From: Actinomycetospora callitridis
GTDB lineage: Bacteria; Actinomycetota; Actinomycetes; Mycobacteriales; Pseudonocardiaceae
Assembly (NCBI RefSeq): GCF_028737265.1
Contig: NZ_JAQZAK010000012.1
Coordinates: 62,001 to 126,000 of the forward strand
Length of the DNA stretch: 64,000 bases
Direction of reading: 5' to 3'
Made by a program: the position numbers and the translations under genes. A model generated the notes under the pieces. That model was given only the letters and a program-made list of their open reading frames with translations. It made no database searches and was not told the DNA's origin. Positions 1 through 64,000 of this stretch are shown piece by piece; position 1 is the stretch's first letter; each line of letters begins with the position of its first letter.

Positions 1-950
1 CTGACCAGCACTTTCGCCCCGTACTGGCCGGCGGGAACGGGCCTGTTCTCGTGGTCGACGACCTCGAGCACAACGAGATCGTCGAAAACGTGCATCCCCC
101 GGTGCTCGCCGCACTCCGCGGCGATGCCGGAGGTCTCGGTAGCTCCGTAGACATCGTGGGGCCCGCGACCCCAGGCGCGTTCGGCCAGCGAGCGGGTCGA
201 CGCGGTGAGCACCTCGGACGCGGAGAACACGAACCCCGGGGCGAGGGAAAGACGACCAGCGAGCTGCTCCACGGCCAAAGAGCGCAGCATCGAGGCGTAA
301 GCGATCAACAGCTCCGGCTGCCAGCTGTTGAGACGCTCCACGAGGGTCGGCAGCGGGTCACCGGCGTCCAGGCGCAGGGTCGGCAACCAGCGGCTGTGCA
401 CCGAGGCGCCCACCCGCGCCGACTGATGCGAGGGGTTCGTCGAGCTCACCACCGCGGTCCTCACGCGACGGGTCAGCCCGGCGGTGGAGCCAACCCAGTC
501 GAACGCCCGGTTGTAGGACGCGACAACGTTCACCCACTCCGCGGGGCTCCACACGAACACGCCCCGTCGACCGGTCGTGCCGGCTGTGGCCGCCACGTAG
601 TAGCGACCGCCCAGGAGTTCGTCGACCGATGCGGACTGGAGGTAGCGCTCCACGTCGGCGATGCGGATCTCCGGCCGCGTGCACACCTCGTCGAAGTGCT
701 CCATGACGACCGCCTTGGTCAACACCGGCAGTTCACCCAGCGGCGCATCGCCCATGCCTCGGTGAAACCGCCGGTAGAACGATGACCGGTCACAGGCGAA
801 GGCCCGCAGCTCGGTGAGTGCGCGAGACTGATGGGCGAGCAACGCACCCCGGCTCCAGCGATCCCGACGCCGCAGACGCTGCCGACGAGCCAGGACCCGC
901 ACCACCAGCGTGGAGTTGCGGACTCGGTGCGGGTTCGACCCTTGGGCCAT
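1..950 (-). CDS. Phenylacetate-CoA ligase (PaaK)-like AMP-binding protein, partial
   Basis: The gene runs off the left edge, so the C-terminal half is missing; about 316 residues are visible. The ATG at 950 is preceded by GAGGGAGA at a good distance and starts MAQGSNPHRVRNSTLVVRV. The adenylate-forming core motif ATAGTTGRRG lies near residue 120, and YGATETSGIAAEC, the conserved Y-G-x-T-E motif, near residue 275. By family these enzymes activate an aryl or acyl acid with ATP and pass it to CoA. Ferredoxin and TetR genes lie upstream on the same strand, after a 344-base gap. The substrate cannot be read from the sequence. It is probably element cargo, since it lies inside the integrated region. 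Confidence 0.8.
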   Translation of the reverse strand, partial: MAQGSNPHRVRNSTLVVRVLARRQRLRRRDRWSRGALLAHQSRALTELRAFACDRSSFYRRFHRGMGDAPLGELPVLTKAVVMEHFDEVCTRPEIRIADVERYLQSASVDELLGGRYYVAATAGTTGRRGVFVWSPAEWVNVVASYNRAFDWVGSTAGLTRRVRTAVVSSTNPSHQSARVGASVHSRWLPTLRLDAGDPLPTLVERLNSWQPELLIAYASMLRSLAVEQLAGRLSLAPGFVFSASEVLTASTRSLAERAWGRGPHDVYGATETSGIAAECGEHRGMHVFDDLVVLEVVDHENRPVPAGQYGAKVLV

Positions 951-1294
951 CGATGTCTCCCTCGGCTGAAACGACGGGGCCGAGCCTGGCCGTTCACAGG
1001 ACATGAAACAGGGCCGTCCGACCGACGTTTGGCGCCCAGCGGCCTCTTCTGCCGTGGCGGGCGTGAGGGCCGGGAGTCCGCAGAGCCCGCGGGCCCGGTC
1101 CGCGACGCGCAGCCATGCGTCCCCTGGCCCGCCGCTCGTCGCCGCGGACTCAGAGACGCTGGCCGGGTGCTGCTGACCTCGCGAAGCTCAGGGTTCGTCC
1201 GCAACCGCCATGCCGGTCCTGATGGCCAAGACGTCGTCGCCGGCCTGGGCCCTCTCTCGTCGCCGCCTCGTGCCGTCGCCGTCGGCGATGTGGA
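951..1294. other. Gap between ligase and ferredoxin genes
   Basis: I see no convincing coding frame in these 344 bases on either strand; the open frames are continuations of shadows of the neighbours. The only clear signal is the ribosome binding site of the ligase gene at the left end. The base composition stays GC-rich and no strong hairpin followed by a T-run is visible. Confidence 0.5.
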
Positions 1295-1615
1295 TCATCC
1301 GAGGCGGTACGGCGTCGACGCGACGTCGGGATGGTCATGGCCGACGACTCCGACCCGTGCCGCACCGCCGGGGGCACCCAGCTCGTCGAAGAACTCGACG
1401 TTGATCCTGGCGAAATGGGCCCACGCGTCGGGCACATCGTCTTCGTAGAAGATGGCTTCGACCGGGCAGACCGGCTCGCAGGCGCCGCAGTCCACGCACT
1501 CGTCGGGCTGAATGTAGAGCATGCGGGAGCCCTCGTAGATGCAGTCGACGGGACACTCCTCGACACACGAGCGGTCGATGATGTCGACGCAGGGCTCGGC
1601 GATCACGTAGGTCAT
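1295..1615 (-). CDS. fdxA: Seven-iron ferredoxin (FdxA/FdxC type)
   Basis: This is a 106-residue low-potential electron carrier. The N-terminus MTYVIAEPCVD followed by CVEECPVDCIYEG is the 3Fe-4S half, and CVDCGACEPVCPVEAI is the 4Fe-4S half; the tail FYEDDVPDAWAHFARINVEFF is typical of actinobacterial FdxA. I chose the ATG at 1615 because it gives the conserved N-terminus and overlaps the TetR stop by 4 bases (ATGA). A longer frame from 1684 would put unrelated residues inside the TetR gene. It may donate electrons to a P450 or other oxidoreductase encoded beyond the left edge. Confidence 0.93.
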   Translation of the reverse strand: MTYVIAEPCVDIIDRSCVEECPVDCIYEGSRMLYIQPDECVDCGACEPVCPVEAIFYEDDVPDAWAHFARINVEFFDELGAPGGAARVGVVGHDHPDVASTPYRLG

Positions 1616-2214
1616 CGCGCCTCGCAGGATTCCTGCCGCGCACTGTCTGGCCTCAACCCCGCCAGCGTGAGCTCGACCAGGCAATCAACGCCCTCCGTCG
1701 AGAGGAACTCGGCCGCCCCACCCAGCGCGTGTCTGCAGTAGCTGACGAGGCGGTTGACCCCGATGTCCGCCCGAACCTGACCTGAATCGACGGCGGACGT
1801 GAGCACTCGGCGCAGGAGCTCGTCGACCAGCTCCTCGCTGTTCCTGTGTTCGCCCGCGCGATGGAGCAACCCGCCGAGCTCGGGACCGTGCTGGCCCCGT
1901 TGGGCGACGATCTCAGCGTAGGCGGCGAGAATAGATCGGAGGACGCGTCCCGGTTCGTCGGCTACTTCGCTCAGAGCTGTCAGCTGCGCAACGTGCACGT
2001 CGACATGCCGCTGGTGCCAGGCCGCGAGGATCGACTCGACGTCGGCAAAGTACTTGTAGATCGTCGCGCGAGAGAGCCCCGCGGCTGCCGCGACCTTGGC
2101 CATGGTCACGGCCCTCAGTCCGTGCTCGGTGACGAGCGACCAGGCGGCGTCCTCCACCGTCTCGCGGACCACGCGGCGGTGGGACTCGACGGTCTCGTCC
2201 CAGAGCTTCGGCAC
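1612..2214 (-). CDS. TetR family transcriptional regulator
   Basis: The protein has 200 residues, usual for TetR. The N-terminal DNA-binding domain spans about residues 15-65, with the HTH around VTMAKVAAAAGLSRATIYKYF; the rest is a helical ligand-binding domain with no close signature. The start is GTG at 2214. It is transcribed with fdxA, overlapping it by 4 bases, and is divergent from the small membrane-protein operon starting at 2308. An imperfect dyad in the divergent gap (2266-2280) could be its operator. The ligand is unknown; a lipid or aromatic acid would suit the ligase downstream, but that is inference. Confidence 0.92.
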   Translation of the reverse strand: MPKLWDETVESHRRVVRETVEDAAWSLVTEHGLRAVTMAKVAAAAGLSRATIYKYFADVESILAAWHQRHVDVHVAQLTALSEVADEPGRVLRSILAAYAEIVAQRGQHGPELGGLLHRAGEHRNSEELVDELLRRVLTSAVDSGQVRADIGVNRLVSYCRHALGGAAEFLSTEGVDCLVELTLAGLRPDSARQESCEAR

Positions 2215-2265
2215 GCCGCAAACCTACCGCGGCACCACCGATGGGTGTCGACAAAGCGTCACGGT

Positions 2266-2280
2266 ATAGACACAATGTAT
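2266..2280. promoter_or_regulatory. Candidate operator/promoter of the TetR-membrane operon divergent region
   Basis: The sequence ATAGACACAATGTAT is an imperfect palindrome (outer ATA/TAT and several inner positions match) in an AT-richer patch between the divergent TetR gene and the operon at 2308. TATAGA at 2265-2270 could serve as a plus-strand -10 box. The match is weak and no second copy was found. Confidence 0.3.
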
Positions 2281-2307
2281 CGCAAAACGCAGTCGCAGGA
2301 GGTGGGC

Positions 2308-2535
2308 GTGCCCGACGAAGCTCGAGAGCCGGACACGACTCAGGACCAGGTCGATCGAGGCGGGGTGCTGGTGCCGCGCTGGGTCAAGGTGTTCGCGCTG
2401 GTCGTTCTCGCCGTGGCGCTCCTCCTGCTTGCCCACACGGTTCTCCGCGCACCCTCTCACGGACCCTCGCTGCACGGTGCGTCCCTGGACGACATCCAGA
2501 CGGCGACCGTCGACGTGGGAAGCGCAGGCGCGTGA
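2308..2535 (+). CDS. Small single-pass membrane protein, unknown function
   Basis: The predicted protein has 75 residues with a charged N-terminus (MPDEAREPDTTQDQ), one hydrophobic segment at about residues 27-45 (VKVFALVVLAVALLLLAHTV) and a short tail containing GPSLHGASLDDIQTA. I chose GTG 2308 because AGGAGG ends five bases before it; an in-frame ATG at 2275 would lack such a site. The stop overlaps the next start (TGATG). No family is recognised. Its place ahead of two integral membrane genes suggests a joint role at the membrane, possibly in metal handling. Confidence 0.6.
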   Translation: MPDEAREPDTTQDQVDRGGVLVPRWVKVFALVVLAVALLLLAHTVLRAPSHGPSLHGASLDDIQTATVDVGSAGA

Positions 2536-3035
2536 TGCTCGATCGCAGAGTGCGACTGGGCCTGCTGACGGTGCATCTCGTGGCTTCGGTCGGGTGGGTG
2601 GGCGCTGCGGTCTCGTACCTTGCCGTCGCAATCGTCGCCGGTTCGAGTGGCGAACTGGCCACGATCCGCAGTGCGTGGTCGATGCTGAACATTCTGGGGT
2701 GGACCGTCGTGGTGCCTCTCGCTGTGGCCGCACTACTCACCGGGCTGGCGATCTCAGTGAGCACCGCATGGGGGCTCTTCCAGCACTGGTGGGTGGTGAT
2801 CAGTCTTGTCTTGACGGGCTTCGCCACACTGATCACGGTGCTGCACATGCGGGACGTCAGCGAAGCCGCGCGCAGTGCATCGGTCGCGGCACCGGAAGAG
2901 CTGCTCCACCTGGGTGGCGACGTCTTCCACCCCGCCGCCGGCCTCGTCGTTCTCCTCGTTGTCGCGGTGCTCAACATCTACAAGCCACGTGGCCGGGTGG
3001 TCGCGATCGGTGCGCACTCCTCTCAAGGAGGTTGA
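2535..3035 (+). CDS. DUF2269-like integral membrane protein
   Basis: The protein has 166 residues and four hydrophobic segments: LGLLTVHLVASVGWVGAAV, the ILGWTVVVPLAVAALLTGL region, WWVVISLVLTGFATLITVL and HPAAGLVVLLVVAVLNIY. The N-terminal L-x-H-x-x-x-S-V-G-W pattern resembles DUF2269 and related predicted membrane proteins. The ATG at 2535 shares one base with the preceding stop. Function is unknown; it is encoded between a small membrane peptide and a DUF2182-like fragment and opposite a TetR regulator. Confidence 0.75.
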   Translation: MLDRRVRLGLLTVHLVASVGWVGAAVSYLAVAIVAGSSGELATIRSAWSMLNILGWTVVVPLAVAALLTGLAISVSTAWGLFQHWWVVISLVLTGFATLITVLHMRDVSEAARSASVAAPEELLHLGGDVFHPAAGLVVLLVVAVLNIYKPRGRVVAIGAHSSQGG

Positions 3036-3247
3036 GAAACGCACTGTTCGCCCTCGGCGTCATGAGCATCCTGTGGATGGCGTTCGTCGCCGTCCTCATC
3101 GCCGTCGAGAAGATCGCACCGTGGCGCTCCCTGGTCACCTACGGGACGGCGGCACTTCTCGTCTTCATCGGAATCGTCGTTCTCGTCGCCCCGACCGCCG
3201 TTCCCGGGCTGACGATCCCCGGCATGCACGACATGATGATGATGTGA
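3032..3247 (+). CDS. DUF2182-like C-terminal fragment with Met-rich tail
   Basis: The readable frame encodes about 70 residues with two membrane segments (ALFALGVMSILWMAFVAVL and LVTYGTAALLVFIGIVVLV) and the tail GMHDMMMM. These resemble the last two helices of DUF2182 metal-associated membrane proteins, which are normally several times longer; the N-terminal part is absent here. The start is uncertain: TTG at 3032 lies directly against AAGGAGG (3025-3031) with no normal spacing, and ATG 3061 has no clear site. It may be a remnant or a short functional subunit. The Met/His tail would suit copper binding, but that is speculation. Confidence 0.45.
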   Translation: MRNALFALGVMSILWMAFVAVLIAVEKIAPWRSLVTYGTAALLVFIGIVVLVAPTAVPGLTIPGMHDMMMM

Positions 3248-3390
3248 TGCTCCTCCGTGGGTGCCGAATAAGCGGACGGTAACCCGGCCGCTCGCCCTCC
3301 GGGTCGGGGGCTCAGCCGAATGTTCAGCCAGGGCACATCGGGACGCAAGGCCGATCACTTCTGAGCACAGAGCACGAATCGGACTTCCAG

Positions 3391-3843
3391 GTGTCGGTGC
3401 AAGGTGTCACCGTGTCGGCCATGGAGGTGACCGACGCAGACGTCGCGGCCATTCCCGCACGCAACGTCCGCGTACCTCGTAGCGAGTTCGTGGCGGTCTG
3501 GCGTGCGGCATCCGACCGAGATCACCATGACGTGTCTCGGGGTGGTGAGGGTTGGTACGCGGCTGGCGTGGCGGCCACGTGCCGATGGCTCGCTACGGCA
3601 CCGTCCCGCCTCGCGAACGGCCTGACCGACTCCACGCCGGCACCTGCCACGCGACGGACGGCGATGGCGTACGAGGAATTGATCGAGGCGGAGTGGCTCG
3701 CCGCCGCACGGCTCGAGGAGACTCGCCCGCACCTCGCGCGGTCTCGACCTGGCTGGTGTGAGGGAGTGCGGGCGACGCTTCGGTGGGCCTGGCGTCGTCA
3801 GGGTCCTCCACCGCTCGAGGTCCAGGTGTCGATCGAGAAGTAG
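3391..3843 (+). CDS. Conserved-looking hypothetical protein beside the relaxase gene
   Basis: The frame encodes up to 150 residues from GTG 3391, or 140 from ATG 3421 (MEVTDADVAAIPARNVRVPR). It has no membrane segment. Recognisable stretches are GWYAAGVAATCRWLA and TAMAYEELIEAEWLAAARLEE, mostly helical and charged. It converges with the relaxase gene, leaving a 9-base gap between stops. Its coding character is regular over the full length, so I believe it is real, but I do not recognise the family. A role in the mobile element is likely from position only. Confidence 0.6.
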   Translation: MSVQGVTVSAMEVTDADVAAIPARNVRVPRSEFVAVWRAASDRDHHDVSRGGEGWYAAGVAATCRWLATAPSRLANGLTDSTPAPATRRTAMAYEELIEAEWLAAARLEETRPHLARSRPGWCEGVRATLRWAWRRQGPPPLEVQVSIEK

Positions 3844-3852
3844 CGACGTGGT

Positions 3853-6800
3853 TCACGCGTCGACCTCGTCGAGGTCGCCGGCGCCCTCGGCGTCGGTGAC
3901 ATCGACAGACTCGTCCGAGGGATCGGAGGTCTTGACCTCCTCGTCGCGGGCTTGCCAGTGTGTGAGCTGCTCCGCCCGGTAATCGGCTTCCTCTCGTGCG
4001 TCGGCGTCCTCGCGAGCGCGGATCTCGGCGAGCGCGCGGTTCGCCTTCTCGACGGCTGCTGACGTCTCGTCGGCGCTGGGTACGCGCACGTGGTCTTCGG
4101 CCACGGGGCTCGGCTCCGAGGCAGCCACCTCTCGGATGTCGGGCCCGCTCGCCTCGACCTCGTGGTCCTCGTCGTCGCGGTCCTCGGGGGCGCGGTCCAC
4201 CTCCTCGTCTTCGTGCTGGTGAAGGTCGTTCGGACGGTCCGTGACGTCGTCGTCGGTGACCTCACGGTGAGTCTCGTCGGCTGCGATCTCTGCTCGGTGC
4301 GCAGCGAGCCACTCGGCCGCGGTGGTGCGTTGCTCAGGTTCGGCGTCATCGGCATGGCGGGCTGCGAGCTCGGCCTTGGCACGTTCGGCGGCGGCTCGGG
4401 TGCCAGCAGTGTGGGCCAGCCACCGGGAGCGGGCCTCGTCGAGCTCACTGAGCTCGGCGGCACGCGCTTCGAGAGCACCGGCGAGGGTCGCGGTCTGTTG
4501 GGCTTCGCCGTGGAGCCGGCTCTGGTCGTCGGGGGCTGTGGAGGCGTCGGCCTCAGCCCGCCGGAGCTGCGCGTCCTCCTGGGCACGAGTGGCGGCCTGA
4601 TGGGTGCCGGCGAGCTCATTAGCGACATATCGGGGCGCCCAAGCAGCTTCGCGCTCGTGGGCACGCACGCGCATCCGGAGCTGGCCGTCTGAGAGCTCGA
4701 GCTCTTCGCGATCGATCTCAGGGCGGCCGAGGGCGCGCCAGGCCGCACGGTAGGCGGCGTAGGCCTCGACCTTGCCGGGGCCCGGCGCGGGACCGAGCGC
4801 ATCCTCGTCGGCGTCGTGGCCGCTGAGCTCGCGCCAGGCGGCGACGGACCTCGCCCGGTCCTGCCACTGGTCGCGCTCCGCGAGCGAGTCGGGAACCGGA
4901 CCCAGAGCATCGGTGAGCCACCGTGGCGGGGCCGTGGCGAGCTGTTCGCCCATCTCGGCGCTGCGTCGATCGGCAGCCTCGGCGAGCGAGGTCAGATAGC
5001 GGTCCCAGTCGGCCCGGCCAGTGGTCGGGGTCCAGTCGGTCCAGGTGCGGCCCTCGGGATCGAAGGTGTGGGCGTCGCGGATGCGGCCATGGACGACGTT
5101 GGTGAGGTTGCGCGCGCCCGCGAGGGGCCGGTCGGCGACTGCTTCGCGCAGGATGCTCTCCGGGTCGTGGCCGGCGAGTTCGGCGCGACGCAGGATGCGC
5201 GTCAACGAGGCGGCGCCGTCCTCGGCGGCGAGACGGGCGCGATCGTGACCGGTGATGGCGCCCTGGACGACCAACTCGTCGAGCCAGCGCCCGGTGCGCT
5301 CGGTAGCGGCCAGGTGCGCGGCATCGCTGAAGAGCTCCCCAGCGGTGCGGGTGCTGCCGGCCTCGGTGGCGGACTCGGTCGCCGTCGTGAGCGCGGAGGC
5401 GGACTCCATGCCGTCGTCGCGAGTCACGATCCCGGCCATCACGGCGACCGGGTCGCGGTGCAGGGAGTGATCTCCGGGCGAGCCGTCGGCGGGATCGATG
5501 GGTCCGGAGATGGTGGCGACGTGGGCCGTGTTGGACGCTCGGCCGCGAGTGAGCCCGACGTAGCTCGCGGCGCGACTCGTGCCTGATCCGGCGACGAGGT
5601 GGCTCGTGTCGACGGTGAGACCCTGGGTCGCGTGGACGGTGCCGGCGTAGGCCAGCGCCACGTCGGCGGCGACGTAGTCGCGGGGCAGAACCATCGGGTC
5701 GCCGAGAACCTCAGCGCCCTCGGAGCCGCAGCCGTGGACGGGGGCCACGGTCAGCGAGCCGTCCTCGCCGACGGCGGTGACGCGGTAGGTCTCCCGATTG
5801 ATCGGCCCACGTCGATTGCCCTCATGCCCGGCGAGCTCCCAGCCGTTGCGGCGAGTGGCGACGAGGTCGCCCACACCGGCGTCGTTGCCGTCCCGTCCCA
5901 GCGGCACGCCCTGCTCCTCGACGTGTCCGAGGCGGACCAGTTCAGCGCGCAGCGCGCCGGCAAGCCGGTCGGCTCGCTCGTTGGTGTCGACCACGAGTAC
6001 CGAGTGCCGCCCGGCCAGGGTGTCGGCGAGCCAGGCGCGGCTGGCAGAGGCCTCGGCATCGTCGAGGGTGCCGGCGTCGACGAGTCGCCCGTGGCGGTGA
6101 TAGTCGCGCAGCACGGTGTCGTCGCCGTCGCGCAGGCGCAGAGACGCTGGCCCTTCCCAGTCTTCACGGAAGCGGCGGGTCTCGGTGAGCTCGTAACGCG
6201 CGCCAGTGTGGGCGAGCAGGTCCATGGCCCCGCCGGCTCCGACGGCGGCGAGCTGGCGGTGGTCGCCGACCAGGAGAAGCTTCGCCCCGGCGGCATCCAC
6301 GTGCCCGTGAATCGCGGCCAGGGCCGCGGTGTCGGTCATCGCGGACTCGTCGACCACGACGAGGTCACCCGCCCGCAGCCGCCACCTCGAGGTGTCGTCC
6401 ACCTGCGCGCCTACCGCGAGACGGTCTTGCGTGCCGAGCCAGCGTTTGACATTGCGGGCATCGAGGCCTTCGTCGGCGAGAATTCCGGTGGCGATCTGGC
6501 TGGTGGCGAGCCCGAAGACGCGGCCCGCGGCGGCGCCCCGGAGCCCGGGATCCGACCAGGCTCTGGCGAGGGCGCCGACGACGAAGCTCTTGCCTGTCCC
6601 AGCGGGTCCGACGAGGGTCTCGATCCGCGCTCCTGAGGTAAGGACCCCACGCACGGCGGCGGCCTGATCCACGCCGAGCTCGCGGCCAGACTCCCGGAGC
6701 CGACCGAGGAACCGGTCCGCGATCACAGCCGGCGTCGCGGCGGCGTCCCCGCGGCGGGCGGCGGCGGTCATCGCGCGTTCGGTGTGGACGTGATCGGGGG

Positions 6801-8283
6801 TGGCGTAGAGATTCGCGCCGGGAGCGTCATAGGCCGAGCGGCCGTTCGCCAAACGGAGCTCATCGGGTAGGGCGGCATCGCCGGGTCGGGCGGCATCGAG
6901 CGGGGTCGAGAGCGCGAGCCCCTCGTCGGTGAGCCAGTCCAGCAGGCCGGCCACGTCGCCGCCGTCGGTCAGTCCGAGGGTGTCGGGCAGGGCATCGTTG
7001 ATCGCGCGGGTGAGGTCGGCGCGCGTCCAGGCGGCTTTGCGGGTCTGGACATCGGCCAGCGCGGTCTCGAGGACCTCTTTCGGTGACCACTTTCCCGCCG
7101 CCGGCCTGTCTTGCTCACGCGCACTGAGGACGTCGTCGACGACGGCGCGCAACCCGCCGGCGACCTCGCCGCGCAGCTGGGCGTCGACACGGTCGAGGAA
7201 CTGGGTGCGTGTCTCTCCGTCGTGGGACTTCGCCTGGCGGGTCGCCATGGTGGCCTGCCGCGAGAGCCGGTCGCGCTCGAGGCCGTTGGCTTCCCGATCA
7301 TGGTGCGCTTCGAACTCGCCGATCAGCTCTGCGGCCTTCTCGGTCACCGCGCGGCGCCGCGAGGAGAACAGGTCGGTGACCGTGTCGTCGATACCCGCGA
7401 CCTCGCGGGCCTTGCCGTCCGGGCGCATCGCGAGGCGCAGCCCGAGCGCTCGGGCGAGGTGCTCCTCGGTGGTGCGCTCGCCCACCGCGGCCGCGGCGGG
7501 CCGGAACTTGTGGATCGCCCGCGAGTCGAGGGTGCGCCACTCGTCGTCCTCGTCACCTGGGGCGCGGTTGAGGATCGGGTTGTGAATGTGCAGCTGCGGG
7601 TCGTGGTCGCGGGAGTCGTGCTGGAAGAACGACGCCACGACCCAGCCGTGCGCGTCGACCCATCGCCCGGCGGCGCCGCCGTGGTGCCCGACGCGGGCGT
7701 AGCCGGCCTTGTCCTGCAGGTACGTGAGAGCTGCGTTGTTGCCCGCCCAGATCGCGTCCTCGACGGCCTGGCGGTACTCGCCCCACGCCGCTGCTGTGTC
7801 CTCGTCGCCGGCATTGCAGGCTTTGACCTCCTGGGCCTCGAACGCGGTGTGCAGCACGGTGACGCTCTTCTGAACGCTGAACGTGGCGTCGAGGAAGGCG
7901 ACGTTGTGGCGAGCCTGCTTGCCCGCCTCGACCTGTAGTTCAGCACGGCGTTCAGCGCTGGCGTCGGGCTCTCGTTCAAGCGCGGCGGCGTACAACTCAT
8001 CCTCGCTGGCGTAGCGCCGTCCGGTATGCCCGAGGGTCGGGACCTCGTCCCACCGCTCCGGGTCGGAGAAGCCGTCGTGCCGTGGGTCGAGGAAGCGCTC
8101 GTAGATCCCGCGCATGTCCTGGGCATCGACGAGCCCGCTCAGACCGAGCTTCTCCGCGCCGGCGCCCCACCAACGGCCTGGCGGCTCGCCGTCGGTGACC
8201 GCACCGGTGTAGTAGGACTCGCGGCCGGTCGCGACTTCGTTGAGCAGGTAGTCCGGCGAGTAGCCAGACGAGACACTCAGCAT
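3853..8283 (-). CDS. MobF-type relaxase with TraA-like helicase domain
   Basis: This 1476-residue protein should nick oriT and unwind the transferred strand. The N-terminal relaxase domain has adjacent tyrosines Y24/Y25 and the three-histidine site H222...DPQLHIHN (H232, H234), as in TrwC/TraI. A RecD-like helicase domain follows: Walker A GPAGTGKS near residue 559-566, Walker B LVVVDES, GDHRQLAAVG, and the late motifs TVHATQGLT and YVGLTRGR. The last 500 residues are charged and rich in Ala/Glu/Arg, with likely coiled coil (ELSELDEARSRWLAH), ending in an acidic tail. The ATG at 8283 overlaps the preceding small gene by 7 bases. It is the last gene of the transfer operon. Confidence 0.95.
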   Translation of the reverse strand: MLSVSSGYSPDYLLNEVATGRESYYTGAVTDGEPPGRWWGAGAEKLGLSGLVDAQDMRGIYERFLDPRHDGFSDPERWDEVPTLGHTGRRYASEDELYAAALEREPDASAERRAELQVEAGKQARHNVAFLDATFSVQKSVTVLHTAFEAQEVKACNAGDEDTAAAWGEYRQAVEDAIWAGNNAALTYLQDKAGYARVGHHGGAAGRWVDAHGWVVASFFQHDSRDHDPQLHIHNPILNRAPGDEDDEWRTLDSRAIHKFRPAAAAVGERTTEEHLARALGLRLAMRPDGKAREVAGIDDTVTDLFSSRRRAVTEKAAELIGEFEAHHDREANGLERDRLSRQATMATRQAKSHDGETRTQFLDRVDAQLRGEVAGGLRAVVDDVLSAREQDRPAAGKWSPKEVLETALADVQTRKAAWTRADLTRAINDALPDTLGLTDGGDVAGLLDWLTDEGLALSTPLDAARPGDAALPDELRLANGRSAYDAPGANLYATPDHVHTERAMTAAARRGDAAATPAVIADRFLGRLRESGRELGVDQAAAVRGVLTSGARIETLVGPAGTGKSFVVGALARAWSDPGLRGAAAGRVFGLATSQIATGILADEGLDARNVKRWLGTQDRLAVGAQVDDTSRWRLRAGDLVVVDESAMTDTAALAAIHGHVDAAGAKLLLVGDHRQLAAVGAGGAMDLLAHTGARYELTETRRFREDWEGPASLRLRDGDDTVLRDYHRHGRLVDAGTLDDAEASASRAWLADTLAGRHSVLVVDTNERADRLAGALRAELVRLGHVEEQGVPLGRDGNDAGVGDLVATRRNGWELAGHEGNRRGPINRETYRVTAVGEDGSLTVAPVHGCGSEGAEVLGDPMVLPRDYVAADVALAYAGTVHATQGLTVDTSHLVAGSGTSRAASYVGLTRGRASNTAHVATISGPIDPADGSPGDHSLHRDPVAVMAGIVTRDDGMESASALTTATESATEAGSTRTAGELFSDAAHLAATERTGRWLDELVVQGAITGHDRARLAAEDGAASLTRILRRAELAGHDPESILREAVADRPLAGARNLTNVVHGRIRDAHTFDPEGRTWTDWTPTTGRADWDRYLTSLAEAADRRSAEMGEQLATAPPRWLTDALGPVPDSLAERDQWQDRARSVAAWRELSGHDADEDALGPAPGPGKVEAYAAYRAAWRALGRPEIDREELELSDGQLRMRVRAHEREAAWAPRYVANELAGTHQAATRAQEDAQLRRAEADASTAPDDQSRLHGEAQQTATLAGALEARAAELSELDEARSRWLAHTAGTRAAAERAKAELAARHADDAEPEQRTTAAEWLAAHRAEIAADETHREVTDDDVTDRPNDLHQHEDEEVDRAPEDRDDEDHEVEASGPDIREVAASEPSPVAEDHVRVPSADETSAAVEKANRALAEIRAREDADAREEADYRAEQLTHWQARDEEVKTSDPSDESVDVTDAEGAGDLDEVDA

Positions 8284-8576
8284 CCGGACGACCTCGCGAA
8301 GATCGACAGAGGCGTGTCCGGGCAGACCTCAGCGGCAGACGGCTCTTCTAGCCGGCCGAAGGCCGGCCACCACCCTCGGATCGTGATGCCTAGGTGTGCG
8401 TCTTCTGATCTTTCCCTTGATCTTTTCGTCTTGGTGTCTTGTTGGTCGTGTCTGGTCGTCTGTTCGGCGTAGTGATCGGTGTCGGGAAGTGGTCGTGCTC
8501 TTGGTTCTTGCTCTTGTCCTTGTCGTTGGTCGTGGTCGGTGCTGCTGGTCGTGGTGATCGGCGCTTCGATGGTCAT
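8277..8576 (-). CDS. Small hypothetical protein between DUF2637 gene and relaxase
   Basis: The frame encodes 99 residues, starting MTIEAPITTTSSTDHDQRQ, polar and Gln/Asp/Thr-rich, with a more ordered stretch AHLGITIRGWWPAFGRLEE. In favour of its being real, its ATG overlaps the upstream stop (ATGA at 8573-8576) and its stop overlaps the relaxase start. Against it, the sequence is low in complexity and lies over an AT-richer, hairpin-bearing stretch that could instead be oriT. I do not recognise the protein. Confidence 0.45.
   Translation of the reverse strand: MTIEAPITTTSSTDHDQRQGQEQEPRARPLPDTDHYAEQTTRHDQQDTKTKRSRERSEDAHLGITIRGWWPAFGRLEEPSAAEVCPDTPLSIFARSSGC
8351..8367. repeat. Perfect inverted repeat upstream of relaxase; oriT candidate
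   Basis: GCCGGCC and GGCCGGC form a perfect 7-bp inverted repeat around a 3-base loop (GAA), about 70 bases before the relaxase start. The adjoining 8385-8480 stretch is T-rich on the plus strand (for example GATCTTTCCCTTGATCTTTT) and much poorer in GC than its surroundings. Relaxase genes often lie next to their nicking site, so this is the best oriT candidate in view, although a terminator or mRNA hairpin is also possible. Confidence 0.35.
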
Positions 8577-9439
8577 GGCTGGGCCTCGTCGGTGGTGTTC
8601 GGGTCGGTGATGTTGATCAGGTGGAGGGGCAGCGGTCGGTCTCGGAGCGCTTTGAGCGCGACGGCGGCGGTGCCTCGGGACACGCCGGCGGCGGTCTCGA
8701 GCTCGGAGACGGTGGGCCAGGCGCCGTGGCGCTGGGCGTGCCGCGACGCGGCGGCCTCAGCCCGGTCGCGAGCGGGCGAGGACGCAGGCCTCGACCGCGG
8801 CGGATCGCCAGAGGCGTCTCCTGCATCGCGGTGGTCGGCTGATTCTGTTGCGCCGCTCGGCGCCGCCTGTACGGGTGGCGGGAGGGCCTCGGGCTGAACA
8901 GCGGGAGCAGTGAACGGCCCGGTCTGAACGCTGCTGCGCTGAACGACCACCTCGTCGAGCGCCTCGTTGCGGTCCCGGCGCGGCTGAACGGCTCGCTCCG
9001 TCGATGGGTCGGCGGTGGCGAGGAGGTAGAGCAGGTGGGCGACCACGGCTGCGGCGACGGCCGGCCAGGCGCCGACCCCGAAGCGCAGTGCGGGCGCGAC
9101 CTCGACGGTGGGTCCGCCGGCGAGGTATGTGGCCTGGGCGAGCCCGGAGAGCCCGGCGGCGGTGACGACGACAACCCACGCGTAGCGAGCTGCGCCGTCG
9201 CGGAGCCGGGCGGTGGCGCTATAGGCGACCAGCGCGAGCCCGTCGGTGATCAGCGGATAGAGCCAGGCGATCCCGGTCGGTACCCGGGCGGCGACGGCGA
9301 CCTCGAACAGGCCGTGGGCGGTCGCGATGGCTGCGCCGAGCGCGACGGCCAGTCCCGGAAGCCACAGGAGCGCGCCCTTCGCTCCCGATGGGGACACCCG
9401 TTCTACCGAGGCGTCGGGTTCGAGCTGGTTCTCGGTCAC
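8573..9439 (-). CDS. DUF2637 membrane protein with C-terminal HTH-like segment
   Basis: From GTG 9439 the protein has 288 residues and starts VTENQLEPDASVERVSPSG; a longer open frame upstream has shadow-like Arg/Pro composition. Four hydrophobic segments lie at about residues 20-135 (LLWLPGLAVALGAAIATAHG, IAWLYPLITDGLALVAYSA, AWVVVVTAAGLSGLAQA, WPAVAAAVVAHLLYLL), the pattern of DUF2637 proteins, common on actinobacterial conjugative elements as Spd-like spread proteins. A proline-rich linker leads to a C-terminal helix-turn-helix-like segment (TVSELETAAGVSRGTAAVAL). It could act at the membrane in transfer. It overlaps the next gene by 4 bases. Confidence 0.8.
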   Translation of the reverse strand: MTENQLEPDASVERVSPSGAKGALLWLPGLAVALGAAIATAHGLFEVAVAARVPTGIAWLYPLITDGLALVAYSATARLRDGAARYAWVVVVTAAGLSGLAQATYLAGGPTVEVAPALRFGVGAWPAVAAAVVAHLLYLLATADPSTERAVQPRRDRNEALDEVVVQRSSVQTGPFTAPAVQPEALPPPVQAAPSGATESADHRDAGDASGDPPRSRPASSPARDRAEAAASRHAQRHGAWPTVSELETAAGVSRGTAAVALKALRDRPLPLHLINITDPNTTDEAQP

Positions 9440-9444
9440 CGGCC

Positions 9445-9801
9445 TCACCCGGCGTCCGCGTCGGCGGCGGCGTGCTCGCCGGCGCGGTCTTCGCCATGCC
9501 AACGGGCAAGCTGCTCGTGGCGGCTCTGGTGGGACTGTTCGTCGTCCTGGCGGGCGGCACGGTGTTCGGCGGCCTGGGCCGCGGTGGGTTGCCTCGCCGG
9601 GTCGCGCGCTGCTTGCCGGTCCAGATCGGCGACCGCTTGGCGGAGGTCGTCGAGGGAGCCGCAGAAGCAGTGGAACTGGTCGGGCGCGATCGCATTCATG
9701 TGTGCGAAGTAGATGTCGCTGAGCCGGTCCCATTCAGCGTGTTCGACCTTTTCGCGGGCTCGCTGCTCGACGCGGGTCTCGGCCTCGCCGGCGGCGCTCA
9801 T
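9445..9801 (-). CDS. Hypothetical protein of the transfer operon (118 aa)
   Basis: The protein starts MSAAGEAETRVEQRAREKV at ATG 9801, which overlaps the upstream stop (ATGA). The core FAHMNAIAPDQFHCFCGSLD precedes a helical stretch (DLRQAVADLDRQAARDPAR), and the tail is polar, His/Glu/Arg-rich. No membrane segment or known domain is seen. The His-Cys-x-Cys cluster could bind a metal, though nothing proves it. The stop lies five bases before the start of the DUF2637 gene. Confidence 0.6.
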   Translation of the reverse strand: MSAAGEAETRVEQRAREKVEHAEWDRLSDIYFAHMNAIAPDQFHCFCGSLDDLRQAVADLDRQAARDPARQPTAAQAAEHRAARQDDEQSHQSRHEQLARWHGEDRAGEHAAADADAG

Positions 9802-10526
9802 CGAGACCAACCGCTGCGCGGGGAGGTGCCGTTGACGGCTGCGCTGATACCGGAACCGGTGCGTTCCGCCGGATCGTTGGAGCCCGGCTCCGGGGGCGCG
9901 TCGTCGCGGGCGGCGGCCCACCACCAGGCGATCGAGGTCGCGGCCTCGGCGCCGGGCACCGGGCTGGCTCCGAGAGGCGCGCTGTTCCAGCCGGGTCGGG
10001 TCTGGTGGCGTTCTCGGGAGCACGAGCCGGCCGCGGTGCGCAGTCGACGGACGACCCCGGGGCGTTGGCGATCGTGCCAGTCCCCGGCTAGCTGCACCGA
10101 GGCTCCCCGGCTCTCGTAGGCGGCGCGCCAGGCGTACATGAGCCAGAGCAGCTCCTCGACGACGTCGGGGTGCCAGAGCCAGCATTCGGGCAAGACCGCG
10201 GCACCGTCGGGGTAGCGCAGGAAGATCGCGTGCAGCCACCGGCACAGCTCGTCGAGCAGCGCTGCGAGGGCTTCGGAGTCGGTGGGTGCGGCCAGCCAGG
10301 ACGGCGCAACGGTCGGGCCAGGTCGCGCCGGCGCGGCTGCAACGGCGTCGGCGAGCTGGGCGACGGTGCGCGCCAGGTCATCGACCCGCGTCGGTGTCCC
10401 GAGGAGCTCCTCAAGGCTACGGCGCAGCCCGTCGACCTCGCGGGCGAGGCCAGCGAGTGCCTCAACCCGGGCGAATGCGTCGCCGTCGCTCCCGCCGCCG
10501 GCTTGTCCAGGTGGGCGGCGGCTCAT
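9798..10526 (-). CDS. DUF4913-like protein of the transfer operon
   Basis: The protein has 242 residues from ATG 10526, which overlaps the upstream stop. Residues 20-65 form a likely coiled coil (REVDGLRRSLEELLG, RTVAQLADAVAAAP). The central part, WLHAIFLRYPDGAAVLPECW followed by HPDVVEELLWLMYAWRAAY, resembles DUF4913, a domain found mostly on actinobacterial plasmids and integrative elements with no assigned biochemical role. The C-terminal third (from HDRQRPGVVRRL) looks disordered. Its steady link with coupling-protein genes suggests a transfer accessory. Confidence 0.7.
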   Translation of the reverse strand: MSRRPPGQAGGGSDGDAFARVEALAGLAREVDGLRRSLEELLGTPTRVDDLARTVAQLADAVAAAPARPGPTVAPSWLAAPTDSEALAALLDELCRWLHAIFLRYPDGAAVLPECWLWHPDVVEELLWLMYAWRAAYESRGASVQLAGDWHDRQRPGVVRRLRTAAGSCSRERHQTRPGWNSAPLGASPVPGAEAATSIAWWWAAARDDAPPEPGSNDPAERTGSGISAAVNGTSPRSGWSR

Positions 10527-11236
10527 CGGTCCCACCCCGGCTCGCCGTCGCCCTGCGTCTCTCGCTGTACGTCCGAGATCGCACCCGTGGCGCAGTGGTC
10601 GTCGTCGTTCCAGCGGGCCAGCTGGTCGCGTCGCTCCTCACCGTCGACCACGCCCTCGGCGCTCGCCTCACGGGCGGCGATCGAGGCGCGCAGGTCCTCG
10701 ATGCGCTGACGCAGCCGCTCGAGGTCGTCCGGGTGGGTGGTGTCGTGTGCCTTGGCGGGGTCACAGGTTCCGGCCGCCCAGGCACCGGTGGAGGACCACC
10801 GACGTCCCTGGGTGTCAGTGAACGGCCCGCGGTCATCGCCGGGCCGGTCTACGAGGTCGGCGAGGGCGTCCTGCTCAGGCGGCGGGGCGAGCTCGGCGAG
10901 GGCTTCGAGCCGCCGGTACTCCGCCCACGCGTGCGGGTCGTGGTCGTGGGCCCAATCGGAATGGACGGCCCGCTGGCGGGCTGCGTCGAGGGCATCGTCG
11001 ACCTCGGTGGTCGGCGGCTGGGACCAGCCCGGCGCGGATGCGGCGTTCTCCTCGAGCCACGCGGTGCGCGCCAGGGCTTCCTCGTCCGAGGCCGGCTCGC
11101 GCCAGTCCGGATCGCCGTATTCCGCGGACGGGTTGAACGGCGAGGTCTCGTCAGGGCGGCTGTCGAGGTAGGCCACGTGCTGCGCGCCGGTCAGCTGGCC
11201 GTTCGTCGGATCGGGTGTCGTGTACGGCGTGGTCAT
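10523..11236 (-). CDS. Hypothetical charged protein of the transfer operon (237 aa)
   Basis: From ATG 11236 (MTTPYTTPDPTNGQLTGAQH) the protein is acidic and hydrophilic, with the segments AWAEYRRLEALAELAPPPEQ and a coiled coil LERLRQRIEDLRASIAAREA near residue 180. The start overlaps the coupling-protein stop (ATGA); an in-frame ATG nine bases upstream is possible but lies inside the neighbour. No known domain is recognised. Its tight translational coupling to the coupling protein gene is the only functional clue. Confidence 0.6.
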   Translation of the reverse strand: MTTPYTTPDPTNGQLTGAQHVAYLDSRPDETSPFNPSAEYGDPDWREPASDEEALARTAWLEENAASAPGWSQPPTTEVDDALDAARQRAVHSDWAHDHDPHAWAEYRRLEALAELAPPPEQDALADLVDRPGDDRGPFTDTQGRRWSSTGAWAAGTCDPAKAHDTTHPDDLERLRQRIEDLRASIAAREASAEGVVDGEERRDQLARWNDDDHCATGAISDVQRETQGDGEPGWDR

Positions 11237-13137
11237 CTCATCCACGTCCTCTCACCGTGGTGATTGCGGTCCTGCTCGCCGAGCACGGGTGGGGCGACCG
11301 GGTCGACGTCGATCACCAGTGGCCGCGCGTCCTCCGAGCGCGGGGTGGGACCCGGAGTCGTGCGTCGGCGGGCGGTGACCAGCCGGTACCACCAGGCGCC
11401 GATCGCGGGACCTCGGTGGCGTGGAGCGGAGACCCGGCGCCGCAGCGCTGCGACGCCGACGTCAGCCCACGCACGCACCCGCTGACAGCGGCCTCGCCAT
11501 CCGGTCGCGACAAGCTGCCGCTGGGCACGCACGTCCGATCGGGTCCAGGCCATGCGGGCTCGCCCGATCACCGGGGCGATCCCCCGCCTGTAGACGACGA
11601 CCTTCCCGGCAGGCAGGTTCGCGAGCTGCGCCGCCGCGAGCACCGGCACCTTGCGCACCGTCCGCGACGCCACACGTCCGTGCAGGTCCGTCGTGGTGAT
11701 CCGCTCGTCGCGCTCGCCGGCCAGGGTCGACCAGAACTGCAGGTCGGCCTGGTCGCGGGTGCCGCCGAACAGCAGGACCGAGCCGGTGTTGTTCAGGATG
11801 GTGGCGGTCTTGTGTTCCCCGTAGCGAGCCAGCAGCTGGGCTCGGGACTGGAACGGCGCGATGATCGTGACCCCGCGCCCTCCCATGTCTGCGGTCCAGT
11901 TCTCCAACGGGACAGGGCTGATCAGCGCCGCCTCGTCGAGGGCCAGCAGCAGCGGCGGATCGAGCCGCCCCGACGGCTTGGCGACCGCGAGCCGACGGGC
12001 CTCGCGGGCGATGTGCCCGGTCAGGGCGCATACCAGCGACCCGGTGTCGGCTTCCTCGGCGCCGAGCAGGAACACCGTGGCCCGCGAGGAGAGCAGCTCC
12101 TCCACGTCGAAGGGCTGGTCGGTCGGCGCTGCGGCGGCTGCGGCGTCGGGATGGTTGAGCCACCCCAGCGCCGGCATGATCGAGTTGGTGATGGAGGTGC
12201 GGGTGCGGTCGTTGGTCTCGACGAACTGCTCCGCGGCCTTCTCGAAGGACTCCACCTGGCTGCGCCGCAGTAGCGCCGGCACCTCGCGGGCGGCGCGGGC
12301 GTTGTCGGCGACCCAGCCGAGGACATCGCGCATCGACCCGCCGCCGAGCGCGGCCGCGTGCAACAGGGCCGCGAGCACCCGGCGGGCCTGGGCGTCCCAT
12401 CGCTCCGCGTCTCCGCTGCCCGCCCTCGAGGTCGCGGAGACCATGTCGGTGGCCCGCTCCATCGCGGTCACCGGGTCGGTGCATCCGGTCAGCGGGTCGA
12501 AGCTGATCGTCGAGCGCAGACCGCCGAGCCCGACCGGGTTGAACACGAACACCGGCCCGCGGGTCTTCTGCCGGATCGGGGCGCACAGCTCGAGCAGGTC
12601 GGTGCGGGTGGAGGTGACGACCGCGGCGCCGGGGGCGTCGAGGACCCGACCGGCGAGCCAGCCTGTCTTCCCGGTGCGTGGCCCGCCGAAGACCAGGGTC
12701 ACGTCCTCGATCGAGGACCACACTCGCTGCACCCCGACTCGGCACAGCTCGACACCGACTGCGCTGGTCGGCACACCCAGTCGCTCCCGCCGCGACAATG
12801 ACGCAAGCGAGGGGCGGACCGTGCACGCCCGTCGGCGGGTCGCGACCGTTCCTGCGTGACGGGCCACGTCCAAGCTTGAGGCGACCCCGGCGCGGCGCCG
12901 GGACCGCGCCGACCACCGGAGCACGGTGGCGCGCGAGCGTGACCAGCGGTGCCAGCCCAGCAGCAGCAACACCGCGCCGGCGATGACCCACACGGGCCAG
13001 GGCAGAGCCTGGACCAGCGTCGTCGCCGGCAAGCTCGTGAACGCCCCGCACACCAGCGCCTGACGGATCGCGCCGCGGATGACCAGCAGCGCGGTCAACC
13101 CGACCATCAGCACCAGGATCAGTAGCGTCGAGATCAT
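11233..13137 (-). CDS. TraG/VirD4-type conjugal coupling protein
   Basis: This 634-residue membrane ATPase would bring the relaxase-DNA complex to a secretion channel. Two N-terminal hydrophobic segments (residues 3-20 and 48-62) anchor it. Walker A is GGPRTGKT at residues 151-158; Walker B is LLLALDEAAL. TVFLLGAEE and MGGRGVTIIAPFQSRAQL match the TraM-recognition and VirD4 core. ATG 13137 was chosen because it overlaps the previous stop by 4 bases; the longer frame upstream covers that gene. No VirB4-like ATPase or other channel gene is visible nearby, so the channel must lie off the left edge or be supplied in trans. Confidence 0.93.
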   Translation of the reverse strand: MISTLLILVLMVGLTALLVIRGAIRQALVCGAFTSLPATTLVQALPWPVWVIAGAVLLLLGWHRWSRSRATVLRWSARSRRRAGVASSLDVARHAGTVATRRRACTVRPSLASLSRRERLGVPTSAVGVELCRVGVQRVWSSIEDVTLVFGGPRTGKTGWLAGRVLDAPGAAVVTSTRTDLLELCAPIRQKTRGPVFVFNPVGLGGLRSTISFDPLTGCTDPVTAMERATDMVSATSRAGSGDAERWDAQARRVLAALLHAAALGGGSMRDVLGWVADNARAAREVPALLRRSQVESFEKAAEQFVETNDRTRTSITNSIMPALGWLNHPDAAAAAAPTDQPFDVEELLSSRATVFLLGAEEADTGSLVCALTGHIAREARRLAVAKPSGRLDPPLLLALDEAALISPVPLENWTADMGGRGVTIIAPFQSRAQLLARYGEHKTATILNNTGSVLLFGGTRDQADLQFWSTLAGERDERITTTDLHGRVASRTVRKVPVLAAAQLANLPAGKVVVYRRGIAPVIGRARMAWTRSDVRAQRQLVATGWRGRCQRVRAWADVGVAALRRRVSAPRHRGPAIGAWWYRLVTARRRTTPGPTPRSEDARPLVIDVDPVAPPVLGEQDRNHHGERTWMR

Positions 13138-13493
13138 GACGGCCCCCCGCTCTCGCCGGGCTGCGGGCCCACAGGCACGCCTGGGCCGGCGTGTGCGAGC
13201 CAGTAGCCGCCGCCAGCGCGGGCGAGCTGGAACTGCGTTCCCTCCCCCGTCATGCGCTTCGCCCACACCTGGGCGGCCTCGTCGGTCATCGCCTCGTCGG
13301 TGCGTCCGACCAGCGCCGCGTCGACGAACAGGGCCCACGTGATCGGCCCACCGCACGGCGCGTCCCCCAACACGAGACCGAGGACCGGGGCCGCGACATC
13401 CGCGCGGACCAGCTCGACCCCCAGCAGCAGCGGCCGCGTCGTCTCTGCCGGCTCACCGACTCGTGCACTGGGCGCCGGCCTGCGACTAGGCAT
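13134..13493 (-). CDS. Hypothetical protein upstream of the coupling protein (119 aa)
   Basis: The protein starts MPSRRPAPSARVGEPAETTR and contains RADVAAPVLGLVLGDAPCGG and a two-part segment PITWALFVDAALVGRTDEAM / AAQVWAKRMTGEGTQFQLAR. It is mostly soluble, alpha/beta in character, with a Gly/Pro-rich end. Its ATG lies eight bases inside the preceding gene, and its stop overlaps the coupling-protein start. No family is recognised. Confidence 0.6.
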   Translation of the reverse strand: MPSRRPAPSARVGEPAETTRPLLLGVELVRADVAAPVLGLVLGDAPCGGPITWALFVDAALVGRTDEAMTDEAAQVWAKRMTGEGTQFQLARAGGGYWLAHAGPGVPVGPQPGESGGPS

Positions 13494-14022
13494 CGGTGTC
13501 TCCTTCCACGTCGTGGCGCCACACCTCGAGTGCCGCCGCGCGGCGGGCGCAGTCGTCGTGATGGCCGGTCTCCCGGTCGTCGGGGTGTGCAGCGAACGGC
13601 CCGGTGTCGCGGACCCGACCGCGGCACGTCGTGCAGGTCCACACCGCTGAAGTCAGCTGAACGCCGGCCGCGGGTGGTGGAGGTCGGTGCTCGATGAGCC
13701 ACTCCCACGCCGCCTCATCGCGGGTGCTCCCGCCGGCGTCGGCGGGGAGCCCGAGGGCATGGCCGATGGCGTCCCAGCTGTGGCCGGCGCTCCGAGCGCG
13801 CAGCGCTGAGTTCCGCAGCGCCCCGATCGCGACGTCGGCAACGAGTCGTCCCGCCCGCACTCCGGTGAGCGGGTCGTCCAGCACGGGACGGGAGAGCCCG
13901 TGGAAGCCCTCGATCGGCTCTTGGTGTTCGGCTGCGTCGAACGCGGTGACCGCCACCTCGCGCACGAGCTCGCGGGTCCTCCACGCCGCCTGTTCGCGTC
14001 GACTCACCTCGAGCGCGCTCAT
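13486..14022 (-). CDS. Putative DNA-binding protein with Cys/His cluster (178 aa)
   Basis: The N-terminal half is helical (RTRELVREVAVTAFDAAEHQ), and ALRARSAGHSWDAIGHALGL near residues 75-95 looks like a helix-turn-helix. The C-terminal part has WTCTTC followed by H, HH and C (GHHDDCARRAA), a plausible zinc ribbon. The ATG at 14022 overlaps the WhiB-like stop (ATGA). A regulatory or DNA-processing role is inferred; the family is unknown to me. Confidence 0.6.
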   Translation of the reverse strand: MSALEVSRREQAAWRTRELVREVAVTAFDAAEHQEPIEGFHGLSRPVLDDPLTGVRAGRLVADVAIGALRNSALRARSAGHSWDAIGHALGLPADAGGSTRDEAAWEWLIEHRPPPPAAGVQLTSAVWTCTTCRGRVRDTGPFAAHPDDRETGHHDDCARRAAALEVWRHDVEGDTDA

Positions 14023-14420
14023 CGGGGATCAGCCCCTTGAGTGGGCGCCGACTGCTCGGAGGGGAGGCGGGAGGCCCAACGCGCGATGGTGCGGACGCTC
14101 ACCCCGTACTCGGCCGCAACCTCCGAGTAGGAGGACCCGGCGTCGAGGAGAAGCAGCCACCGCGGCTTTCGCGCCCCGGGGCGTTCGCGTTGCGCCCGAG
14201 CTCGTCGACGCTCGTGCTCGGTCAACCCACCGGCGACTCCGTGTGGAAGACGCTCGAGCGCCTCGGCCAGGCACTGCTCCCGCACGGGGCAGCGCCGGCA
14301 CACCGCCTTCGCCGCCGCGACCTGCGTGCGCACCAGGGGCTCGTCCGACGGCTCCGGGAAGAACAGCTCCGGATCCACGCCCCGGCACGCCGCGCGAACC
14401 TGCCAGTTCGTGTCAGCCAT
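14019..14420 (-). CDS. WhiB-like iron-sulfur regulator with C-terminal HTH
   Basis: The protein has 133 residues from ATG 14420. The four iron-sulfur ligands are C12, C41, C44 and C50 (VCRRCPVREQC), followed by the GVAGG turn and an Arg-rich stretch, as in WhiB proteins. After it, residues 88-120 (SYSEVAAEYGVSVRTIARWA) form an extra helix-turn-helix not present in the usual short WhiB proteins. It may sense redox state or NO and regulate the element's own promoters. It overlaps ssb by 8 bases. A longer open frame (from 14516) has only shadow composition upstream. Confidence 0.88.
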   Translation of the reverse strand: MADTNWQVRAACRGVDPELFFPEPSDEPLVRTQVAAAKAVCRRCPVREQCLAEALERLPHGVAGGLTEHERRRARAQRERPGARKPRWLLLLDAGSSYSEVAAEYGVSVRTIARWASRLPSEQSAPTQGADPR

Positions 14421-14847
14421 GGCCGCCCACCAGCTCTTCCGCCGAGGCCTCAGCGCTCTCCGGGTCGCCGGCGCGGCCGGCAGGCGCGGTCGTGCGCTGA
14501 GGGCGTGCCGTGGCATAACGCAGCGACACCCCGAGGTCGTCGACCTCGAGCTCGATCAGCTGCCGGTGCTGGCCCTCGGCGGTCTCGAACGACCGCTGCC
14601 GCAGCCGACCGGTCACCACGACTCGGTCGCCCTTGTCCAGCGACTCTGCGGCGTGCTCCGCAAGCGGGCCCCATGCGACACAGCGCAGGAACAGGGCATC
14701 GCCATTGGTCCACGTGCCCTGCTGGCGGTCGAAGCGCCGGGGTGTGGAGGCGACCGTGAACCCTGCTCGCCCTGCCCCGCTCGGCAGGTACCGCAGGTCC
14801 GGGGCATCGGTCAGGTTGCCGACGATCGTCAGCGTCGTCTCGTTCAT
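14413..14847 (-). CDS. ssb: Single-stranded DNA-binding protein, element-encoded
   Basis: The OB-fold protein of 144 residues starts MNETTLTIVGNLTDAPDLRY at ATG 14847, with GAGGAG eight bases upstream. LRYLPSGAGRAGFTVASTPR, GDALFLRCVAWGPLAEHAAE and KGDRVVVTGRL are the standard SSB blocks. The acidic glycine-rich tail ending in DDDIPF of housekeeping SSB is missing; it ends EELVGGHG. It is the first gene of the transfer operon and likely coats the single strand made by the relaxase. Confidence 0.92.
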   Translation of the reverse strand: MNETTLTIVGNLTDAPDLRYLPSGAGRAGFTVASTPRRFDRQQGTWTNGDALFLRCVAWGPLAEHAAESLDKGDRVVVTGRLRQRSFETAEGQHRQLIELEVDDLGVSLRYATARPQRTTAPAGRAGDPESAEASAEELVGGHG

Positions 14848-15147
14848 GTCGTTCTCCTCAGAAGTGATCAGCTGCGTCGGTCGCACAGGTGGGTGCGGTG
14901 GGGTCCCGCCGGTTGCGGGTGGAGGCGTCCTGGTTGCCTCCACCCCGCGTGCGGGCGCCGCGGGGCGTCGAGGTCTCCGGGGTCAAGGGCCGGGCTCGTC
15001 CGGCCGCGCAGCGGCGCCGCAGGCGCCCTTGAGGCGGGAGGAACGGCTCGCTCACGCTCGGCGGGACCCAACGATTCGGCGTCGTCGGCGGCGCTCCGCC
15101 TCGGTTCGTGGCCGCGCGGCCTTGAGCGCCTCAGGTCGCGGCAGCCT
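14848..15147. other. Gap upstream of ssb with long hairpin
   Basis: No credible gene is seen in these 300 bases. A long potential hairpin spans 14983-15032, with arms TCAAGGGC and GCCCTTGA and an inner palindrome GCGGCGCCGC. The transfer-operon promoter presumably lies here, between the small membrane gene and ssb, but I cannot pick out a -35/-10 pair with confidence. Confidence 0.4.
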
Positions 15148-15378
15148 TCAGCCGTCGGTGGTCGTCTCCGAAGCGCCCGTCAAGGCAGGCGTCGTGGCCT
15201 GATCCACGGCCGACATCAACCCGCCGATCACTCCCGGCAGGCCCTGACCGGCCGGTGTGCCGATGAACAGCACCAGGGCAACGAGCGAGAACACCACGGC
15301 ACCAGCGGCGGACCGGGTCTTCGCGCAGATGAACGCGCCCAGTATCGCGAAGAGAATCAGCAGCCCGACACTCATCAC
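15148..15378 (-). CDS. Small two-helix membrane protein of the element
   Basis: The protein has 76 residues with two hydrophobic segments, MMSVGLLILFAILGAFICA and AGAVVFSLVALVLFIG, then GTPAGQGLPGVIGGLMSAVD and a polar tail. Its ATG overlaps the excisionase stop (ATGA). No family is recognised. Small membrane proteins beside xis/transfer genes are frequent in actinobacterial elements, so a role in spread or transfer is possible. Confidence 0.6.
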   Translation of the reverse strand: MMSVGLLILFAILGAFICAKTRSAAGAVVFSLVALVLFIGTPAGQGLPGVIGGLMSAVDQATTPALTGASETTTDG

Positions 15379-15620
15379 CGCTCTCCACGGAACATTCCCA
15401 GCAGCGAGGAATCGCCGTCCGATCGCTCGGCCGTCGCTTCCGCGACGAGTCCATCGATCACCGCAGCAGGGATCAGCACCCGACCACGGATACGGATCGC
15501 CCGCAGCTCACCGGAGTTGATCGCGCGATAGACCGTCATGCGCGACATCTTGAACATTGCGGCGACCTCGGCCACGTCGTAGAACGTCGGCGCCGTCGCA
15601 GTCCTTTCATTGAGTGTCAC
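15375..15620 (-). CDS. xis: Excisionase-like small HTH protein
   Basis: The protein has 81 residues and a MerR/excisionase-type winged HTH: YDVAEVAAMFKMSRMTVYRA followed by NSGELRAIRIRGRVLIPAAV. Such proteins bind near att sites and steer the integrase toward excision, or act as regulators. It is divergent from the XRE regulator at 15774 and leads the minus-strand operon, far from the integrase gene at the other end of this half of the element. The shared promoter region has repeated GGGAC boxes. Confidence 0.8.
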   Translation of the reverse strand: MTLNERTATAPTFYDVAEVAAMFKMSRMTVYRAINSGELRAIRIRGRVLIPAAVIDGLVAEATAERSDGDSSLLGMFRGER

Positions 15621-15710
15621 GGTGTCCTCCGAAGCTCCTCCGTGCTCACCGAGTGGCGGCGAGGCAACGCAAGAGTGCGAGAAAAGCAGGGGACGCCTAC
15701 ACCATCAGGC

Positions 15711-15750
15711 GGGACAACTAGGGACGTCTTCGCTAGAATAAAGTCGTCCC
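15711..15750. promoter_or_regulatory. Repeated GGGAC operator boxes in the xis / XRE divergent promoter
   Basis: Three similar 10-base boxes lie here: GGGACAACTA (15711-15720), GGGACGTCTT (15721-15730), and GGGACGACTT in the opposite orientation (15741-15750). A plus-strand -10 candidate TAGAAT (15734-15739) lies between the inverted pair. This is the layout of a repressor operator overlapping a promoter. The XRE protein encoded next to it is the most likely binder. Confidence 0.5.
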
Positions 15751-15773
15751 CAGGCAAGGCACGGAGGTCCGAG

Positions 15774-16517
15774 ATGGCCAACGAGCGTCTCCGTGACGCC
15801 CTGATGCACGCTGGGCACTCGACCTCCACCGCAGCCGATCAGGTCGGCGTCGACGCGAAGACCGTCGAACGGTGGCTCACACAGGATCGGGTTCCGTACC
15901 CCCGCCATCGAGGTGCGCTGGCTGCTCTGGTGGGGCGGAGCGAGTCCTACCTGTGGCCCGCCGCCGTGCCGGCTCAGCGACAGAAGAAGGCCGCGACCTC
16001 GGAGATCGTCGAGACCTTCCCGCACCGCAGCGACGTGCCTGCCCGCCTGTGGGATGACCTGCTGCTGCGGGCGTCAGCACGGATCGACGTACTGGTGCAC
16101 GCTGGGCAGTTCCTCCATGAGCGTCCGAGCTTCATCGCGACGTTGAAGGCCAAGGCGGAGGCCGGCGTCGCGGTGCGGATCGCCTTCGGCGCGCCCGAGA
16201 GCGAGGCCACCGAGCGCCGGAGCGCGGAGGAGAAGCTCGGCCTCGGGGTACTGGGGGCGCGCATCCGGTACGGCCTCGTCAGCTATCGACCGCTCCTCCG
16301 CACCGAGGGCGTCGAGTTTCGCTTCCACGAGACCACGCTCTACAACTCGATCTTCCGGTTCGACGATGAGATGATCGTGAACATGCACGTCTTCGGCGTC
16401 CCAGGTCCGCACGCACCGGCAATGCATCTCCGGAAACTGGCTGCCGGCGACGTGTTCGACACCTACGAGGGCAGCTTCGTGGACGTCTGGGAACAGTCGA
16501 AGCCGGCCGAGTGGTAG
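15774..16517 (+). CDS. XRE family regulator with DUF5919-like C-terminal domain
   Basis: The protein has 247 residues from ATG 15774, after GGAGG at 15763-15767. The N-terminal HTH (residues 5-50: LRDALMHAGHSTSTAADQVG, KTVERWL) is Cro/C1-like. The rest, with ASARIDVLVHAGQFLHERPS and GVAVRIAFGAPESEATERR, resembles the DUF5919 domain, related to phospholipase-D-like folds and common in XRE regulators of actinobacterial elements. It is followed after four bases by the Nudix gene. It probably controls the xis/transfer operon through the GGGAC boxes upstream. Confidence 0.85.
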   Translation: MANERLRDALMHAGHSTSTAADQVGVDAKTVERWLTQDRVPYPRHRGALAALVGRSESYLWPAAVPAQRQKKAATSEIVETFPHRSDVPARLWDDLLLRASARIDVLVHAGQFLHERPSFIATLKAKAEAGVAVRIAFGAPESEATERRSAEEKLGLGVLGARIRYGLVSYRPLLRTEGVEFRFHETTLYNSIFRFDDEMIVNMHVFGVPGPHAPAMHLRKLAAGDVFDTYEGSFVDVWEQSKPAEW

Positions 16518-16521
16518 CGGC

Positions 16522-16992
16522 ATGGCCAGAACCGATCACTTCAACGACCCGGACGCTCCCCGACCGAACAGCATCGTCATCGCGGTCAGCGCTTTCGTGC
16601 TCGACAAGGATGCTCAGTTGCTGATGATCCGTCGCACCGACAACGGCTACTACGCCCTTCCGGGCGGCCGCCACGAACTCGGTGAGACGATGACTCAAAC
16701 GGTTGTCCGCGAAACCCAAGAAGAGACTGGGATGACTGTCGAGGTGACGAGCCTCGTCGGCATCTACTCCAATCCCGACCATGTCATGGCCTACGACGAC
16801 GGCGAGGTCCGTCAGGAGTTCTCCATCTGCTTCCGAGCTCGGCCCGTCGCCGGCGCACCACGGACGAGCGACGAGTCGAGCGAGGTCGTGTGGGTGCCAC
16901 GCGCGGAGCTCGCCGGCATCGAGGTCCACCCGTCGATCCGCCTCCGGATCGACCATGGGTTCCGAACCGACGCCCCGCCGTACTACACCTGA
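16522..16992 (+). CDS. Nudix hydrolase, possibly a Pif-like transfer-immunity factor
   Basis: The 156-residue protein has a full Nudix box at about residues 48-71: GGRHELGETMTQTVVRET followed by QEETGM, with all the conserved Gly, Glu and Arg-Glu residues. The N-terminus ALPGG strand and the C-terminal WVPRAELAGIEVHPSIRLRI fit the fold. In the Streptomyces element pSAM2, the Nudix protein Pif blocks redundant transfer between carriers; the place of this gene next to the XRE regulator suggests a similar job. The alternative is plain nucleotide-pool cleaning. It overlaps the HD gene tail to tail by 10 bases. Confidence 0.88.
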   Translation: MARTDHFNDPDAPRPNSIVIAVSAFVLDKDAQLLMIRRTDNGYYALPGGRHELGETMTQTVVRETQEETGMTVEVTSLVGIYSNPDHVMAYDDGEVRQEFSICFRARPVAGAPRTSDESSEVVWVPRAELAGIEVHPSIRLRIDHGFRTDAPPYYT

Positions 16993-17546
16993 TCCGCGAG
17001 CCCGACCGCCGTCAGCCACACACGCGATCGACTGATCGCCGCCCGGCGCTCGTCCATGCCGGCATCCAGCGCGCGCGTGACGTAGTGATCGGGGCCGTAG
17101 CGCTCCCGCACCTCAGCCATGCGGTCCTCGAAGTCGAGGTCCGTGCCGTCCGGCCCGGTGGTCATGTCGCAGTACCAGAGCAGATCGCGGGTCAGGGTGC
17201 GCTCGTCTTCGAACTCGGCGAGCTCGTCGGCAACGCCGAACTCCTCGGCCTCCGCCCATGCCGACGAGTGAAAGGCGACGAGGTCGACGACGCGCTGCGG
17301 AGCGCCGTGGTCGCGGAGGTAGCGCGCTCCGTCGAGAGGATGGAAACCGGTGCCCGCGAGGTCGGGCGCGTACCCGACGTCGTGCACCCAGGCCGTCGCC
17401 TCGAGGAGCTCGCCGTCTTCACCGAGTTCGCGCGCCATGAGCCGAGCCTTCCCGGCAACGGCAACCACATGGGACCAACGCCGGGGTAGTGCCTCTGCGA
17501 GGAGGTGCCGTGCCTGCTGTTCGGCATCCGACGGCTCGAGAGACAT
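16983..17546 (-). CDS. HD-domain phosphohydrolase-like protein
   Basis: The 187-residue protein has the HD metal ligands: H in RRWSHVVAVA, the doublet in ATAWVHDVGYAP, and later H in VVDLVAFHSSA. Such proteins are metal-dependent phosphohydrolases, many acting on nucleotides. The start MSLEPSDAEQQARHLLAEAL at 17546 looks right for the fold. It is convergent with the Nudix gene. HD proteins of this type often stand next to Nudix/XRE genes in actinobacterial elements, but the substrate is unknown. Confidence 0.83.
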   Translation of the reverse strand: MSLEPSDAEQQARHLLAEALPRRWSHVVAVAGKARLMARELGEDGELLEATAWVHDVGYAPDLAGTGFHPLDGARYLRDHGAPQRVVDLVAFHSSAWAEAEEFGVADELAEFEDERTLTRDLLWYCDMTTGPDGTDLDFEDRMAEVRERYGPDHYVTRALDAGMDERRAAISRSRVWLTAVGLADQV

Positions 17547-17705
17547 CTGAAGCAGCCTAGAGGCGGCTGGCTCGCGTGCGTCATCTCGACGGAGACGTCG
17601 GTATCCGTCCCACCTCGACGGACCCGTTGAGCTGGTGCCGAGCTCTCGAGCCCGCCCGCACGAGCTCTCGCCTCTCAGTTCGTACTCCCAGTCGGAGCGC
17701 TCCCG

Positions 17706-18032
17706 TCACCGCGGGGCGTACATGATGACCCCTACTCCGACCAGGCACACCGCTGCGCCGATGACGTCGAACCGGTCAGGTCGGTAGCCGTCGAGCGCCA
17801 TGCCCCAGGCCAGCGAACCGGCGACGAAGATGCCGCCGTAGGCGGCAAGAATGCGGCCGAACTGGGCGTTGGGTTGGAACGAGGCGGCGAAGCCGTAGAG
17901 GCCGAGTGCGAGCACCCCGAGAGCGGCGAACCACCAGGCCCGTCCTTCCCGCACGGCCTGCCCGACCAACCAGGCGCCGCCGATCTCGAACAGCGCCGCG
18001 ACGACGAAGAGAGCGATCGATCGCAGCGTCAC
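17706..18032 (-). CDS. YnfA/UPF0060 family membrane protein
   Basis: From GTG 18032 the protein has 108 residues, the usual YnfA length, with four membrane segments ([73 protein letters not shown]). The motif [10 protein letters not shown] and YGGIFV are family marks. YnfA proteins are small-multidrug-resistance-like exporters. The start overlaps the MerR stop (GTGA), so the two are co-transcribed and the exporter is probably MerR-controlled. The longer open frame upstream is a shadow of merR. Confidence 0.9.
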
Positions 18033-18781
18033 GCGTCGGGCTCGCCGAACAGCTCGTGGACGAGGACCAGGGCGTCTGCCGGTGCCCGCACTTCCATGGT
18101 GGGTGGGTCGGCGAAGTGCAGGCTGAGGTCGAAGAAGCTGCAGCAACCGGACTCGGCCGCGGCGAGCTCGGCGAGTTCGCCGACGTGGGCCCTCGCCGGG
18201 TCGAAGGTCAACCTGACCCCGTCCGGGATGGCGACCCGACCTGTCACCGCGGTGAGAGCCGCTTGCCACCGGTCGGCACGCTCGGTGCGCTCGGAGCCGT
18301 CGAGGGTGCAGACGATGGCGGGACCGTCGTTCGTAGACGCGAGGGGCAGCGCCATGAGGTTGGGCGCTGTCGGATGGTCCTGACCGAGGAAGGCGCAGGA
18401 GGGGTCGCAGGGACCGTCCCGATCGATGGCCGCGAGTTGCTGCTGGGCGCGCTGGAGCCGGCCCGCGAAGTCGCGGAGCTGGGCGATGCGTTCCTCAGTG
18501 TCGGCGAGGTGGCGCTCCAGCAGTGGCGCGAGCTCCCCTTGGACGTCCGAGCACAGGCCGTGCTCCCACGGGTCGAGCAGACGACGTATCTCGGGCAGCG
18601 GCAGACCGAGGCTCTTCGCCGTGCCGATGAAGTTCAGCCGGTCCACCGCGTCGTCGTCGAAGAGGCGGTAGCCCGAGGACGATCGCCGCGCGGGAAGGAG
18701 ACCTTCCGAGTCGTAGAAGCGCACCGTGCTCGCCGGGACCCCGCTGCGACTCGCCAACTCAGACACCTTCAACCCGTTCAC
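18029..18781 (-). CDS. MerR family metal-type regulator
   Basis: From GTG 18781 the protein has 250 residues: [20 protein letters not shown] then [14 protein letters not shown] is the MerR winged HTH, followed by a dimer helix with [25 protein letters not shown] near residue 135 and ESGCC near residue 215 could bind a metal or oxidant. The domain carrying ESGCCSFF is often attached to MerR regulators in mercury/arsenic clusters. A MerR-style promoter lies just upstream, so close that the mRNA may be leaderless. An upstream ATG at 18859 would overlap the MFS gene and run through that promoter. Confidence 0.87.
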
Positions 18782-18790
18782 CTCATCGAC

Positions 18791-18820
18791 GCTAAACCTC
18801 GAAGTCGACTCGAAGGTCAA
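18791..18820 (-). promoter_or_regulatory. MerR-type promoter and operator
   Basis: On the minus strand, TTGACC (18820-18815) and TTTAGC (18796-18791) form a -35/-10 pair separated by 18 bases. The imperfect palindrome ACCTCGAAGTCGACTCGAAGGT (18796-18817; 16 of 22 positions symmetric) fills the spacer, as in MerR-controlled promoters. Transcription would begin about 10 bases before the merR GTG at 18781. Confidence 0.5.
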
Positions 18821-19977
18821 GCTCGAGACCGGGTCAGGCGGGTGAACGCGAGCACACATGCCCAGGCCCCGGTCGCGACGACGAGGAAGGCGACGAAGAC
18901 GCCGTCGTAGCCGAGCTGCGGGGCGAGCGTGGCCGCGCCGACGGGTGCGACGAGGCCTGCGATGCCCCAGCTGGTGAACACGAGGCCTAGGTGGTGCCGA
19001 AGCGTTCGGGCGGGACCACGTCCGAGGTGGCTGCTGGCGTCAGGGTCGAGAGCGCCCCGTATTGGGTGCCGAGCAGGAGCAGGGCAGCCAGGGCGAGGGG
19101 TCCGCTCGCGCCGAGCGCCAGGGGGATGCAGGCGAGCACGAGCAGCGCCGAGTTGGCGTGGAGTGCGGCGCGCCGGCCGATGCGGTCGGAGAGGGGGGCC
19201 GGCGATGAGCCGGCCGGCGAAGTTGCCGAGGTTGAGCAGTACCACCGCGAGCGTCACGACGGCCACGTCTCCGGCGAGGCTTCCGGCCTGGGCGAAGGCC
19301 GCGAGAGCGGGAGCGCTGCCGAGGCCGAAGGCCAGCCACAGCGCGATGACGGGTCGGCTCGGGCGGATCGGTCGGACGCTGCGGTCGCGCGGTCGACGCG
19401 AGGTGGGCGCGGCGCCAGGTACGAGAGTGGCCGCGATGGCGAGCAGGACTCCGAGCGTGCCGGCGAGGACCACGAAGGTCCAGCTGCGACCCACGGCGGC
19501 CAGCAGCGCTGATGCAAGCGGGGCGAGGACGGCGGTGCCGGCGGCGTAGGCGCTGACGACCAGGCCGAGGGCGAGACCGCGTCCGGAGGCGACGGTTCCG
19601 GCGACGCGGACGGCGGTGGCGTAGCCGAGTCCGGTGGAGCCGCCGACCAGGACGCCGAAGGTCAGGAACAGGACGACCACCGACGAGGCGACGGCGCTGC
19701 CCAGCAGGCCGAGCATCGTGCCGCCGAGGGCGATCAGCGCGAGCCGGCGCGGCGGGAACGTGTCCGCGGCCCGTCCGCCGACCAGGACGCCGAGCATGAA
19801 GGCGGCCAGGCCGACGGAGAAGACGCCGGCCAGCAGTGCGTGGCTGACGCCGAGGTCCCGGCCGAGGGAGTCGGTGAAGACGTCCCAGGCGAACAGCGGG
19901 CTGACGGCGAGGTCGAGCAGGACGGCGCCGGTCAGCGCGCGTCTCTTGCCCGCTGTGGCGGCGCCGGTGTCGGCCAC
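18817..19977 (-). CDS. MFS transporter of the arsenic island, with internal frame swap
   Basis: The open frame of 386 residues starts [20 protein letters not shown] and has the 12-helix MFS layout ([40 protein letters not shown]), near oxalate/formate antiporter relatives. Between about 18990 and 19195 the translated sequence becomes Arg/Pro-rich ([19 protein letters not shown]), while another minus-strand frame reads [20 protein letters not shown], ending at PPERFGTT, the expected MFS sequence. A run of six G at 19193-19198 and a lost base near 18990 explain it: +1 then -1. Either two sequencing errors or a damaged gene. It sits between arsC and merR and is expected to export metal or arsenical. 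Confidence 0.7.
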
Positions 19978-19980
19978 GGG

Positions 19981-20694
19981 TCACATGGTGCGCGCGGGTA
20001 CCAGCTCGGTCAGCAGCTCGCGGACGCGCTGGTCGATGTCGTCGCGGATGGGGCGGACGTCGTTGGCGCCCTTGCCGGCGGGGTCGGTGAGTTCCCAGTC
20101 GAGGTAGCGCTTGCCGGGGAAGATCGGGCAGGCGTCGCCGCAGCCCATGGTGATGACGACGTCGGCGGCTTCGACGACGTCGGTGGTGAGCGGCTTGGGG
20201 AACTCGCGGGAGAGGTCGAGGCCGAGTTCGGCCATGACCTCGCGGACCGCGGGGTTGATCTCGTGGGCCGGGGTGGAGCCGGCGGAGCGGACGTGGACCG
20301 TGCCCTGGGCGTGGTGATCAAGCAGGGCAGCGGCCATCTGGGATCGGCCGGCGTTGTGCACGCAGACGAACAGGACCTCGGGGACGTCGGACACCAGTGC
20401 TCCCTGGGCTTGGGCGGCGGCGGTCAGGCGCTCGCGGGCGAACCGCTCGGAGAGGACGGTCAGGTGGCTCGTGATTCTCGCGGTGGTGGAGAGCAGCTCG
20501 TGCGATTCCACGAGGCAGGCCGCGACGGTCTCAGGGGAGAACACTCCGGCGAAGCGTTCGGCGAGCACCTCGGCGGTGTGGGCGAGGTGGTGGTCGGCGG
20601 AGAGCAGGCTCAGCGCCTCGAGGTCGCGTCGTGGCGGGACGACGGGACTCGCCGGGCCGGTGGTGGGGTCGGGTTGGACGGCGTCGTGGCTCAT
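19981..20694 (-). CDS. arsC: Arsenate reductase (LMW-phosphatase type) with N-terminal helical domain
   Basis: From ATG 20694 (MSHDAVQPDP) the protein has 237 residues. Residues 25-100 form a three-helix bundle (LSADHHLAHTAEVLAERFAG, ESHELLSTTARITSHLTVLS); residues 108-237 are a low-molecular-weight phosphatase-like arsenate reductase with the P-loop VCVHNAGRSQMA (C-x5-R) and the later VITMGCGDACPIFPGKRYLD. It reduces arsenate to arsenite for export by Acr3. The helical front part is known in actinobacterial ArsC proteins and likely aids dimerisation. Its start overlaps the acr3 stop (ATGA). The long frame upstream of 20694 is an acr3 shadow. Confidence 0.92.
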   Translation of the reverse strand: MSHDAVQPDPTTGPASPVVPPRRDLEALSLLSADHHLAHTAEVLAERFAGVFSPETVAACLVESHELLSTTARITSHLTVLSERFARERLTAAAQAQGALVSDVPEVLFVCVHNAGRSQMAAALLDHHAQGTVHVRSAGSTPAHEINPAVREVMAELGLDLSREFPKPLTTDVVEAADVVITMGCGDACPIFPGKRYLDWELTDPAGKGANDVRPIRDDIDQRVRELLTELVPARTM

Positions 20695-21812
20695 CCGCGT
20701 GCTCCTGATCCGGTGGGCTCCACGTCCCCGGTGCGGGGCGGGAAGAGTCGGCGTCGCAGCCACAGCGACACGTAGACCAGCGCGACCAGGACCGGCACCT
20801 CGATGAGCGGGCCGACGACGCCGGCGAGGGCCTGGCCGGAGGTGGCGCCCCAAGTGGCGATGGCGACGGCGATGGCGAGCTCGAAGTTGTTGCCCGCGGC
20901 GGTGAACGCGAGCGTGGTGGTGCGTTCGTAGCCGAGCCCGACGGCGCGTCCGAGGGCGTAGGAGCCGGCCCACATCAGCGCGAAGTAGATCAGCAGCGGC
21001 AGGGCGATCCGGACGACGTCGAGGGGCCGGCTGGTGATGGCATCGCCCTGCAGGGCGAACAGCACGACGATGGTGAACAGCAGCCCGTAGAGCGCGAACG
21101 GCCCGATGCGCGGCAGGAAGCGGTCCTCGTACCAGGCCCGTCCCTTCGCCCGCTCTCCCAATCGCCGGGTCAGGTAGCCCGCGAGCAGCGGGATGCCGAG
21201 GAAGATCAGTACCGAGCGGACGATGGCCCAGGCGGAGACGTCGAGCCCGGCCGTCGGGAGCCCGAGCCAGCCGGGCAGCACGGCGAGGTAGAACCAGCCC
21301 AGGGCGCCGAAGGCGATCACCTGGAACACGGAGTTGAGCGCGACGAGCACGGCGGCGGCTTCGCGGTCGCCGCAGGCGAGGTCGTTCCAGATGATGACCA
21401 TGGCGATGCAGCGGGCGAGCCCGACGACGATCAGCCCGGTGCGGTATTCGGGCAGGTCGGGCAGCAGCAGCCACGCCAGGGCGAACATCAGCGCCGGTCC
21501 GATCAGCCAGTTCAGGATCAGCGAGGAGATCAGCAGCCGACGGTCGCCGGTGACGGTGTCGAGGCGGTCGTAGCGGACCTTCGCCAGCACTGGATACATC
21601 ATGATCAGCAGCCCGAGCGCGATCGGGAGCGAGACCCCGTCGATCGCGACCGCGCCCAGGGCCTCGCCAAGGCCGGGGATCAGCCGGCCCGCGAGCAGGC
21701 CCACGGCCATCGCGGCGAGAATCCAGATCGGCAGGAACCGGTCGAGGGTGGAGAGCTTGGCGACGACGCCGGCCTCTCCGGGGTCGTTCGAGGTCAGGTT
21801 CTCGGTGCTCAC
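20691..21812 (-). CDS. acr3: Acr3 family arsenite efflux permease
   Basis: The protein has 373 residues and about ten membrane segments. VGLARCIAMVIIWNDLACGD contains the conserved Acr3 cysteine, and FTAAGNNFELAIAVAIATWG is the family's late helix. It exports arsenite as an ion, driven by the membrane potential or proton gradient. The N-terminus MSTENLTSNDPGEAGVVAKL is cytosolic. It overlaps arsR upstream and arsC downstream by 4 bases each, giving a compact arsR-acr3-arsC operon. Confidence 0.96.
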   Translation of the reverse strand: MSTENLTSNDPGEAGVVAKLSTLDRFLPIWILAAMAVGLLAGRLIPGLGEALGAVAIDGVSLPIALGLLIMMYPVLAKVRYDRLDTVTGDRRLLISSLILNWLIGPALMFALAWLLLPDLPEYRTGLIVVGLARCIAMVIIWNDLACGDREAAAVLVALNSVFQVIAFGALGWFYLAVLPGWLGLPTAGLDVSAWAIVRSVLIFLGIPLLAGYLTRRLGERAKGRAWYEDRFLPRIGPFALYGLLFTIVVLFALQGDAITSRPLDVVRIALPLLIYFALMWAGSYALGRAVGLGYERTTTLAFTAAGNNFELAIAVAIATWGATSGQALAGVVGPLIEVPVLVALVYVSLWLRRRLFPPRTGDVEPTGSGARG

Positions 21813-22237
21813 GCCTCGACCACCGGCAGGGCCTCGCGGCCGGCAGGCACCGCGGCGGGCGAGTCCTGGGCGGTGGCGGGCACGAGCACCGCGGACACGG
21901 TCGCCAGCAGCTCAGGGCGCACCCGGTAGTACACCCACGTACCCCGGCGTTCGCCCGTGATCAGCCCGGCCTCGCGCAGCACCTTCAGGTGGTGCGAGAT
22001 GGTCGGGCCCGACAGGTCGAACACGTCGGTCAAGTCGCAGACACACGCCTCGCCGCCGACGTGGGAGGCGATCAGCGACAGCAGCCGCAGCCGCACCGGG
22101 TCGCCCATCGCCTTGAACACCCGCGAGAGCTCGATCGACTGCTGCGCCGAGAGCGGTTCACGGGCCAGCGGCTCGCAGCACCTCACGACCTCGGCGAGCT
22201 GGGCCAGCACCCGCTCCTCGTCACCCTGCTTTGACAT
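21809..22237 (-). CDS. arsR: ArsR family arsenite-sensing repressor
   Basis: The 142-residue protein has the ArsR winged HTH (ELSRVFKAMGDPVRLRLLSL, CVCDLTDVFDLSGPTISHHL). The sensing motif C-V-C-D-L lies at the usual place in the HTH; a CC pair near residue 21 (RCCEP) could be the third ligand. It should repress both its own operon and the divergent cadI-arsM genes until arsenite or antimonite binds. The ATG is at 22237. Confidence 0.95.
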   Translation of the reverse strand: MSKQGDEERVLAQLAEVVRCCEPLAREPLSAQQSIELSRVFKAMGDPVRLRLLSLIASHVGGEACVCDLTDVFDLSGPTISHHLKVLREAGLITGERRGTWVYYRVRPELLATVSAVLVPATAQDSPAAVPAGREALPVVEA

Positions 22238-22246
22238 GCATCTACC

Positions 22247-22320
22247 TTGACACCCGTCGAAACGAGGCGCAAGGTTGGCTGCCTCGACAGACGTCGAAAC
22301 AAGAGATGAACACTAGGAGG
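22247..22320. promoter_or_regulatory. arsR / cadI divergent control region with repeated CGTCGAAAC
   Basis: The 9-base CGTCGAAAC occurs twice in direct orientation (22255-22263 and 22292-22300), 37 bases apart; these are candidate ArsR operators. TTGACA at 22247-22252 could be a plus-strand -35. AGGAGG at 22315-22320 is the cadI ribosome binding site. Confidence 0.4.
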
Positions 22321-22326
22321 CACATT

Positions 22327-22851
22327 ATGTCCCGTGTGCAGCTCGCCCTGCGGGTCTCCGACCTGGAGGGCTCGATCCGCTTCTACTCGTCGCTGTTCGG
22401 GGTGGAGCCGGCCAAGCGCCGCCCCGGCTACGCCAACTTCGCCGTCTCCGAACCACCGCTCAAGCTGGTGCTACTCGAGGGCGAGGCGGACCGTCCAACG
22501 GTCATGGACCACCTCGGGGTCGAGGTCGCGTCCACCGACGAGGTCCACGACGCCACCGAGCGCCTCTCGACTCTGGGCCTGTTCACGCAGGTCGAGGACG
22601 ACACCACCTGTTGCTACGCCCGCCAGGACAAGGTGTGGGTGCAGGGCCCCGGCCACGAGCCGTGGGAGGTCTACACCGTCAAGGAGGACTCCCAGGACTT
22701 CGGCACCAACGGGATCATCACCACGATGCCCGACGACGCCAGCGCCGAGAGCGCCACCGGCCAGACCGCCTGCTGCTCGCACGACGAGGCGCCGATCGAG
22801 CCCGGCGTGACCGTCACCGAAGCCAAGACCGCGTCTGGTGCGGATGCGTGA
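22327..22851 (+). CDS. cadI: CadI/ArsI-type glyoxalase-fold (VOC) protein
   Basis: The 174-residue protein starts MSRVQLALRVSDLEGSIRFY at ATG 22327, six bases after AGGAGG. It closely follows the mycobacterial CadI pattern (PGYANFAVSEPPLKLVLLE, DKVWVQGPG, PWEVYTV). ArsI relatives are iron-dependent C-As lyases. The vicinal cysteines TCCYA, the metal His in MDHLGVEV and Glu in PWEVYTV are present, while the first ArsI metal His near residue 5 is Gln here, as in CadI. The tail has another CC pair (ACCSH). It is likely ArsR-controlled. Confidence 0.9.
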   Translation: MSRVQLALRVSDLEGSIRFYSSLFGVEPAKRRPGYANFAVSEPPLKLVLLEGEADRPTVMDHLGVEVASTDEVHDATERLSTLGLFTQVEDDTTCCYARQDKVWVQGPGHEPWEVYTVKEDSQDFGTNGIITTMPDDASAESATGQTACCSHDEAPIEPGVTVTEAKTASGADA

Positions 22852-23590
22852 GATGACGCAGGACGGGTCAGCCGGTGCGCGCGAGCGGGTCCGCGCCCGC
22901 TACGCCACCGCGGCCGGCCAGGTCCGCGCCGGCCGGACACCGAGCTGCTCGGAGGCCGACCCGACGGGTCTGTGCGGCGACGCCTACGACCCCGCGCAGC
23001 TCGCGGACGCCGGGGGTGCAGGCGCCGCCAGCCTGGGCTGCGGCAACCCGCTCGCGGTCGCGGAGCTTGTCACCGGGGAGACCGTGCTCGACCTCGGTTC
23101 CGGCGCCGGCCTCGATGTGCTGCTCTCGGCCCGCCGCGTGGGGCCCGACGGGTTCGCCTACGGGCTGGACATGACCGACGAGATGCTCGGCCTCGCCCGC
23201 GAGCACGCCCGGGAGGCCGGCGCCACCAACGTCGAGTTCCTGCGCGGGCACATCGAGGCCATCCCGCTGCCGGATGCCTCGGTCGACGTCGTCATCTCCA
23301 ACTGCGTGATCAACCTGTCGGCGGACAAGCCAGCCGTGTTCGCCGAGATCGCCCGCGTCCTGCGACCCGGCGGGCGGGTCGGGGTGTCCGATCTCGTCGG
23401 CGACGACCACGCTGACCCGGCCACCCTCGACGAAGCGGCCGCATCGGTCGGGGCCATCACCGGTGTCCTGGGTCGGAGCGCCTACCGCGCCGAGATGGAG
23501 GAGGCCGGGCTCACCGAGGTCGCCGTCACCGCCACCGGTGAGGTCGCCGCCGGCGTCTTCTCAGCCATCATTCAGGCCTCGCGCCCCTGA
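22844..23590 (+). CDS. arsM: Arsenite methyltransferase ArsM
   Basis: A 248-residue SAM-dependent methyltransferase: VLDLGSGAGLDVLLSARRVG is motif I, YGLDMTDEMLGLAREHA motif II, and IPLPDASVDVVISNCVINLS carries the conserved Cys of ArsM. Further cysteines appear at PSCSEADPTGLCG and SLGCGNP, the arsenic-binding set. It methylates trivalent arsenic. Three in-frame starts are possible (GTG 22838, ATG 22844, ATG 22853); the first two overlap the cadI stop. I list 22844, but 22853 is equally reasonable. Confidence 0.93.
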   Translation: MREMTQDGSAGARERVRARYATAAGQVRAGRTPSCSEADPTGLCGDAYDPAQLADAGGAGAASLGCGNPLAVAELVTGETVLDLGSGAGLDVLLSARRVGPDGFAYGLDMTDEMLGLAREHAREAGATNVEFLRGHIEAIPLPDASVDVVISNCVINLSADKPAVFAEIARVLRPGGRVGVSDLVGDDHADPATLDEAAASVGAITGVLGRSAYRAEMEEAGLTEVAVTATGEVAAGVFSAIIQASRP

Positions 23591-23614
23591 TCCAGCCAGG
23601 CGCACACTCCCTGG

Positions 23615-24142
23615 ATGGACCGGCAGGCGGTTCACCAGGAGCTTGAGCGCGCGCGGTCGGCCTTCCACGAGCTGCACGCGCAGGCGACACCTGCCGACTT
23701 GAAGCGCCGTTCGGACGGCACCCGGTGGACCAACCAGCAGCTGCTGTTCCACATGCTGCTCGGTTACCTGATCATCCGGGCTCTCGGGAACCTCGTCCGG
23801 CTGTTCGGCCGGCTGCCACCCGGCGTGAGCCGCGCCTACGCCGCCGTCCTCGACGCCGGCACCCGCCCGTTCGACGTCGCCAACTTCCTCGGCTCCTGGG
23901 CCGGCGGCACCACCTTGGGCCGTCGCGGACAGACCGCCCTGTTCGACCGCGTCATCGACGCCCTGCACCGCCGCCTCGACGCCGAGACCGACGCCGACCT
24001 CTCCCGGGGCATGCACTACCCCACACGTTGGGACCCGTTCTTCAGGCCGTACATGACCCTCGCCGACGTCTACCGCTTCCCCACCCAGCACTTCGACTTC
24101 CACCGCCGACAGCTCACCCTCGAGCCGAACGAGCAGCGGTGA
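23615..24142 (+). CDS. DinB/MDMPI-like protein
   Basis: The 175-residue protein starts MDRQAVHQELERARSAFHEL, with KRRSDGTRWTNQQLLFHMLL near residue 35 and PTQHFDFHRRQLTL at the end. The spaced histidines (HMLLGYL, MHYPTRWDP, HFDFH) fit the metal site of the DinB four-helix fold, found in thiol-dependent enzymes. Located 24 bases after arsM in the same direction, it may act in thiol-based arsenic chemistry, but that is inference. Confidence 0.75.
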   Translation: MDRQAVHQELERARSAFHELHAQATPADLKRRSDGTRWTNQQLLFHMLLGYLIIRALGNLVRLFGRLPPGVSRAYAAVLDAGTRPFDVANFLGSWAGGTTLGRRGQTALFDRVIDALHRRLDAETDADLSRGMHYPTRWDPFFRPYMTLADVYRFPTQHFDFHRRQLTLEPNEQR

Positions 24143-24190
24143 ACGACTACGCGCTCCAGGACCCGGTGGCCTCCAGGGACACTGAGCGCC

Positions 24191-24544
24191 ATGACCCCGC
24201 GCCTGGTGGCCATCCCGATCCTCCCGGTCAGGGACATGGACGAAGCGTTGGAGTTCTGGTCGCGGCTTCCCCACCTGACGGTCGAGCAGTACGAGGGCGG
24301 CGGTTACGCCTTCGTGCGCCATCTCGGCGGCGAGGTGATCCACCTGGACCATCGCCCTGAAATGGACAGCTCAGCCAACATGGCGGGCTGTTACCTGCAC
24401 ATACCGGGCATCGACGCGCTGCACGAGGCCCTCGCCGCTGCCGAGATGCCGGTGTCGGACGTTCGGGACGAGCCGTGGGGCATGCGCGAGTTCACGCTGA
24501 CCGACCCGAGCGGCAACGTGATCCGACTCGGCTGCGGCGACTGA
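24191..24544 (+). CDS. VOC family / bleomycin-resistance-like protein
   Basis: The 117-residue single VOC module starts MTPRLVAIPILPVRDMDEAL, continues with FWSRLPHLTVEQYEGGGYAF and ends EFTLTDPSGNVIRLGCGD. Such proteins bind metals or sequester drugs; the second half repeats the beta-alpha-beta-beta-beta unit. It is the last plus-strand gene of the arsenic island, converging on the frameshifted thioredoxin-like gene. Confidence 0.88.
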   Translation: MTPRLVAIPILPVRDMDEALEFWSRLPHLTVEQYEGGGYAFVRHLGGEVIHLDHRPEMDSSANMAGCYLHIPGIDALHEALAAAEMPVSDVRDEPWGMREFTLTDPSGNVIRLGCGD

Positions 24545-24558
24545 GCGCACGGGCCGGC

Positions 24559-24868
24559 TCAGCGCTCACCCACACCAAGAGCACGCCGCACCCACTCGTC
24601 AGGAGGAGTGCCGCGCGACCCGTCAACGGTCAGATAGATCCGGCAGGACATACCGAAGTCAGTCCGTTCGACGGCTCCAGTCTCCACGTCGCGGCCGTCG
24701 ACGCGGACGGTCGGAGAACCCAAGAAGGACTCGGCGACGGCCTGCGCCTCGTCGTTGATCTCGCGCTCGACGAGCTGGTGGCTCGTCATCGCGACGGAGA
24801 TCCCGCAGGTGGGGAAGGTACTTCTCCGCGTTTGGGCAGCCGACGAAGTAGAGCAGCTCGACCTTCAC
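24559..24868 (-). pseudogene. Frameshifted thioredoxin-like (DF family) protein
   Basis: From GTG 24868 the frame reads VKVELLYFVGCPNAEKYLPH, the start of small thioredoxin-like DF proteins, then degrades to RDDEPPARRARDQRRGAG. A second frame from 24789 carries the rest: MTSHQLVEREINDEAQAVAE, SFLGSPTVRVDGRDVE, FGMSCRIYLTVDG. Joined by a one-base change near 24790-24800, the two would make one protein of about 100 residues. As written the gene is broken. Such proteins often accompany mercury or arsenic genes. It lies 10 bases downstream of the integrase stop on the same strand. Confidence 0.65.
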
Positions 24869-24878
24869 GCTCCCAGTA

Positions 24879-26642
24879 TCAATGTCGGACGCGTGCACCA
24901 GGTCGCTGTTGGCCCCGACTGCTGACCGACCTACCGGCGTCGTACACCTGTTCGATGGACTCGAACCCGTCCGGCATGCACTCTGCGCACCCATGCGGAC
25001 GATCAGGACGTGGCGCGTTCTCCGCCGACAAGGTCGTGGGCTCAGCCTCTGGGCCGTCGCTCGTGGGTGGAGCTGAGCCACTGCCCCAGGAGCCGTCGAT
25101 AGGGTCGTGCGCAGCAGGACCTAGGTCGAGTCGCGCCTGGGGAGCGAGCACGCTGGGTCGCCGACCACGACTCACCTCGACGAGACCCCAGACCTGCAAC
25201 AGAGTCACGGCTCGCTGAGCAGTCGCAGTCGAGACGCCGAAGTCGATGCCGAGCTGCTTCCCTGTCGGAAGCTGGGCGCCGACCGGCCACTCGCCGGCGG
25301 CGATGCGGTCGCGCAGCGCCACCGCAATGTGCTCGAACGGGTATCGCGGGTCCGCCTTGGCGCGCTCGACGTCGTCGATCTCTGGGGGCGCAGGGCGCTC
25401 GGGCAGACGCTCGGCCAGCCCCTGCGCCGCCCGCTGGTCCGCCTCGGCCACCCATGCTGCATAGACGCGAAGCGTCGTCGTACCCCCACCGCCGTGGCCG
25501 AGCCGGCCCGCGACCGTGCGGACGTCCACGCCACCGGCGATGAGCTCGGTCGCCGTGTAGTGCCGGAGGTTGTGGAGGTGGGTGTCGATGCCGAGCCGGT
25601 CGGCCATCTTGCTGTACCGCTGGGTCACCGAGGACGGCGTCAGGTGCGTCGCTCCCGTCGGCGAGGGTGAGAAGACGAACGCATCCGGCGACAGCTCGAC
25701 CTCGAGAGCCGCGCAGCGCTCCTCCCACCGGCGGCGATGTTCGGCGAGGGCTTCGACGGTGCCGGGGTCGATGGTGACGTGGCGGCGCTGATGGGTCTTG
25801 GTGTCCTTCTCCTCGGTCTCGCTCCGGACCTCGGCGATCGCGCGCCGAATCGTGATCACGCCTCGCTCGAGGTCGACGTACCGCCAACGCAGCCCGCAAA
25901 CTTCTCCCCGGCGAGCGCCGGTGACCATCAGAAGCCATACGACCATCCCCCAGTCGGGGTCGCGGCGCCCCGCCTCGGCGACGAGCCGCGCGGCTTCCTC
26001 GGGTGTCGGCGGCTGCGGGTCGGGTGCGGGCACCGGCGGGGGCTCGGCCTGGTCCATCGGGCTCGAGCCCACCCACCGCCACCGCACCGCACGCTTGTAG
26101 GCGCCGCTCAGGATGTAGTGAATCTTGCGGATCGTCGCGGCCCCGAGCGACCGGCACCGATGCGGTCGACACCGAACATCGCACTCGTGAGGGTGGGTCG
26201 TGCGGTGATCGACTCCTCGACGGTCGCGGCAGTGCTCGCGGCACCGCCGCATCTCGGCGTAGAGCGAATCCAGGATCTCGGCGTCGAGCGAGCCGACCTT
26301 CGACTTGCCGATGAACGGGCGAACGTGCTTGTCGACGTACTCCCGGTAGCCCTCGACCGTGCGACGGCCGCCGGTGTGCTGGTCGAGGTAACGGTCGAGC
26401 AGCTGGTTGACGGTGGCCGTCGTCTGCGGGTTGCGCCTCTTCCGGATGTCGGCGAGGAAGCCGAGACGGATCTCCTCGGCTCGCTCCCATGCCTTGGGTC
26501 CGGCCGGAACCGTCTCGACGAGGCTGTGTCGTCGCTTCGTGACCGGGTCCTGGCCGGCGTAGACGCGCACCCGCATCGCTCCACTCGGGAGCAGCTCGAT
26601 GTTGCCCTTATCGCGCGAAGAAGGGCGCGCAGCCTTCGCCAT
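24879..26642 (-). CDS. int: Tyrosine integrase with C-terminal GntR-type HTH domain
   Basis: The 587-residue protein catalyses integration into the tRNA-Ala gene beside it. The arm/core domain (residues 15-130) is followed by a Cys/His-rich insert at 134-163 (CREHC, HECDVRCRPHRC). Catalytic residues are R244/R245 (GARRGE), H357 and R360 (HNLRHYTA), H383 (RLGHGG) and Y394 (LRVYAAW). Residues 430-500 form a GntR-like winged HTH (YPFEHIAVALRDRIAAGEWP, GAQLPTGKQLGIDFGVSTAT), an addition to the usual integrase. The last 85 residues look unstructured. Its start lies 92 bases from the tRNA 3' end. Confidence 0.95.
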   Translation of the reverse strand: MAKAARPSSRDKGNIELLPSGAMRVRVYAGQDPVTKRRHSLVETVPAGPKAWERAEEIRLGFLADIRKRRNPQTTATVNQLLDRYLDQHTGGRRTVEGYREYVDKHVRPFIGKSKVGSLDAEILDSLYAEMRRCREHCRDRRGVDHRTTHPHECDVRCRPHRCRSLGAATIRKIHYILSGAYKRAVRWRWVGSSPMDQAEPPPVPAPDPQPPTPEEAARLVAEAGRRDPDWGMVVWLLMVTGARRGEVCGLRWRYVDLERGVITIRRAIAEVRSETEEKDTKTHQRRHVTIDPGTVEALAEHRRRWEERCAALEVELSPDAFVFSPSPTGATHLTPSSVTQRYSKMADRLGIDTHLHNLRHYTATELIAGGVDVRTVAGRLGHGGGGTTTLRVYAAWVAEADQRAAQGLAERLPERPAPPEIDDVERAKADPRYPFEHIAVALRDRIAAGEWPVGAQLPTGKQLGIDFGVSTATAQRAVTLLQVWGLVEVSRGRRPSVLAPQARLDLGPAAHDPIDGSWGSGSAPPTSDGPEAEPTTLSAENAPRPDRPHGCAECMPDGFESIEQVYDAGRSVSSRGQQRPGARVRH

Positions 26643-26660
26643 GAGCAGGAAGGTAGGTCA

Positions 26661-26687
26661 GCTCGTGCCACAAACCGTGCCACGAGC
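26661..26687. repeat. Repeated CGTGCCAC motifs beside the attachment site
   Basis: CGTGCCAC occurs directly repeated at 26664-26671 and 26676-26683, and GCTCGTG / CACGAGC (26661-26667, 26681-26687) form an outer inverted repeat. They lie between the integrase start and the tRNA 3' end, where arm-type integrase or excisionase sites are expected. Confidence 0.4.
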
Positions 26688-26734
26688 GAGGAAGTTACCC
26701 GGTTCGGACCAACGTCTGTGCTGGTCACGGTGGG

Positions 26735-26780
26735 TGGAGACGAAGGGAATCGAACCCTCAACCCCCGCCTTGCAAAGGCG
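26735..26780. other. Presumed att junction in tRNA-Ala 3' half
   Basis: Integrases of this kind recombine at tRNA 3' ends, and int lies immediately beyond this end. The matching duplicate, expected to contain GGTTCGATTCCCTTCGTCTC or its complement, was not found by eye anywhere from position 1 to 26700, so the other junction should lie left of the window. The exact crossover site is unknown. Confidence 0.55.
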
Positions 26781-26807
26781 GTGCTCTGCCAATTGAGCTA
26801 CGTCCCC
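26735..26807 (-). tRNA. tRNA-Ala(TGC)
   Basis: The cloverleaf is complete: acceptor GGGGACG pairs with CGTCTCC (one G-T pair), the D arm has AGCTCAATTGGCAGAGC, the anticodon stem CCGCC/GGCGG holds loop TTTGCAA with anticodon TGC, and the T arm has GGTTCGATTCC. The discriminator is A, and the terminal CCA is not encoded (CCCACC follows). It is the integration target of the element to its left; the 3' part seen here is therefore probably supplied by the element. Confidence 0.96.
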
Positions 26808-26814
26808 GAGGGGG

Positions 26815-26937
26815 CTAGGACGACGTCGACGGCCTCGTCGCGTCGCGCCAGACCTCCTTGGCGGGGTTCTGGTCCCGCTGTCGTCGGATCAGCAGGGCGG
26901 CCCCGGCGGCCAGGGCGAGAGCAACGACGGTCTTCAC
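26815..26937 (-). CDS. DLW-39 family small protein
   Basis: This 40-residue peptide from GTG 26937 reads [20 protein letters not shown], then [20 protein letters not shown]. It has a short hydrophobic N-terminal helix and a charged tail; KEVWRDAT matches the D-L-W-x-x-A-T signature of this actinobacterial family, found near the gyrA/tRNA-Ala locus. GGAGGAG lies just upstream. The function is unknown. It starts eight bases before the tRNA 5' end on the same strand. Confidence 0.8.
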
Positions 26938-27065
26938 CGCACTCCTCCCGTCGACGACCCGTTCACGGTACCTCAGGGGCCGGCGCCGCCCGCCGGTCGC
27001 GCGCGACCGGGCGCGGGCGGTAGGAACCGTCCCGGCGGACGACGGTGTCGTGGACGGGAGCGCGG

Positions 27066-28259
27066 ATGGCTGGGACGGGTCGTGCCTACGTGGTGGGCAC
27101 CTTCGACACGAAGGGCGAGGAGCTGCGCTACGTCGCCAGGCTCCTGCGGGATGCGGGTCACGAGGTGACGACTGTCGACGTCGGCACCTCCGATCCCGAC
27201 GCGACCGCCGCCGATGTCGGGCCGCGGGAGGTGGCCGGTGCGGAGGCGTTCACCGGCGACCGCGGGAGCTCGGTGTCGGCGATGAGCGAGGCGCTGGAGC
27301 GGTGGCTCCCGGCCCGCGACGACCTCGCGGGCGTGCTCGCGCTCGGCGGATCCGGGGGCACCGCCCTCGTGACACCTGCCCTGCAGCGTCTCCCGGTGGG
27401 TGTCCCGAAGATCGTGGTGTCGACGGTGGCCTCGGGGAACGTCGCGCCGTACGTCGGCTCGGTGGACCTGACGCTCATGTACTCGGTCACCGATGTCGCG
27501 GGGCTCAACCGCATCAGCCGGCGGGTGCTGTCCAACGCCGCGCACGCCCTGGGCGGGGCCATCGCGGCACCCGTGCCGGAGGCGCAGGACAAGCCGGCGC
27601 TCGGGCTGACGATGTTCGGGGTCACGACGCCGTGCGTCTCCGCCGTGACCGAGGCGGTCGCCGACCGCTGGGACTGCCTCGTCTTCCACGCCACCGGCAC
27701 GGGCGGGCGCGCGATGGAGAAGCTCGTCGACGACCGTCTGGTCGAGGCCGTCGTCGACGTCAGCACGACGGAGATCGCGGACCTCGTCGTCGGCGGGATC
27801 ATGGCCGCCACCGAGGACCGTCTCGGTGCGATCGCCCGCACCGGGGTGCCGTGGGTGGGCTCGGTCGGGGCGCTGGACATGGTCAACTTCGGGGCGCCCG
27901 ACACCGTGCCCGAGCAGTTCCGGGGCCGGACGCTCTACGAGCACAACGCGCAGGTGACCCTGATGCGCACGACCCCCGAGGAGTGCCGCGCCGCCGCGGA
28001 GTTCCTGGCCGACAAGCTCAACGCCTGCCCCGGACCGGTGCGCCTCGTCCTGCCGACGGGCGGCGTCTCGGCCCTGGACGCGCCCGGCATGCCCTTCGCC
28101 GACGCCGAGGCGGACGCCGCGCTGTTCGACACCCTGCGCGAGCGGGTCCGCGTCGACGACGACCACCGGATCGTCGAGAGCCCGCACCACGTCAACGACC
28201 CCGAGTTCGCCGCGACCCTCGTCGCCGCGCTCGAGGAGATCACCGGAGGACGCCCGTGA
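27066..28259 (+). CDS. Tm-1-like ATP-binding domain protein (UPF0261)
   Basis: The 397-residue protein starts [20 protein letters not shown] at ATG 27066, with GGGAG upstream. [28 protein letters not shown] and [16 protein letters not shown] are typical of Tm-1-like proteins, named after the tomato virus-resistance protein. In bacteria and fungi they pair with a TIM-barrel enzyme, encoded here by the overlapping next gene. The chemical reaction is not settled. No regulator is linked. Confidence 0.93.
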
Positions 28260-29128
28260 CCCGCGCCGAGATCGTCGAGCGCCTCCGCGCCAAGGTCGGT
28301 CGTGGCGAGCCGATCGTCGGCGGCGGCGCCGGCACCGGCCTGTCCGCCCGCTGCGAGGAAGAGGGCGGGATCGACCTCATCGTCATCTACAATTCCGGGC
28401 GATATCGGATGGCCGGGCGGGGTTCGCTCGCCGGATTGCTCGCCTACGGCAACGCCAACGACATCGTCGTGGAGATGGCGCGCGAGGTCATCCCCGTCGT
28501 CCGGCACACCCCGGTGCTGGCCGGCGTGAACGGCACCGACCCGTTCCTGCTGCGTACGCGGTTCCTGCGCGAGCTGCGCGAACTCGGCTTCGCCGGCATC
28601 CAGAACTTCCCGACGGTCGGACTCATCGACGGCACCTTCCGGGTGAATCTCGAGGAGACCGGGATGGGGTTCGACCGCGAGGTCGAGCTGGTCGCCGCCG
28701 CGCACGACGAGGATCTGCTCACCACGCCCTACGTGTTCTCCGTCGACGACGCCCGTGCGATGACCGCCGCCGGCGCGGACGTCGTCGTGTGTCACATGGG
28801 CCTCACCACCGGCGGATCGATCGGCGCGCAGACCGCGAAGTCGTTGGACGACTGCGTCGCACTCGTCGACGAATGGGCGGCCGCCGCCCGCGAGGTCCGC
28901 GACGACGTCCTCGTGCTCGTCCACGGCGGCCCCGTCTCGTCGCCCGAGGACGCGGCGTACGTCCTGTCCCGCACGCGTACCTGCCACGGCTTCTACGGCG
29001 CCAGCAGCATGGAGCGCCTGCCCACCGAGCAGGCCCTGACCGCCACGACCCGGGCGTTCGTCGCCCTGCGGCCCGACCACCGGAACGACCACCCGAACGA
29101 CCACCCGAACGACGAGGAGCACGCCTGA
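28256..29128 (+). CDS. Phosphoenolpyruvate hydrolase-like TIM-barrel protein
   Basis: The 290-residue protein from GTG 28256 starts [20 protein letters not shown], continues [20 protein letters not shown] and has [20 protein letters not shown] and [20 protein letters not shown], the standard blocks of the PEP-hydrolase/isocitrate-lyase-like partner of Tm-1 proteins. The overlap GTGA with the previous gene shows translational coupling. The C-terminus ends in the short repeat [12 protein letters not shown], encoded by repeated CCACCCGAACGA. A long open frame upstream of 28256 is a shadow. Confidence 0.9.
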
Positions 29129-29571
29129 TGCCCGAGGTGACCAGCAGCGCCGTCATCCCCGCCGACGTCGACACCGTGTGGCGCGCGATCCGCGACTTCG
29201 ACGGTCTGCCGTCCTGGGTCCCGGCGATCGAGGCCAGCGAACTGGAGGGCGACCTGCGCGGCGACCAGATCGGCGCCGTGCGCCGTCTGACCCTCGGCGA
29301 CGGCGGAACCGTGCGCGAACGACTCGTCGCCCTCGACGACCGGGAACGACGTCTGACCTACGCGATCCTCGATTCGCCGTTCCCGGTCGAGGACTACCGA
29401 TCCACGGTCCGGGTCTTCCCCGTGACCACGACCGGGGAATCCTTCGTCGTGTGGGGCGTCGTGTTCGACTGCCATCTCGCCGACAGCGAGCAGCTCTGTA
29501 CTCTGTTCGGCCGCGATGTGTTCGGCGCCGGACTGAACGGTCTGGTCTCGTATTTGTCGCCCGGGGAGTGA
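29128..29571 (+). CDS. SRPBCC (polyketide cyclase/START-like) protein
   Basis: The 147-residue protein starts [20 protein letters not shown], followed by IRDFDGLPSWVPAIEASELE, the usual start of a Bet-v1/SRPBCC lipid-binding fold; the end GLNGLVSYLSPGE fits the long C-terminal helix. The ATG shares one base with the preceding stop, giving a three-gene operon with the Tm-1-like and TIM-barrel genes. The ligand is unknown. Confidence 0.87.
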   Translation: MPEVTSSAVIPADVDTVWRAIRDFDGLPSWVPAIEASELEGDLRGDQIGAVRRLTLGDGGTVRERLVALDDRERRLTYAILDSPFPVEDYRSTVRVFPVTTTGESFVVWGVVFDCHLADSEQLCTLFGRDVFGAGLNGLVSYLSPGE

Positions 29572-29686
29572 CGTCCGGGGCACGAAAGGAGTGCGGTGCG
29601 ATCAGGCGCCCTTTCCTTTGCTAATGTCGAGTGACATCGAACGACACCGCGTCGATTCCATGGACAAGTGAGGAGTCACGCCCGCC

Positions 29687-30100
29687 ATGGCCCAGAAGAC
29701 CATCGTCACCCTGGTCGACGACCTGACCGGCGAAGAGGCCGAGGACATCACCACGGTCGAGTTCGCGCTCGACGGGGTGACGTACGAGATCGACCTCGAC
29801 GACAAGAACAGCGCCCGGCTCCGGGACGCGCTCGCGGAGTACGTCGCCGCCGCGCGCCGCACCGGCGGTCGGCGTTCCTCCGCCGGCGGCAACGGCCGTC
29901 GTCGCTCGGGCGCCGGCACCGGCACCCCGCGGGCGACGTCCCCCGGCGGTTACGACCGCGAGACCTCCAAGCAGATCCGCGAGTGGGCCAAGGGCCACGG
30001 ATTCGAGGTCTCCGACCGCGGCCGCGTGCCGAACAACGTGGTCGAGGCCTGGGAGGCCCAGCGCAAGGGTTCCGACCACGCCGCGTCGTTCTCCGGCTGA
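29687..30100 (+). CDS. lsr2: Lsr2 nucleoid-associated protein
   Basis: The 137-residue H-NS-like protein bridges AT-rich DNA and silences foreign genes. The N-terminal oligomer domain is MAQKTIVTLVDDLTGEEAED then VEFALDGVTYEIDLDDKNSA; a glycine/arginine-rich linker (residues 60-80) leads to the DNA-binding end REWAKGHGFEVSDRGRVPNN. The AT-hook-like core RGR is present. It has its own unit, with a strong terminator after it. Only 3 kb from the mobile element, it could silence that DNA. Confidence 0.97.
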   Translation: MAQKTIVTLVDDLTGEEAEDITTVEFALDGVTYEIDLDDKNSARLRDALAEYVAAARRTGGRRSSAGGNGRRRSGAGTGTPRATSPGGYDRETSKQIREWAKGHGFEVSDRGRVPNNVVEAWEAQRKGSDHAASFSG

Positions 30101-30126
30101 CCGGCAGACCCACGCAGCACCGACGA

Positions 30127-30163
30127 AGAACGGCCCCGGAGCGCGATGCTCCGGGGCCGTTCT
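30127..30163 (+). terminator. Terminator after lsr2
   Basis: A perfect 15-bp stem (GAACGGCCCCGGAGC, 30128-30142, and GCTCCGGGGCCGTTC, 30148-30162) encloses a five-base loop 27 bases after the lsr2 stop. It is followed by TCTCGTGT, with no long T-run, as usual in GC-rich actinobacteria. It separates lsr2 from the convergent tRNA-Ile. Confidence 0.85.
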
Positions 30164-30191
30164 CGTGTCCGGTGAGGTGGCACCGAGTGGG

Positions 30192-30265
30192 TGGGCCCAG
30201 CTGGATTTGAACCAGCGACCTCGTCGTTATCAGCGACGCGCTCTAACCAACTGAGCTATGGGCCC
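30192..30265 (-). tRNA. tRNA-Ile(GAT)
   Basis: The 74-base cloverleaf has acceptor GGGCCCA/TGGGCCC, D arm AGCTCAGTTGGTTAGAGC, anticodon loop CTGATAA with anticodon GAT, and T arm GCTGGTTCAAATCCAGC. The discriminator is A and CCA is not encoded (ACC only). Actinobacteria usually carry this gene just downstream of gyrA and DUF3566, with tRNA-Ala next; here about 3.5 kb separates the two. Confidence 0.96.
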
Positions 30266-30340
30266 TCGCGGGGACGAACCCGGGTGCGAACGCCACGGTA
30301 CCCGACGGGCACCGGGCGCGGAGCACCCGCCCCGAGGCCG

Positions 30341-31504
30341 TCAGTCGCGCTCCGAGAGCGTGACCTCGATGCCTCCCGCGACGTCGGCCGAGATGTTGTA
30401 GATGAACGCCGACACGCTCGCGAGCGCGGTGAACAGGATGATGTTCACGACGCCGATGACCGCCGCGACGCCGAAGACGCCGCCCGCGGTGATGAGCTCG
30501 CCGCCGCCACCGGAGTCCGACGTGAGGTCCTGGTAGGTGCCGTTGAGCTGCGCCCACACGCCCATGCCGTCGAGCACGGCGTAGAGCACGCCGACCGCGA
30601 ACATCCACACGAAGAACAGCGCGACGCCGAGCACGAGGGCGAGCTTCAGCACCGACCACGGGTCGAAGCGCCGTACCTGCAGGCTCGCCCGGCGGGGCGC
30701 CTTGCTGCTGCGAGGACGTCCCGCCGCGAGCTCGGCGACGTCGTCGGGCTCGCGACGTGGCTCGTCGGACTCGCGGCCGCGCAGGCCCAGCTGCTCCGGG
30801 GAGAGCTGGTTGGTGGGCGCGTCGATGCCCGACGAGGCCGGCTGCCCGGCGCCCCCGCCGTCACCCGTGCCGCCGGGGCGGCCGGTCCCGGTGGGCGCCG
30901 ACGTCCGCACGGCGGCGGTGATGCCGCCGGCCGGCGTGCCCATGCCCTCCTGCGGAGGACGGCCGTTGGCCGGACCGCCCGGACCGCCCGGGCCGCCGTG
31001 CGGTCCCGGACCGCCGGGTCGCTGGAACGGACCCGACGGCGGGTGGGCGCCACCGGGAGGACCGCCGGCCCGCGGCTGGCCCCCGGCCGGGGTGGGCGGG
31101 CCGGCCGGACGCGGACCGGGCCGCCCCGCGTTCGGCACGGGACCCGACGGCGGACCGGTGGCCGCGCCGCCGCGCTGCCACGGCGGCGGCGGACCGGCCG
31201 AGCCGCCGGAGGAGGACGTCGACTCCCCGGAGGCGTCCGGCGCCTCGGAGGTCTGAGTCGTCGGGGAGGTCCCGGACGTCTCCGTGGCCGGTGCCTCCGT
31301 GCCGGGCTTGTCGGTGCTCGGCGTCCCCTTGCCCGACGCGGTGCCCGACGAGCCCTTCGGGCTCCCGTCGTCCTCGACGGCCGGAACCCGCGTGGTCGAC
31401 TCCGCCGGAGCGGCCTCCTCGGTGCTCGTCCGCGCCCCACCCTTGCCCGACGTCTCCGACGACGGGGCGGGGTCCGGGTCGTCCGGCTTGCTCGGTGTGC
31501 TCAC
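30341..31504 (-). CDS. DUF3566 membrane protein with proline-rich N-terminus
   Basis: The 387-residue protein has a long disordered front part rich in Pro, Gly and Ser (residues 1-250; for example GPHGGPGGPGGPANGRPPQE) and a C-terminal DUF3566 domain: RRFDPWSVLKLALVLGVALF, then a second helix AVIGVVNIILFTALASVSAF. It is the counterpart of Rv0007 next to gyrA in mycobacteria. Members are inner-membrane proteins, perhaps linked to division or cell wall; the role is not established. It lies 37 bases downstream of gyrA. Confidence 0.9.
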   Translation of the reverse strand: MSTPSKPDDPDPAPSSETSGKGGARTSTEEAAPAESTTRVPAVEDDGSPKGSSGTASGKGTPSTDKPGTEAPATETSGTSPTTQTSEAPDASGESTSSSGGSAGPPPPWQRGGAATGPPSGPVPNAGRPGPRPAGPPTPAGGQPRAGGPPGGAHPPSGPFQRPGGPGPHGGPGGPGGPANGRPPQEGMGTPAGGITAAVRTSAPTGTGRPGGTGDGGGAGQPASSGIDAPTNQLSPEQLGLRGRESDEPRREPDDVAELAAGRPRSSKAPRRASLQVRRFDPWSVLKLALVLGVALFFVWMFAVGVLYAVLDGMGVWAQLNGTYQDLTSDSGGGGELITAGGVFGVAAVIGVVNIILFTALASVSAFIYNISADVAGGIEVTLSERD

Positions 31505-31541
31505 GAGGACTCGTCTCGTCGGTCGGTGACGGGATCAGGGA

Positions 31542-34049
<2,508 letters not shown>

Positions 34050-34239
34050 GCGGTCGGTCTCCCCTTCTGGCGCCCCGGGCGCGGCGGACACCGCGTCGTC
34101 TCGAGGGGGGCGGCCCGTTCACCGGGCCCGCGACCAGCGCGGCCGTGGACCCAACCACCCGATTCTACCGACGACGCCGACGCACTCCCGGTTCCCCCGG
34201 CGGCGCGTCCGTGACCGCGTCCGTGACCGCGCCCGGGGA

Positions 34240-35607
34240 TCAGTCGGCGGAGCGGCCCGCGGTGGCGTCCTGGGGTGCCCGCGGGTCGTCGAGCAGGCCG
34301 CGGGAGAGGGTCTCGGTCATGGCGTACGAGCAGGCGAGGGAGATCAGCGCCATGCCCACGACGTAGATGGCGACGGACATCAGGCTGCCCGTCCAGGCCA
34401 CCAGCACGGCGCAGATCGTCGGCGCGATCCCGCCGAGGATCGAGGCGAGCTGGTAGGCCAGCGACGCGCCGCTGTAGCGGAGGCGGGTGGGGAACTGTTC
34501 GGCGAAGTAGGCCGACTGCGGCCCGTAGACCGCGCTCCGGCAGGCCTGCACGACGAGGCCGCCGAGGATGAACAGCGCGAGGTTGCCCGTGCCGACGAGC
34601 AGGAAGTACGGGATGCCGAACACCGCGAGCAGCCCCATGCCGGCGAGGAACATCCGTCGTCGGCCCACGTAGTCCGAGAGCAGGCCGAGCAGCAGGATCA
34701 TCGGGATGTCGGAGGCGGACAGCGCGGTGTTCGCCGCGAGGATCTCGGTGCGGTCGTAGCCCAGGGTCGTCGTGGCGTAGGAGACCAGCCAGACCGAGCC
34801 GACGTAGAAGGTCGCGTTGGTGGCGAGGAACGACCCGGCGGCGAGCAGGATCTCCTTCGGGTAGGTGCGGAACGCCTCGACCACCGGCATCCGCGCCGCG
34901 GCCTTCGTCTCCATGGACTCGCGGAACACCGGGCTCTCGGCCACGGTCAGGCGGATCCACATCCCGACGGCGATGAGCGCGGCACTGGCCAGGAACGGGA
35001 CGCGCCAGCCCCACGACAGGAACTGCTCCTCGGTCAACGTGAGGTCGAGGATGAGGAACGCCCCCGTGCCGCACACGAGGCCGAGCGGCACGCCGACCTG
35101 CGGCCAGCTCCCGTAGAAGCCGCGACGGTTCGGGGGCGCGTTCTCGACGGCCATGAGCGCGGCGCCGCCCCACTCCCCGCCGACGCCGAAGCCCTGCCCG
35201 ATGCGCAGCACCACGAGCAGGATCGGGGCCGCGACGCCGATGGCGCCGTAGCTGGGCAGCAGCCCGATCGCCACCGTGCAGGCACCCATGAGCAGCAGCG
35301 ACCACACGAGCATGGGCTTGCGACCCACGCGGTCGCCGAAGTGCGCGAAGACCGCGCCGCCGAAGGGCCGGGCGAGGAAGCCGGCCGCGAAGGTGCCGAA
35401 GGCGGCGATGGTGCCGGCGGTGGGCGAGGCGGACGGGAAGAACAGCTTCCCGAACACCAGCGCGGCCGCGGTGCCGTAGATGAAGAAGTCGAACCACTCG
35501 ATGGTGGTGCCGACCAGGCTGGCCATCGCGACCTTGCGGGGGACGCGCAGCGAGGGGCCGGGGCGGTCGCCGCCGACGGTGTCGGGCCCGGAGGCGTCGG
35601 TGACCAT
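34240..35607 (-). CDS. MHS-type MFS transporter between gyrB and gyrA
   Basis: From ATG 35607 (MVTDASGPDTVGGDRPGPSL) the protein has 455 residues and 12 hydrophobic helices. VAMASLVGTTIEWFDFFIYG is the hallmark first helix of metabolite:H+ symporters (ShiA/ProP/KgtP group), followed by ARPFGGAVFAHFGDRVGRKP. GAGGAG lies six bases before the start. The substrate may be shikimate, a dicarboxylate or a betaine; I cannot tell. It interrupts the normally adjacent gyrB-gyrA pair but keeps their direction. Confidence 0.92.
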   Translation of the reverse strand: MVTDASGPDTVGGDRPGPSLRVPRKVAMASLVGTTIEWFDFFIYGTAAALVFGKLFFPSASPTAGTIAAFGTFAAGFLARPFGGAVFAHFGDRVGRKPMLVWSLLLMGACTVAIGLLPSYGAIGVAAPILLVVLRIGQGFGVGGEWGGAALMAVENAPPNRRGFYGSWPQVGVPLGLVCGTGAFLILDLTLTEEQFLSWGWRVPFLASAALIAVGMWIRLTVAESPVFRESMETKAAARMPVVEAFRTYPKEILLAAGSFLATNATFYVGSVWLVSYATTTLGYDRTEILAANTALSASDIPMILLLGLLSDYVGRRRMFLAGMGLLAVFGIPYFLLVGTGNLALFILGGLVVQACRSAVYGPQSAYFAEQFPTRLRYSGASLAYQLASILGGIAPTICAVLVAWTGSLMSVAIYVVGMALISLACSYAMTETLSRGLLDDPRAPQDATAGRSAD

Positions 35608-35756
35608 GGCGTGCTCCTCGTCGTCGGGGTGCCCGGTCATGAGACGACCAGCCCACGACAAGGTCAAGGACCGGCAAAGAACCCGTCCCAGAACTGGGCC
35701 GTGTGCACGACGACGAGCGTCCGGAACGGGGCCGTCCGCACACCCCGCACACGACG

Positions 35757-35800
35757 AGGGCCCGGGTTCCACGGGAAACATCCCGCGGCGCCCGGGCCTT
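35757..35800 (-). terminator. Hairpin downstream of gyrB
   Basis: GGCCCGGG (35759-35766) and CCCGGGCC (35791-35798) form an 8-bp stem, 28 bases after the gyrB stop. The loop is long (24 bases) and contains the parS-like GTTCCACGGGAAAC. A terminator is the simpler reading, but the loop sequence is notable. Confidence 0.45.
35766..35779. promoter_or_regulatory. parS-like site downstream of gyrB
   Basis: GTTCCACGGGAAAC differs from the ParB-binding consensus GTTTCACGTGAAAC at two positions, one in the centre (GGG for GTG). The same 14-mer occurs within parB at 51118-51131. Confidence 0.5.
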
Positions 35801-35827
35801 CGAGGCTCGATTCGACCTCGACCTCGA

Positions 35828-37960
<2,133 letters not shown>

Positions 37961-38064
37961 TCAGCGCGTCACACGGCGCACGAATCGCCATCGGGAGGGT
38001 CCGACCGGCCGCGAGGCGTCCCGCGCGCCTCTGACGGCCCGTCGTCGGACGGCCACGTGGATCG

Positions 38065-38844
38065 TCAGCCGTACGTGTCGCGCGGTCCGCGGCCCGAGAC
38101 GTGGCGGGGCCCGCGACGCCAGCTCGGCGCGGTCGGGCCGTGGATGCGCATCGTCTTCACGACCCCGTCGCCGAGCCCGGCGGCCAGCTTCCCGATCAGC
38201 TGGCGCTGCAGCAGGCGCAGCTGGGTGGCCCAGGCCGTCGAGTCGGCCGCGACGGTGAGGACGCCGTCGCGCAGGGAGACGGGACGGGCGTGCTCGGCGA
38301 CCTCCTCGCCCACCAGCTCGGCCCACCGCCCGAAGACCGACCCGTTCGCGAGCCGCGGCGCCCACCCGCGGTCACCGGACAGCCGGGACGCCAGCCGCCC
38401 GAGCATCTGCGGGTCGCGCTCGTCGGCACCCGAGCCCGACCAGCCACGACGGCGCGGGCGGCCCATGCCCGTCCCGGTGCGACGCACCGGCTTGCGGATC
38501 CCCGCCGCACCCCCGCCGGCGGCACGACGCGCGGCGCTCGCGGCCCGGGCGGCGGCGAGGGCGTCGCGGGCGAGGTCCGCGCCCCGCTTCTCCTCGCCCG
38601 TGCCCCCGCTCGCAGGGGTGCTCCGGTCGTCCGGATTGCCCCCGTCCGACAGCCGTTCGGGTGTGTGGACAGCGTCCCCGGGGCGCCGTCCCTGCTCGCG
38701 GCCCGGATCCGGGCCGGTGCGGGGGGCTCCCGAGGATCTGTTCGGGGAGTTGTCCACAGCATCCACAGGTCTGTCCCCAGGACCTCCACCGTTGTCACGC
38801 GTCCGGCCCACCAGGCGCACCCCCTGTCGTCCGTGCCGCCGCAC
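38065..38844 (-). CDS. dciA: DciA-like DUF721 protein (Rv0004 counterpart)
   Basis: The protein has up to 259 residues. The C-terminal 110 ([80 protein letters not shown]) form the DUF721/DciA domain, which helps load the replicative helicase DnaB. The first half is Arg/Gly/Pro-rich and probably disordered. The ATG at 38844 lies 50 bases inside recF; GTG at 38820 is an alternative. DnaA-box-like sequences lie inside the disordered part of its coding sequence. Confidence 0.87.
38664..38771. promoter_or_regulatory. Cluster of DnaA-box-like sequences inside dciA
   Basis: TTGTCCACA (38750-38758) is an exact actinobacterial DnaA box. TGTGGACAG (near 38664-38673), GCATCCACA (38759-38767) and CTGTCCCCA (just after) are near matches. 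They lie in coding sequence about 4 kb from oriC. They could titrate DnaA or result from codon choice in a repetitive region. Confidence 0.4.
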
Positions 38845-39970
38845 TCATCTCACGCACCGTGCCCGAATCGACCACGAAGCGTGCCCCCTGCAGGTCATCC
38901 GGGACATCGTCGTCCACCGCGGCGGTGACGAGCACCTGCTCCGCGTTCACCGCGGTCCGCGCGAGCGCGCGGCGCCGTCGGACGTCCAGCTCCGCGAAGA
39001 CGTCGTCGAGGATCAGGACGGGTTCGGAGCCCTCACCCCGGAGCAGCTCGAACGCCCCCAGGCGCAGCGCGAGCGCCAGCGACCACGACTCCCCGTGGCT
39101 GGCGTACCCCTTCGCCGGGCCCGTGCCGAGCGTGAGCTCGAGGTCGTCGCGGTGCGGGCCGACGAGGCACACCCCGCGCTCGATCTCCTGGGTGCGGCGC
39201 CGGCGCATCTCGTCGAGCAGCAGCACCTCGATCTCCTCAGGCGTGGACGGCGCTGCCTCGCCGCCCAGGGCGTCCACCGCCTCGGCGCGCGAGCGGTAGC
39301 GCGCCCCCACCGGCTCGGACTCCGGCGCCACCGCGGCGTAGGCGTCCCGCACGTGCGGGGCCAGGGCGGCGGTGAGCTCGAGGCGCCCGGCGACGAGCAC
39401 CGCCCCGGCGCGGGCGAGATGGGCGTCCCACACGTCCAGGGTGCTCGTGTCGCCGCGGGCGTGGCGGGCGGTCTTGAGCAGGGCCGAGCGCTGGCGCAGC
39501 ACCTTGTCGTAGTCGGCCCGCGCCCCGGCCCAGCGCGGCGCGCGGGCGACGAGCAGGTCGTCGAGGAAGCGGCGGCGCTCGCCGGGGTCGCCCCGCACCA
39601 GCGCGAGGTCCTCGGGCGCGAACACGACCGTGCGCACGATGCCGAGCACCTCGCGGGGGCTGCGCACCGGCGAGCGGTTGACGCGGGCACGGTTGGCCTT
39701 CCCGCTCGCGATCTCGACCTGCACGGTGAGCTCGCGGCCCTCGTTGACGGCCACCGCGCGGATGCTCGCCGAGCTCGCGTCCCGCCGGATCAGCGGGGCG
39801 TCGCCGGCCACCCGGTGCGACGCGAGGGTGGCGAGATAGCCCACCGCCTCGACGAGGTTCGTCTTGCCCTGGCCGTTGGCCCCGACCAGCACCGAGACCC
39901 CCGGCGCGAAGTCCAGGTCGGCCTGCTCCCAGGAGCGGAAATCGGTGACCGAGAGGTGTCTGACGTACAT
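38795..39970 (-). CDS. recF: DNA repair/replication protein RecF
   Basis: The 391-residue SMC-like ATPase starts [20 protein letters not shown]. Walker A is [14 protein letters not shown]; the signature and Walker B lie in [20 protein letters not shown] and [17 protein letters not shown]. It loads RecA at single-strand gaps with RecO/RecR. It overlaps the annotated dciA start by 50 bases and follows gnd after a 100-base spacer full of tandem repeats. Confidence 0.96.
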
Positions 39971-39976
39971 CCACTC

Positions 39977-40059
39977 TCCCGTCGCTCCGCTCGCCCCCCG
40001 GCCGCCCTCCCGTCGCTCCGCTCGCCCCCCCGGCCGCCCTCCCGTCGCTCCGCTCGCCC
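39977..40059. repeat. Tandem repeat of about 31 bp between gnd and recF
   Basis: The unit beginning TCCCGTCGCTCCGCTCGCCC is present in two full copies (39977-40007 and 40008-40039, the second with one extra C in its C-run) and one partial copy (40040-40059). It fills nearly all the spacer between the gnd stop and the recF start. Slippage in the C-run is obvious. Its role, if any, is unknown. Confidence 0.8.
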
Positions 40060-40070
40060 AGGGGGCCCGG

Positions 40071-40982
40071 TCAGCCGCCTGTCGGCGGCTCGTTGGCGGC
40101 GTCGCCCGCCTTGTGGGTGGCGTGGCCGCCGAACTGGGCGCGCAGGGCCGCGACCGCCTTCATGGCCGGCGAGTCGATCTGGCGGGAGGCGAACCGCGCG
40201 AACAGCGCCGCCGAGATCACCGGGGCCGGCACGGCGTGCTTGATGGCTTCGTCCACGGTCCAGCGGCCCTCGCCCGAGTCCTCGGCGTAGCCGGTGATCG
40301 CGTCGAGGTGCGGATCCGCCTCGAGCGCCAGCACCATGAGGTCGAGCAGCCAGCTGCGCACCACGGTGCCGCGGCTCCACGCCTTCATCACCGCGCCGAC
40401 GTTGTCCACGGGGCCGCCGGCGCTGAGCAGCTCGTAGCCCTCGGCGTAGGCCTGCATGAGGCCGTACTCCACGCCGTTGTGGACCATCTTCGCGTAGTGG
40501 CCCGCCCCGACCGGGCCGGCGTGGACGAAGCCCTCCTCGCGCGGTCCCTCCGGACGCAGGGCGTCGAACACCGGCAGCAGCCGCTCGATGTCGGCGGGGT
40601 CGCCCCCGGCCATGAGCCCGTAGCCCTCGGTGCGGCCCCAGACGCCGCCCGAGACGCCGCAGTCGACGTAGCGGATGCCGTGGCCGTCGAGCAGCTCGGC
40701 GTGGGCGGTGTCGTCGGTGAACTTGCTGTTGCCGCCGTCGATCACCAGGTCGTCGGCCTCGAGCAGCTCGGCGAGGTTCTGCACCGTCGAGTGGGTGGCG
40801 GAGCCCGCCGGGACCATCAGCCACACCGTGCGCGGCGCGGAGAGTGCCTTGACCAGCTCGTCCAGCGACTGCACGTCACCGGACCCGTCGTTGGCGTACC
40901 CGACGACCTCGTGCCCGGCGGACCGGAGCCGTTCGGCCATGTTGCCGCCCATGCGTCCGAGCCCGACCATCCCCAGCTGCAC
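40071..40982 (-). CDS. gnd: 6-phosphogluconate dehydrogenase (decarboxylating), short GndA type
   Basis: The 303-residue enzyme starts [20 protein letters not shown], a Rossmann G-x-G-x-x-G site for NAD(P). [36 protein letters not shown] and [20 protein letters not shown] are substrate and catalytic blocks. It converts 6-phosphogluconate to ribulose-5-phosphate and CO2. At about 300 residues it belongs to the short, often NAD-preferring class. Placement between dnaN and recF is shared with Mycobacterium smegmatis. Confidence 0.94.
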
Positions 40983-41055
40983 GTCACGTTCCTCTCGGTC
41001 GGCCGCCCGCTGGGACGGCTCCTGGGCTCGGGTGTGGGTGCGGGGCGGCTCGGGC

Positions 41056-42294
41056 TCAGCCCGGCAGCCGCACCGGCATCAGGAGGTAGAGATACCCGGG
41101 ACGGGGCTCGGGGAGATCGTCCACGGCGTCACCCGGTCCGGGCTCGACCGCGGTGGCACCGCCGCCCGCGGGCTCGGCACCGTCGCCGGACGCGGCGGCC
41201 GCGTCCTCGCCGGGCGGCATCGCCGGGCGCAGCAGCGCCGGGCGGCTGGGCGTCGTGAACGAGAGGTGGGCGTGCTCGGCGCCCAGCGCGGAGAGGCCGT
41301 CGAGCAGGTAGCCCGGGTTGAACGCGATCGTCAGCGGCTCGCCGACGAAACGGCAGGAGATCTCCTCCTCCGCGCTGCCCTCGTCGTCGCCGCCGGCCGT
41401 GAGCCGCAGGGTGTCGTCGGCGAACTCCAGGCGGACCTGGGTGCCGCGCTCGGCCACCAGCGAGACGCGCTTGATGGCCTCGACGAGCGGGGCGATCTCG
41501 AGCACCGCCGCCGACGTGTGCTCCTTGGGCAGTAGCTGGCGGTAGCGCGGGAACTCGGCGTCGAGCAGACGCGTCGTCGACCGGCGCCCGCCGCCGGCGA
41601 GGCCGAGCAGCCCGTCGCCGCGTGCCAGCGCGAGCTCGATCCGCGAGCCCGACGACGTGAGCGTCTTGGCCGCTTCCGCCAGGGTCTTGGCCGGGGCGAG
41701 CAGCGCGACCTCGCCGGACTCGCCGCCGCCCGCGCTCTCGCCCGGCTCCCAGGTGAACTCCCGGACGGCGAGGCGGAAGCGGTCGGTGGCCGCGAGCGTG
41801 AGCGTCGAGCCGTCGATCTCGATGCGGATGCCGGTGAGCATCGGCAGCGTGTCGTCCCGGCCGGCGGCCACGGCCACCTGCGAGACGGCCTGGGCGAACA
41901 CCTCGGGCGCGAGGGCCCCGGCGACCGGCGGCATGTCGGGCAGCTGCGGGTAGTCCTCGGCCGACATCGTCGGGAGGCTGAACCGGGCGTTGCCGCAGGC
42001 GATGGTGGCGCGCGGCCCGTCGACCGTGACGTCGACGGGGTGCGGCGGCAGGGCCCGCGTGATGTCGGCGAGCAGGCGGCCCGAGACCAGCGCGCGCCCG
42101 GCGTCGCCGATCATCGCCGGCACCTCGACCCGTGCGGAGACCTCGTAGTCGAAGCCGGAGACGGTCAGCGTGCCGTCGCCCTCGGTGTCGAGCAGGACGC
42201 CGCCGAGCACCGGGACCGGCGCGCGGCTCGGGAGGCTGCGGGCGACGAAGGCCACGGCGTCGGCGAGGGCGTCTCGTTCGACGCGGAACTTCAT
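41056..42294 (-). CDS. dnaN: DNA polymerase III sliding clamp (beta subunit)
   Basis: From ATG 42294 ([20 protein letters not shown]) the protein has 412 residues, with GGGGAGGA six bases upstream. Three clamp domains follow ([52 protein letters not shown]-like [15 protein letters not shown]). The C-terminus [13 protein letters not shown] is the standard end. An insert of about 35 Ala/Gly/Glu-rich residues ([20 protein letters not shown]) precedes it, making the protein slightly longer than usual. A longer open frame upstream runs into oriC and is rejected. Confidence 0.96.
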
Positions 42295-43024
42295 CGCGGG
42301 TCCTCCCCCTGTGGGCCGGTCTGTGCCAGGTGGTGCTGGCGGTCTGGACTTGCCGGCTGGGACGCACCCCGGCGCGGGTGCATCACGGTAGAGCGTGCAG
42401 GAGGGGTCCGACACTCCGGGCCCGGTCCCGATCCGAGCCGATCGGGTACTCCGGCCCCGATCGTTCGGCGAGCCGATCGACCCGTCCACACCACCTGTTC
42501 TTCTGTAGTTCTCTAAGAAGGGAAAGACAGTAGGAGTAATAGGTCCTGTGCACGCTGTGGACGGCGGACGTCGCCGCAGGTGGGGCGGCGCGGCGCCGTG
42601 GGGATCACTCGGCGCGGCGGATGCCCGGATCCGGGGACGGATCGGCGTGTCCGGTGGACAGAGCCCGCCGGCGCCCTCCTTTCTCATCTCCCTCCACCGC
42701 TGCCGGACGGATGTCCACAGACTTGTCCCCAGCTGTGGGTCGATCGGGAGTCGAACGATCGCAATGTGCTACCGACTTCGGTGTTCGTCGATGATCGGCG
42801 ACGACTCGGCGCGGGGCCGGTGCTTCCTGTGGTCACACAGCGTCGCCCGAGGAGGGGCATCGCTCGACGCAGCGTGACGAACCGGACCCGTGCGGGCGGC
42901 GCGGCCACGAGCGCACCGGAGCGAGGGTCACCCTGGCTGCGTGGGAGGCAGCGAAGGACGCCCTCGCTCGTCCTGGGCGGCCCCGCCCAGGGCCCGGAGG
43001 GTGCGCACGGTGGGAGAAGGCGGC
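42295..43024. other. Candidate chromosomal replication origin (oriC)
   Basis: The 730-base gene-free region between dnaN and dnaA is the usual actinobacterial oriC place. DnaA-box-like sequences include ATGTCCACA (42711-42719), TTGTCCCCA (42723-42731), TGTGGACGG (42556-42564) and GGTGGACAG near 42653. An AT-richer patch at about 42494-42545 (GTTCTTCTGTAGTTCTCTAA, then AGACAGTAGGAGTAATAGG) could be the unwinding element. Boxes are fewer and weaker than in Streptomyces. The open frames in it show no coding character. Confidence 0.75.
42972..42991 (-). terminator. Hairpin downstream of dnaA
   Basis: CCTGGGCGG and CCGCCCAGG form a tight palindromic stem 34 bases beyond the dnaA stop. No T-run follows. 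It could end dnaA transcription before oriC. Confidence 0.45.
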
Positions 43025-44674
43025 TCAGCCGCGGGCGCGCTGCTTGATGCGCGCGGTGAGCTCCTGGACCTGCTCGTAGGTCCGGCGGCGCTCGGCCATC
43101 TCCTTGCGGATCTTCTTGTCCGCGTGCATGACCGTGGTGTGGTCGCGGTTGCCGAACATCTGGCCGATGCGCGGCAGGGAGAGGTCGGTGAGCTCGCGGC
43201 AGAGGTACATCGCGATCTGCCGGCTCAGCGCGAGGGCCTTGGTCTTGCCCGGCCCGCAGAGGTCGTCGATGGACACCGAGTAGAACTCGGCGGTCACGGC
43301 CATGATCGTCGGCGCGGTGATCTCCGACTGGCGGGAGTCGGGGATGAGGTCGCGCAGGACGATCTCGGCGAGCTGGAGGTCGATGGGCTGCCGGTTGAGC
43401 GACGCGAAGGCCGTCACGCGGATCAGGGCGCCCTCGAGCTCGCGGATGTTGCGCTCGATGCGGTCGGCGATGAACTCGAGCACCTCGGGCGGCGCGGCCA
43501 TCCGCTCGCCGGCGGCCTTCTTGCGCAGGATCGCGATGCGCGTCTCGAGCTCGGGCGGCTGGATGTCGGTGATCAGGCCCCACTCGAAGCGGGTGCGCAG
43601 GCGGTCCTCGAGCGTCTCCAGCCGCTTGGGCGGCCGGTCGGAGGACACGACGATCTGCTTGTTCGCGTTGTGCAGGGTGTTGAAGGTGTGGAAGAACTCC
43701 TCCTGGGTGCCTTCCTTGCCCTCCAGGAACTGGATGTCGTCCACCAGCAGCACGTCGACGTCGCGGTAGCGGCGCTGGAACGCCACCTTGCGGTCGTCGC
43801 GCAGCGAGTTGATGAAGTCGTTCGTGAACTCCTCGGTGGACACGTAGCGCACGCGCATGCCGGCGAACAGGCGCTGGGCGTAGTGCCCGACGGCGTGCAG
43901 CAGGTGCGTCTTGCCGAGTCCGGAGTCGCCCCAGACGAACAGCGGGTTGTAGGCGCGCGCCGGGGCCTCGGACACCGCGACGGCGGCGGCGTGCGCGAAG
44001 CGGTTCGAGGCGCCGATGACGAACGTGTCGAACGTGTACTTCTCGTTGAGCCGTGTCTGGGAGCGCGGTGCGCCGCGGGCCGGGTCGGGGCCGGTGTCGC
44101 GCATCCCGCCCATCGGCTCGCCGGGCCCGCGCGGAGGCCAGATCTCCTGCACCGCGGCGAGCCCGTCGCGGACCTCGTCGACCTCTTCCTCGGGGTGCGA
44201 CCGGTCCGGGTTGTGCGTCACGCGCCCGACCCCGGCGGCCGCGGCGATCGCCTCGGCGCGGTGGGACGAGGTGGTGGCCGACAGGTACCCGGTGTCCGGG
44301 CCGTGGTGCCCGTTGCCGGCGTGGTCGCCGTCGGACGACGGCATCGAGAGCCGCGGCAGCGGGGACGTGGTCGGCCCGACCTCGGGGGCGGGGCGGGCGC
44401 TGTGGTCCACCCGCACCGCCAGCGAGACCGGCCGGCCGATGTGGCGGGAGAGCGCGGCGACGATCGGGTCGCGCAGCGCGCGCTCGATGGCCTCCTTGGC
44501 GAACTCGCTCGGGGCGGCCAGCAGGGCGGTGTCGTCGAGGAGCCCGAGGGGGCGCGTCACCCGTACCCAGGCACGCTGCTGGGGGGAGAGCGCGGCACCC
44601 TCGACGGAGCCCGCGGTGAGTTCGGCGACGACCTGGCCCCAGGTCTCGTCGAGGTCGAAGAGCTGGTCCGACAC
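43025..44674 (-). CDS. dnaA: Chromosomal replication initiator DnaA
   Basis: From GTG 44674 ([20 protein letters not shown]) the protein has 549 residues, with GGAGGGGG upstream. Domain I spans residues 1-90; a long variable domain II (90-210) follows. Domain III has [20 protein letters not shown], Walker [12 protein letters not shown] and Walker [21 protein letters not shown]. Domain IV carries the DNA-binding signature [20 protein letters not shown]. It initiates replication at the adjacent oriC and probably controls its own promoter through boxes at 44735-44755. Confidence 0.97.
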
Positions 44675-45070
44675 CGGGCACCCCCTCCGTCCCCTGCCCG
44701 CTGTGTGCGCTCGCCCGACCGGCCGAAGGCGCACGCATCCACAGTTCTGTCCACAACTGTGCACGACGTCGTACGGACGGTGGCGCGCGGGTGCGGGGCG
44801 GCCCCCCGGCGCCCGGGCTCGGTTCCGGTCGACGGCACGGTGAGCGCGGGGCGAAGGCCGCGTCCTCGACGGGTGAAGGACGCTAACAAGCGTCCGGCAG
44901 GGCCCACAACCTCCCCCCGGACGGCGGTGTGGGCCGTGCGGCGACCGGGGTGCGCGTCCTCGGCCCGCCACCGGCTACCCTTGTCCCGACCGGAGTCGGC
45001 ACCCGAGGGGTGGTCGGCACTGACCGTGGCGCCGCGATCACGTGGCGCGTGGGAGCAGGAGAACCCGAAA
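44675..45070. promoter_or_regulatory. Divergent dnaA / rpmH control region
   Basis: This 396-base gap holds both promoters. GCATCCACA (44735-44743) and CTGTCCACA (44747-44755) are DnaA-box-like sites 60-80 bases before the dnaA start, suited to autoregulation. On the rpmH side, TACCCT near 44972 is a possible -10 and AGGAG near 45056 lies ahead of the GTG. No gene is seen inside. Confidence 0.6.
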
Positions 45071-45214
45071 GTGGCCAAGGGCAAGCGCACGTTCCAGCCG
45101 AACAACCGTCGGCGTTCCAAGACGCACGGCTTCCGGCTGCGCATGCGCACGCGCGCCGGCCGAGCGATCCTCGCCGCCCGTCGCCGCAAGGGCCGCGACC
45201 AGCTCAGCGCCTGA
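45071..45214 (+). CDS. rpmH: Ribosomal protein bL34
   Basis: The 47-residue basic protein from GTG 45071 reads [20 protein letters not shown] then [20 protein letters not shown], an unmistakable L34. It is part of the large ribosomal subunit. Its place ahead of rnpA and divergent from dnaA is the universal arrangement. The long frame upstream of it is a shadow of dnaA. Confidence 0.97.
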
Positions 45215-45354
45215 TCGGCGCCACCGGCCCGAGCGGCCGGCACGAACTCCTCGACGGGACCGCTCCCTCCGGACGCGGTCCCGTCGTCGTGTGTCGGGCC
45301 CCGCGTCGTCCGGTGCTGCCGCGTCGGTGCCGTGTCTGCGCCCCTCCCGCTGCC

Positions 45355-45732
45355 GTGCTCCCCCGCCCCCGCCGCATCACGCGGCCCCAGGACTTCCGCC
45401 TCGTGCTGCGCCGGGGCCGTCGCGCCGGGCGTCGCCGCCTCGTGGTGCACGCGCTCGCGGCCCCGACGGCGTCCACGGCGTCCGCACCGGAGCACCCCGC
45501 CCGGGCCGGCCTCGTCGTGGGACGGGGCGTCGGCCCGGCCGTCACGCGCCACCGCGTGAGCCGGCAGCTGCGCCACCTGCTGCGCCCGCGCCTCGAGAGC
45601 CTGCCGCCCGGCACCGACCTGGTGATCCGCGCTCAGCCCGCCGCGGCGGGCGCGACCTCGTCGGAGCTCGGTGACGACCTCGACGCCGCCCTCGCGCGGC
45701 TGGGTCTCACCGGGCCGCGGCTCACGGACTGA
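45355..45732 (+). CDS. rnpA: RNase P protein component
   Basis: From GTG 45355 the protein has 125 residues: [20 protein letters not shown], then [20 protein letters not shown] with the basic signature helix (usual form R-N-x-x-K-R, here R-H-R-V-S-R), and [20 protein letters not shown]. It binds the catalytic RNA for tRNA 5' maturation. The start is uncertain, since other GTGs occur upstream in the Pro/Arg-rich stretch. Its 3' end overlaps the FkbM gene tail to tail by 11 bases. Confidence 0.9.
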
Positions 45733-46510
45733 AGAGGTAGTTGCGCTCGGTGTCGACGATCCCCGCGACGGGCCGCCAGGCCCCTGCCATCCTCCTGCCG
45801 GCGGACCAGGTGTGCGCCCGGTACCCGAGCGCGCCGGTGAGGCGGGCGAAGAGCTCGTCGGCGCCCACGCCGTACTTGCGGGTGTGGCGGTCCTCGATCT
45901 CGAGCAGCAGGTGCGGGCGGTGAGTCGCGAGCAGGCCCGCGGCGCCGTCCAGCAGCGCCCCCTCGGCACCCTCGACATCGGCCTTCACCAGGGTCACGCG
46001 CTCGATGCCGAGGTCGGCGACGATCGAGTCGAGGGTCTCGACGGCCACGGACTCCAGCCGGTGCCCGGCGAACTCGCGGTTCGGGCCGGCGTCCCGCGCC
46101 CCCGCGGTGAGGTAGGCCCGGCCGTGCACGGGCAGACCGCGTCGCCGGGGCACCGAGAGGTGCGCCGTCCCGGGCGTCGCGCCGAGGGCGATGCGGTGCA
46201 GCGACACCCAGGACAGGCCGGCCGCGCGCACGCCGAGCCCGAGCGCCCGGTGGGCCCCGTGCTGGGGCTCGAAGGCGTGCACGGCGCCGTCGGGTCCGAC
46301 GAGGTCGGCGAGCACGTGCGTGTAGAGACCGAACTCGGCTCCGACGTCGAGGCAGACGTCGCCCGGCCCGACGACGTCGGCCAGGCCGAGGATCTCCTTC
46401 TCGACGACCGAGCCCCGGCGGGCGACGGCCGAGAGGGCGGAGCGGACGACGCGCGAACGGCGGGTGCCCCGGGCGGTCCGTTCGGTGGGAGGGCCTCCGG
46501 CGATCGACAC
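45722..46510 (-). CDS. FkbM family methyltransferase
   Basis: From GTG 46510 ([20 protein letters not shown]) the protein has 262 residues. The SAM site reads [20 protein letters not shown], followed by [16 protein letters not shown] and [20 protein letters not shown], typical of FkbM O-methyltransferases acting on sugars or polyketides. GGGAG lies upstream. It sits on the opposite strand between rnpA and yidD, a place normally empty, which points to an insertion. The target molecule is unknown. Confidence 0.9.
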
Positions 46511-46645
46511 GGCGCGGATGCTCCCACGGTGCTCCGGACACGTTCGGGCGGCGGTCGCTTCCGGGCCCGTGGACAGGCACCATGGAGGCGACGACTGTCG
46601 TCCGCCCGGCGGACGGTCCGGTCGGAGACGAGGAGGACGGCATCG

Positions 46646-47068
46646 GTGGAGGACCGAGCACCGGTGCGCGCCGCACCGGCGACGGGATCCCCGGTGCCTC
46701 CTGCCGCCCCGGATCTCCCCGCAGACGGCCCCGACACCCCCGCTGACACCCCCGCGGCCCGGCCGTCGATCGCGGTCCGGGTGCTCGTCGCGGTGCTGGG
46801 CTTCTACCGGCGCTGGATCTCGCCGATGTTCCCGCCCTCGTGCCGCTTCCACCCCACCTGCAGCGCCTACGGGATCGACGCGCTGCGCACCCACGGGGTC
46901 GTGATCGGCACGGGGTTGACCCTGGTCAGGGTGGCCAAGTGCGCCCCCTGGCACCCTGGAGGCCTGGACCCGGTGCCACCCCGCGGGCACCGGACGTGGT
47001 GCGGGTGGCCCCGCCGCGCCACCGACACGGGGGCTGACCCCCACACCGAGGAGCGAGAGTCGTGCTGA
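46646..47068 (+). CDS. yidD: Membrane protein insertion efficiency factor YidD
   Basis: From GTG 46646 ([20 protein letters not shown]) the protein has 140 residues, with AGGAGG nine bases before it. The YidD core is [40 protein letters not shown] and [17 protein letters not shown]; the three conserved cysteines are present. The acidic, Pro-rich first 50 residues are an extension. It helps YidC insert membrane proteins. Its stop overlaps the yidC start region by 7 bases. Confidence 0.93.
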
Positions 47069-48291
47069 ACTTCATCTACTACCCGGTGTCGGCCATCATG
47101 TGGTTCTGGCACGAGGTGTTCGGCTTCCTCCTCGGTCCCGCCAGTGGCCTCGGCTGGGCGCTGTCGGTGATCTTCCTCGTCTTCACGCTCCGGGCCCTGC
47201 TGATCAAGCCGTTCATCAGCCAGGTGCGCTCGATGCGCAAGATGCAGGAGTTCCAGCCGCAGATCAAGAAGCTGCAGGAGAAGTACAAGAACGACCGCAC
47301 CAAGCTCGCCGAGGAGATGCAGAAGCTCCAGAAGGAGCACGGGGTCAACCCCCTCGGCGGCTGTCTCCCCCTCCTGGTGCAGCTGCCGGTCTTCATCGGC
47401 CTGTTCCACGTGCTCCGCGGGTTCCAGCCGAACTACCCGTACAACTACGTCTTCGACCGCGCCGACATCGAGTCGTTCACCAACGCCGACATCTTCGGCG
47501 TGCGGCTGAACGAGGCGGTCGCCGGCGGGATGCAGTCGCTGGGCACCTTCAGCTTCAACTTCGGTGACTTCCAGGCCCACGTCCTGCCGGTGGCCCTCCC
47601 GCTGATGATCCTCGCGGCGGTCGCCACCCACTTCACCGCGCGCGTCTCGCAGCAGCACCAGAGCCCGGCGGCCGCGGCGAACCCGCAGGCGGCGATCATG
47701 GGCAAGATCACGATGTGGCTGTTCCCGGCCGGTCTGCTGGTCTTCGGTGTCTTCTTCCCGATCGCGATCCTCATCTACTTCCTGAGCCAGAACACCTGGA
47801 CGCTCACCCAGCAGTTCCTCATCTACCGCAAGATCGCCCGCGAGGAGGAGGAGAAGCGCGAGCAGGCGCGCGAGCAGCGTGACGCGCTCGCCCCGCGGCC
47901 CGGTCAGAAGCCGCAGCGCCAGCGCGCGGCGGACGCCGACGCCGACGTGAGCGACGACCTCGTGGCCGACGGCGAGGTCGTCGAGGGCCCCGCGCCCAGC
48001 GCCGCACCGAAGCCCGGCGCGAAGCCCGCCAACAAGAAGGCCGGAGGCGGCTCGGGCCGCCGTGCCCCCGGCAAGGTCGGACCCGCCCGCTCGGGCGGAC
48101 GGCAGACCTCGGGCAACGCCTCCCCCGGCAAGGTCGGGGCGAACGGCTCGGCGAACGGGTCCGGCAACGGCTCCCCCCACGGCTCCGCGAAGAACGGCGG
48201 CAAGGGCGGCGGCAACGGCGCGGGCGCCAAGAACGGACAGCTCGCGTCGTCGGGCCAGGGCAAGCGCCCGAACAACAAGAAGAAGAAGTAG
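47062..48291 (+). CDS. yidC: Membrane protein insertase YidC
   Basis: The 409-residue protein from GTG 47062 has the five core membrane segments, including [20 protein letters not shown] with the conserved Arg in the groove, [20 protein letters not shown] and [21 protein letters not shown] cytosolic coiled-coil hairpin ([20 protein letters not shown]) lies between. The C-terminal 130 residues are charged, Gly/Asn/Lys-rich ([20 protein letters not shown]) and probably contact ribosomes. It inserts inner-membrane proteins with or without Sec. Confidence 0.96.
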
Positions 48292-48300
48292 AGCCACGCG

Positions 48301-48318
48301 GACGGCCTCCGGGCCGTC
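48301..48318 (+). terminator. Short hairpin after yidC
   Basis: GACGGCC (48301-48307) and GGCCGTC (48312-48318) form a 7-bp stem nine bases beyond the yidC stop. It may end or weaken transcription before jag. Confidence 0.4.
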
Positions 48319-48440
48319 GCGACCCCGGCCCGACGCGCGTCACCCGCAGCGCGGACCGGACCACGAACCCGCACGCGCGCGACGGTCGGCGCGACGCGTG
48401 CCAGGAGAGGCCCCGGTGGGGCCCGGCGGAAGGAGACGGC

Positions 48441-49025
48441 GTGTCGGAGACGGTGACGTCGCAGGACCAGGACCAGGCGGAGGACCAGACCGGGGCGGAG
48501 GCCGGCGCGGAGACCGGGAGGCCCCCGGAGGACGCGTCGCGCGCGGAGCGCAGCTCGGAGGACCAGCTGGTCCGCGAGGGCGACATCGCGGGTGACTACC
48601 TCGAGCGGCTGCTCGACATCCTCGACTTCGACGGGGACATCGATCTCGACGTCGAGGCCGGGCGCGCCGTCGTCAGCGTGGACGGCGGCAAGGACCTCGA
48701 GAAGCTCGTCGGCGCCCGCGGCGACGTCCTCGAGGCGCTGCAGGAACTCACGCGCCTGGCGGTGCAGCAGTCGACCGGCACCCGCAACCGCCTCATGCTC
48801 GACGTCGCCGGCTGGCGCTCGCAGCGCCGGTCGGAGCTCACCGACCTCGGACGCACCGCCGCCTCGGAAGCGAAGGACACCGGGCACCTCCAGCGCCTAC
48901 GGCCCATGACGCCGTTCGAGCGCAAGATCGTGCACGACGCGGTGGCCGGGATCAGCGGGGTGCGCAGCGAGAGCGAGGGCGAGGAGCCCCGCCGTCGCGT
49001 CGTGGTCCACCCGACAGAAGGCTGA
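48441..49025 (+). CDS. jag: Jag/KhpB-type KH-R3H RNA-binding protein
   Basis: The 194-residue protein from GTG 48441 (VSETVTSQDQDQAEDQTGAE) has an acidic front part, a KH domain at about residues 50-120 (GDYLERLLDILDFDGDIDLD, GARGDVLEALQELTRLAVQQ) and an R3H domain with RPMTPFERKIVHDAVAGISG. The R-x-x-x-H core (ERKIVHDAV) binds single-stranded nucleic acid. It is always linked to yidC and rsmG. Confidence 0.94.
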   Translation: MSETVTSQDQDQAEDQTGAEAGAETGRPPEDASRAERSSEDQLVREGDIAGDYLERLLDILDFDGDIDLDVEAGRAVVSVDGGKDLEKLVGARGDVLEALQELTRLAVQQSTGTRNRLMLDVAGWRSQRRSELTDLGRTAASEAKDTGHLQRLRPMTPFERKIVHDAVAGISGVRSESEGEEPRRRVVVHPTEG

Positions 49026-49062
49026 GCACGCCGTGGCGCGCACGAGGGGTCCGGCTCCGGAC

Positions 49063-49076
49063 GTTCCACGTGGAAC
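49063..49076. promoter_or_regulatory. parS site upstream of rsmG
   Basis: GTTCCACGTGGAAC is a perfect palindrome and one of the recognised actinobacterial variants of the ParB-binding sequence. It lies seven bases before the rsmG ATG. Confidence 0.8.
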
Positions 49077-49082
49077 ACGGGC

Positions 49083-49874
49083 ATGAGCACCACCCGTGGG
49101 GAGTCCGCGGACGGGGCCGGCCCGGGCGAGCCGGCCCCGACCGCCGCCGGGGAGGTGCCCGCTCCGCCCGCGGCTGCGTCGGCGGTGTTCGGTGACCGCC
49201 TGGCGGCCGCGGAGCGCTACGTCGCGATGCTCGCCGGCCCCGGTCAGGACCAGGGCGTCATCGGCCCGCGCGAGCTCCCCCGCCTGTGGGAACGCCACGT
49301 GCTCAACAGCGCGGCGGTCGGCGAGGTCCTCCCGCTCGACGCCACCGTGGTCGACGTCGGTTCCGGCGCCGGACTCCCCGGCATCCCGCTGGCGCTCGCG
49401 CGCCCGGACCTCCACATCACGCTCCTCGAGCCGATGGCCCGCCGGGTGGCGTGGCTCGAGGAGGTGATCGCCGAGCTCGGGCTCCCGGTCGCCGTCGTCC
49501 GGGGCCGGGCCGAGGAGCGGGAGGCCCGCCGCCAGTGCGGGGAGAGCGACGTCGTCACGGCCCGCGCCGTGGCCCCGATGGGGCGACTGACCACCTGGAC
49601 GCTCCCTCTGGTGAGGCCGGGTGGGACCCTGGCGGCGATGAAGGGCGCGAGCGCCGCCGGTGAGGTGGAGCGCGACCTGAAGGAGATTCGCGCGGCGGGC
49701 GGGGAGGACCCCCGGGTGGTGCGGTGCGGCGTGGGAGACGCCGCCACCACCGTCGTGCTGGTAAGCCGGAGCGAGCGACGCGGCCCGTCCCCCGGTGCCG
49801 GACGCCGCGCACGCGGCAGGAAGGATCGAGCCCGTGACCGATCGACCGACGTCCGGCCGCACCGTTCCACGTGA
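49083..49874 (+). CDS. rsmG: 16S rRNA m7G527 methyltransferase RsmG
   Basis: The 263-residue protein starts MSTTRGESADGAGPGEPAPT. FGDRLAAAERYVAMLAGPGQ, LPRLWERHVLNSAAVGEVLP and VVDVGSGAGLPGIPLALARP are the family blocks, and VVTARAVAPMGRLTTWTLPL completes the SAM pocket. Loss of RsmG gives low-level streptomycin resistance in other bacteria. The basic tail ([20 protein letters not shown]) overlaps the first 41 bases of parA. Confidence 0.95.
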   Translation: MSTTRGESADGAGPGEPAPTAAGEVPAPPAAASAVFGDRLAAAERYVAMLAGPGQDQGVIGPRELPRLWERHVLNSAAVGEVLPLDATVVDVGSGAGLPGIPLALARPDLHITLLEPMARRVAWLEEVIAELGLPVAVVRGRAEEREARRQCGESDVVTARAVAPMGRLTTWTLPLVRPGGTLAAMKGASAAGEVERDLKEIRAAGGEDPRVVRCGVGDAATTVVLVSRSERRGPSPGAGRRARGRKDRARDRSTDVRPHRST

Positions 49875-50892
49875 AACCGCTCGCTCCGGCGAGCGCCCGT
49901 CCGCGGAGAAGGTCCGCGAGGCGGTCAGCGACGCCGCCGCGAGCGCCGGTGCCGGAGTGCTCGGCGCGGGTGAGGTGCTCTACCCGGGTGGCGACGAGGG
50001 GCTGACCCCGATCGCGGAGGAGGCCGCCCGTGCGGCGCGCGTCCTGCACCCCGAGGACCACCGTCTCCCCCGCCCCAGCGAGCGCCGGGTCATCACCGTC
50101 GCCAACCAGAAGGGCGGCGTCGGCAAGACCACCAGCGCCGTCAACCTCGCGGCCGCGCTCGCGCTGCACGGGGCCAGGGTGCTCCTGATCGACCTCGACC
50201 CCCAGGGCAACGCGAGCACGGCACTGGGCGTCGACCACCGCAGCGGGACGCCCTCGGTCTACGAGGTCCTCCTGGGCGAGATGACCATCGACGAGGCCGC
50301 CGCGGTCTGCGAGCGCTCCCCGGACCTGCTCTGCGTCCCGGCGACGATCGACCTCGCCGGCTCGGAGATCGAGCTCGTCTCGATGATGAACCGCGAGTCG
50401 CGGCTGAAGAACGCGCTGACCACCGAGGCGCTGGACCGGCTCGACGTCGACTACGTGCTCATCGACTGCCCGCCGTCGCTCGGGCTGCTCACGCTGAACG
50501 CGATGGTCGCGGCGCCCGAGATCCTCATCCCGATCCAGTGCGAGTACTACGCGCTCGAGGGCCTGAGCCAGCTCCTCAACAACATCGCGCTCGTGCAGTC
50601 GCACCTCAACCCGCGGCTGCACGTCTCGACGATCCTGCTGACGATGTACGACGGGCGCACCAAGCTCGCCGACCAGGTGACCTCCGAGGTGCGCACCCAC
50701 TTCGGCGAGGTCGTGCTCCGCACGGTCATCCCCCGCAGCGTCAAGGTGTCCGAGGCGCCCGGCTTCGGCCAGACCGTGCTGACCTACGACCCGGGCTCGC
50801 GCGGGGCCATGAGCTATCTCGACGCGGCCCGCGAGGTCGCCGCGCGCAGCGGTGTGCGTCGTCAGACCGAGGGTGCCGAGGGGGCGCGATGA
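49834..50892 (+). CDS. parA: Chromosome partition ATPase ParA
   Basis: From GTG 49834 ([20 protein letters not shown]) the protein has 352 residues; AGGAAGG lies upstream. The first 85 residues are a variable extension. [20 protein letters not shown] is the deviant Walker [17 protein letters not shown] the A' motif and [19 protein letters not shown] the B motif. It moves ParB-parS complexes of the origin region. A longer frame from ATG 49795 lacks a good site and family support. A parS site lies in its own 5' coding end. Confidence 0.95.
49864..49877. promoter_or_regulatory. parS site in the rsmG-parA overlap
   Basis: GTTCCACGTGAAAC matches the parS consensus (one half GTTCCAC, the other GTGAAAC). 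It lies within the 41-base rsmG/parA overlap and its end, so it is coding in both. Confidence 0.8.
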
Positions 50893-52025
50893 GCGAGCGA
50901 CAGGACGCCGGGGGCCCGTCGACGATGAACGGACCCGCGCGCACCGAGCGGCGTGGCGGGCTGGGACGCGGTCTCGCCGCGCTCATCCCCACCGGCCCGC
51001 CGGAGGACGCCGCCCCCGCCCCGTCGCGGCACGGGCTCGGCAACCGCGCCGCCGACGTCGTCTTCGGCGCCCGACGGTCCGACGAGGAGCCCGGCGACCT
51101 CGCCACGACCGGTGATGGTTCCACGGGAAACACGGCGGACATCGCCGCCATGGTCCCGGGCGAGGCCTCGGGCGAGGTGGCCGGCGCGGTGTACCGCGAG
51201 GTGCGGATCGACGGGATCCGCCCCAACTCCCGGCAGCCGCGCCAGGTCTTCGACGAGGAGGCCCTCGTCGAGCTCGAGCACTCGATCCGCGAGTTCGGGC
51301 TCCTGCAGCCGATCGTGGTCCGCGAGCTCGCCGTGCCCGAGGCGGGTGCGGACGGCGGCCCGTCCCTCACCCACGAGCTCGTCATGGGCGAGCGGCGCTG
51401 GCGCGCCGCGCAGCGCGTGGGCCTGGAGCTCATCCCCGCGATCGTGCGGCACACGCCGGACGACACGCTCCTGCGGGACGCGCTGCTCGAGAACATCCAC
51501 CGGGCCCAGCTCAACCCGCTGGAGGAGGCGGCGGCCTACCAGCAGCTGCTCACCGAGTTCGACGTCACGCACGAGCAGCTCGCCGACCGCATCGGGCGCA
51601 GCCGCCCGGCCATCACCAACACCATCCGCCTGCTGCGGCTGCCCGTGGCGGTGCAGCGCCGGGTCGCGGCGGGCGTGCTGTCCGCGGGCCACGCGCGGGC
51701 GCTGCTCGGTCTCGAGGACCCGGGCGCGCAGGAGGAGCTGGCGGCCCGCATCGTCGCCGAGGGGCTCTCGGTGCGCGCGGCGGAGGAGGCCGTCACGCTC
51801 GCGCGCGGCGGCACGCCGAACGCGGGCAAGCGGGCACCGGCGCGCAAGCCGATGCACGCGCCGGGACTCCAGGACCTGGCCGAGCGGCTCTCCGACACGT
51901 TCGACACCCGCGTGAAGGTCGAGCTCGGCCAGCGCAAGGGACGGATCGTCGTCGAGTTCGGCTCGGTGGACGATCTGGAGCGCATCGCGCGCCTGATGGG
52001 TCGGGACCCCTCCTCGGGCTCCTGA
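50889..52025 (+). CDS. parB: Centromere-binding protein ParB
   Basis: The 378-residue protein starts [20 protein letters not shown]; its ATG overlaps the parA stop (ATGA). [16 protein letters not shown] near the N-terminus is the ParA-contact sequence. [20 protein letters not shown] begins the CTPase/ParB-N domain, with [20 protein letters not shown] (GERRxRA box), then the [23 protein letters not shown]. The C-terminal dimer domain ends [20 protein letters not shown]. It spreads from parS as a CTP-dependent clamp. Confidence 0.96.
51118..51131. promoter_or_regulatory. parS-like site inside parB
   Basis: GTTCCACGGGAAAC lies in the linker-coding part of parB. It has the same central G for T as the copy downstream of gyrB. 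Confidence 0.55.
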
Positions 52026-52049
52026 CCTCGGGGGTGGTCGGCGGGGCCC

Positions 52050-52089
52050 TCTCCGTCGATCTGGGGGCGCCCTGAGATCGACGGAGAGA
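52050..52089 (+). terminator. Terminator after parB
   Basis: CTCTCCGTCGATC (52050-52062) and GATCGACGGAGAG (52077-52089) form a perfect 13-bp stem around a 14-base loop, 25 bases after the parB stop. It separates the parAB operon from the GNAT gene. Confidence 0.75.
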
Positions 52090-52223
52090 CCGGGCGCCTG
52101 GTCGGGGCCGCGTCATCGCACGACACGAGAGGTGGTCGTCCGGACGGGCGACCCCGTGATCGGGACCCGGCGAACCGGGCACCGTATCCTCTCGGACGAA
52201 GACGGTCGGGGAAGGCGGGTCGC

Positions 52224-52907
52224 GTGTCGCGGAGCTGTGTCGGGGTCACTCTCGACAACATCGAGGAGCTGCCCAAGCAGTGTCGGCGCTGCGTGTACTG
52301 GGAGATCCCGCCGCACCTGAGCGACCAGGCCGAGGAGTTCGGCACGGTCGAGCTCGAGAAGGAGGCCTGGGTCTCCGGCGTCCTGCTCGAGTGGGGCTCC
52401 TGCGGGCGGATCGCCCACGTCGACGGCGTCCCGGCCGGCTTCGCGTTCTTCGCGCCGCCCAACGTGGTGCCGCGCGCCGCGGCGTTCCCCACGTCGCCGG
52501 TCTCCGCGGACGCGGTCCTGCTGTGCGGCGTGCACGTGATGCCGGACTTCGCCGGCGAGGGCATCGGCCGCCTGCTCGTCCAGGACGTCGTGCGCGACCT
52601 GACCCGCCGCGGCGTCAAGGCCGTCGAGGCGTTCGGTGACGACGCCGAGCGCCCCCGCGCCGAGGCCCACGGTCGCACCGAGCGCGGCACACCGACCTGC
52701 GTGCTGCCGGCGGCGTTCCTGCGCAACGTCGGCTTCAAGACCGTGGCGCCGCACGCACGCTGGCCGCGGCTGCGCTACGAGATGCAGACCGGCTTCAACT
52801 GGAAGGAGGACGTCGAGGCCGCCATCGCCCAGCTGCTGGGCTCGGTGACGATCTCGACGGCCCCGGCGGCGTCGCCGCAGCCCGCACGGGTGTGCTCGGG
52901 GTCCTGA
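52224..52907 (+). CDS. GNAT family acetyltransferase
   Basis: The 227-residue protein from GTG 52224 starts VSRSCVGVTLDNIEELPKQC. The acetyl-CoA loop lies in CGVHVMPDFAGEGIGRLLVQ (Q/R-x-x-G-x-G/A type: AGEGIGR). The N-terminal CRRCVYWE could bind a metal. FLRNVGFKTVAPHARWPRLR ends the fold. It corresponds in place to the Rv3916c gene near cwlM in M. tuberculosis, though its strand and exact relation are inferred. The substrate is unknown. Confidence 0.85.
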   Translation: MSRSCVGVTLDNIEELPKQCRRCVYWEIPPHLSDQAEEFGTVELEKEAWVSGVLLEWGSCGRIAHVDGVPAGFAFFAPPNVVPRAAAFPTSPVSADAVLLCGVHVMPDFAGEGIGRLLVQDVVRDLTRRGVKAVEAFGDDAERPRAEAHGRTERGTPTCVLPAAFLRNVGFKTVAPHARWPRLRYEMQTGFNWKEDVEAAIAQLLGSVTISTAPAASPQPARVCSGS

Positions 52908-52917
52908 CCGACCTCCC

Positions 52918-52952
52918 GGCCCGCCGGGGGTGGCTCACACCCCGGCGGGGCG
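52918..52952. terminator. Bidirectional terminator between GNAT gene and cwlM
   Basis: CCGCCGGGG (52921-52929) and CCCCGGCGG (52940-52948) form a strong stem between the two convergent genes. Its right arm overlaps the last codons of cwlM. Confidence 0.65.
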
Positions 52953-54092
52953 GTTGCTCTCGCGCTGGAGGACCTCGGCCCAGGTGAAGGTGCCGGTGGG
53001 CTTGTCGTCCTGGCCGAGCAGGTAGAGCCGCTTGACCGCGACGAGGATGCCCTCGGCGACGACGTCCCGGAAGCCGGGGTCGAGCAGCGCGGCGCGGTCG
53101 CGCTCGTTGGTGAGGTAGCCCATCTCGACGCGCACCGCGGGCATGCGCGTGAGACGCAGCAGCTCCCAGGGCCGCGGGTGCACGCCGCAGTCGAGCATGC
53201 GGGTGCGGGCGAGCAGCTCGCGGTGGATGAAGCCCGCGAGCGCCTCGCCCACCGTGGAGGTGGCGCCCGTGCCGGTGCCGAAGTGGAACGCGGCGAGGCC
53301 GTTGGCGGCGGGGCTCGCGTTGGCGTCGACGTGCAGCGAGAGCACGACGTCGGCACCCGCGGAGTTCGCGAAGCCGGCGCGCTCGGCGTCGGTCGGGCAG
53401 TCGTTCGGGCCGTGGGAGAGCAGCGCCTCCATGCCGGCGGCGGCCATGCGGCCCTCGAGGCGGCGGCCGATGTCGTCGACCAGCCCCGCCTCGGTGATGG
53501 CGTCGGCCCCGCTGCCCACGGACACGCCGCGGTCGGCGCCGCCGTGGCCCGGGTCGATGACGATGCGCTTGCCCGAGAGCCGGGGGCCGGCGCGGTGCAG
53601 GCGCTCCTGCTCGCGCAGCAGGCCCGGGCGGCCACCGGTGACCTTGCGGCCGAGGTAGCCGAGGTGACGCAGCGTGCGGGGCCCGCACATGCCGTCGGGG
53701 CTCATGCCGTAGTCGCGCTGGAAGCCGCGCAGGGCCTGCTCGGTCTGCCGGCCGAACACGCCGTCGGCGCGCCCGGAGTCGTAGCCGAGCTCCAGGAGTC
53801 GCTCCTGGAGGGCGAAGACGTCGTCCCCTGTGAGGGGGGACGCGGCGTTGAGCAGCAGCATCCGGTCGCCCAGGGCCCAGCGCGCGTCGCGCAGGGCGCG
53901 GTACGTGGCGGGCCCGACGATGCCGTCGGTGATCAGGCCACGGCGCTGCTGGAAGATGCGGACGGCGTGCTCGAGCTGCTCGTCGAACAGCACCGGGCCG
54001 GGGCCCGTGGGCTCCACGATGCCGAGCGCCTCCAGTGCTGCGCGGACCTCGGCGACCGGCGGGCCGGCGTCACCGCGGCTCAGCAGCTGCAT
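52935..54092 (-). CDS. cwlM: CwlM-type amidase-fold protein with two PG-binding domains
   Basis: From ATG 54092 (MQLLSRGDAGPPVAEVRAAL) the protein has 385 residues. Two peptidoglycan-binding repeats (FDEQLEHAVRIFQQRRGLIT, FGRQTEQALRGFQRDYGMSP) precede an amidase_3 domain with metal ligands in VIDPGHGGADRG, LSLHVDANAS and VEMGYLTNERDRAALLD. There is no signal peptide, as for mycobacterial CwlM, which acts in the cytosol as a regulator of MurA rather than as an exported amidase. GGGAG lies upstream of the start. Confidence 0.93.
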   Translation of the reverse strand: MQLLSRGDAGPPVAEVRAALEALGIVEPTGPGPVLFDEQLEHAVRIFQQRRGLITDGIVGPATYRALRDARWALGDRMLLLNAASPLTGDDVFALQERLLELGYDSGRADGVFGRQTEQALRGFQRDYGMSPDGMCGPRTLRHLGYLGRKVTGGRPGLLREQERLHRAGPRLSGKRIVIDPGHGGADRGVSVGSGADAITEAGLVDDIGRRLEGRMAAAGMEALLSHGPNDCPTDAERAGFANSAGADVVLSLHVDANASPAANGLAAFHFGTGTGATSTVGEALAGFIHRELLARTRMLDCGVHPRPWELLRLTRMPAVRVEMGYLTNERDRAALLDPGFRDVVAEGILVAVKRLYLLGQDDKPTGTFTWAEVLQRESNRPAGV

Positions 54093-54244
54093 GCAGTTCG
54101 CTCCCGATCGTCGCGCCCGGGGGCCGGGCGCCAGGTGTGGTCGCACTTCACTGGCGCCTCATTGTGCCCTGCCGGGACCGTCCCGCCGCGCAGCGGGGCG
54201 CCGCGGGGGGTCACGGTCGGGCCACGACGGGCGGACACGCCCAA

Positions 54245-54282
54245 GCGCCGGGCGGCCGCCACGGAGGGCGGCCCCCCGGCGC
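54245..54282 (-). terminator. Terminator after trxA
   Basis: GCGCCGGG (54245-54252) pairs with CCCGGCGC (54275-54282), and GGCCGCC with GGCGGCC inside, giving a long GC stem 40 bases downstream of the trxA stop. Confidence 0.65.
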
Positions 54283-54321
54283 CGGTGCGACGAGCGGCAG
54301 CGATCAGACCGACGTGGACCG

Positions 54322-54648
54322 TCAGGCCAGGACGTCGGAGAGGTCGTCGAGCAGGACCGACTTCGGCTTGGCGCCGACGATCTGCTTGACCGGCTTGCCG
54401 TCCTGGAAGACGAGCAGCGTCGGGATCGACATGACCTGGTAGTCCCGCGCCGTGGCCGGGTTCTGGTCGATGTCGAGCTTGGCCACCGTCAGCTTGTCGC
54501 CGTGCTCCGCGGCGATCTCCTCCAGCACCGGGGCGACCATCTTGCAGGGGCCGCACCAGGTGGCCCAGAAGTCGACGACGACGGGCTTGTCGCTGCCGAG
54601 CACCTGGTCGGCGAAAGTGGCGTCGGTGACGTTCACGGGGGCGCTCAT
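54322..54648 (-). CDS. trxA: Thioredoxin
   Basis: The 108-residue protein starts [20 protein letters not shown] at ATG 54648, after [26 protein letters not shown] carries the W-C-G-P-C site, and the cis-Pro is in [13 protein letters not shown]. It is reduced by TrxB, encoded 37 bases upstream in the same direction, and serves reductases such as arsenate reductase of the thioredoxin-linked type. The longer open frame upstream is a shadow. Confidence 0.97.
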
Positions 54649-54685
54649 GCGCTGGTTTCCTTCCGGTGGAGCGGGTCGAACGGGA

Positions 54686-55792
54686 TCAGGAGGGAGCGGG
54701 AACGGCGTCTCCGGCGGGCTCGGGGGATCCCTCGTCCACCGAACCACCGTTGCTGCGCGGGGTGTCGGAGCCCCCGGTCGAGGCGCCGATCGAGGCCAGG
54801 CCGTCCACCTGCCCACCGTCCACCCCGGGGGTGGGCGGCGGGGCGGTGTCGACGGCCGCGTCGGCGGTCTCGGCGAGCCAGCGCTCGGCGTCGAGCGACG
54901 CCTGGCAGCCGCTGCCGGCCGCGGTGATGGCCTGGCGGTAGGTGTGGTCGACGAGGTCCCCACAGGCGAAGACGCCGGGGATGTTGGTGCCGGTGCCGGG
55001 CAGCGCCACGCGGACGTAGCCCTCGTCGTCGGTGTCGACGACGTCGCGGACGAGCCCGGAGCGCGGGTCGTGGCCCACGGCGACGAAGAAGCCGGTCACG
55101 GCCAGCGTCTCCTCCTCGCCGGTGACGGTGTCGCGCACCCGCACACCCTCGACGGTCGTGTCGCCGAGGACCTCCTCGACCACCGTGTTCGTCCGGATGG
55201 TGATCTTCGGGTCCTGGCGCGCACGCTCCAGCATGATCCCGGAGGCCCGGAACTCGCTGCGCCGGTGCAGGATCGTGACCGAGCTGGCGAACCGGGAGAG
55301 GAAGGTGGCTTCCTCCATCGCGGAGTCGCCGCCGCCGACCACGACGATGTCGTGGTCGCGGAAGAAGAAGCCGTCACAGGTCGCACAGGCGCTCACGCCG
55401 CGCCCCAGCAGCTTCTGCTCGCCGGGAACGCCCAGGTAGCGGGCCTGCGCGCCCATCGCCAGGATGACCGCCTTCGCGCGGTGGTCGGTGCCGTTGACAC
55501 GCACCGACTTCACGTCGCCGGTGAGGTCGAGGGACTCGACGTCCTCCGGCCGCAGCTGCGCGCCGAAGCGCTCCGCCTGGCGTCGCATGCGGTCCATGAG
55601 CTCGGGGCCCTGGATCTCGTCCGCGAAGCCCGGGTAGTTCTCGACTCCCGTCGTGGTCATCAGGGCGCCGCCGAACTGGCTGCCCTCGAAGACCACCACG
55701 TCGAGCTGGGCGCGCGAGGAGTACACCGCGGCGGTGTACCCGGCCGGTCCCGAGCCCACGATGATGACGTCGTGGATGGTCTGGTCGCTCAC
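54686..55792 (-). CDS. trxB: Thioredoxin reductase with long C-terminal tail
   Basis: From GTG 55792 ([20 protein letters not shown]) the enzyme has 368 residues. [20 protein letters not shown] is the FAD site, [10 protein letters not shown] the redox Cxx[21 protein letters not shown] the NADPH site, and [20 protein letters not shown] the closing FAD block. After the usual end (DAERWLAE) a 55-residue tail rich in Pro, Gly, Ser and Asp follows, which is not part of the standard enzyme. It passes NADPH electrons to TrxA. Confidence 0.95.
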
Positions 55793-55841
55793 GTGTGCGT
55801 CAACGCCCGGGACGGCCACAGGATTCCCCGTGCGGTGCCGC

Positions 55842-56528
55842 TCACCGGCCGACGAGCGTGTCGGACAGGGTGAGCGGTGCCCCGGCCGCGCAACCGGGCT
55901 CCACGACGAGCACCCGGAACCGGGCGGCCACCCCGGTGGGCAGCACGAACAGCACGCCCGCCCGGCCGTCCACGACGACCTGGCGTGCGCCGACCGGTCG
56001 AGAGCCGGCGGGGACCCCGTGCGCCCCCAGGCAGCCCGCGAGTCGTCCCGGATCGCCGAGCGGTCCGTAGTCGGAGCGGCCCAGACCGGCCCGCAGCGCC
56101 GACGGCCCGTCGCCCCCGGCCAGGACGGGCACCTCGGGGGCCGGGGTGGTCGGCAGGGCGCTCGGGGCCGGGGCACCGGCCGGCGCCGTGGTGGTGAGCA
56201 CCCCGACGAGGACCGCCGCGACCACGGCGGCGGCCGCGACGAGGACCAGGACGGTGCGTCGGCCCGTCCGCCGGCCCGGGCCGGGCGAGTCGGCGGTGGT
56301 CGGTCCGGGTGTGTCGGCGGGCACCCCGCCGCGCTCGGCCGCGAGGGCGGCGTCGATGTCGGCGAGCAGGCCGGAGGGCATCGGTGGCGTGCGCTCGCCG
56401 TACGCGGCGAGATCGGCGCGCGTGCGGGCCAGCGCGGTGGCCACGGCGGGGTCCTCCGGGTCGGGCAGGTCGGGCAGGTCGGGCGGCTCGCCTGCGCGGT
56501 CGTCGGCGGCGTGCTGGTCGTCGGTCAC
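55842..56528 (-). CDS. Putative SigM-associated membrane anti-sigma factor
   Basis: The 228-residue protein starts [20 protein letters not shown]. An acidic cytosolic part (residues 1-85, with [20 protein letters not shown]) is followed by one membrane segment ([20 protein letters not shown]) and an outer domain with [20 protein letters not shown]. The ATG overlaps the sigM stop (ATGA). The layout matches the SigM anti-sigma gene Rv3912, but I see no zinc-binding H-x3-C-x2-C motif. Confidence 0.75.
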
Positions 56529-57175
56529 GGTCCGCCTCCTGTCCGGTCGGCCCTGGTCGCGCTCCTCGTGGTTTGGACGTCGCCGGCGGCCCCGCCGTTC
56601 CCGGCGTCCTCCCGGTCACCCGGCACCGTCGTCGGGTGACGTGGCCGCAGGTGGCCCAGGAGGCCCGCCAGGCGGCCCCGCGCCCGGGCACAGCGGCTCT
56701 TCACCGTGCCCTCCCGCACCCCGAGGATCCGCGCCGCCTCGGTGATGGAGAACCCATGAACGTCGACGAGCACCACGGCCAGGCGCTGGCCGTCGGGCAG
56801 GGTCGCGAGGGCGTCCGCGACGGTGAGTCGGGTGAGCTGGTCGTCGACGCCGTCCCGCGGGGTGGGCAGGTCGTGGCCGGCGAGGGGCTCGGTGGAGCGC
56901 GTGCGGCGACGCCGGATCCGGTCGAGGCAGGCGTTCATCGTGATCCGGTAGAGCCAGGTGGAGACCTCGGACTCGCCGCGGTAGCGGGCGGCGCCGCGCA
57001 GCGCGGACACGAACGTCTCCTGGACCGCGTCCGCGGCGTCCTCGCGGTGGTCCAGCGTGCGGAACGCCAGCAGCCACAGCCGATCGGCGTAGCGGCGGAC
57101 GATCTCGTCGAAGGCGCCGTCCTGCCCGGCGACGTGCGCGGCGAGGAGCTCGCGATCGCTGCGCGGGTCGGGCAC
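56525..57175 (-). CDS. sigM: ECF sigma factor SigM
   Basis: The 216-residue protein starts MPDPRSDRELLAAHVAGQDG. Region 2 has FDEIVRRYADRLWLLAFRTL and DAADAVQETFVSALRGAARY; region 4 has LPDGQRLAVVLVDVHGFSIT then EAARILGVREGTVKSRCARA. The basic tail after residue 170 is a modest extension. It is cotranscribed with the anti-sigma gene and trxBA, as in M. tuberculosis where SigM lies in the same place. The first open base is 61 bases from the pseudokinase stop. Confidence 0.93.
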   Translation of the reverse strand: MPDPRSDRELLAAHVAGQDGAFDEIVRRYADRLWLLAFRTLDHREDAADAVQETFVSALRGAARYRGESEVSTWLYRITMNACLDRIRRRRTRSTEPLAGHDLPTPRDGVDDQLTRLTVADALATLPDGQRLAVVLVDVHGFSITEAARILGVREGTVKSRCARARGRLAGLLGHLRPRHPTTVPGDREDAGNGGAAGDVQTTRSATRADRTGGGP

Positions 57176-57236
57176 GGGAGGTGACGCTAGCGAGCGGGCG
57201 CCGCCCGCCGTGGCCGTTCGGGGAAGCCCGCTCCGA

Positions 57237-59213
57237 TCAGGGTCCGGCGCGCTGGATGCTGACGTCGGCCAGCTCGCTGACGTACCGGTCGTCGTCGTCC
57301 TGCCCCAGCGCCGTGATCCAGATCAGCAGGTTGCCGGTGGGCGGCGCGGCCTGCAGCGGGATGACCAGCACGTCCCCCTCCACCTGCCCGGCGCCGAGGA
57401 GCTGGGTCTGGGCCAGCGGGACGTCGGCGGTGGGCGCACTGCGGACCTCGATGCGCGTTCCCGGGCTGGGCGAGCGCACCGTCACCGACGCCACCGAGGC
57501 CGGCGTGGTGAACGTGCTCATCATCCCGATCCCGGGCTTGAGCGCCGGGAGCTGCTGGCGGTACTCGGAGGTGGACCACGTCGTCGACGGGTCGTTGTCG
57601 GCGGCGCGATTGATCCGCGTCGGGTTGTCCGGGCTGCCGGCCGGGCTGTAGACGGCGACGCTCGAGAGCTGCACCGGCCCGCCGGCCACCGGGGGCGGCG
57701 GCGAGACGGGGGCCGGCGACGGTGAGGCGGGGGCGGGGACCGGCGCCGGCGCGGGCGCCGCGGTCTCGGGGATCACGACCACGGGGGGTCCGGACGAGCC
57801 GCCGCCCGCCACGACGGTGATCACCTGGTAGGTGACGAAGCCGAGGATCGCGAGCGTCGCGAGGACCAGGGCGGTCACGCCGATGCGCAGCTTGCGGCGC
57901 CGCGCCGGGTCGGGGCCGGGCTCGGGCACGGCGTCGTCGTGCCACACCTCGGTGGGGTCGTCGGCGTCGATCGTCTGGCCGTTCTCGAGGACCGGCAGCA
58001 GCACGCCGTCGTCCTCGAGGCCCTCGCGCATCTGCGTGACGAGACGGTGCACCGCGGCCGCCGTCCGGATGCCGCCGTCCTCGTCGAGCGTGCGGTCGAC
58101 CAGCGCGGCGAGCTCGACCGGCAGGTCGGGCCGCAGCTGGCGCGCGGGCACCGGGCCCCCGCCGGGCGCGTGCGGGGCGAGCCGCAGGCCGGCCGGGGCC
58201 TGGCTGCCCTCGGGGCCGGGCCAGCGGGCGGTGAGCATGAGGTAGAGCAGCGCGCCGAGCCCGTGGACGTCGTCGGCGTTCGTGGCCTCGCCGCGCGGCA
58301 TCGGGAAGGCGAGCCGCGTCGCCGCCCGCGTGCTGACGCGCACGCGCTGCGGGTGGTCGAGGCCGAGGACGAGACCGGAGCGGTGGGCCGCGGCCACCGC
58401 GTCGGCCAGCGGCTCGATGACGCGCAGCGCGGTGCTGGGGCGCAGGGGACCGTCGGCGACGAGCTCGACGAGGTCGCGGCCCGGGGTCCACTCGGCGACC
58501 GCGGCCCCGAGCACGCCGGTGGGCAGCGGACTGCCGCCGGGGCGGACGACGTCGAGGATGCGCGCCGCGTGCGGGTGCTCGAAGTGCGCGGACCGCGTGG
58601 CCCGCGACAGCGCCGCCGAGGCGCGGGCGTCGCCCTGCCACGTCCCGACGAGCAGGGTGATGGCGACGTCGCGCTCCAGCATGACGTCCCGGGCCTTCCA
58701 CATCGCCGCCTCGGCGCTGCGGTCGCGGCCGACCTCGGCCACGAGGCGGTAGCGGTCGGCGAGCAGGGTGCCGGGCATCAGCGGCCCGGCGGCCGGACGC
58801 CCCGGGGCGCCGCGGCCGGGGCGGCGGGGCGGCGCCGGGAACGGTCCGGACGGGGGCCCGGGCGGGCCGCCGGGTCCGGGCCTGCGCGCGGCGGGACCCC
58901 GCGGGGCACGGCCCGCGCCCCCGGAGGTGCTCGGCGCGCCGGGAGCGACGGTGCCGGTGCTGCCGTTGGTGGCGCCGTTCGTGCTGCCGTGGGAGGACGA
59001 CGCGCCGCCGTCCCCGGCAGGCCGGTCGGAGGCGCGGGCGACGTGGGCGGTGGGCCCGTCGATCCCGACACCCGTGCGGGCGGGCGTGGAGGGCGGCGCG
59101 GTGGGCGTCGGCGGCGCGTCGCGGCCGGGCGTGTCACGCTCCGGCGTCGCGGGCCCGGCCGCGTCGGACGCGGGGCCGGTGGACGTGCGCTCCCCCGACG
59201 GCTCGCCGGCCAC
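57237..59213 (-). CDS. MviN-associated pseudokinase membrane protein
   Basis: From GTG 59213 the protein has 658 residues; GTG 59222 is an alternative. A Pro/Gly/Thr-rich front part (residues 1-160) leads to a kinase-like domain starting LMPGTLLADRYRLVAEVGRD. It lacks catalytic marks: the ATP-lysine position reads VAITLLVG, the H-R-D loop is replaced by GLDHPQRVRVS, and D-F-G is absent. One membrane helix follows (LRIGVTALVLATLAILGFVT), then a Pro-rich linker and a discoidin-like outer domain. In mycobacteria the matching pseudokinase is fused to MurJ (Rv3910) and bound by FhaA; here it is separate. Confidence 0.87.
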   Translation of the reverse strand: MAGEPSGERTSTGPASDAAGPATPERDTPGRDAPPTPTAPPSTPARTGVGIDGPTAHVARASDRPAGDGGASSSHGSTNGATNGSTGTVAPGAPSTSGGAGRAPRGPAARRPGPGGPPGPPSGPFPAPPRRPGRGAPGRPAAGPLMPGTLLADRYRLVAEVGRDRSAEAAMWKARDVMLERDVAITLLVGTWQGDARASAALSRATRSAHFEHPHAARILDVVRPGGSPLPTGVLGAAVAEWTPGRDLVELVADGPLRPSTALRVIEPLADAVAAAHRSGLVLGLDHPQRVRVSTRAATRLAFPMPRGEATNADDVHGLGALLYLMLTARWPGPEGSQAPAGLRLAPHAPGGGPVPARQLRPDLPVELAALVDRTLDEDGGIRTAAAVHRLVTQMREGLEDDGVLLPVLENGQTIDADDPTEVWHDDAVPEPGPDPARRRKLRIGVTALVLATLAILGFVTYQVITVVAGGGSSGPPVVVIPETAAPAPAPVPAPASPSPAPVSPPPPVAGGPVQLSSVAVYSPAGSPDNPTRINRAADNDPSTTWSTSEYRQQLPALKPGIGMMSTFTTPASVASVTVRSPSPGTRIEVRSAPTADVPLAQTQLLGAGQVEGDVLVIPLQAAPPTGNLLIWITALGQDDDDRYVSELADVSIQRAGP

Positions 59214-59344
59214 GTCCCTCACCTCCCCCTCGACGACGTCGGAGCCTACGGGACTCCGGTACCGCCTCGGGGGACGCCGGGGCACCGGTCCTGGTTGCGC
59301 CGGGCGGCCGGGACCACCCCGATGGCCGCTGTGACGCCGCCGTG

Positions 59345-61825
59345 TCACGGCGCCGGCGCGCGGCCCCGTCCGACCAGGCGCCGCAGCCGCGACACCACGG
59401 GGTCGAGCTCGGGCACCTTGAGCACGCGCATGGCCACCGCGACCACCACGAGGAAGACACTCGATCCGACCACCAGCACGAGCCACGACCGCAGGACGAG
59501 CGAGACGCCGCCGCCGACGAGGCGCTCGAGCAGCGTGACGCAGAGCACGGCGACGAGGACGGCCACGAGCGAGGCCAGGAGGGTCAGGACGAAGGTCCGG
59601 AGCACCCGGCGGGTGTCGAGGTGCCCGATGCGCACCCGCAGCCAGATGTTGCCGACGACCAGGCCGACGACGAACCCGAACGCGTTCACCGCGGCCAGCC
59701 CGAGCACGACCTGCTCCGGCGGCAGGAGCACCGGGCAGAGGTAGGCCATCGGGACCTTGACCGCGGTGATGACGACCATGATGAGCGTCGGGGTGCGGGC
59801 GTCGTTCATCGCATAGAAGACGCGCATCTGGAGCATGACGACCGCCATCGGCACCAGCCCGAACGCCGACGCGGCCATGGCGCCACCGAGCGAGGCGGCG
59901 CCCTCGGGGCCGGAGCGCCCGATGCTGAACAGCGCGATGCCGAGCTGCGAGCCGAACACCGTGAGCAGCGCACTCATCGGCAGCAGGGTGACCGTCGAGA
60001 GCCGCGAGCCGAGCGAGAGGTCGGAGACGACCTGGTCGAGGCGGCCGTTCGCGGCGGCGGCACTCATCCGGGGCATGAGCGCGGTGAGCAGCGAGACCCC
60101 GAGGACGCCGTACGGCACCTGGATGAGGAGCCAGGCGTAGCTGTAGACGGCGGGTCCGCCGTCGCTCGAGCCCGACGCGACGCGCAGGATCGCGGCGAGG
60201 CCGACCTGGCTGACGAGGACGTAGCCCACGACCCAGGCGGCCAACCCGCCGAACGCGCTGAGCCGCTGGTCCCAGCCGAAGCGCCACTTCCAGCGGAAGC
60301 CGACCCGGCGCATGGCCGGGAGCATCACGCCGGCCTGGACGACGATGCCGAGCGTGCTGCCGATCCCGAGCACGAGCAGCTGCGTGGTGGAGATGCCCAC
60401 CTCGGGCGACGGGAGGAAGGCGTAGATGCCGAGCGCGATGAGCGCGACGACGTTGTTGAGCACCGGCGCCCAGGCGGCGGGACCGAAGTTGGCCCGCGAG
60501 TTGAGGATCGCCCCGAACAGCGCGCCCATGCCGTAGAAGAAGATCTGCGGGAGCAGCAGGTAGGCGAAGTCGGTGGCCAGCTCGAGGTCGGTGCCCGGGT
60601 CGAGGTAGGGCCGGATCAGCAGGGGTGCGGCGACCACCGCGATCCCGGTGGCCAGGGCGAGGCCGACGGAGGCTCCGGAGAGCAGCTTCTGGGCGAACCC
60701 CTCGCCGTCGTCGCCGTCCTCCTTGGCCGCCTGGACCAGCACCGGGATGACGACGCTGGTCAGGACGCCGCCGAGCAGCAGCTCGAAGATGATGTTCGGC
60801 AGGGTGTTCGCCACGTTGAAGGCGCTGCCGACGAGGTTGAGGCCGACGATCGCGGTCAGCCCGAGGGTCCGCAGGAACCCGGTCAGGCGGCTGACCAGCG
60901 TGGCGACGGCCATGCCGCCGGACGCCTTGACCAGGGCCTTGTCGTCGCGGCCGGCGTCGTCGACCGGCGAGCGCGGGGCCGGGACGGCCGGCGCGTCCTG
61001 CTCGAGCGGCGGGCGCGGGAGCAGGACGGTCTCGTCGTTCGAGCCGGCCACGCTCCACGAGGCGAGCGGGGCCGGACGGGCGACGCGCACGGTGCGCTCG
61101 TCACGGATCCCGGGCGCGGCGGACGCGGCCTCGGCCGCCTCCATCGCGGCGGTGGGGGCCGTCAGACCGGTGGTCGACGGTTCGGAGGCGGCCGCGCCGG
61201 CGGGCGAGCCGGGAGGGCGGGGCGGCGGTCCGCCGCGGGGCAGGGGCCGGGTGGGGTCCGCGGGCGGGGGGCCCGGCGGCGGACCGGGCGGTCCCGGCGG
61301 CGGGCCGGGTGGCGGGCCCGGGGGTGGTCCGGGCGGTGGCGGGCGTCCGGCACCGGCCGGCGGGGGCCGTCCTGGCGTGCGCGGCGGCCCGGGGGGCCCG
61401 GCCGGCGGGCGGGGCACGCCGGGCGCTCCCGCGGGTCCGGGCCCGTGCGGGGGTGCCGGCGGGGGTGTCGGCGGGCGTGCGGGCGGACCGGGTGGCCCGC
61501 CGCGGGGCTGTCCGGAGGGGGCCGGGCCAGCGGGGGCCGGGCCAGCGGGGGCCGGGCCAGCGGGGGCCGGGCCAGCGGGGGCCGGGCCGGCGGGGGCCGG
61601 GCCGGCGGGGGCCGGGCCGGCGGGGGGCCCGGGCGGAACGACCGGCGCGGCCGGACGGTCGGCGGGGCCGCCGGGCACGCTGAGGCCACCCGGACGGGTC
61701 TCGGGGCGCGCGTCCGACGGGGGCGGCGGCGGGACGACGTCCGGGACCTCGCGGCCGGTCTCGGCAGCGGGGTCGGCGGCGGGGCCTGCGTCGTCGCGGT
61801 CCTCGTCGGGCTCGCGGGAGGTCAC
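59345..61825 (-). CDS. murJ: Lipid II flippase MurJ (MviN) with long proline-rich N-terminus
   Basis: From GTG 61825 (VTSREPDEDRDDAGPAADPA) the protein has 826 residues. The first 270 are Pro/Gly/Ala-rich, with repeated GPAPA units; the flippase proper follows from about residue 300 (LVKASGGMAVATLVSRLTGF, RTLGLTAIVGLNLVGSAFNV, ANTLPNIIFELLLGGVLTSV) with 14 expected helices. It moves lipid II outward for peptidoglycan synthesis. The start overlaps the DUF6049 stop (GTGA), so the two genes are coupled. The mycobacterial pseudokinase part is encoded separately downstream. Confidence 0.94.
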   Translation of the reverse strand: MTSREPDEDRDDAGPAADPAAETGREVPDVVPPPPPSDARPETRPGGLSVPGGPADRPAAPVVPPGPPAGPAPAGPAPAGPAPAGPAPAGPAPAGPAPAGPAPSGQPRGGPPGPPARPPTPPPAPPHGPGPAGAPGVPRPPAGPPGPPRTPGRPPPAGAGRPPPPGPPPGPPPGPPPGPPGPPPGPPPADPTRPLPRGGPPPRPPGSPAGAAASEPSTTGLTAPTAAMEAAEAASAAPGIRDERTVRVARPAPLASWSVAGSNDETVLLPRPPLEQDAPAVPAPRSPVDDAGRDDKALVKASGGMAVATLVSRLTGFLRTLGLTAIVGLNLVGSAFNVANTLPNIIFELLLGGVLTSVVIPVLVQAAKEDGDDGEGFAQKLLSGASVGLALATGIAVVAAPLLIRPYLDPGTDLELATDFAYLLLPQIFFYGMGALFGAILNSRANFGPAAWAPVLNNVVALIALGIYAFLPSPEVGISTTQLLVLGIGSTLGIVVQAGVMLPAMRRVGFRWKWRFGWDQRLSAFGGLAAWVVGYVLVSQVGLAAILRVASGSSDGGPAVYSYAWLLIQVPYGVLGVSLLTALMPRMSAAAANGRLDQVVSDLSLGSRLSTVTLLPMSALLTVFGSQLGIALFSIGRSGPEGAASLGGAMAASAFGLVPMAVVMLQMRVFYAMNDARTPTLIMVVITAVKVPMAYLCPVLLPPEQVVLGLAAVNAFGFVVGLVVGNIWLRVRIGHLDTRRVLRTFVLTLLASLVAVLVAVLCVTLLERLVGGGVSLVLRSWLVLVVGSSVFLVVVAVAMRVLKVPELDPVVSRLRRLVGRGRAPAP
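61517..61621. repeat. Seven-copy 15-bp tandem repeat in murJ
   Basis: Four copies of GGGGGCCGGGCCAGC (61517-61576) are followed by three of GGGGGCCGGGCCGGC (61577-61621). On the minus strand each encodes the five residues GPAPA. Being in frame, changes in copy number would lengthen or shorten the MurJ N-terminal tail without a frameshift. Confidence 0.9.
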
Positions 61826-64000
61826 CGTTTCTGCAGCTCGCGGTTCGTCAGGTCCAGCACGTCGGTCGGCGGGCCCGGTCCCCGGTGACGGTGGTTGCGC
61901 CGGGACCGGCGCGCCGCCCGCACCCGGCGAGCGATCCGTACGCTCGCCAGGATCACCAGCACGACGGCTGCGGACGCGGTCAACCACACCGTGATCGTGC
62001 CGTAGGCGGTCGATCGCAGCAGCAGACGAGCCGAGGGCCCGAGAGGTTCACCCCCCGGTGTCCGGGCCTGCGCGTCCACCGCGAACTGCCCCGCACGGGT
62101 CACCTCGACCTCGACCTGCACCTGGCGGCTGCCGAACGCCGGCACCGTGATGACGGGCAGCGGCCCGGTCCGCAACCCGTTCGTGGGCTCGAGCACGACC
62201 TCGACCCGGACGGCCACCGGCAGCCGGTTCTCGACGGTGAGGAGCAGGGGCGCGTCGTTGCTGCCCAGCGAGTAGGAGCCGGCGGGCTGCACGACCCGCA
62301 CCAGCGAGCGCAGCTCGTCGATCTGCCGCTCGACGCCGCCGATCGCGGCCTCCTGGGCCGCCGGGTCGTCGCGCCACGCCGCGGAGAGGCTGCGCAGGAC
62401 CCCGTCGGTGAGCGGCTCGACGAAGTCCGACGGCGAGGGGGCGCCGACGCCGTCGCGCTCGGTGGCGGCCAGCAGCTCCCGCTGGCGGTCGCGGACCTCG
62501 CCGGCCCGGGTGAGCACCGTCTCCCCGATCGCGTCGACCGCGTCGGCCGGCGCCGACGGCGAGGTGGCGGGCAGCGGCGTCGTGGGCCCGACCCCGCCGA
62601 GCAGGGTGCCGAGGTCGAGGGGGCGGGCGAGCCCGAGCCGCGTCAGGTCGTCGACGGCGCCGAGCAGGGCGCCCGCCTCGGCGGTGCTCGCGGCCCAGTC
62701 GAGCGGCGGGGCGACGACGTCGACGGGCGGGACCTCGTCGTCGGGGGTCTCCTGCAGCGCGCGCAGGGCGAGGATCCCGACGGCGTCCTGGGTGGCGAGG
62801 GCGCCCGAGGTGCCCGCGGGGCTCGTGGAGTCGCCGCCGTCGCGCCCGCCGGCACGGGGCGCGAGCGCGGTGGCGGCGAGCGGGTCGAGGCCGACGGCGG
62901 TGGCCGCGGCCCCGGGCGGGCCGGGGAGGCGGCCGAGGGCACCCGCGGGCAGCCCGCCCTCGAGCGCGTCGCCGTCGAGGAGCAGCGACCGGGTGCCGCC
63001 CCCGGTGAGGTCGGCGAGGCTGCGCTCGTCGACCACCCCGTCGGCAGGCCACACGGTGTCCGGGACCGGCGTGGTGCCGAGCAGCTCGGCGACGCGGCGC
63101 GTCCCGGTGGCGACGGCGGCGGTGGTCAGGTCGGTGAGGTTGCCGCGGGCCGTGGCGACGAGGTCGGTGCCGGCGTACGGCAGCGCGGTCACGCACCGCC
63201 CGCGGGCCTGGGCGCGCAGCGCGTCCAGCCACCGCCCGGCGGCATCGGCGCCCGCGCCGGCGACCGAGCCCCCGTCCGGCGTGCGCACCCGGTAGCCGGC
63301 GCTCATGGCCTCGGCGGTCTCGAGCAGGTCGGCGTCGACGGCGAGGCAGACCGACCGGGCGGCGGCGGACCCCGCGGGCGCGCTGCGTCCGAGCGCGTCG
63401 ACCAGGCCCGCGAGGCGCCCGCCGGGGGCGAACGACGTCGCCAGGTCGTCGTCGGCGAGCAGGGTCGGTGCGCCCGGCACCACGGGGACGCGCCGCGGGC
63501 GGTCGGCCAGCGGGTAGAGCACGGAGACGCCGGCGGCCCGGCCGATCGCGGGCGCGGCGACGGGGCCGCCGCCCGGCACGCCGAGGACCGGGAGCAGCAG
63601 GCGGACCGCGCCGAGGCGCGTCGCGCCACCGGAGCCGAGGGCACCGTTCGCGTTCACGAGCAGCGGGTGGACGCCGGGACCGGCGAGGGCGAGCGAGCGG
63701 GCGGCGTCGCCCACCAGCGGCACACGCCGCGTGAACGGCACCTCCTGGCCCGGCGCGAGCACCCCGGCGATCTCGGTGAAGCCGGTGCGGACGGCCTGGG
63801 AGGACTCGTCGCCGCCGAGCGCGCCGAGCGCGGCCCGGCCGCCGGACAGGGCCGCGCCGCGCTCCAGGCGCACCCCGAGGTCGCGCACCGGGACCGCGGA
63901 GCGGTTGACCACCCGTCCCGAGACCACCAGCTCGCCGGGGCCGTCCGCCGTGACCACGCGCGGCGCCATGCCGTCGAGCACCACCGCGACCGGCTCGTCA
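61822..64000 (-). CDS. DUF6049 membrane-anchored outer protein, partial (Rv3909 counterpart)
   Basis: The gene enters from the right edge, so the N-terminus and start are missing; the frame is open through position 64000. About 725 residues are visible. They form an extracytoplasmic region (VSGRVVNRSAVPVRDLGVRL; VDADLLETAEAMSAGYRVRT; DTVWPADGVVDERSLADLTG) with Ig-like end (LLLTVENRLPVAVRVEVVLE), one helix near the C-terminus (ITVWLTASAAVVLVILASVR) and a basic cytosolic tail. In actinobacteria it lies directly upstream of murJ. Its role in cell wall export is suspected, not shown. Confidence 0.88.
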   Translation of the reverse strand, partial: DEPVAVVLDGMAPRVVTADGPGELVVSGRVVNRSAVPVRDLGVRLERGAALSGGRAALGALGGDESSQAVRTGFTEIAGVLAPGQEVPFTRRVPLVGDAARSLALAGPGVHPLLVNANGALGSGGATRLGAVRLLLPVLGVPGGGPVAAPAIGRAAGVSVLYPLADRPRRVPVVPGAPTLLADDDLATSFAPGGRLAGLVDALGRSAPAGSAAARSVCLAVDADLLETAEAMSAGYRVRTPDGGSVAGAGADAAGRWLDALRAQARGRCVTALPYAGTDLVATARGNLTDLTTAAVATGTRRVAELLGTTPVPDTVWPADGVVDERSLADLTGGGTRSLLLDGDALEGGLPAGALGRLPGPPGAAATAVGLDPLAATALAPRAGGRDGGDSTSPAGTSGALATQDAVGILALRALQETPDDEVPPVDVVAPPLDWAASTAEAGALLGAVDDLTRLGLARPLDLGTLLGGVGPTTPLPATSPSAPADAVDAIGETVLTRAGEVRDRQRELLAATERDGVGAPSPSDFVEPLTDGVLRSLSAAWRDDPAAQEAAIGGVERQIDELRSLVRVVQPAGSYSLGSNDAPLLLTVENRLPVAVRVEVVLEPTNGLRTGPLPVITVPAFGSRQVQVEVEVTRAGQFAVDAQARTPGGEPLGPSARLLLRSTAYGTITVWLTASAAVVLVILASVRIARRVRAARRSRRNHRHRGPGPPTDVLDLTNRELQKR

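Follow-up and report, generated by a model that had tools for sequence, protein, structure and literature searches.

A tRNA-Ala island of Actinomycetospora with a MobF relaxase, a VirD4-type coupling protein and no detected mating channel

Gene content of the transfer operon

The window analyzed here is a 64,000-nucleotide stretch of a 184-kb contig (C3) from the soil bacterium Actinomycetospora, and it contains a run of genes on the minus strand that leads from a single-stranded DNA-binding protein to a MobF relaxase (Table 1). The open reading frames and all of the overlaps listed in a preliminary description of this DNA are present in the sequence, and ten genes remain in the run. However, two of the overlaps belong to a frame that is probably not a gene (8277-8576, discussed below). 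The genes at 9445-9801 and 8573-9439 are separated by a 5-base gap. The whiB gene was missed by the gene caller and recovered by Pfam.

Table 1. Features of the transfer operon and of the island that carries it. Positions are those of the window unless a contig is given; loci are the 26 related loci in other genomes.
Feature	Position	Strand	Remarks
MobF relaxase-helicase, 1476 aa	3853-8283	-	TrwC domain, then RecD-like AAA_30
Candidate oriT region (a gene in the preliminary description)	8277-8576	-	core motif CACACCTAGGCATCACGATCC at 8378-8398
Membrane protein, weakly DUF2637-like	8573-9439	-	three to four TM helices, C-terminal helix-turn-helix (HTH)
Small protein, 118 aa, no assigned function	9445-9801	-	15/26 loci
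DUF4913-like protein, constant companion of the coupling protein	9798-10526	-	26/26 loci
Variable protein, 237 aa, no assigned function	10523-11236	-	15/26 loci
VirD4/TraG-type coupling protein (T4CP)	11233-13137	-	two N-terminal TM segments, Walker A GGPRTGKT
Small protein, 119 aa, no assigned function	13134-13493	-	15/26 loci
Small protein, 178 aa, no assigned function	13486-14022	-	15/26 loci; also family genomes G139, G155
WhiB-family regulator with C-terminal HTH	14019-14420	-	PF02467 2.4e-22
Single-stranded DNA-binding protein (ssb)	14413-14847	-	PF00436 5.3e-25
75-aa two-TM protein, strongly conserved module member	15148-15375	-	21/26 loci; dN/dS 0.06-0.16
Excisionase-like HTH_17 protein	15375-15620	-	PF12728 1.3e-11; NCBIfam excise 5.8e-9
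Divergent pair: XRE/phospholipase-D-like protein and NUDIX hydrolase	15774-16992	+	named by eye; 5/26 loci
Tyrosine integrase with C-terminal GntR domain	24879-26570	-	PF00589 3e-19, PF00392 3.3e-11
Right att repeat	26704-26777	.	74 bp, 93%; overlaps 3' end of tRNA-Ala(TGC) 26733-26807
Left att copy	C3:18554-18627 (window -43446 to -43373)		partner of right repeat, 74 bp, 93%

Both central enzymes exceed their profile cut-offs, as the preliminary description had it. The relaxase scores 152 bits against Pfam TrwC (PF08751; cut-off 25) and 142.5 bits against NCBIfam MobF (cut-off 100), with an HUH-like LHIH motif recognized by eye and a C-terminal helicase (PF13604) that place it in the MOBF family. 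The coupling protein is above the cut-offs for VirD4/TraG-type ATPases (PF02534, PF12696) and combines N-terminal transmembrane segments, Walker A and B motifs and a TraG-D_C domain. These two proteins account for the only TrwC and TraG-D_C matches in the genome.

Of the five or six conserved proteins to which no known function had been given, two have distant kin. The product of 9798-10526 is similar by BLAST (4.8e-6) to an Arthrobacter DUF4913 protein that itself matches PF16259 at 4.1e-7, with a direct PF16259 match in 0 of 26 orthologues; its structure model has a pLDDT of 65 and no Foldseek match at E 0.001. The protein encoded at 8573-9439 has three TM segments by hydropathy, and Pfam DUF2637 matches four of its 19 orthologues (E 0.001 at best; E 0.76 for the window protein itself). 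Its structure model (pLDDT 56) is confident only at the HTH, about residues 221-265. Profile searches against solved structures found no credible kin.

A candidate origin of transfer

The 99-aa frame at 8277-8576, immediately before the relaxase gene, is probably not coding, because comparison with five chosen loci gives it a dN/dS of 1.12, 0.70, 0.71, 0.48 and 0.81, versus 0.16, 0.16, 0.14, 0.53 and 0.13 for MobF against the same loci, and because a conserved DNA motif lies inside it. This core motif occurs exactly, upstream of mobF and once per locus, in 23 of the 26 related loci, with 0 occurrences expected in the shuffled window. It was not found in five more distant T4CP plasmids nor in Actinomycetospora genome G118, and the predicted DNA fold of the region is not significant (z 0.80). 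We regard 8277-8576 as holding a candidate oriT, and judging from its family, MobF would nick a site that probably lies within this region and lead the strand.

The island and its bounds

The 70.2-kb island at tRNA-Ala (C3:18554-88777), of which the operon is the relaxosome-and-coupling half, is bounded by the att repeat and the integrase and carries cargo that includes copper and arsenic genes. An Rfam search of the DNA returned two tRNAs and nothing else. Together, the integrase and excisionase may free the island as a circle at tRNA-Ala. The copy in A. chibensis resembles this one about as closely as the flanking DNA does and shows no sign of recent transfer, and the neighboring tRNAs vary between copies of the module. 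Pairs resembling the XRE/phospholipase-D-like and NUDIX genes also adjoin, by eye, two FtsK/TraB-type elements of the same genome.

Search for channel genes

As the preliminary description stated, the window has no detected VirB4 or TraB/FtsK gene, and none of six channel profiles, which cover two channel types only, has a match on the whole 184-kb contig. It had also allowed for a channel off-window, with a full VirB-like cluster immediately left of position 1 as the find that would refute its reading. The 62 kb to the left, 43 kb of which belong to the island, were read and profiled and hold cargo with no channel match; with the island bounded, these data refute a channel inside the element, to the extent that profiles and reading can show.

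The six PF01580 (FtsK/TraB domain) matches in the genome lie on contigs C1, C11, C17 and C20, none of them on C3. The island thus lacks the translocase of the pSAM2-like actinobacterial integrative and conjugative elements (AICEs) and has MobF and VirD4 instead, while sharing with AICEs tRNA integration, an excisionase and, by eye, a similar XRE/PLD and NUDIX pair. With T4SS-type ICEs of Actinobacteria it has in common an integrase, a MobF (TrwC) relaxase and a VirD4-type T4CP (PMC3218068), but these by definition need VirB4, and the PF12846 match of this genome is on another contig, C21. An integrase with flanking att repeats, its own relaxase and no match to mating-channel genes inside are what is expected of an integrative mobilizable element (IME).

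PF19044 had indicated that the genus has no VirB4, which is wrong, as PF12846 finds a gene adjacent to dnaK. The SCO6880-type VirB4 of G118 escapes both models, although PF12846 detects that of Arthrobacter. T4CP and PF19044 VirB4 occur together in 7 of 200 genomes, versus 12.3 expected if independent, which counts against a borrowed channel, though PF19044 misses the G118 type.

Conservation of the module

A gene-order comparison, as proposed in the preliminary description, finds the same order in 26 loci of other genomes. The module does not start at ssb (12/26 loci), as had been assumed, since the 75-aa and excisionase genes beyond it recur in 21 and 15 of the 26. Downstream of the T4CP there is a DUF4913-family gene in all 26, and all the other T4CP stretches that were scanned have one too, often separated from the T4CP by at least one gene; the scan profiles include window members, and independent support comes from the BLAST and PF16259 link through the Arthrobacter protein. 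Thirty T4CPs without an adjacent channel, from up to four loci per genome, form one clade (support 100/100) in a tree that omits fragments shorter than 350 aa and the G135 copy, which is the same as L014; alignment A1 omits L033 and alignment A2 omits L027. These loci were read for about 10 kb on either side, some for less, so that a distant channel could escape. One locus within the clade, L034, has an SCO6880-like piece.

Could the island be a decayed ICE, immobile since the loss of its channel? The contig without a channel match and the A. chibensis copy, which diverges about like its flanks, favor this reading. However, the frames are intact and dN/dS, computed against 5 of the 26 loci, is low for MobF, the T4CP (0.15-0.22), the DUF4913-like protein and the 75-aa gene. 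The clade of T4CPs without an adjacent channel, the multiple loci per genome and the differing tRNA neighbors also argue against decay, which we consider unlikely.

A second alternative is a minimal translocase that dispenses with a VirB channel and consists of the T4CP, the DUF2637-like and the 75-aa membrane proteins. Streptomyces TraB is thought to form a minimal translocase with Spd proteins. In favor of this alternative, the genes for the two membrane proteins are conserved together with the T4CP, and Streptomyces plasmids of 31-46 kb have MobF and T4CP genes with no channel match in the stretches read. Against it, the T4CP is TraG/VirD4-like rather than FtsK/TraB-like, related T4CP and DUF2637-like genes adjoin a full channel in G118, and tblastn does not detect the DUF2637-like gene in 7 of the 26 loci. 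We therefore consider this arrangement quite improbable.

Two candidate helper channels

Because the island encodes the parts for DNA cutting and hand-over and no channel, the channel is most likely borrowed from elsewhere. Of the borrowed or undescribed channel offered by the preliminary description, the first gains by inference, with the state without an adjacent channel conserved and two channel types present in the genus, and the second, while conceivable, is not needed. Our preferred reading, which we hold to be probable, is an integrative mobilizable element that brings a VirD4-type T4CP and a MOBF relaxase of its own and borrows a VirB-type channel in trans. The T4CP, with its DUF4913-like companion and the membrane protein at 8573-9439, would deliver the strand by plugging into either a T4SS beside dnaK or a co-resident SCO6880-type element.

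Complete SCO6880-type operons end in relatives of the T4CP on a Rhodococcus opacus plasmid (NZ_CP095405) and an Arthrobacter plasmid (NZ_CP084563), and in Actinomycetospora G118, a T4CP relative occurs with a complete channel of this type and with DUF2637-like and MobF genes. Matches to NF042935 (SCO6880) reach 2.9e-137 and 3.5e-124, with that of Arthrobacter (3.2e-15) just below the cut-off. As in the island, the T4CP is followed by DUF4913 in all three, although these elements encode their channel and, on the R. opacus plasmid, MobC and a different relaxase stand in place of MobF. A co-resident or incoming element of this kind could supply the channel, with the island T4CP replacing its coupling protein, a mode that a 2017 review proposes where an IME has a VirD4 of its own (PMC5704250). 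Against this possibility, which we consider less likely than not, the genome has a single TraG-D_C protein and no SCO6880-type channel was seen in the 31% of it that was read. Moreover, of six additional T4CP loci that were read in the genus, spread over four genomes (G118, G135, G151 with three, and G042), only that of G118 has such a channel.

The other candidate is a core chromosomal six-gene T4SS (VirB1/2/3/4/6/8-like) that adjoins dnaK in this genome and, with order kept, in 16 of 16 further genus genomes read; it would require no other mobile element. Its VirB4 is matched by PF12846 in 17 of 18 genus genomes, this one included. The cluster has low dN/dS, and its dN follows that of dnaK (rho 0.82), a vertical pattern. 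It has neither a relaxase nor a coupling protein, and the sole TraG-D_C protein of the genome is the island's. The VirB4 resembles TcpF (1e-22) and the VirB6 the CD3337/EF1877 family (3.6e-6), both below curated cut-offs, and related plasmids share the gene order. However, on these plasmids the channel has an FtsK/SpoIIIE-type rather than a VirD4-type neighbor in 5 of 7 read, the sixth being weakly FtsK-like and the seventh having none within the stretch read. Plasmid pSM17C, whose annotation had suggested a link between the island T4CP type and the six-gene channel, was rejected, since a BLAST comparison of its coupling protein with the window T4CP gives no match and the plasmid protein seems distantly FtsK-like. 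The dnaK cluster is also present with or without the module, so that co-occurrence does not discriminate, and a role other than conjugation is possible, as sporulation is affected by the Streptomyces cmd cluster, which is chromosomal and encodes a VirB4-like protein (PMC2782261). We thus propose this channel only tentatively. Overall, gene neighborhood favors an SCO6880-type helper, while presence in the same genome favors the dnaK-adjacent T4SS.

Relation to known systems

The closest parallels are two putative Streptococcus IMEs, which have an integrase, a relaxase and their own VirD4-type coupling protein without a mating channel, the VirD4 being proposed to replace the coupling protein of the helper (PMC5704250). 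Those elements carry MobC relaxases, whereas the island is actinobacterial and has MOBF, DUF4913-like, DUF2637-like, SSB and WhiB proteins. The Streptomyces cmdABCDEF genes (SCO4126-4131) are kin of the conjugation genes of linear plasmid SLP2 and, like the dnaK-adjacent cluster, form a six-gene chromosomal cluster with a VirB4-like protein. They are known for sporulation and are not known to be tied to mobile islands (PMC2782261), and the likeness is one of layout rather than established orthology. Among the literature matches listed, no title or abstract opening concerns this module; DUF4913 appears in no paper found, and DUF2637 in one.

A 2011 survey described actinobacteria as having many relaxases, few T4SS or T4CPs and surprisingly few conjugative systems (PMC3158045). 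The locus described here makes this puzzle concrete: its MOBF-VirD4-DUF4913 module is conserved and comes without a channel, the host cell has a defined channel in its core genome, and the genus includes a relative that carries its own channel. More speculatively, and in our view doubtfully, the dnaK-adjacent T4SS may be a host-owned public mating channel, such that islands of the genus discarded their channel genes and carry only an oriT, a relaxase and a docking coupling protein; cmd-like VirB4 clusters could likewise serve MobF-T4CP plasmids. If true, this would explain why actinobacteria have many relaxases but few T4SS.

A conserved coupling module on a tRNA-associated island

The open reading frames and overlaps of the minus-strand transfer operon are present as the preliminary description gave them, and both Pfam and NCBIfam confirm the MobF relaxase, the VirD4/TraG-type coupling protein (T4CP), WhiB and SSB, with no family above cut-off for the remaining operon proteins. 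The gene-order comparison proposed there for elements with the DUF4913/T4CP set shows that the order [int]-xis-g74-(ssb)-whiB-g72-g71-T4CP-g69-DUF4913-g67-DUF2637-(99 aa)-MobF recurs among 26 loci (tblastn), the distant ones keeping it with fewer module genes. These loci come from one T4CP scan of the genome collection, which picks up close relatives only; their hosts are Actinomycetospora, Pseudonocardia and MAGs, with at most four loci per genome. T4CP and DUF4913-like genes occur in all 26 and MobF in 25, the exception being a 3.6-kb contig (L033), followed by g74 and whiB (21 each), the DUF2637-like gene (19), the 99-aa ORF (18), g67, g69, g71, g72 and xis (15 each), ssb (12) and int (7). 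A tRNA gene lies within 300 bases of the integrase in six of these seven (Lys and Thr twice each, Ala and Ser/Arg once each), while the locus end truncates the integrase of the seventh, L018. Between the window and five chosen loci, dN/dS is 0.15-0.22 for T4CP, 0.13-0.19 for the DUF4913-like gene, 0.06-0.16 for g74 and 0.16, 0.16, 0.14, 0.53 and 0.13 for MobF, and is higher for g67, g69 and g71 (0.29-0.56).

For the 99-aa ORF, the same five comparisons give 1.12, 0.70, 0.71, 0.48 and 0.81. Its DNA, 5' of mobF, contains CACACCNNNGCATCACGATCC, exact and in single copy in 23/26 loci; L030 and L039 carry variants, and L033 lacks mobF. For the copy in the window, the chance expectation is 0.00. The five T4CP plasmids that are more distant and G118, another Actinomycetospora, gave no match to the motif, and the fold of the region is not stronger than that of shuffled sequences. 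From these ratios and the conserved motif upstream of mobF, we infer a candidate oriT; the ORF, earlier counted as a gene, is probably non-coding.

The host genome (6.08 Mb, 98.6% complete) has Actinomycetospora chibensis as its closest named relative, with 98% identity in the coupling protein. On contig C3 (183,996 bp; the window is bases 62001-126000), a 74-bp repeat pairs the tRNA-Ala 3' end with a left copy, and the island therefore spans about 70.2 kb, its left end lying 43 kb left of the window. Its cargo, assigned by eye and partly by Pfam, comprises copper, sulfur and arsenic genes, a TIR protein and a complex-I-like operon, in which NADHdh and Proton_antipo_M were confirmed in two genes. 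By eye, three of the left-end genes also occur near a T4CP module in another Actinomycetospora (L165), and XRE/PLD-like and NUDIX pairs resembling that flanking the island also flank two FtsK/TraB-type elements of the same genome, which suggests a shared control switch.

Features of the island and related loci
Feature	Position	Remark
xis	window 15375-15620	
g74	window 15148-15375	75 aa, two TM
g72	window 13486-14022	
g71	window 13134-13493	
g69	window 10523-11236	
DUF4913-like gene	window 9798-10526	
g67	window 9445-9801	
DUF2637-like gene	window 8573-9439	membrane
99-aa ORF	window 8277-8576	candidate oriT
CACACCNNNGCATCACGATCC	window 8378-8398	
Tyrosine integrase, fused C-terminal GntR domain	window 24879-26570	adjoins tRNA-Ala(TGC)
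att repeat, left copy	C3:18554-18627	74 bp, 93% identical to stretch overlapping tRNA-Ala 3' end
Island	C3:18554-88777	
TIR-domain protein, short basic protein, XRE regulator, M78 peptidase	C3:18842-21199 (window -43158 to -40801)	island left end
Short basic protein, XRE regulator, M78 peptidase	L165:17411-19233	
Complex-I-like operon	C3:46827-54834 (window -15173 to -7166)	between copper and rhodanese genes
XRE/PLD-like and NUDIX pair	window 15774-16992	flanks island
Similar pairs	G000:C1:163118-164186; G000:C20:230688-231870	own genome
VirB4	C21:109008-112265	own genome, PF12846
Six-gene T4SS-like cluster (L095)	G000:C21:105378-113774	adjoins dnaK-grpE
SCO6880-like segment	L034:19785-20480	Pseudonocardia terrae, about 3 kb beyond mobF

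Search for a secretion channel

The preliminary description allowed that the channel might lie beyond the left edge of the window. Six channel profiles, four of the SCO6880 type (VirB4, SCO6880, VirB6, VirB8) and two of the dnaK type (VirB4, VirB6), had no match on the whole of contig C3, where only the DUF2637, DUF4913 and T4CP profiles matched, and channel genes to the left are thus not borne out. Within the 26 loci, covered for about 10 kb or less on each side, the only match is the SCO6880-like piece in L034 (1e-8); this contig runs on, and a channel may therefore lie there. In a T4CP tree of 48 rows, the window and 29 others, including L034, form one 100/100 clade with no row labelled channel-bearing. 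The four channel-bearing rows fall outside it, have long branches (tree-program warning) and are also the source of the SCO6880-type profiles.

The other translocases of the genome all lie outside the island: FtsK, a T7SS ATPase that is EccC-like by domain pattern, and the two FtsK/TraB-type elements, on C1 and C20. Among 200 family genomes, T4CP (E <=1e-60) occurs in 32 and PF19044 VirB4 in 77, with 7 genomes carrying both against 12.3 expected under independence.

Candidate channels in the host and in helper elements

One candidate is a six-gene cluster beside dnaK. PF19044 detects no VirB4 in the host or in ten genus genomes, whereas PF12846 detects one gene in each of 17/18, the sole miss (G206) being 83% complete. 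The cluster lacks a coupling protein and a relaxase, and encodes an 88-aa two-TM protein, a VirB3-like protein, VirB4, a seven-TM VirB6-like protein, a VirB8-like protein and an NlpC/P60 hydrolase, with VirB2, VirB3 and VirB8 named from size, TM count and position only. Its VirB4 resembles TcpF (1e-22) and its VirB6-like protein CD3337/EF1877 (3.6e-6), both scoring under cut-off. It is kept in all 16 further Actinomycetospora genomes read, although in one copy (L142) the contig breaks off short of virB1 and dnaK, and one VirB6 segment contains a stop codon. Median dN/dS against the host copy is 0.155 for VirB4, 0.15 for VirB2 and 0.158 for VirB1, compared with 0.175 for dnaK and about 0.3 for VirB3, VirB6 and VirB8, and dN of VirB4 tracks that of dnaK (rho 0.82, 16 rows).

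The same six-gene order appears on plasmids of Pseudonocardia (6/6 proteins), Streptomyces (5/6) and Rhodococcus (5/6) by tblastn, and in the annotation of four more. An FtsK/SpoIIIE-type protein lies near the channel on five of the seven, a weakly FtsK-like protein takes its place on pSM17C, and none was seen in the stretch read of the Pseudonocardia plasmid; such partners argue against a simple fit of a dnaK-type channel with a VirD4-type protein. Streptomyces sp. NBC_01304 carries the six-gene order on one and MobF with T4CP on the other of two plasmids (NZ_CP109057.1 and NZ_CP109058.1), the latter without a channel match. Within the genus, T4CP matches occur in 8/10 genomes (in G118 and G151 only a distant type of about 40% identity), and dnaK-type VirB4 is present in all eight and in both T4CP-free genomes, so that co-occurrence is uninformative.

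The other candidate is a helper element of the SCO6880 type. On Rhodococcus opacus and Arthrobacter plasmids, a T4CP relative is followed by DUF4913 (PF16259) and preceded, 5', by genes for SCO6880, a VirB4-like ATPase, VirB6-like and VirB8-like proteins and a wall hydrolase. A single contig of G118 likewise combines an SCO6880-type channel (NF042935, 3.5e-124), whose VirB4 both Pfam models miss, with DUF2637-like, T4CP, DUF4913-like and MobF genes. The architecture is thus a known one, and the island module corresponds to its coupling half. No SCO6880-type channel was seen in 1.86 Mb (31%) of the host genome. PLSDB holds 317 plasmids with T4CP relatives (E 1e-10), all below 60% identity, and five T4CP plasmids without an annotated channel gave no channel-profile match in the stretches covered.

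Discussion

In the portions of the literature covered, a shortage of actinobacterial T4SSs was noted in 2011 (PMC3158045), TraB is described on pVAPN (PMC5434932), VirB4 with a MOB-P relaxase on an R. equi plasmid (PMC6794481), and TraB and ESX systems in PMC12857230; the portion covered of PMC4379921 adds nothing to this. The chromosomal cmdABCDEF cluster of Streptomyces is kin to SLP2 conjugation genes, and its authors left open, in the part covered, whether it forms a channel through which plasmid or chromosomal DNA is transferred (Xie 2009, PMC2782261); clusters of this broad type on the chromosome are therefore not new. We consider it rather unlikely that the dnaK-side cluster is a host-owned public channel.

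The VirD4-carrying IMEs named in the sections covered of a 2017 review have MobC only, and no canonical IME with MobF is known there (PMC5704250), whereas the relaxase of this island is MobF. Titles and abstract openings of the literature searched turned up no MOBF-VirD4 IME. Unlike T4SS-type ICEs, for which VirB4 is given as a requirement in the text covered (PMC3218068), the island has no VirB4 match on its contig, and unlike the G118, R. opacus and Arthrobacter elements, it carries by profiles the coupling half only. The best reading is that the island is an IME in kind, which probably borrows its channel while bringing its own coupling protein, the weight for the lender being divided about evenly between the host cluster and a helper element.
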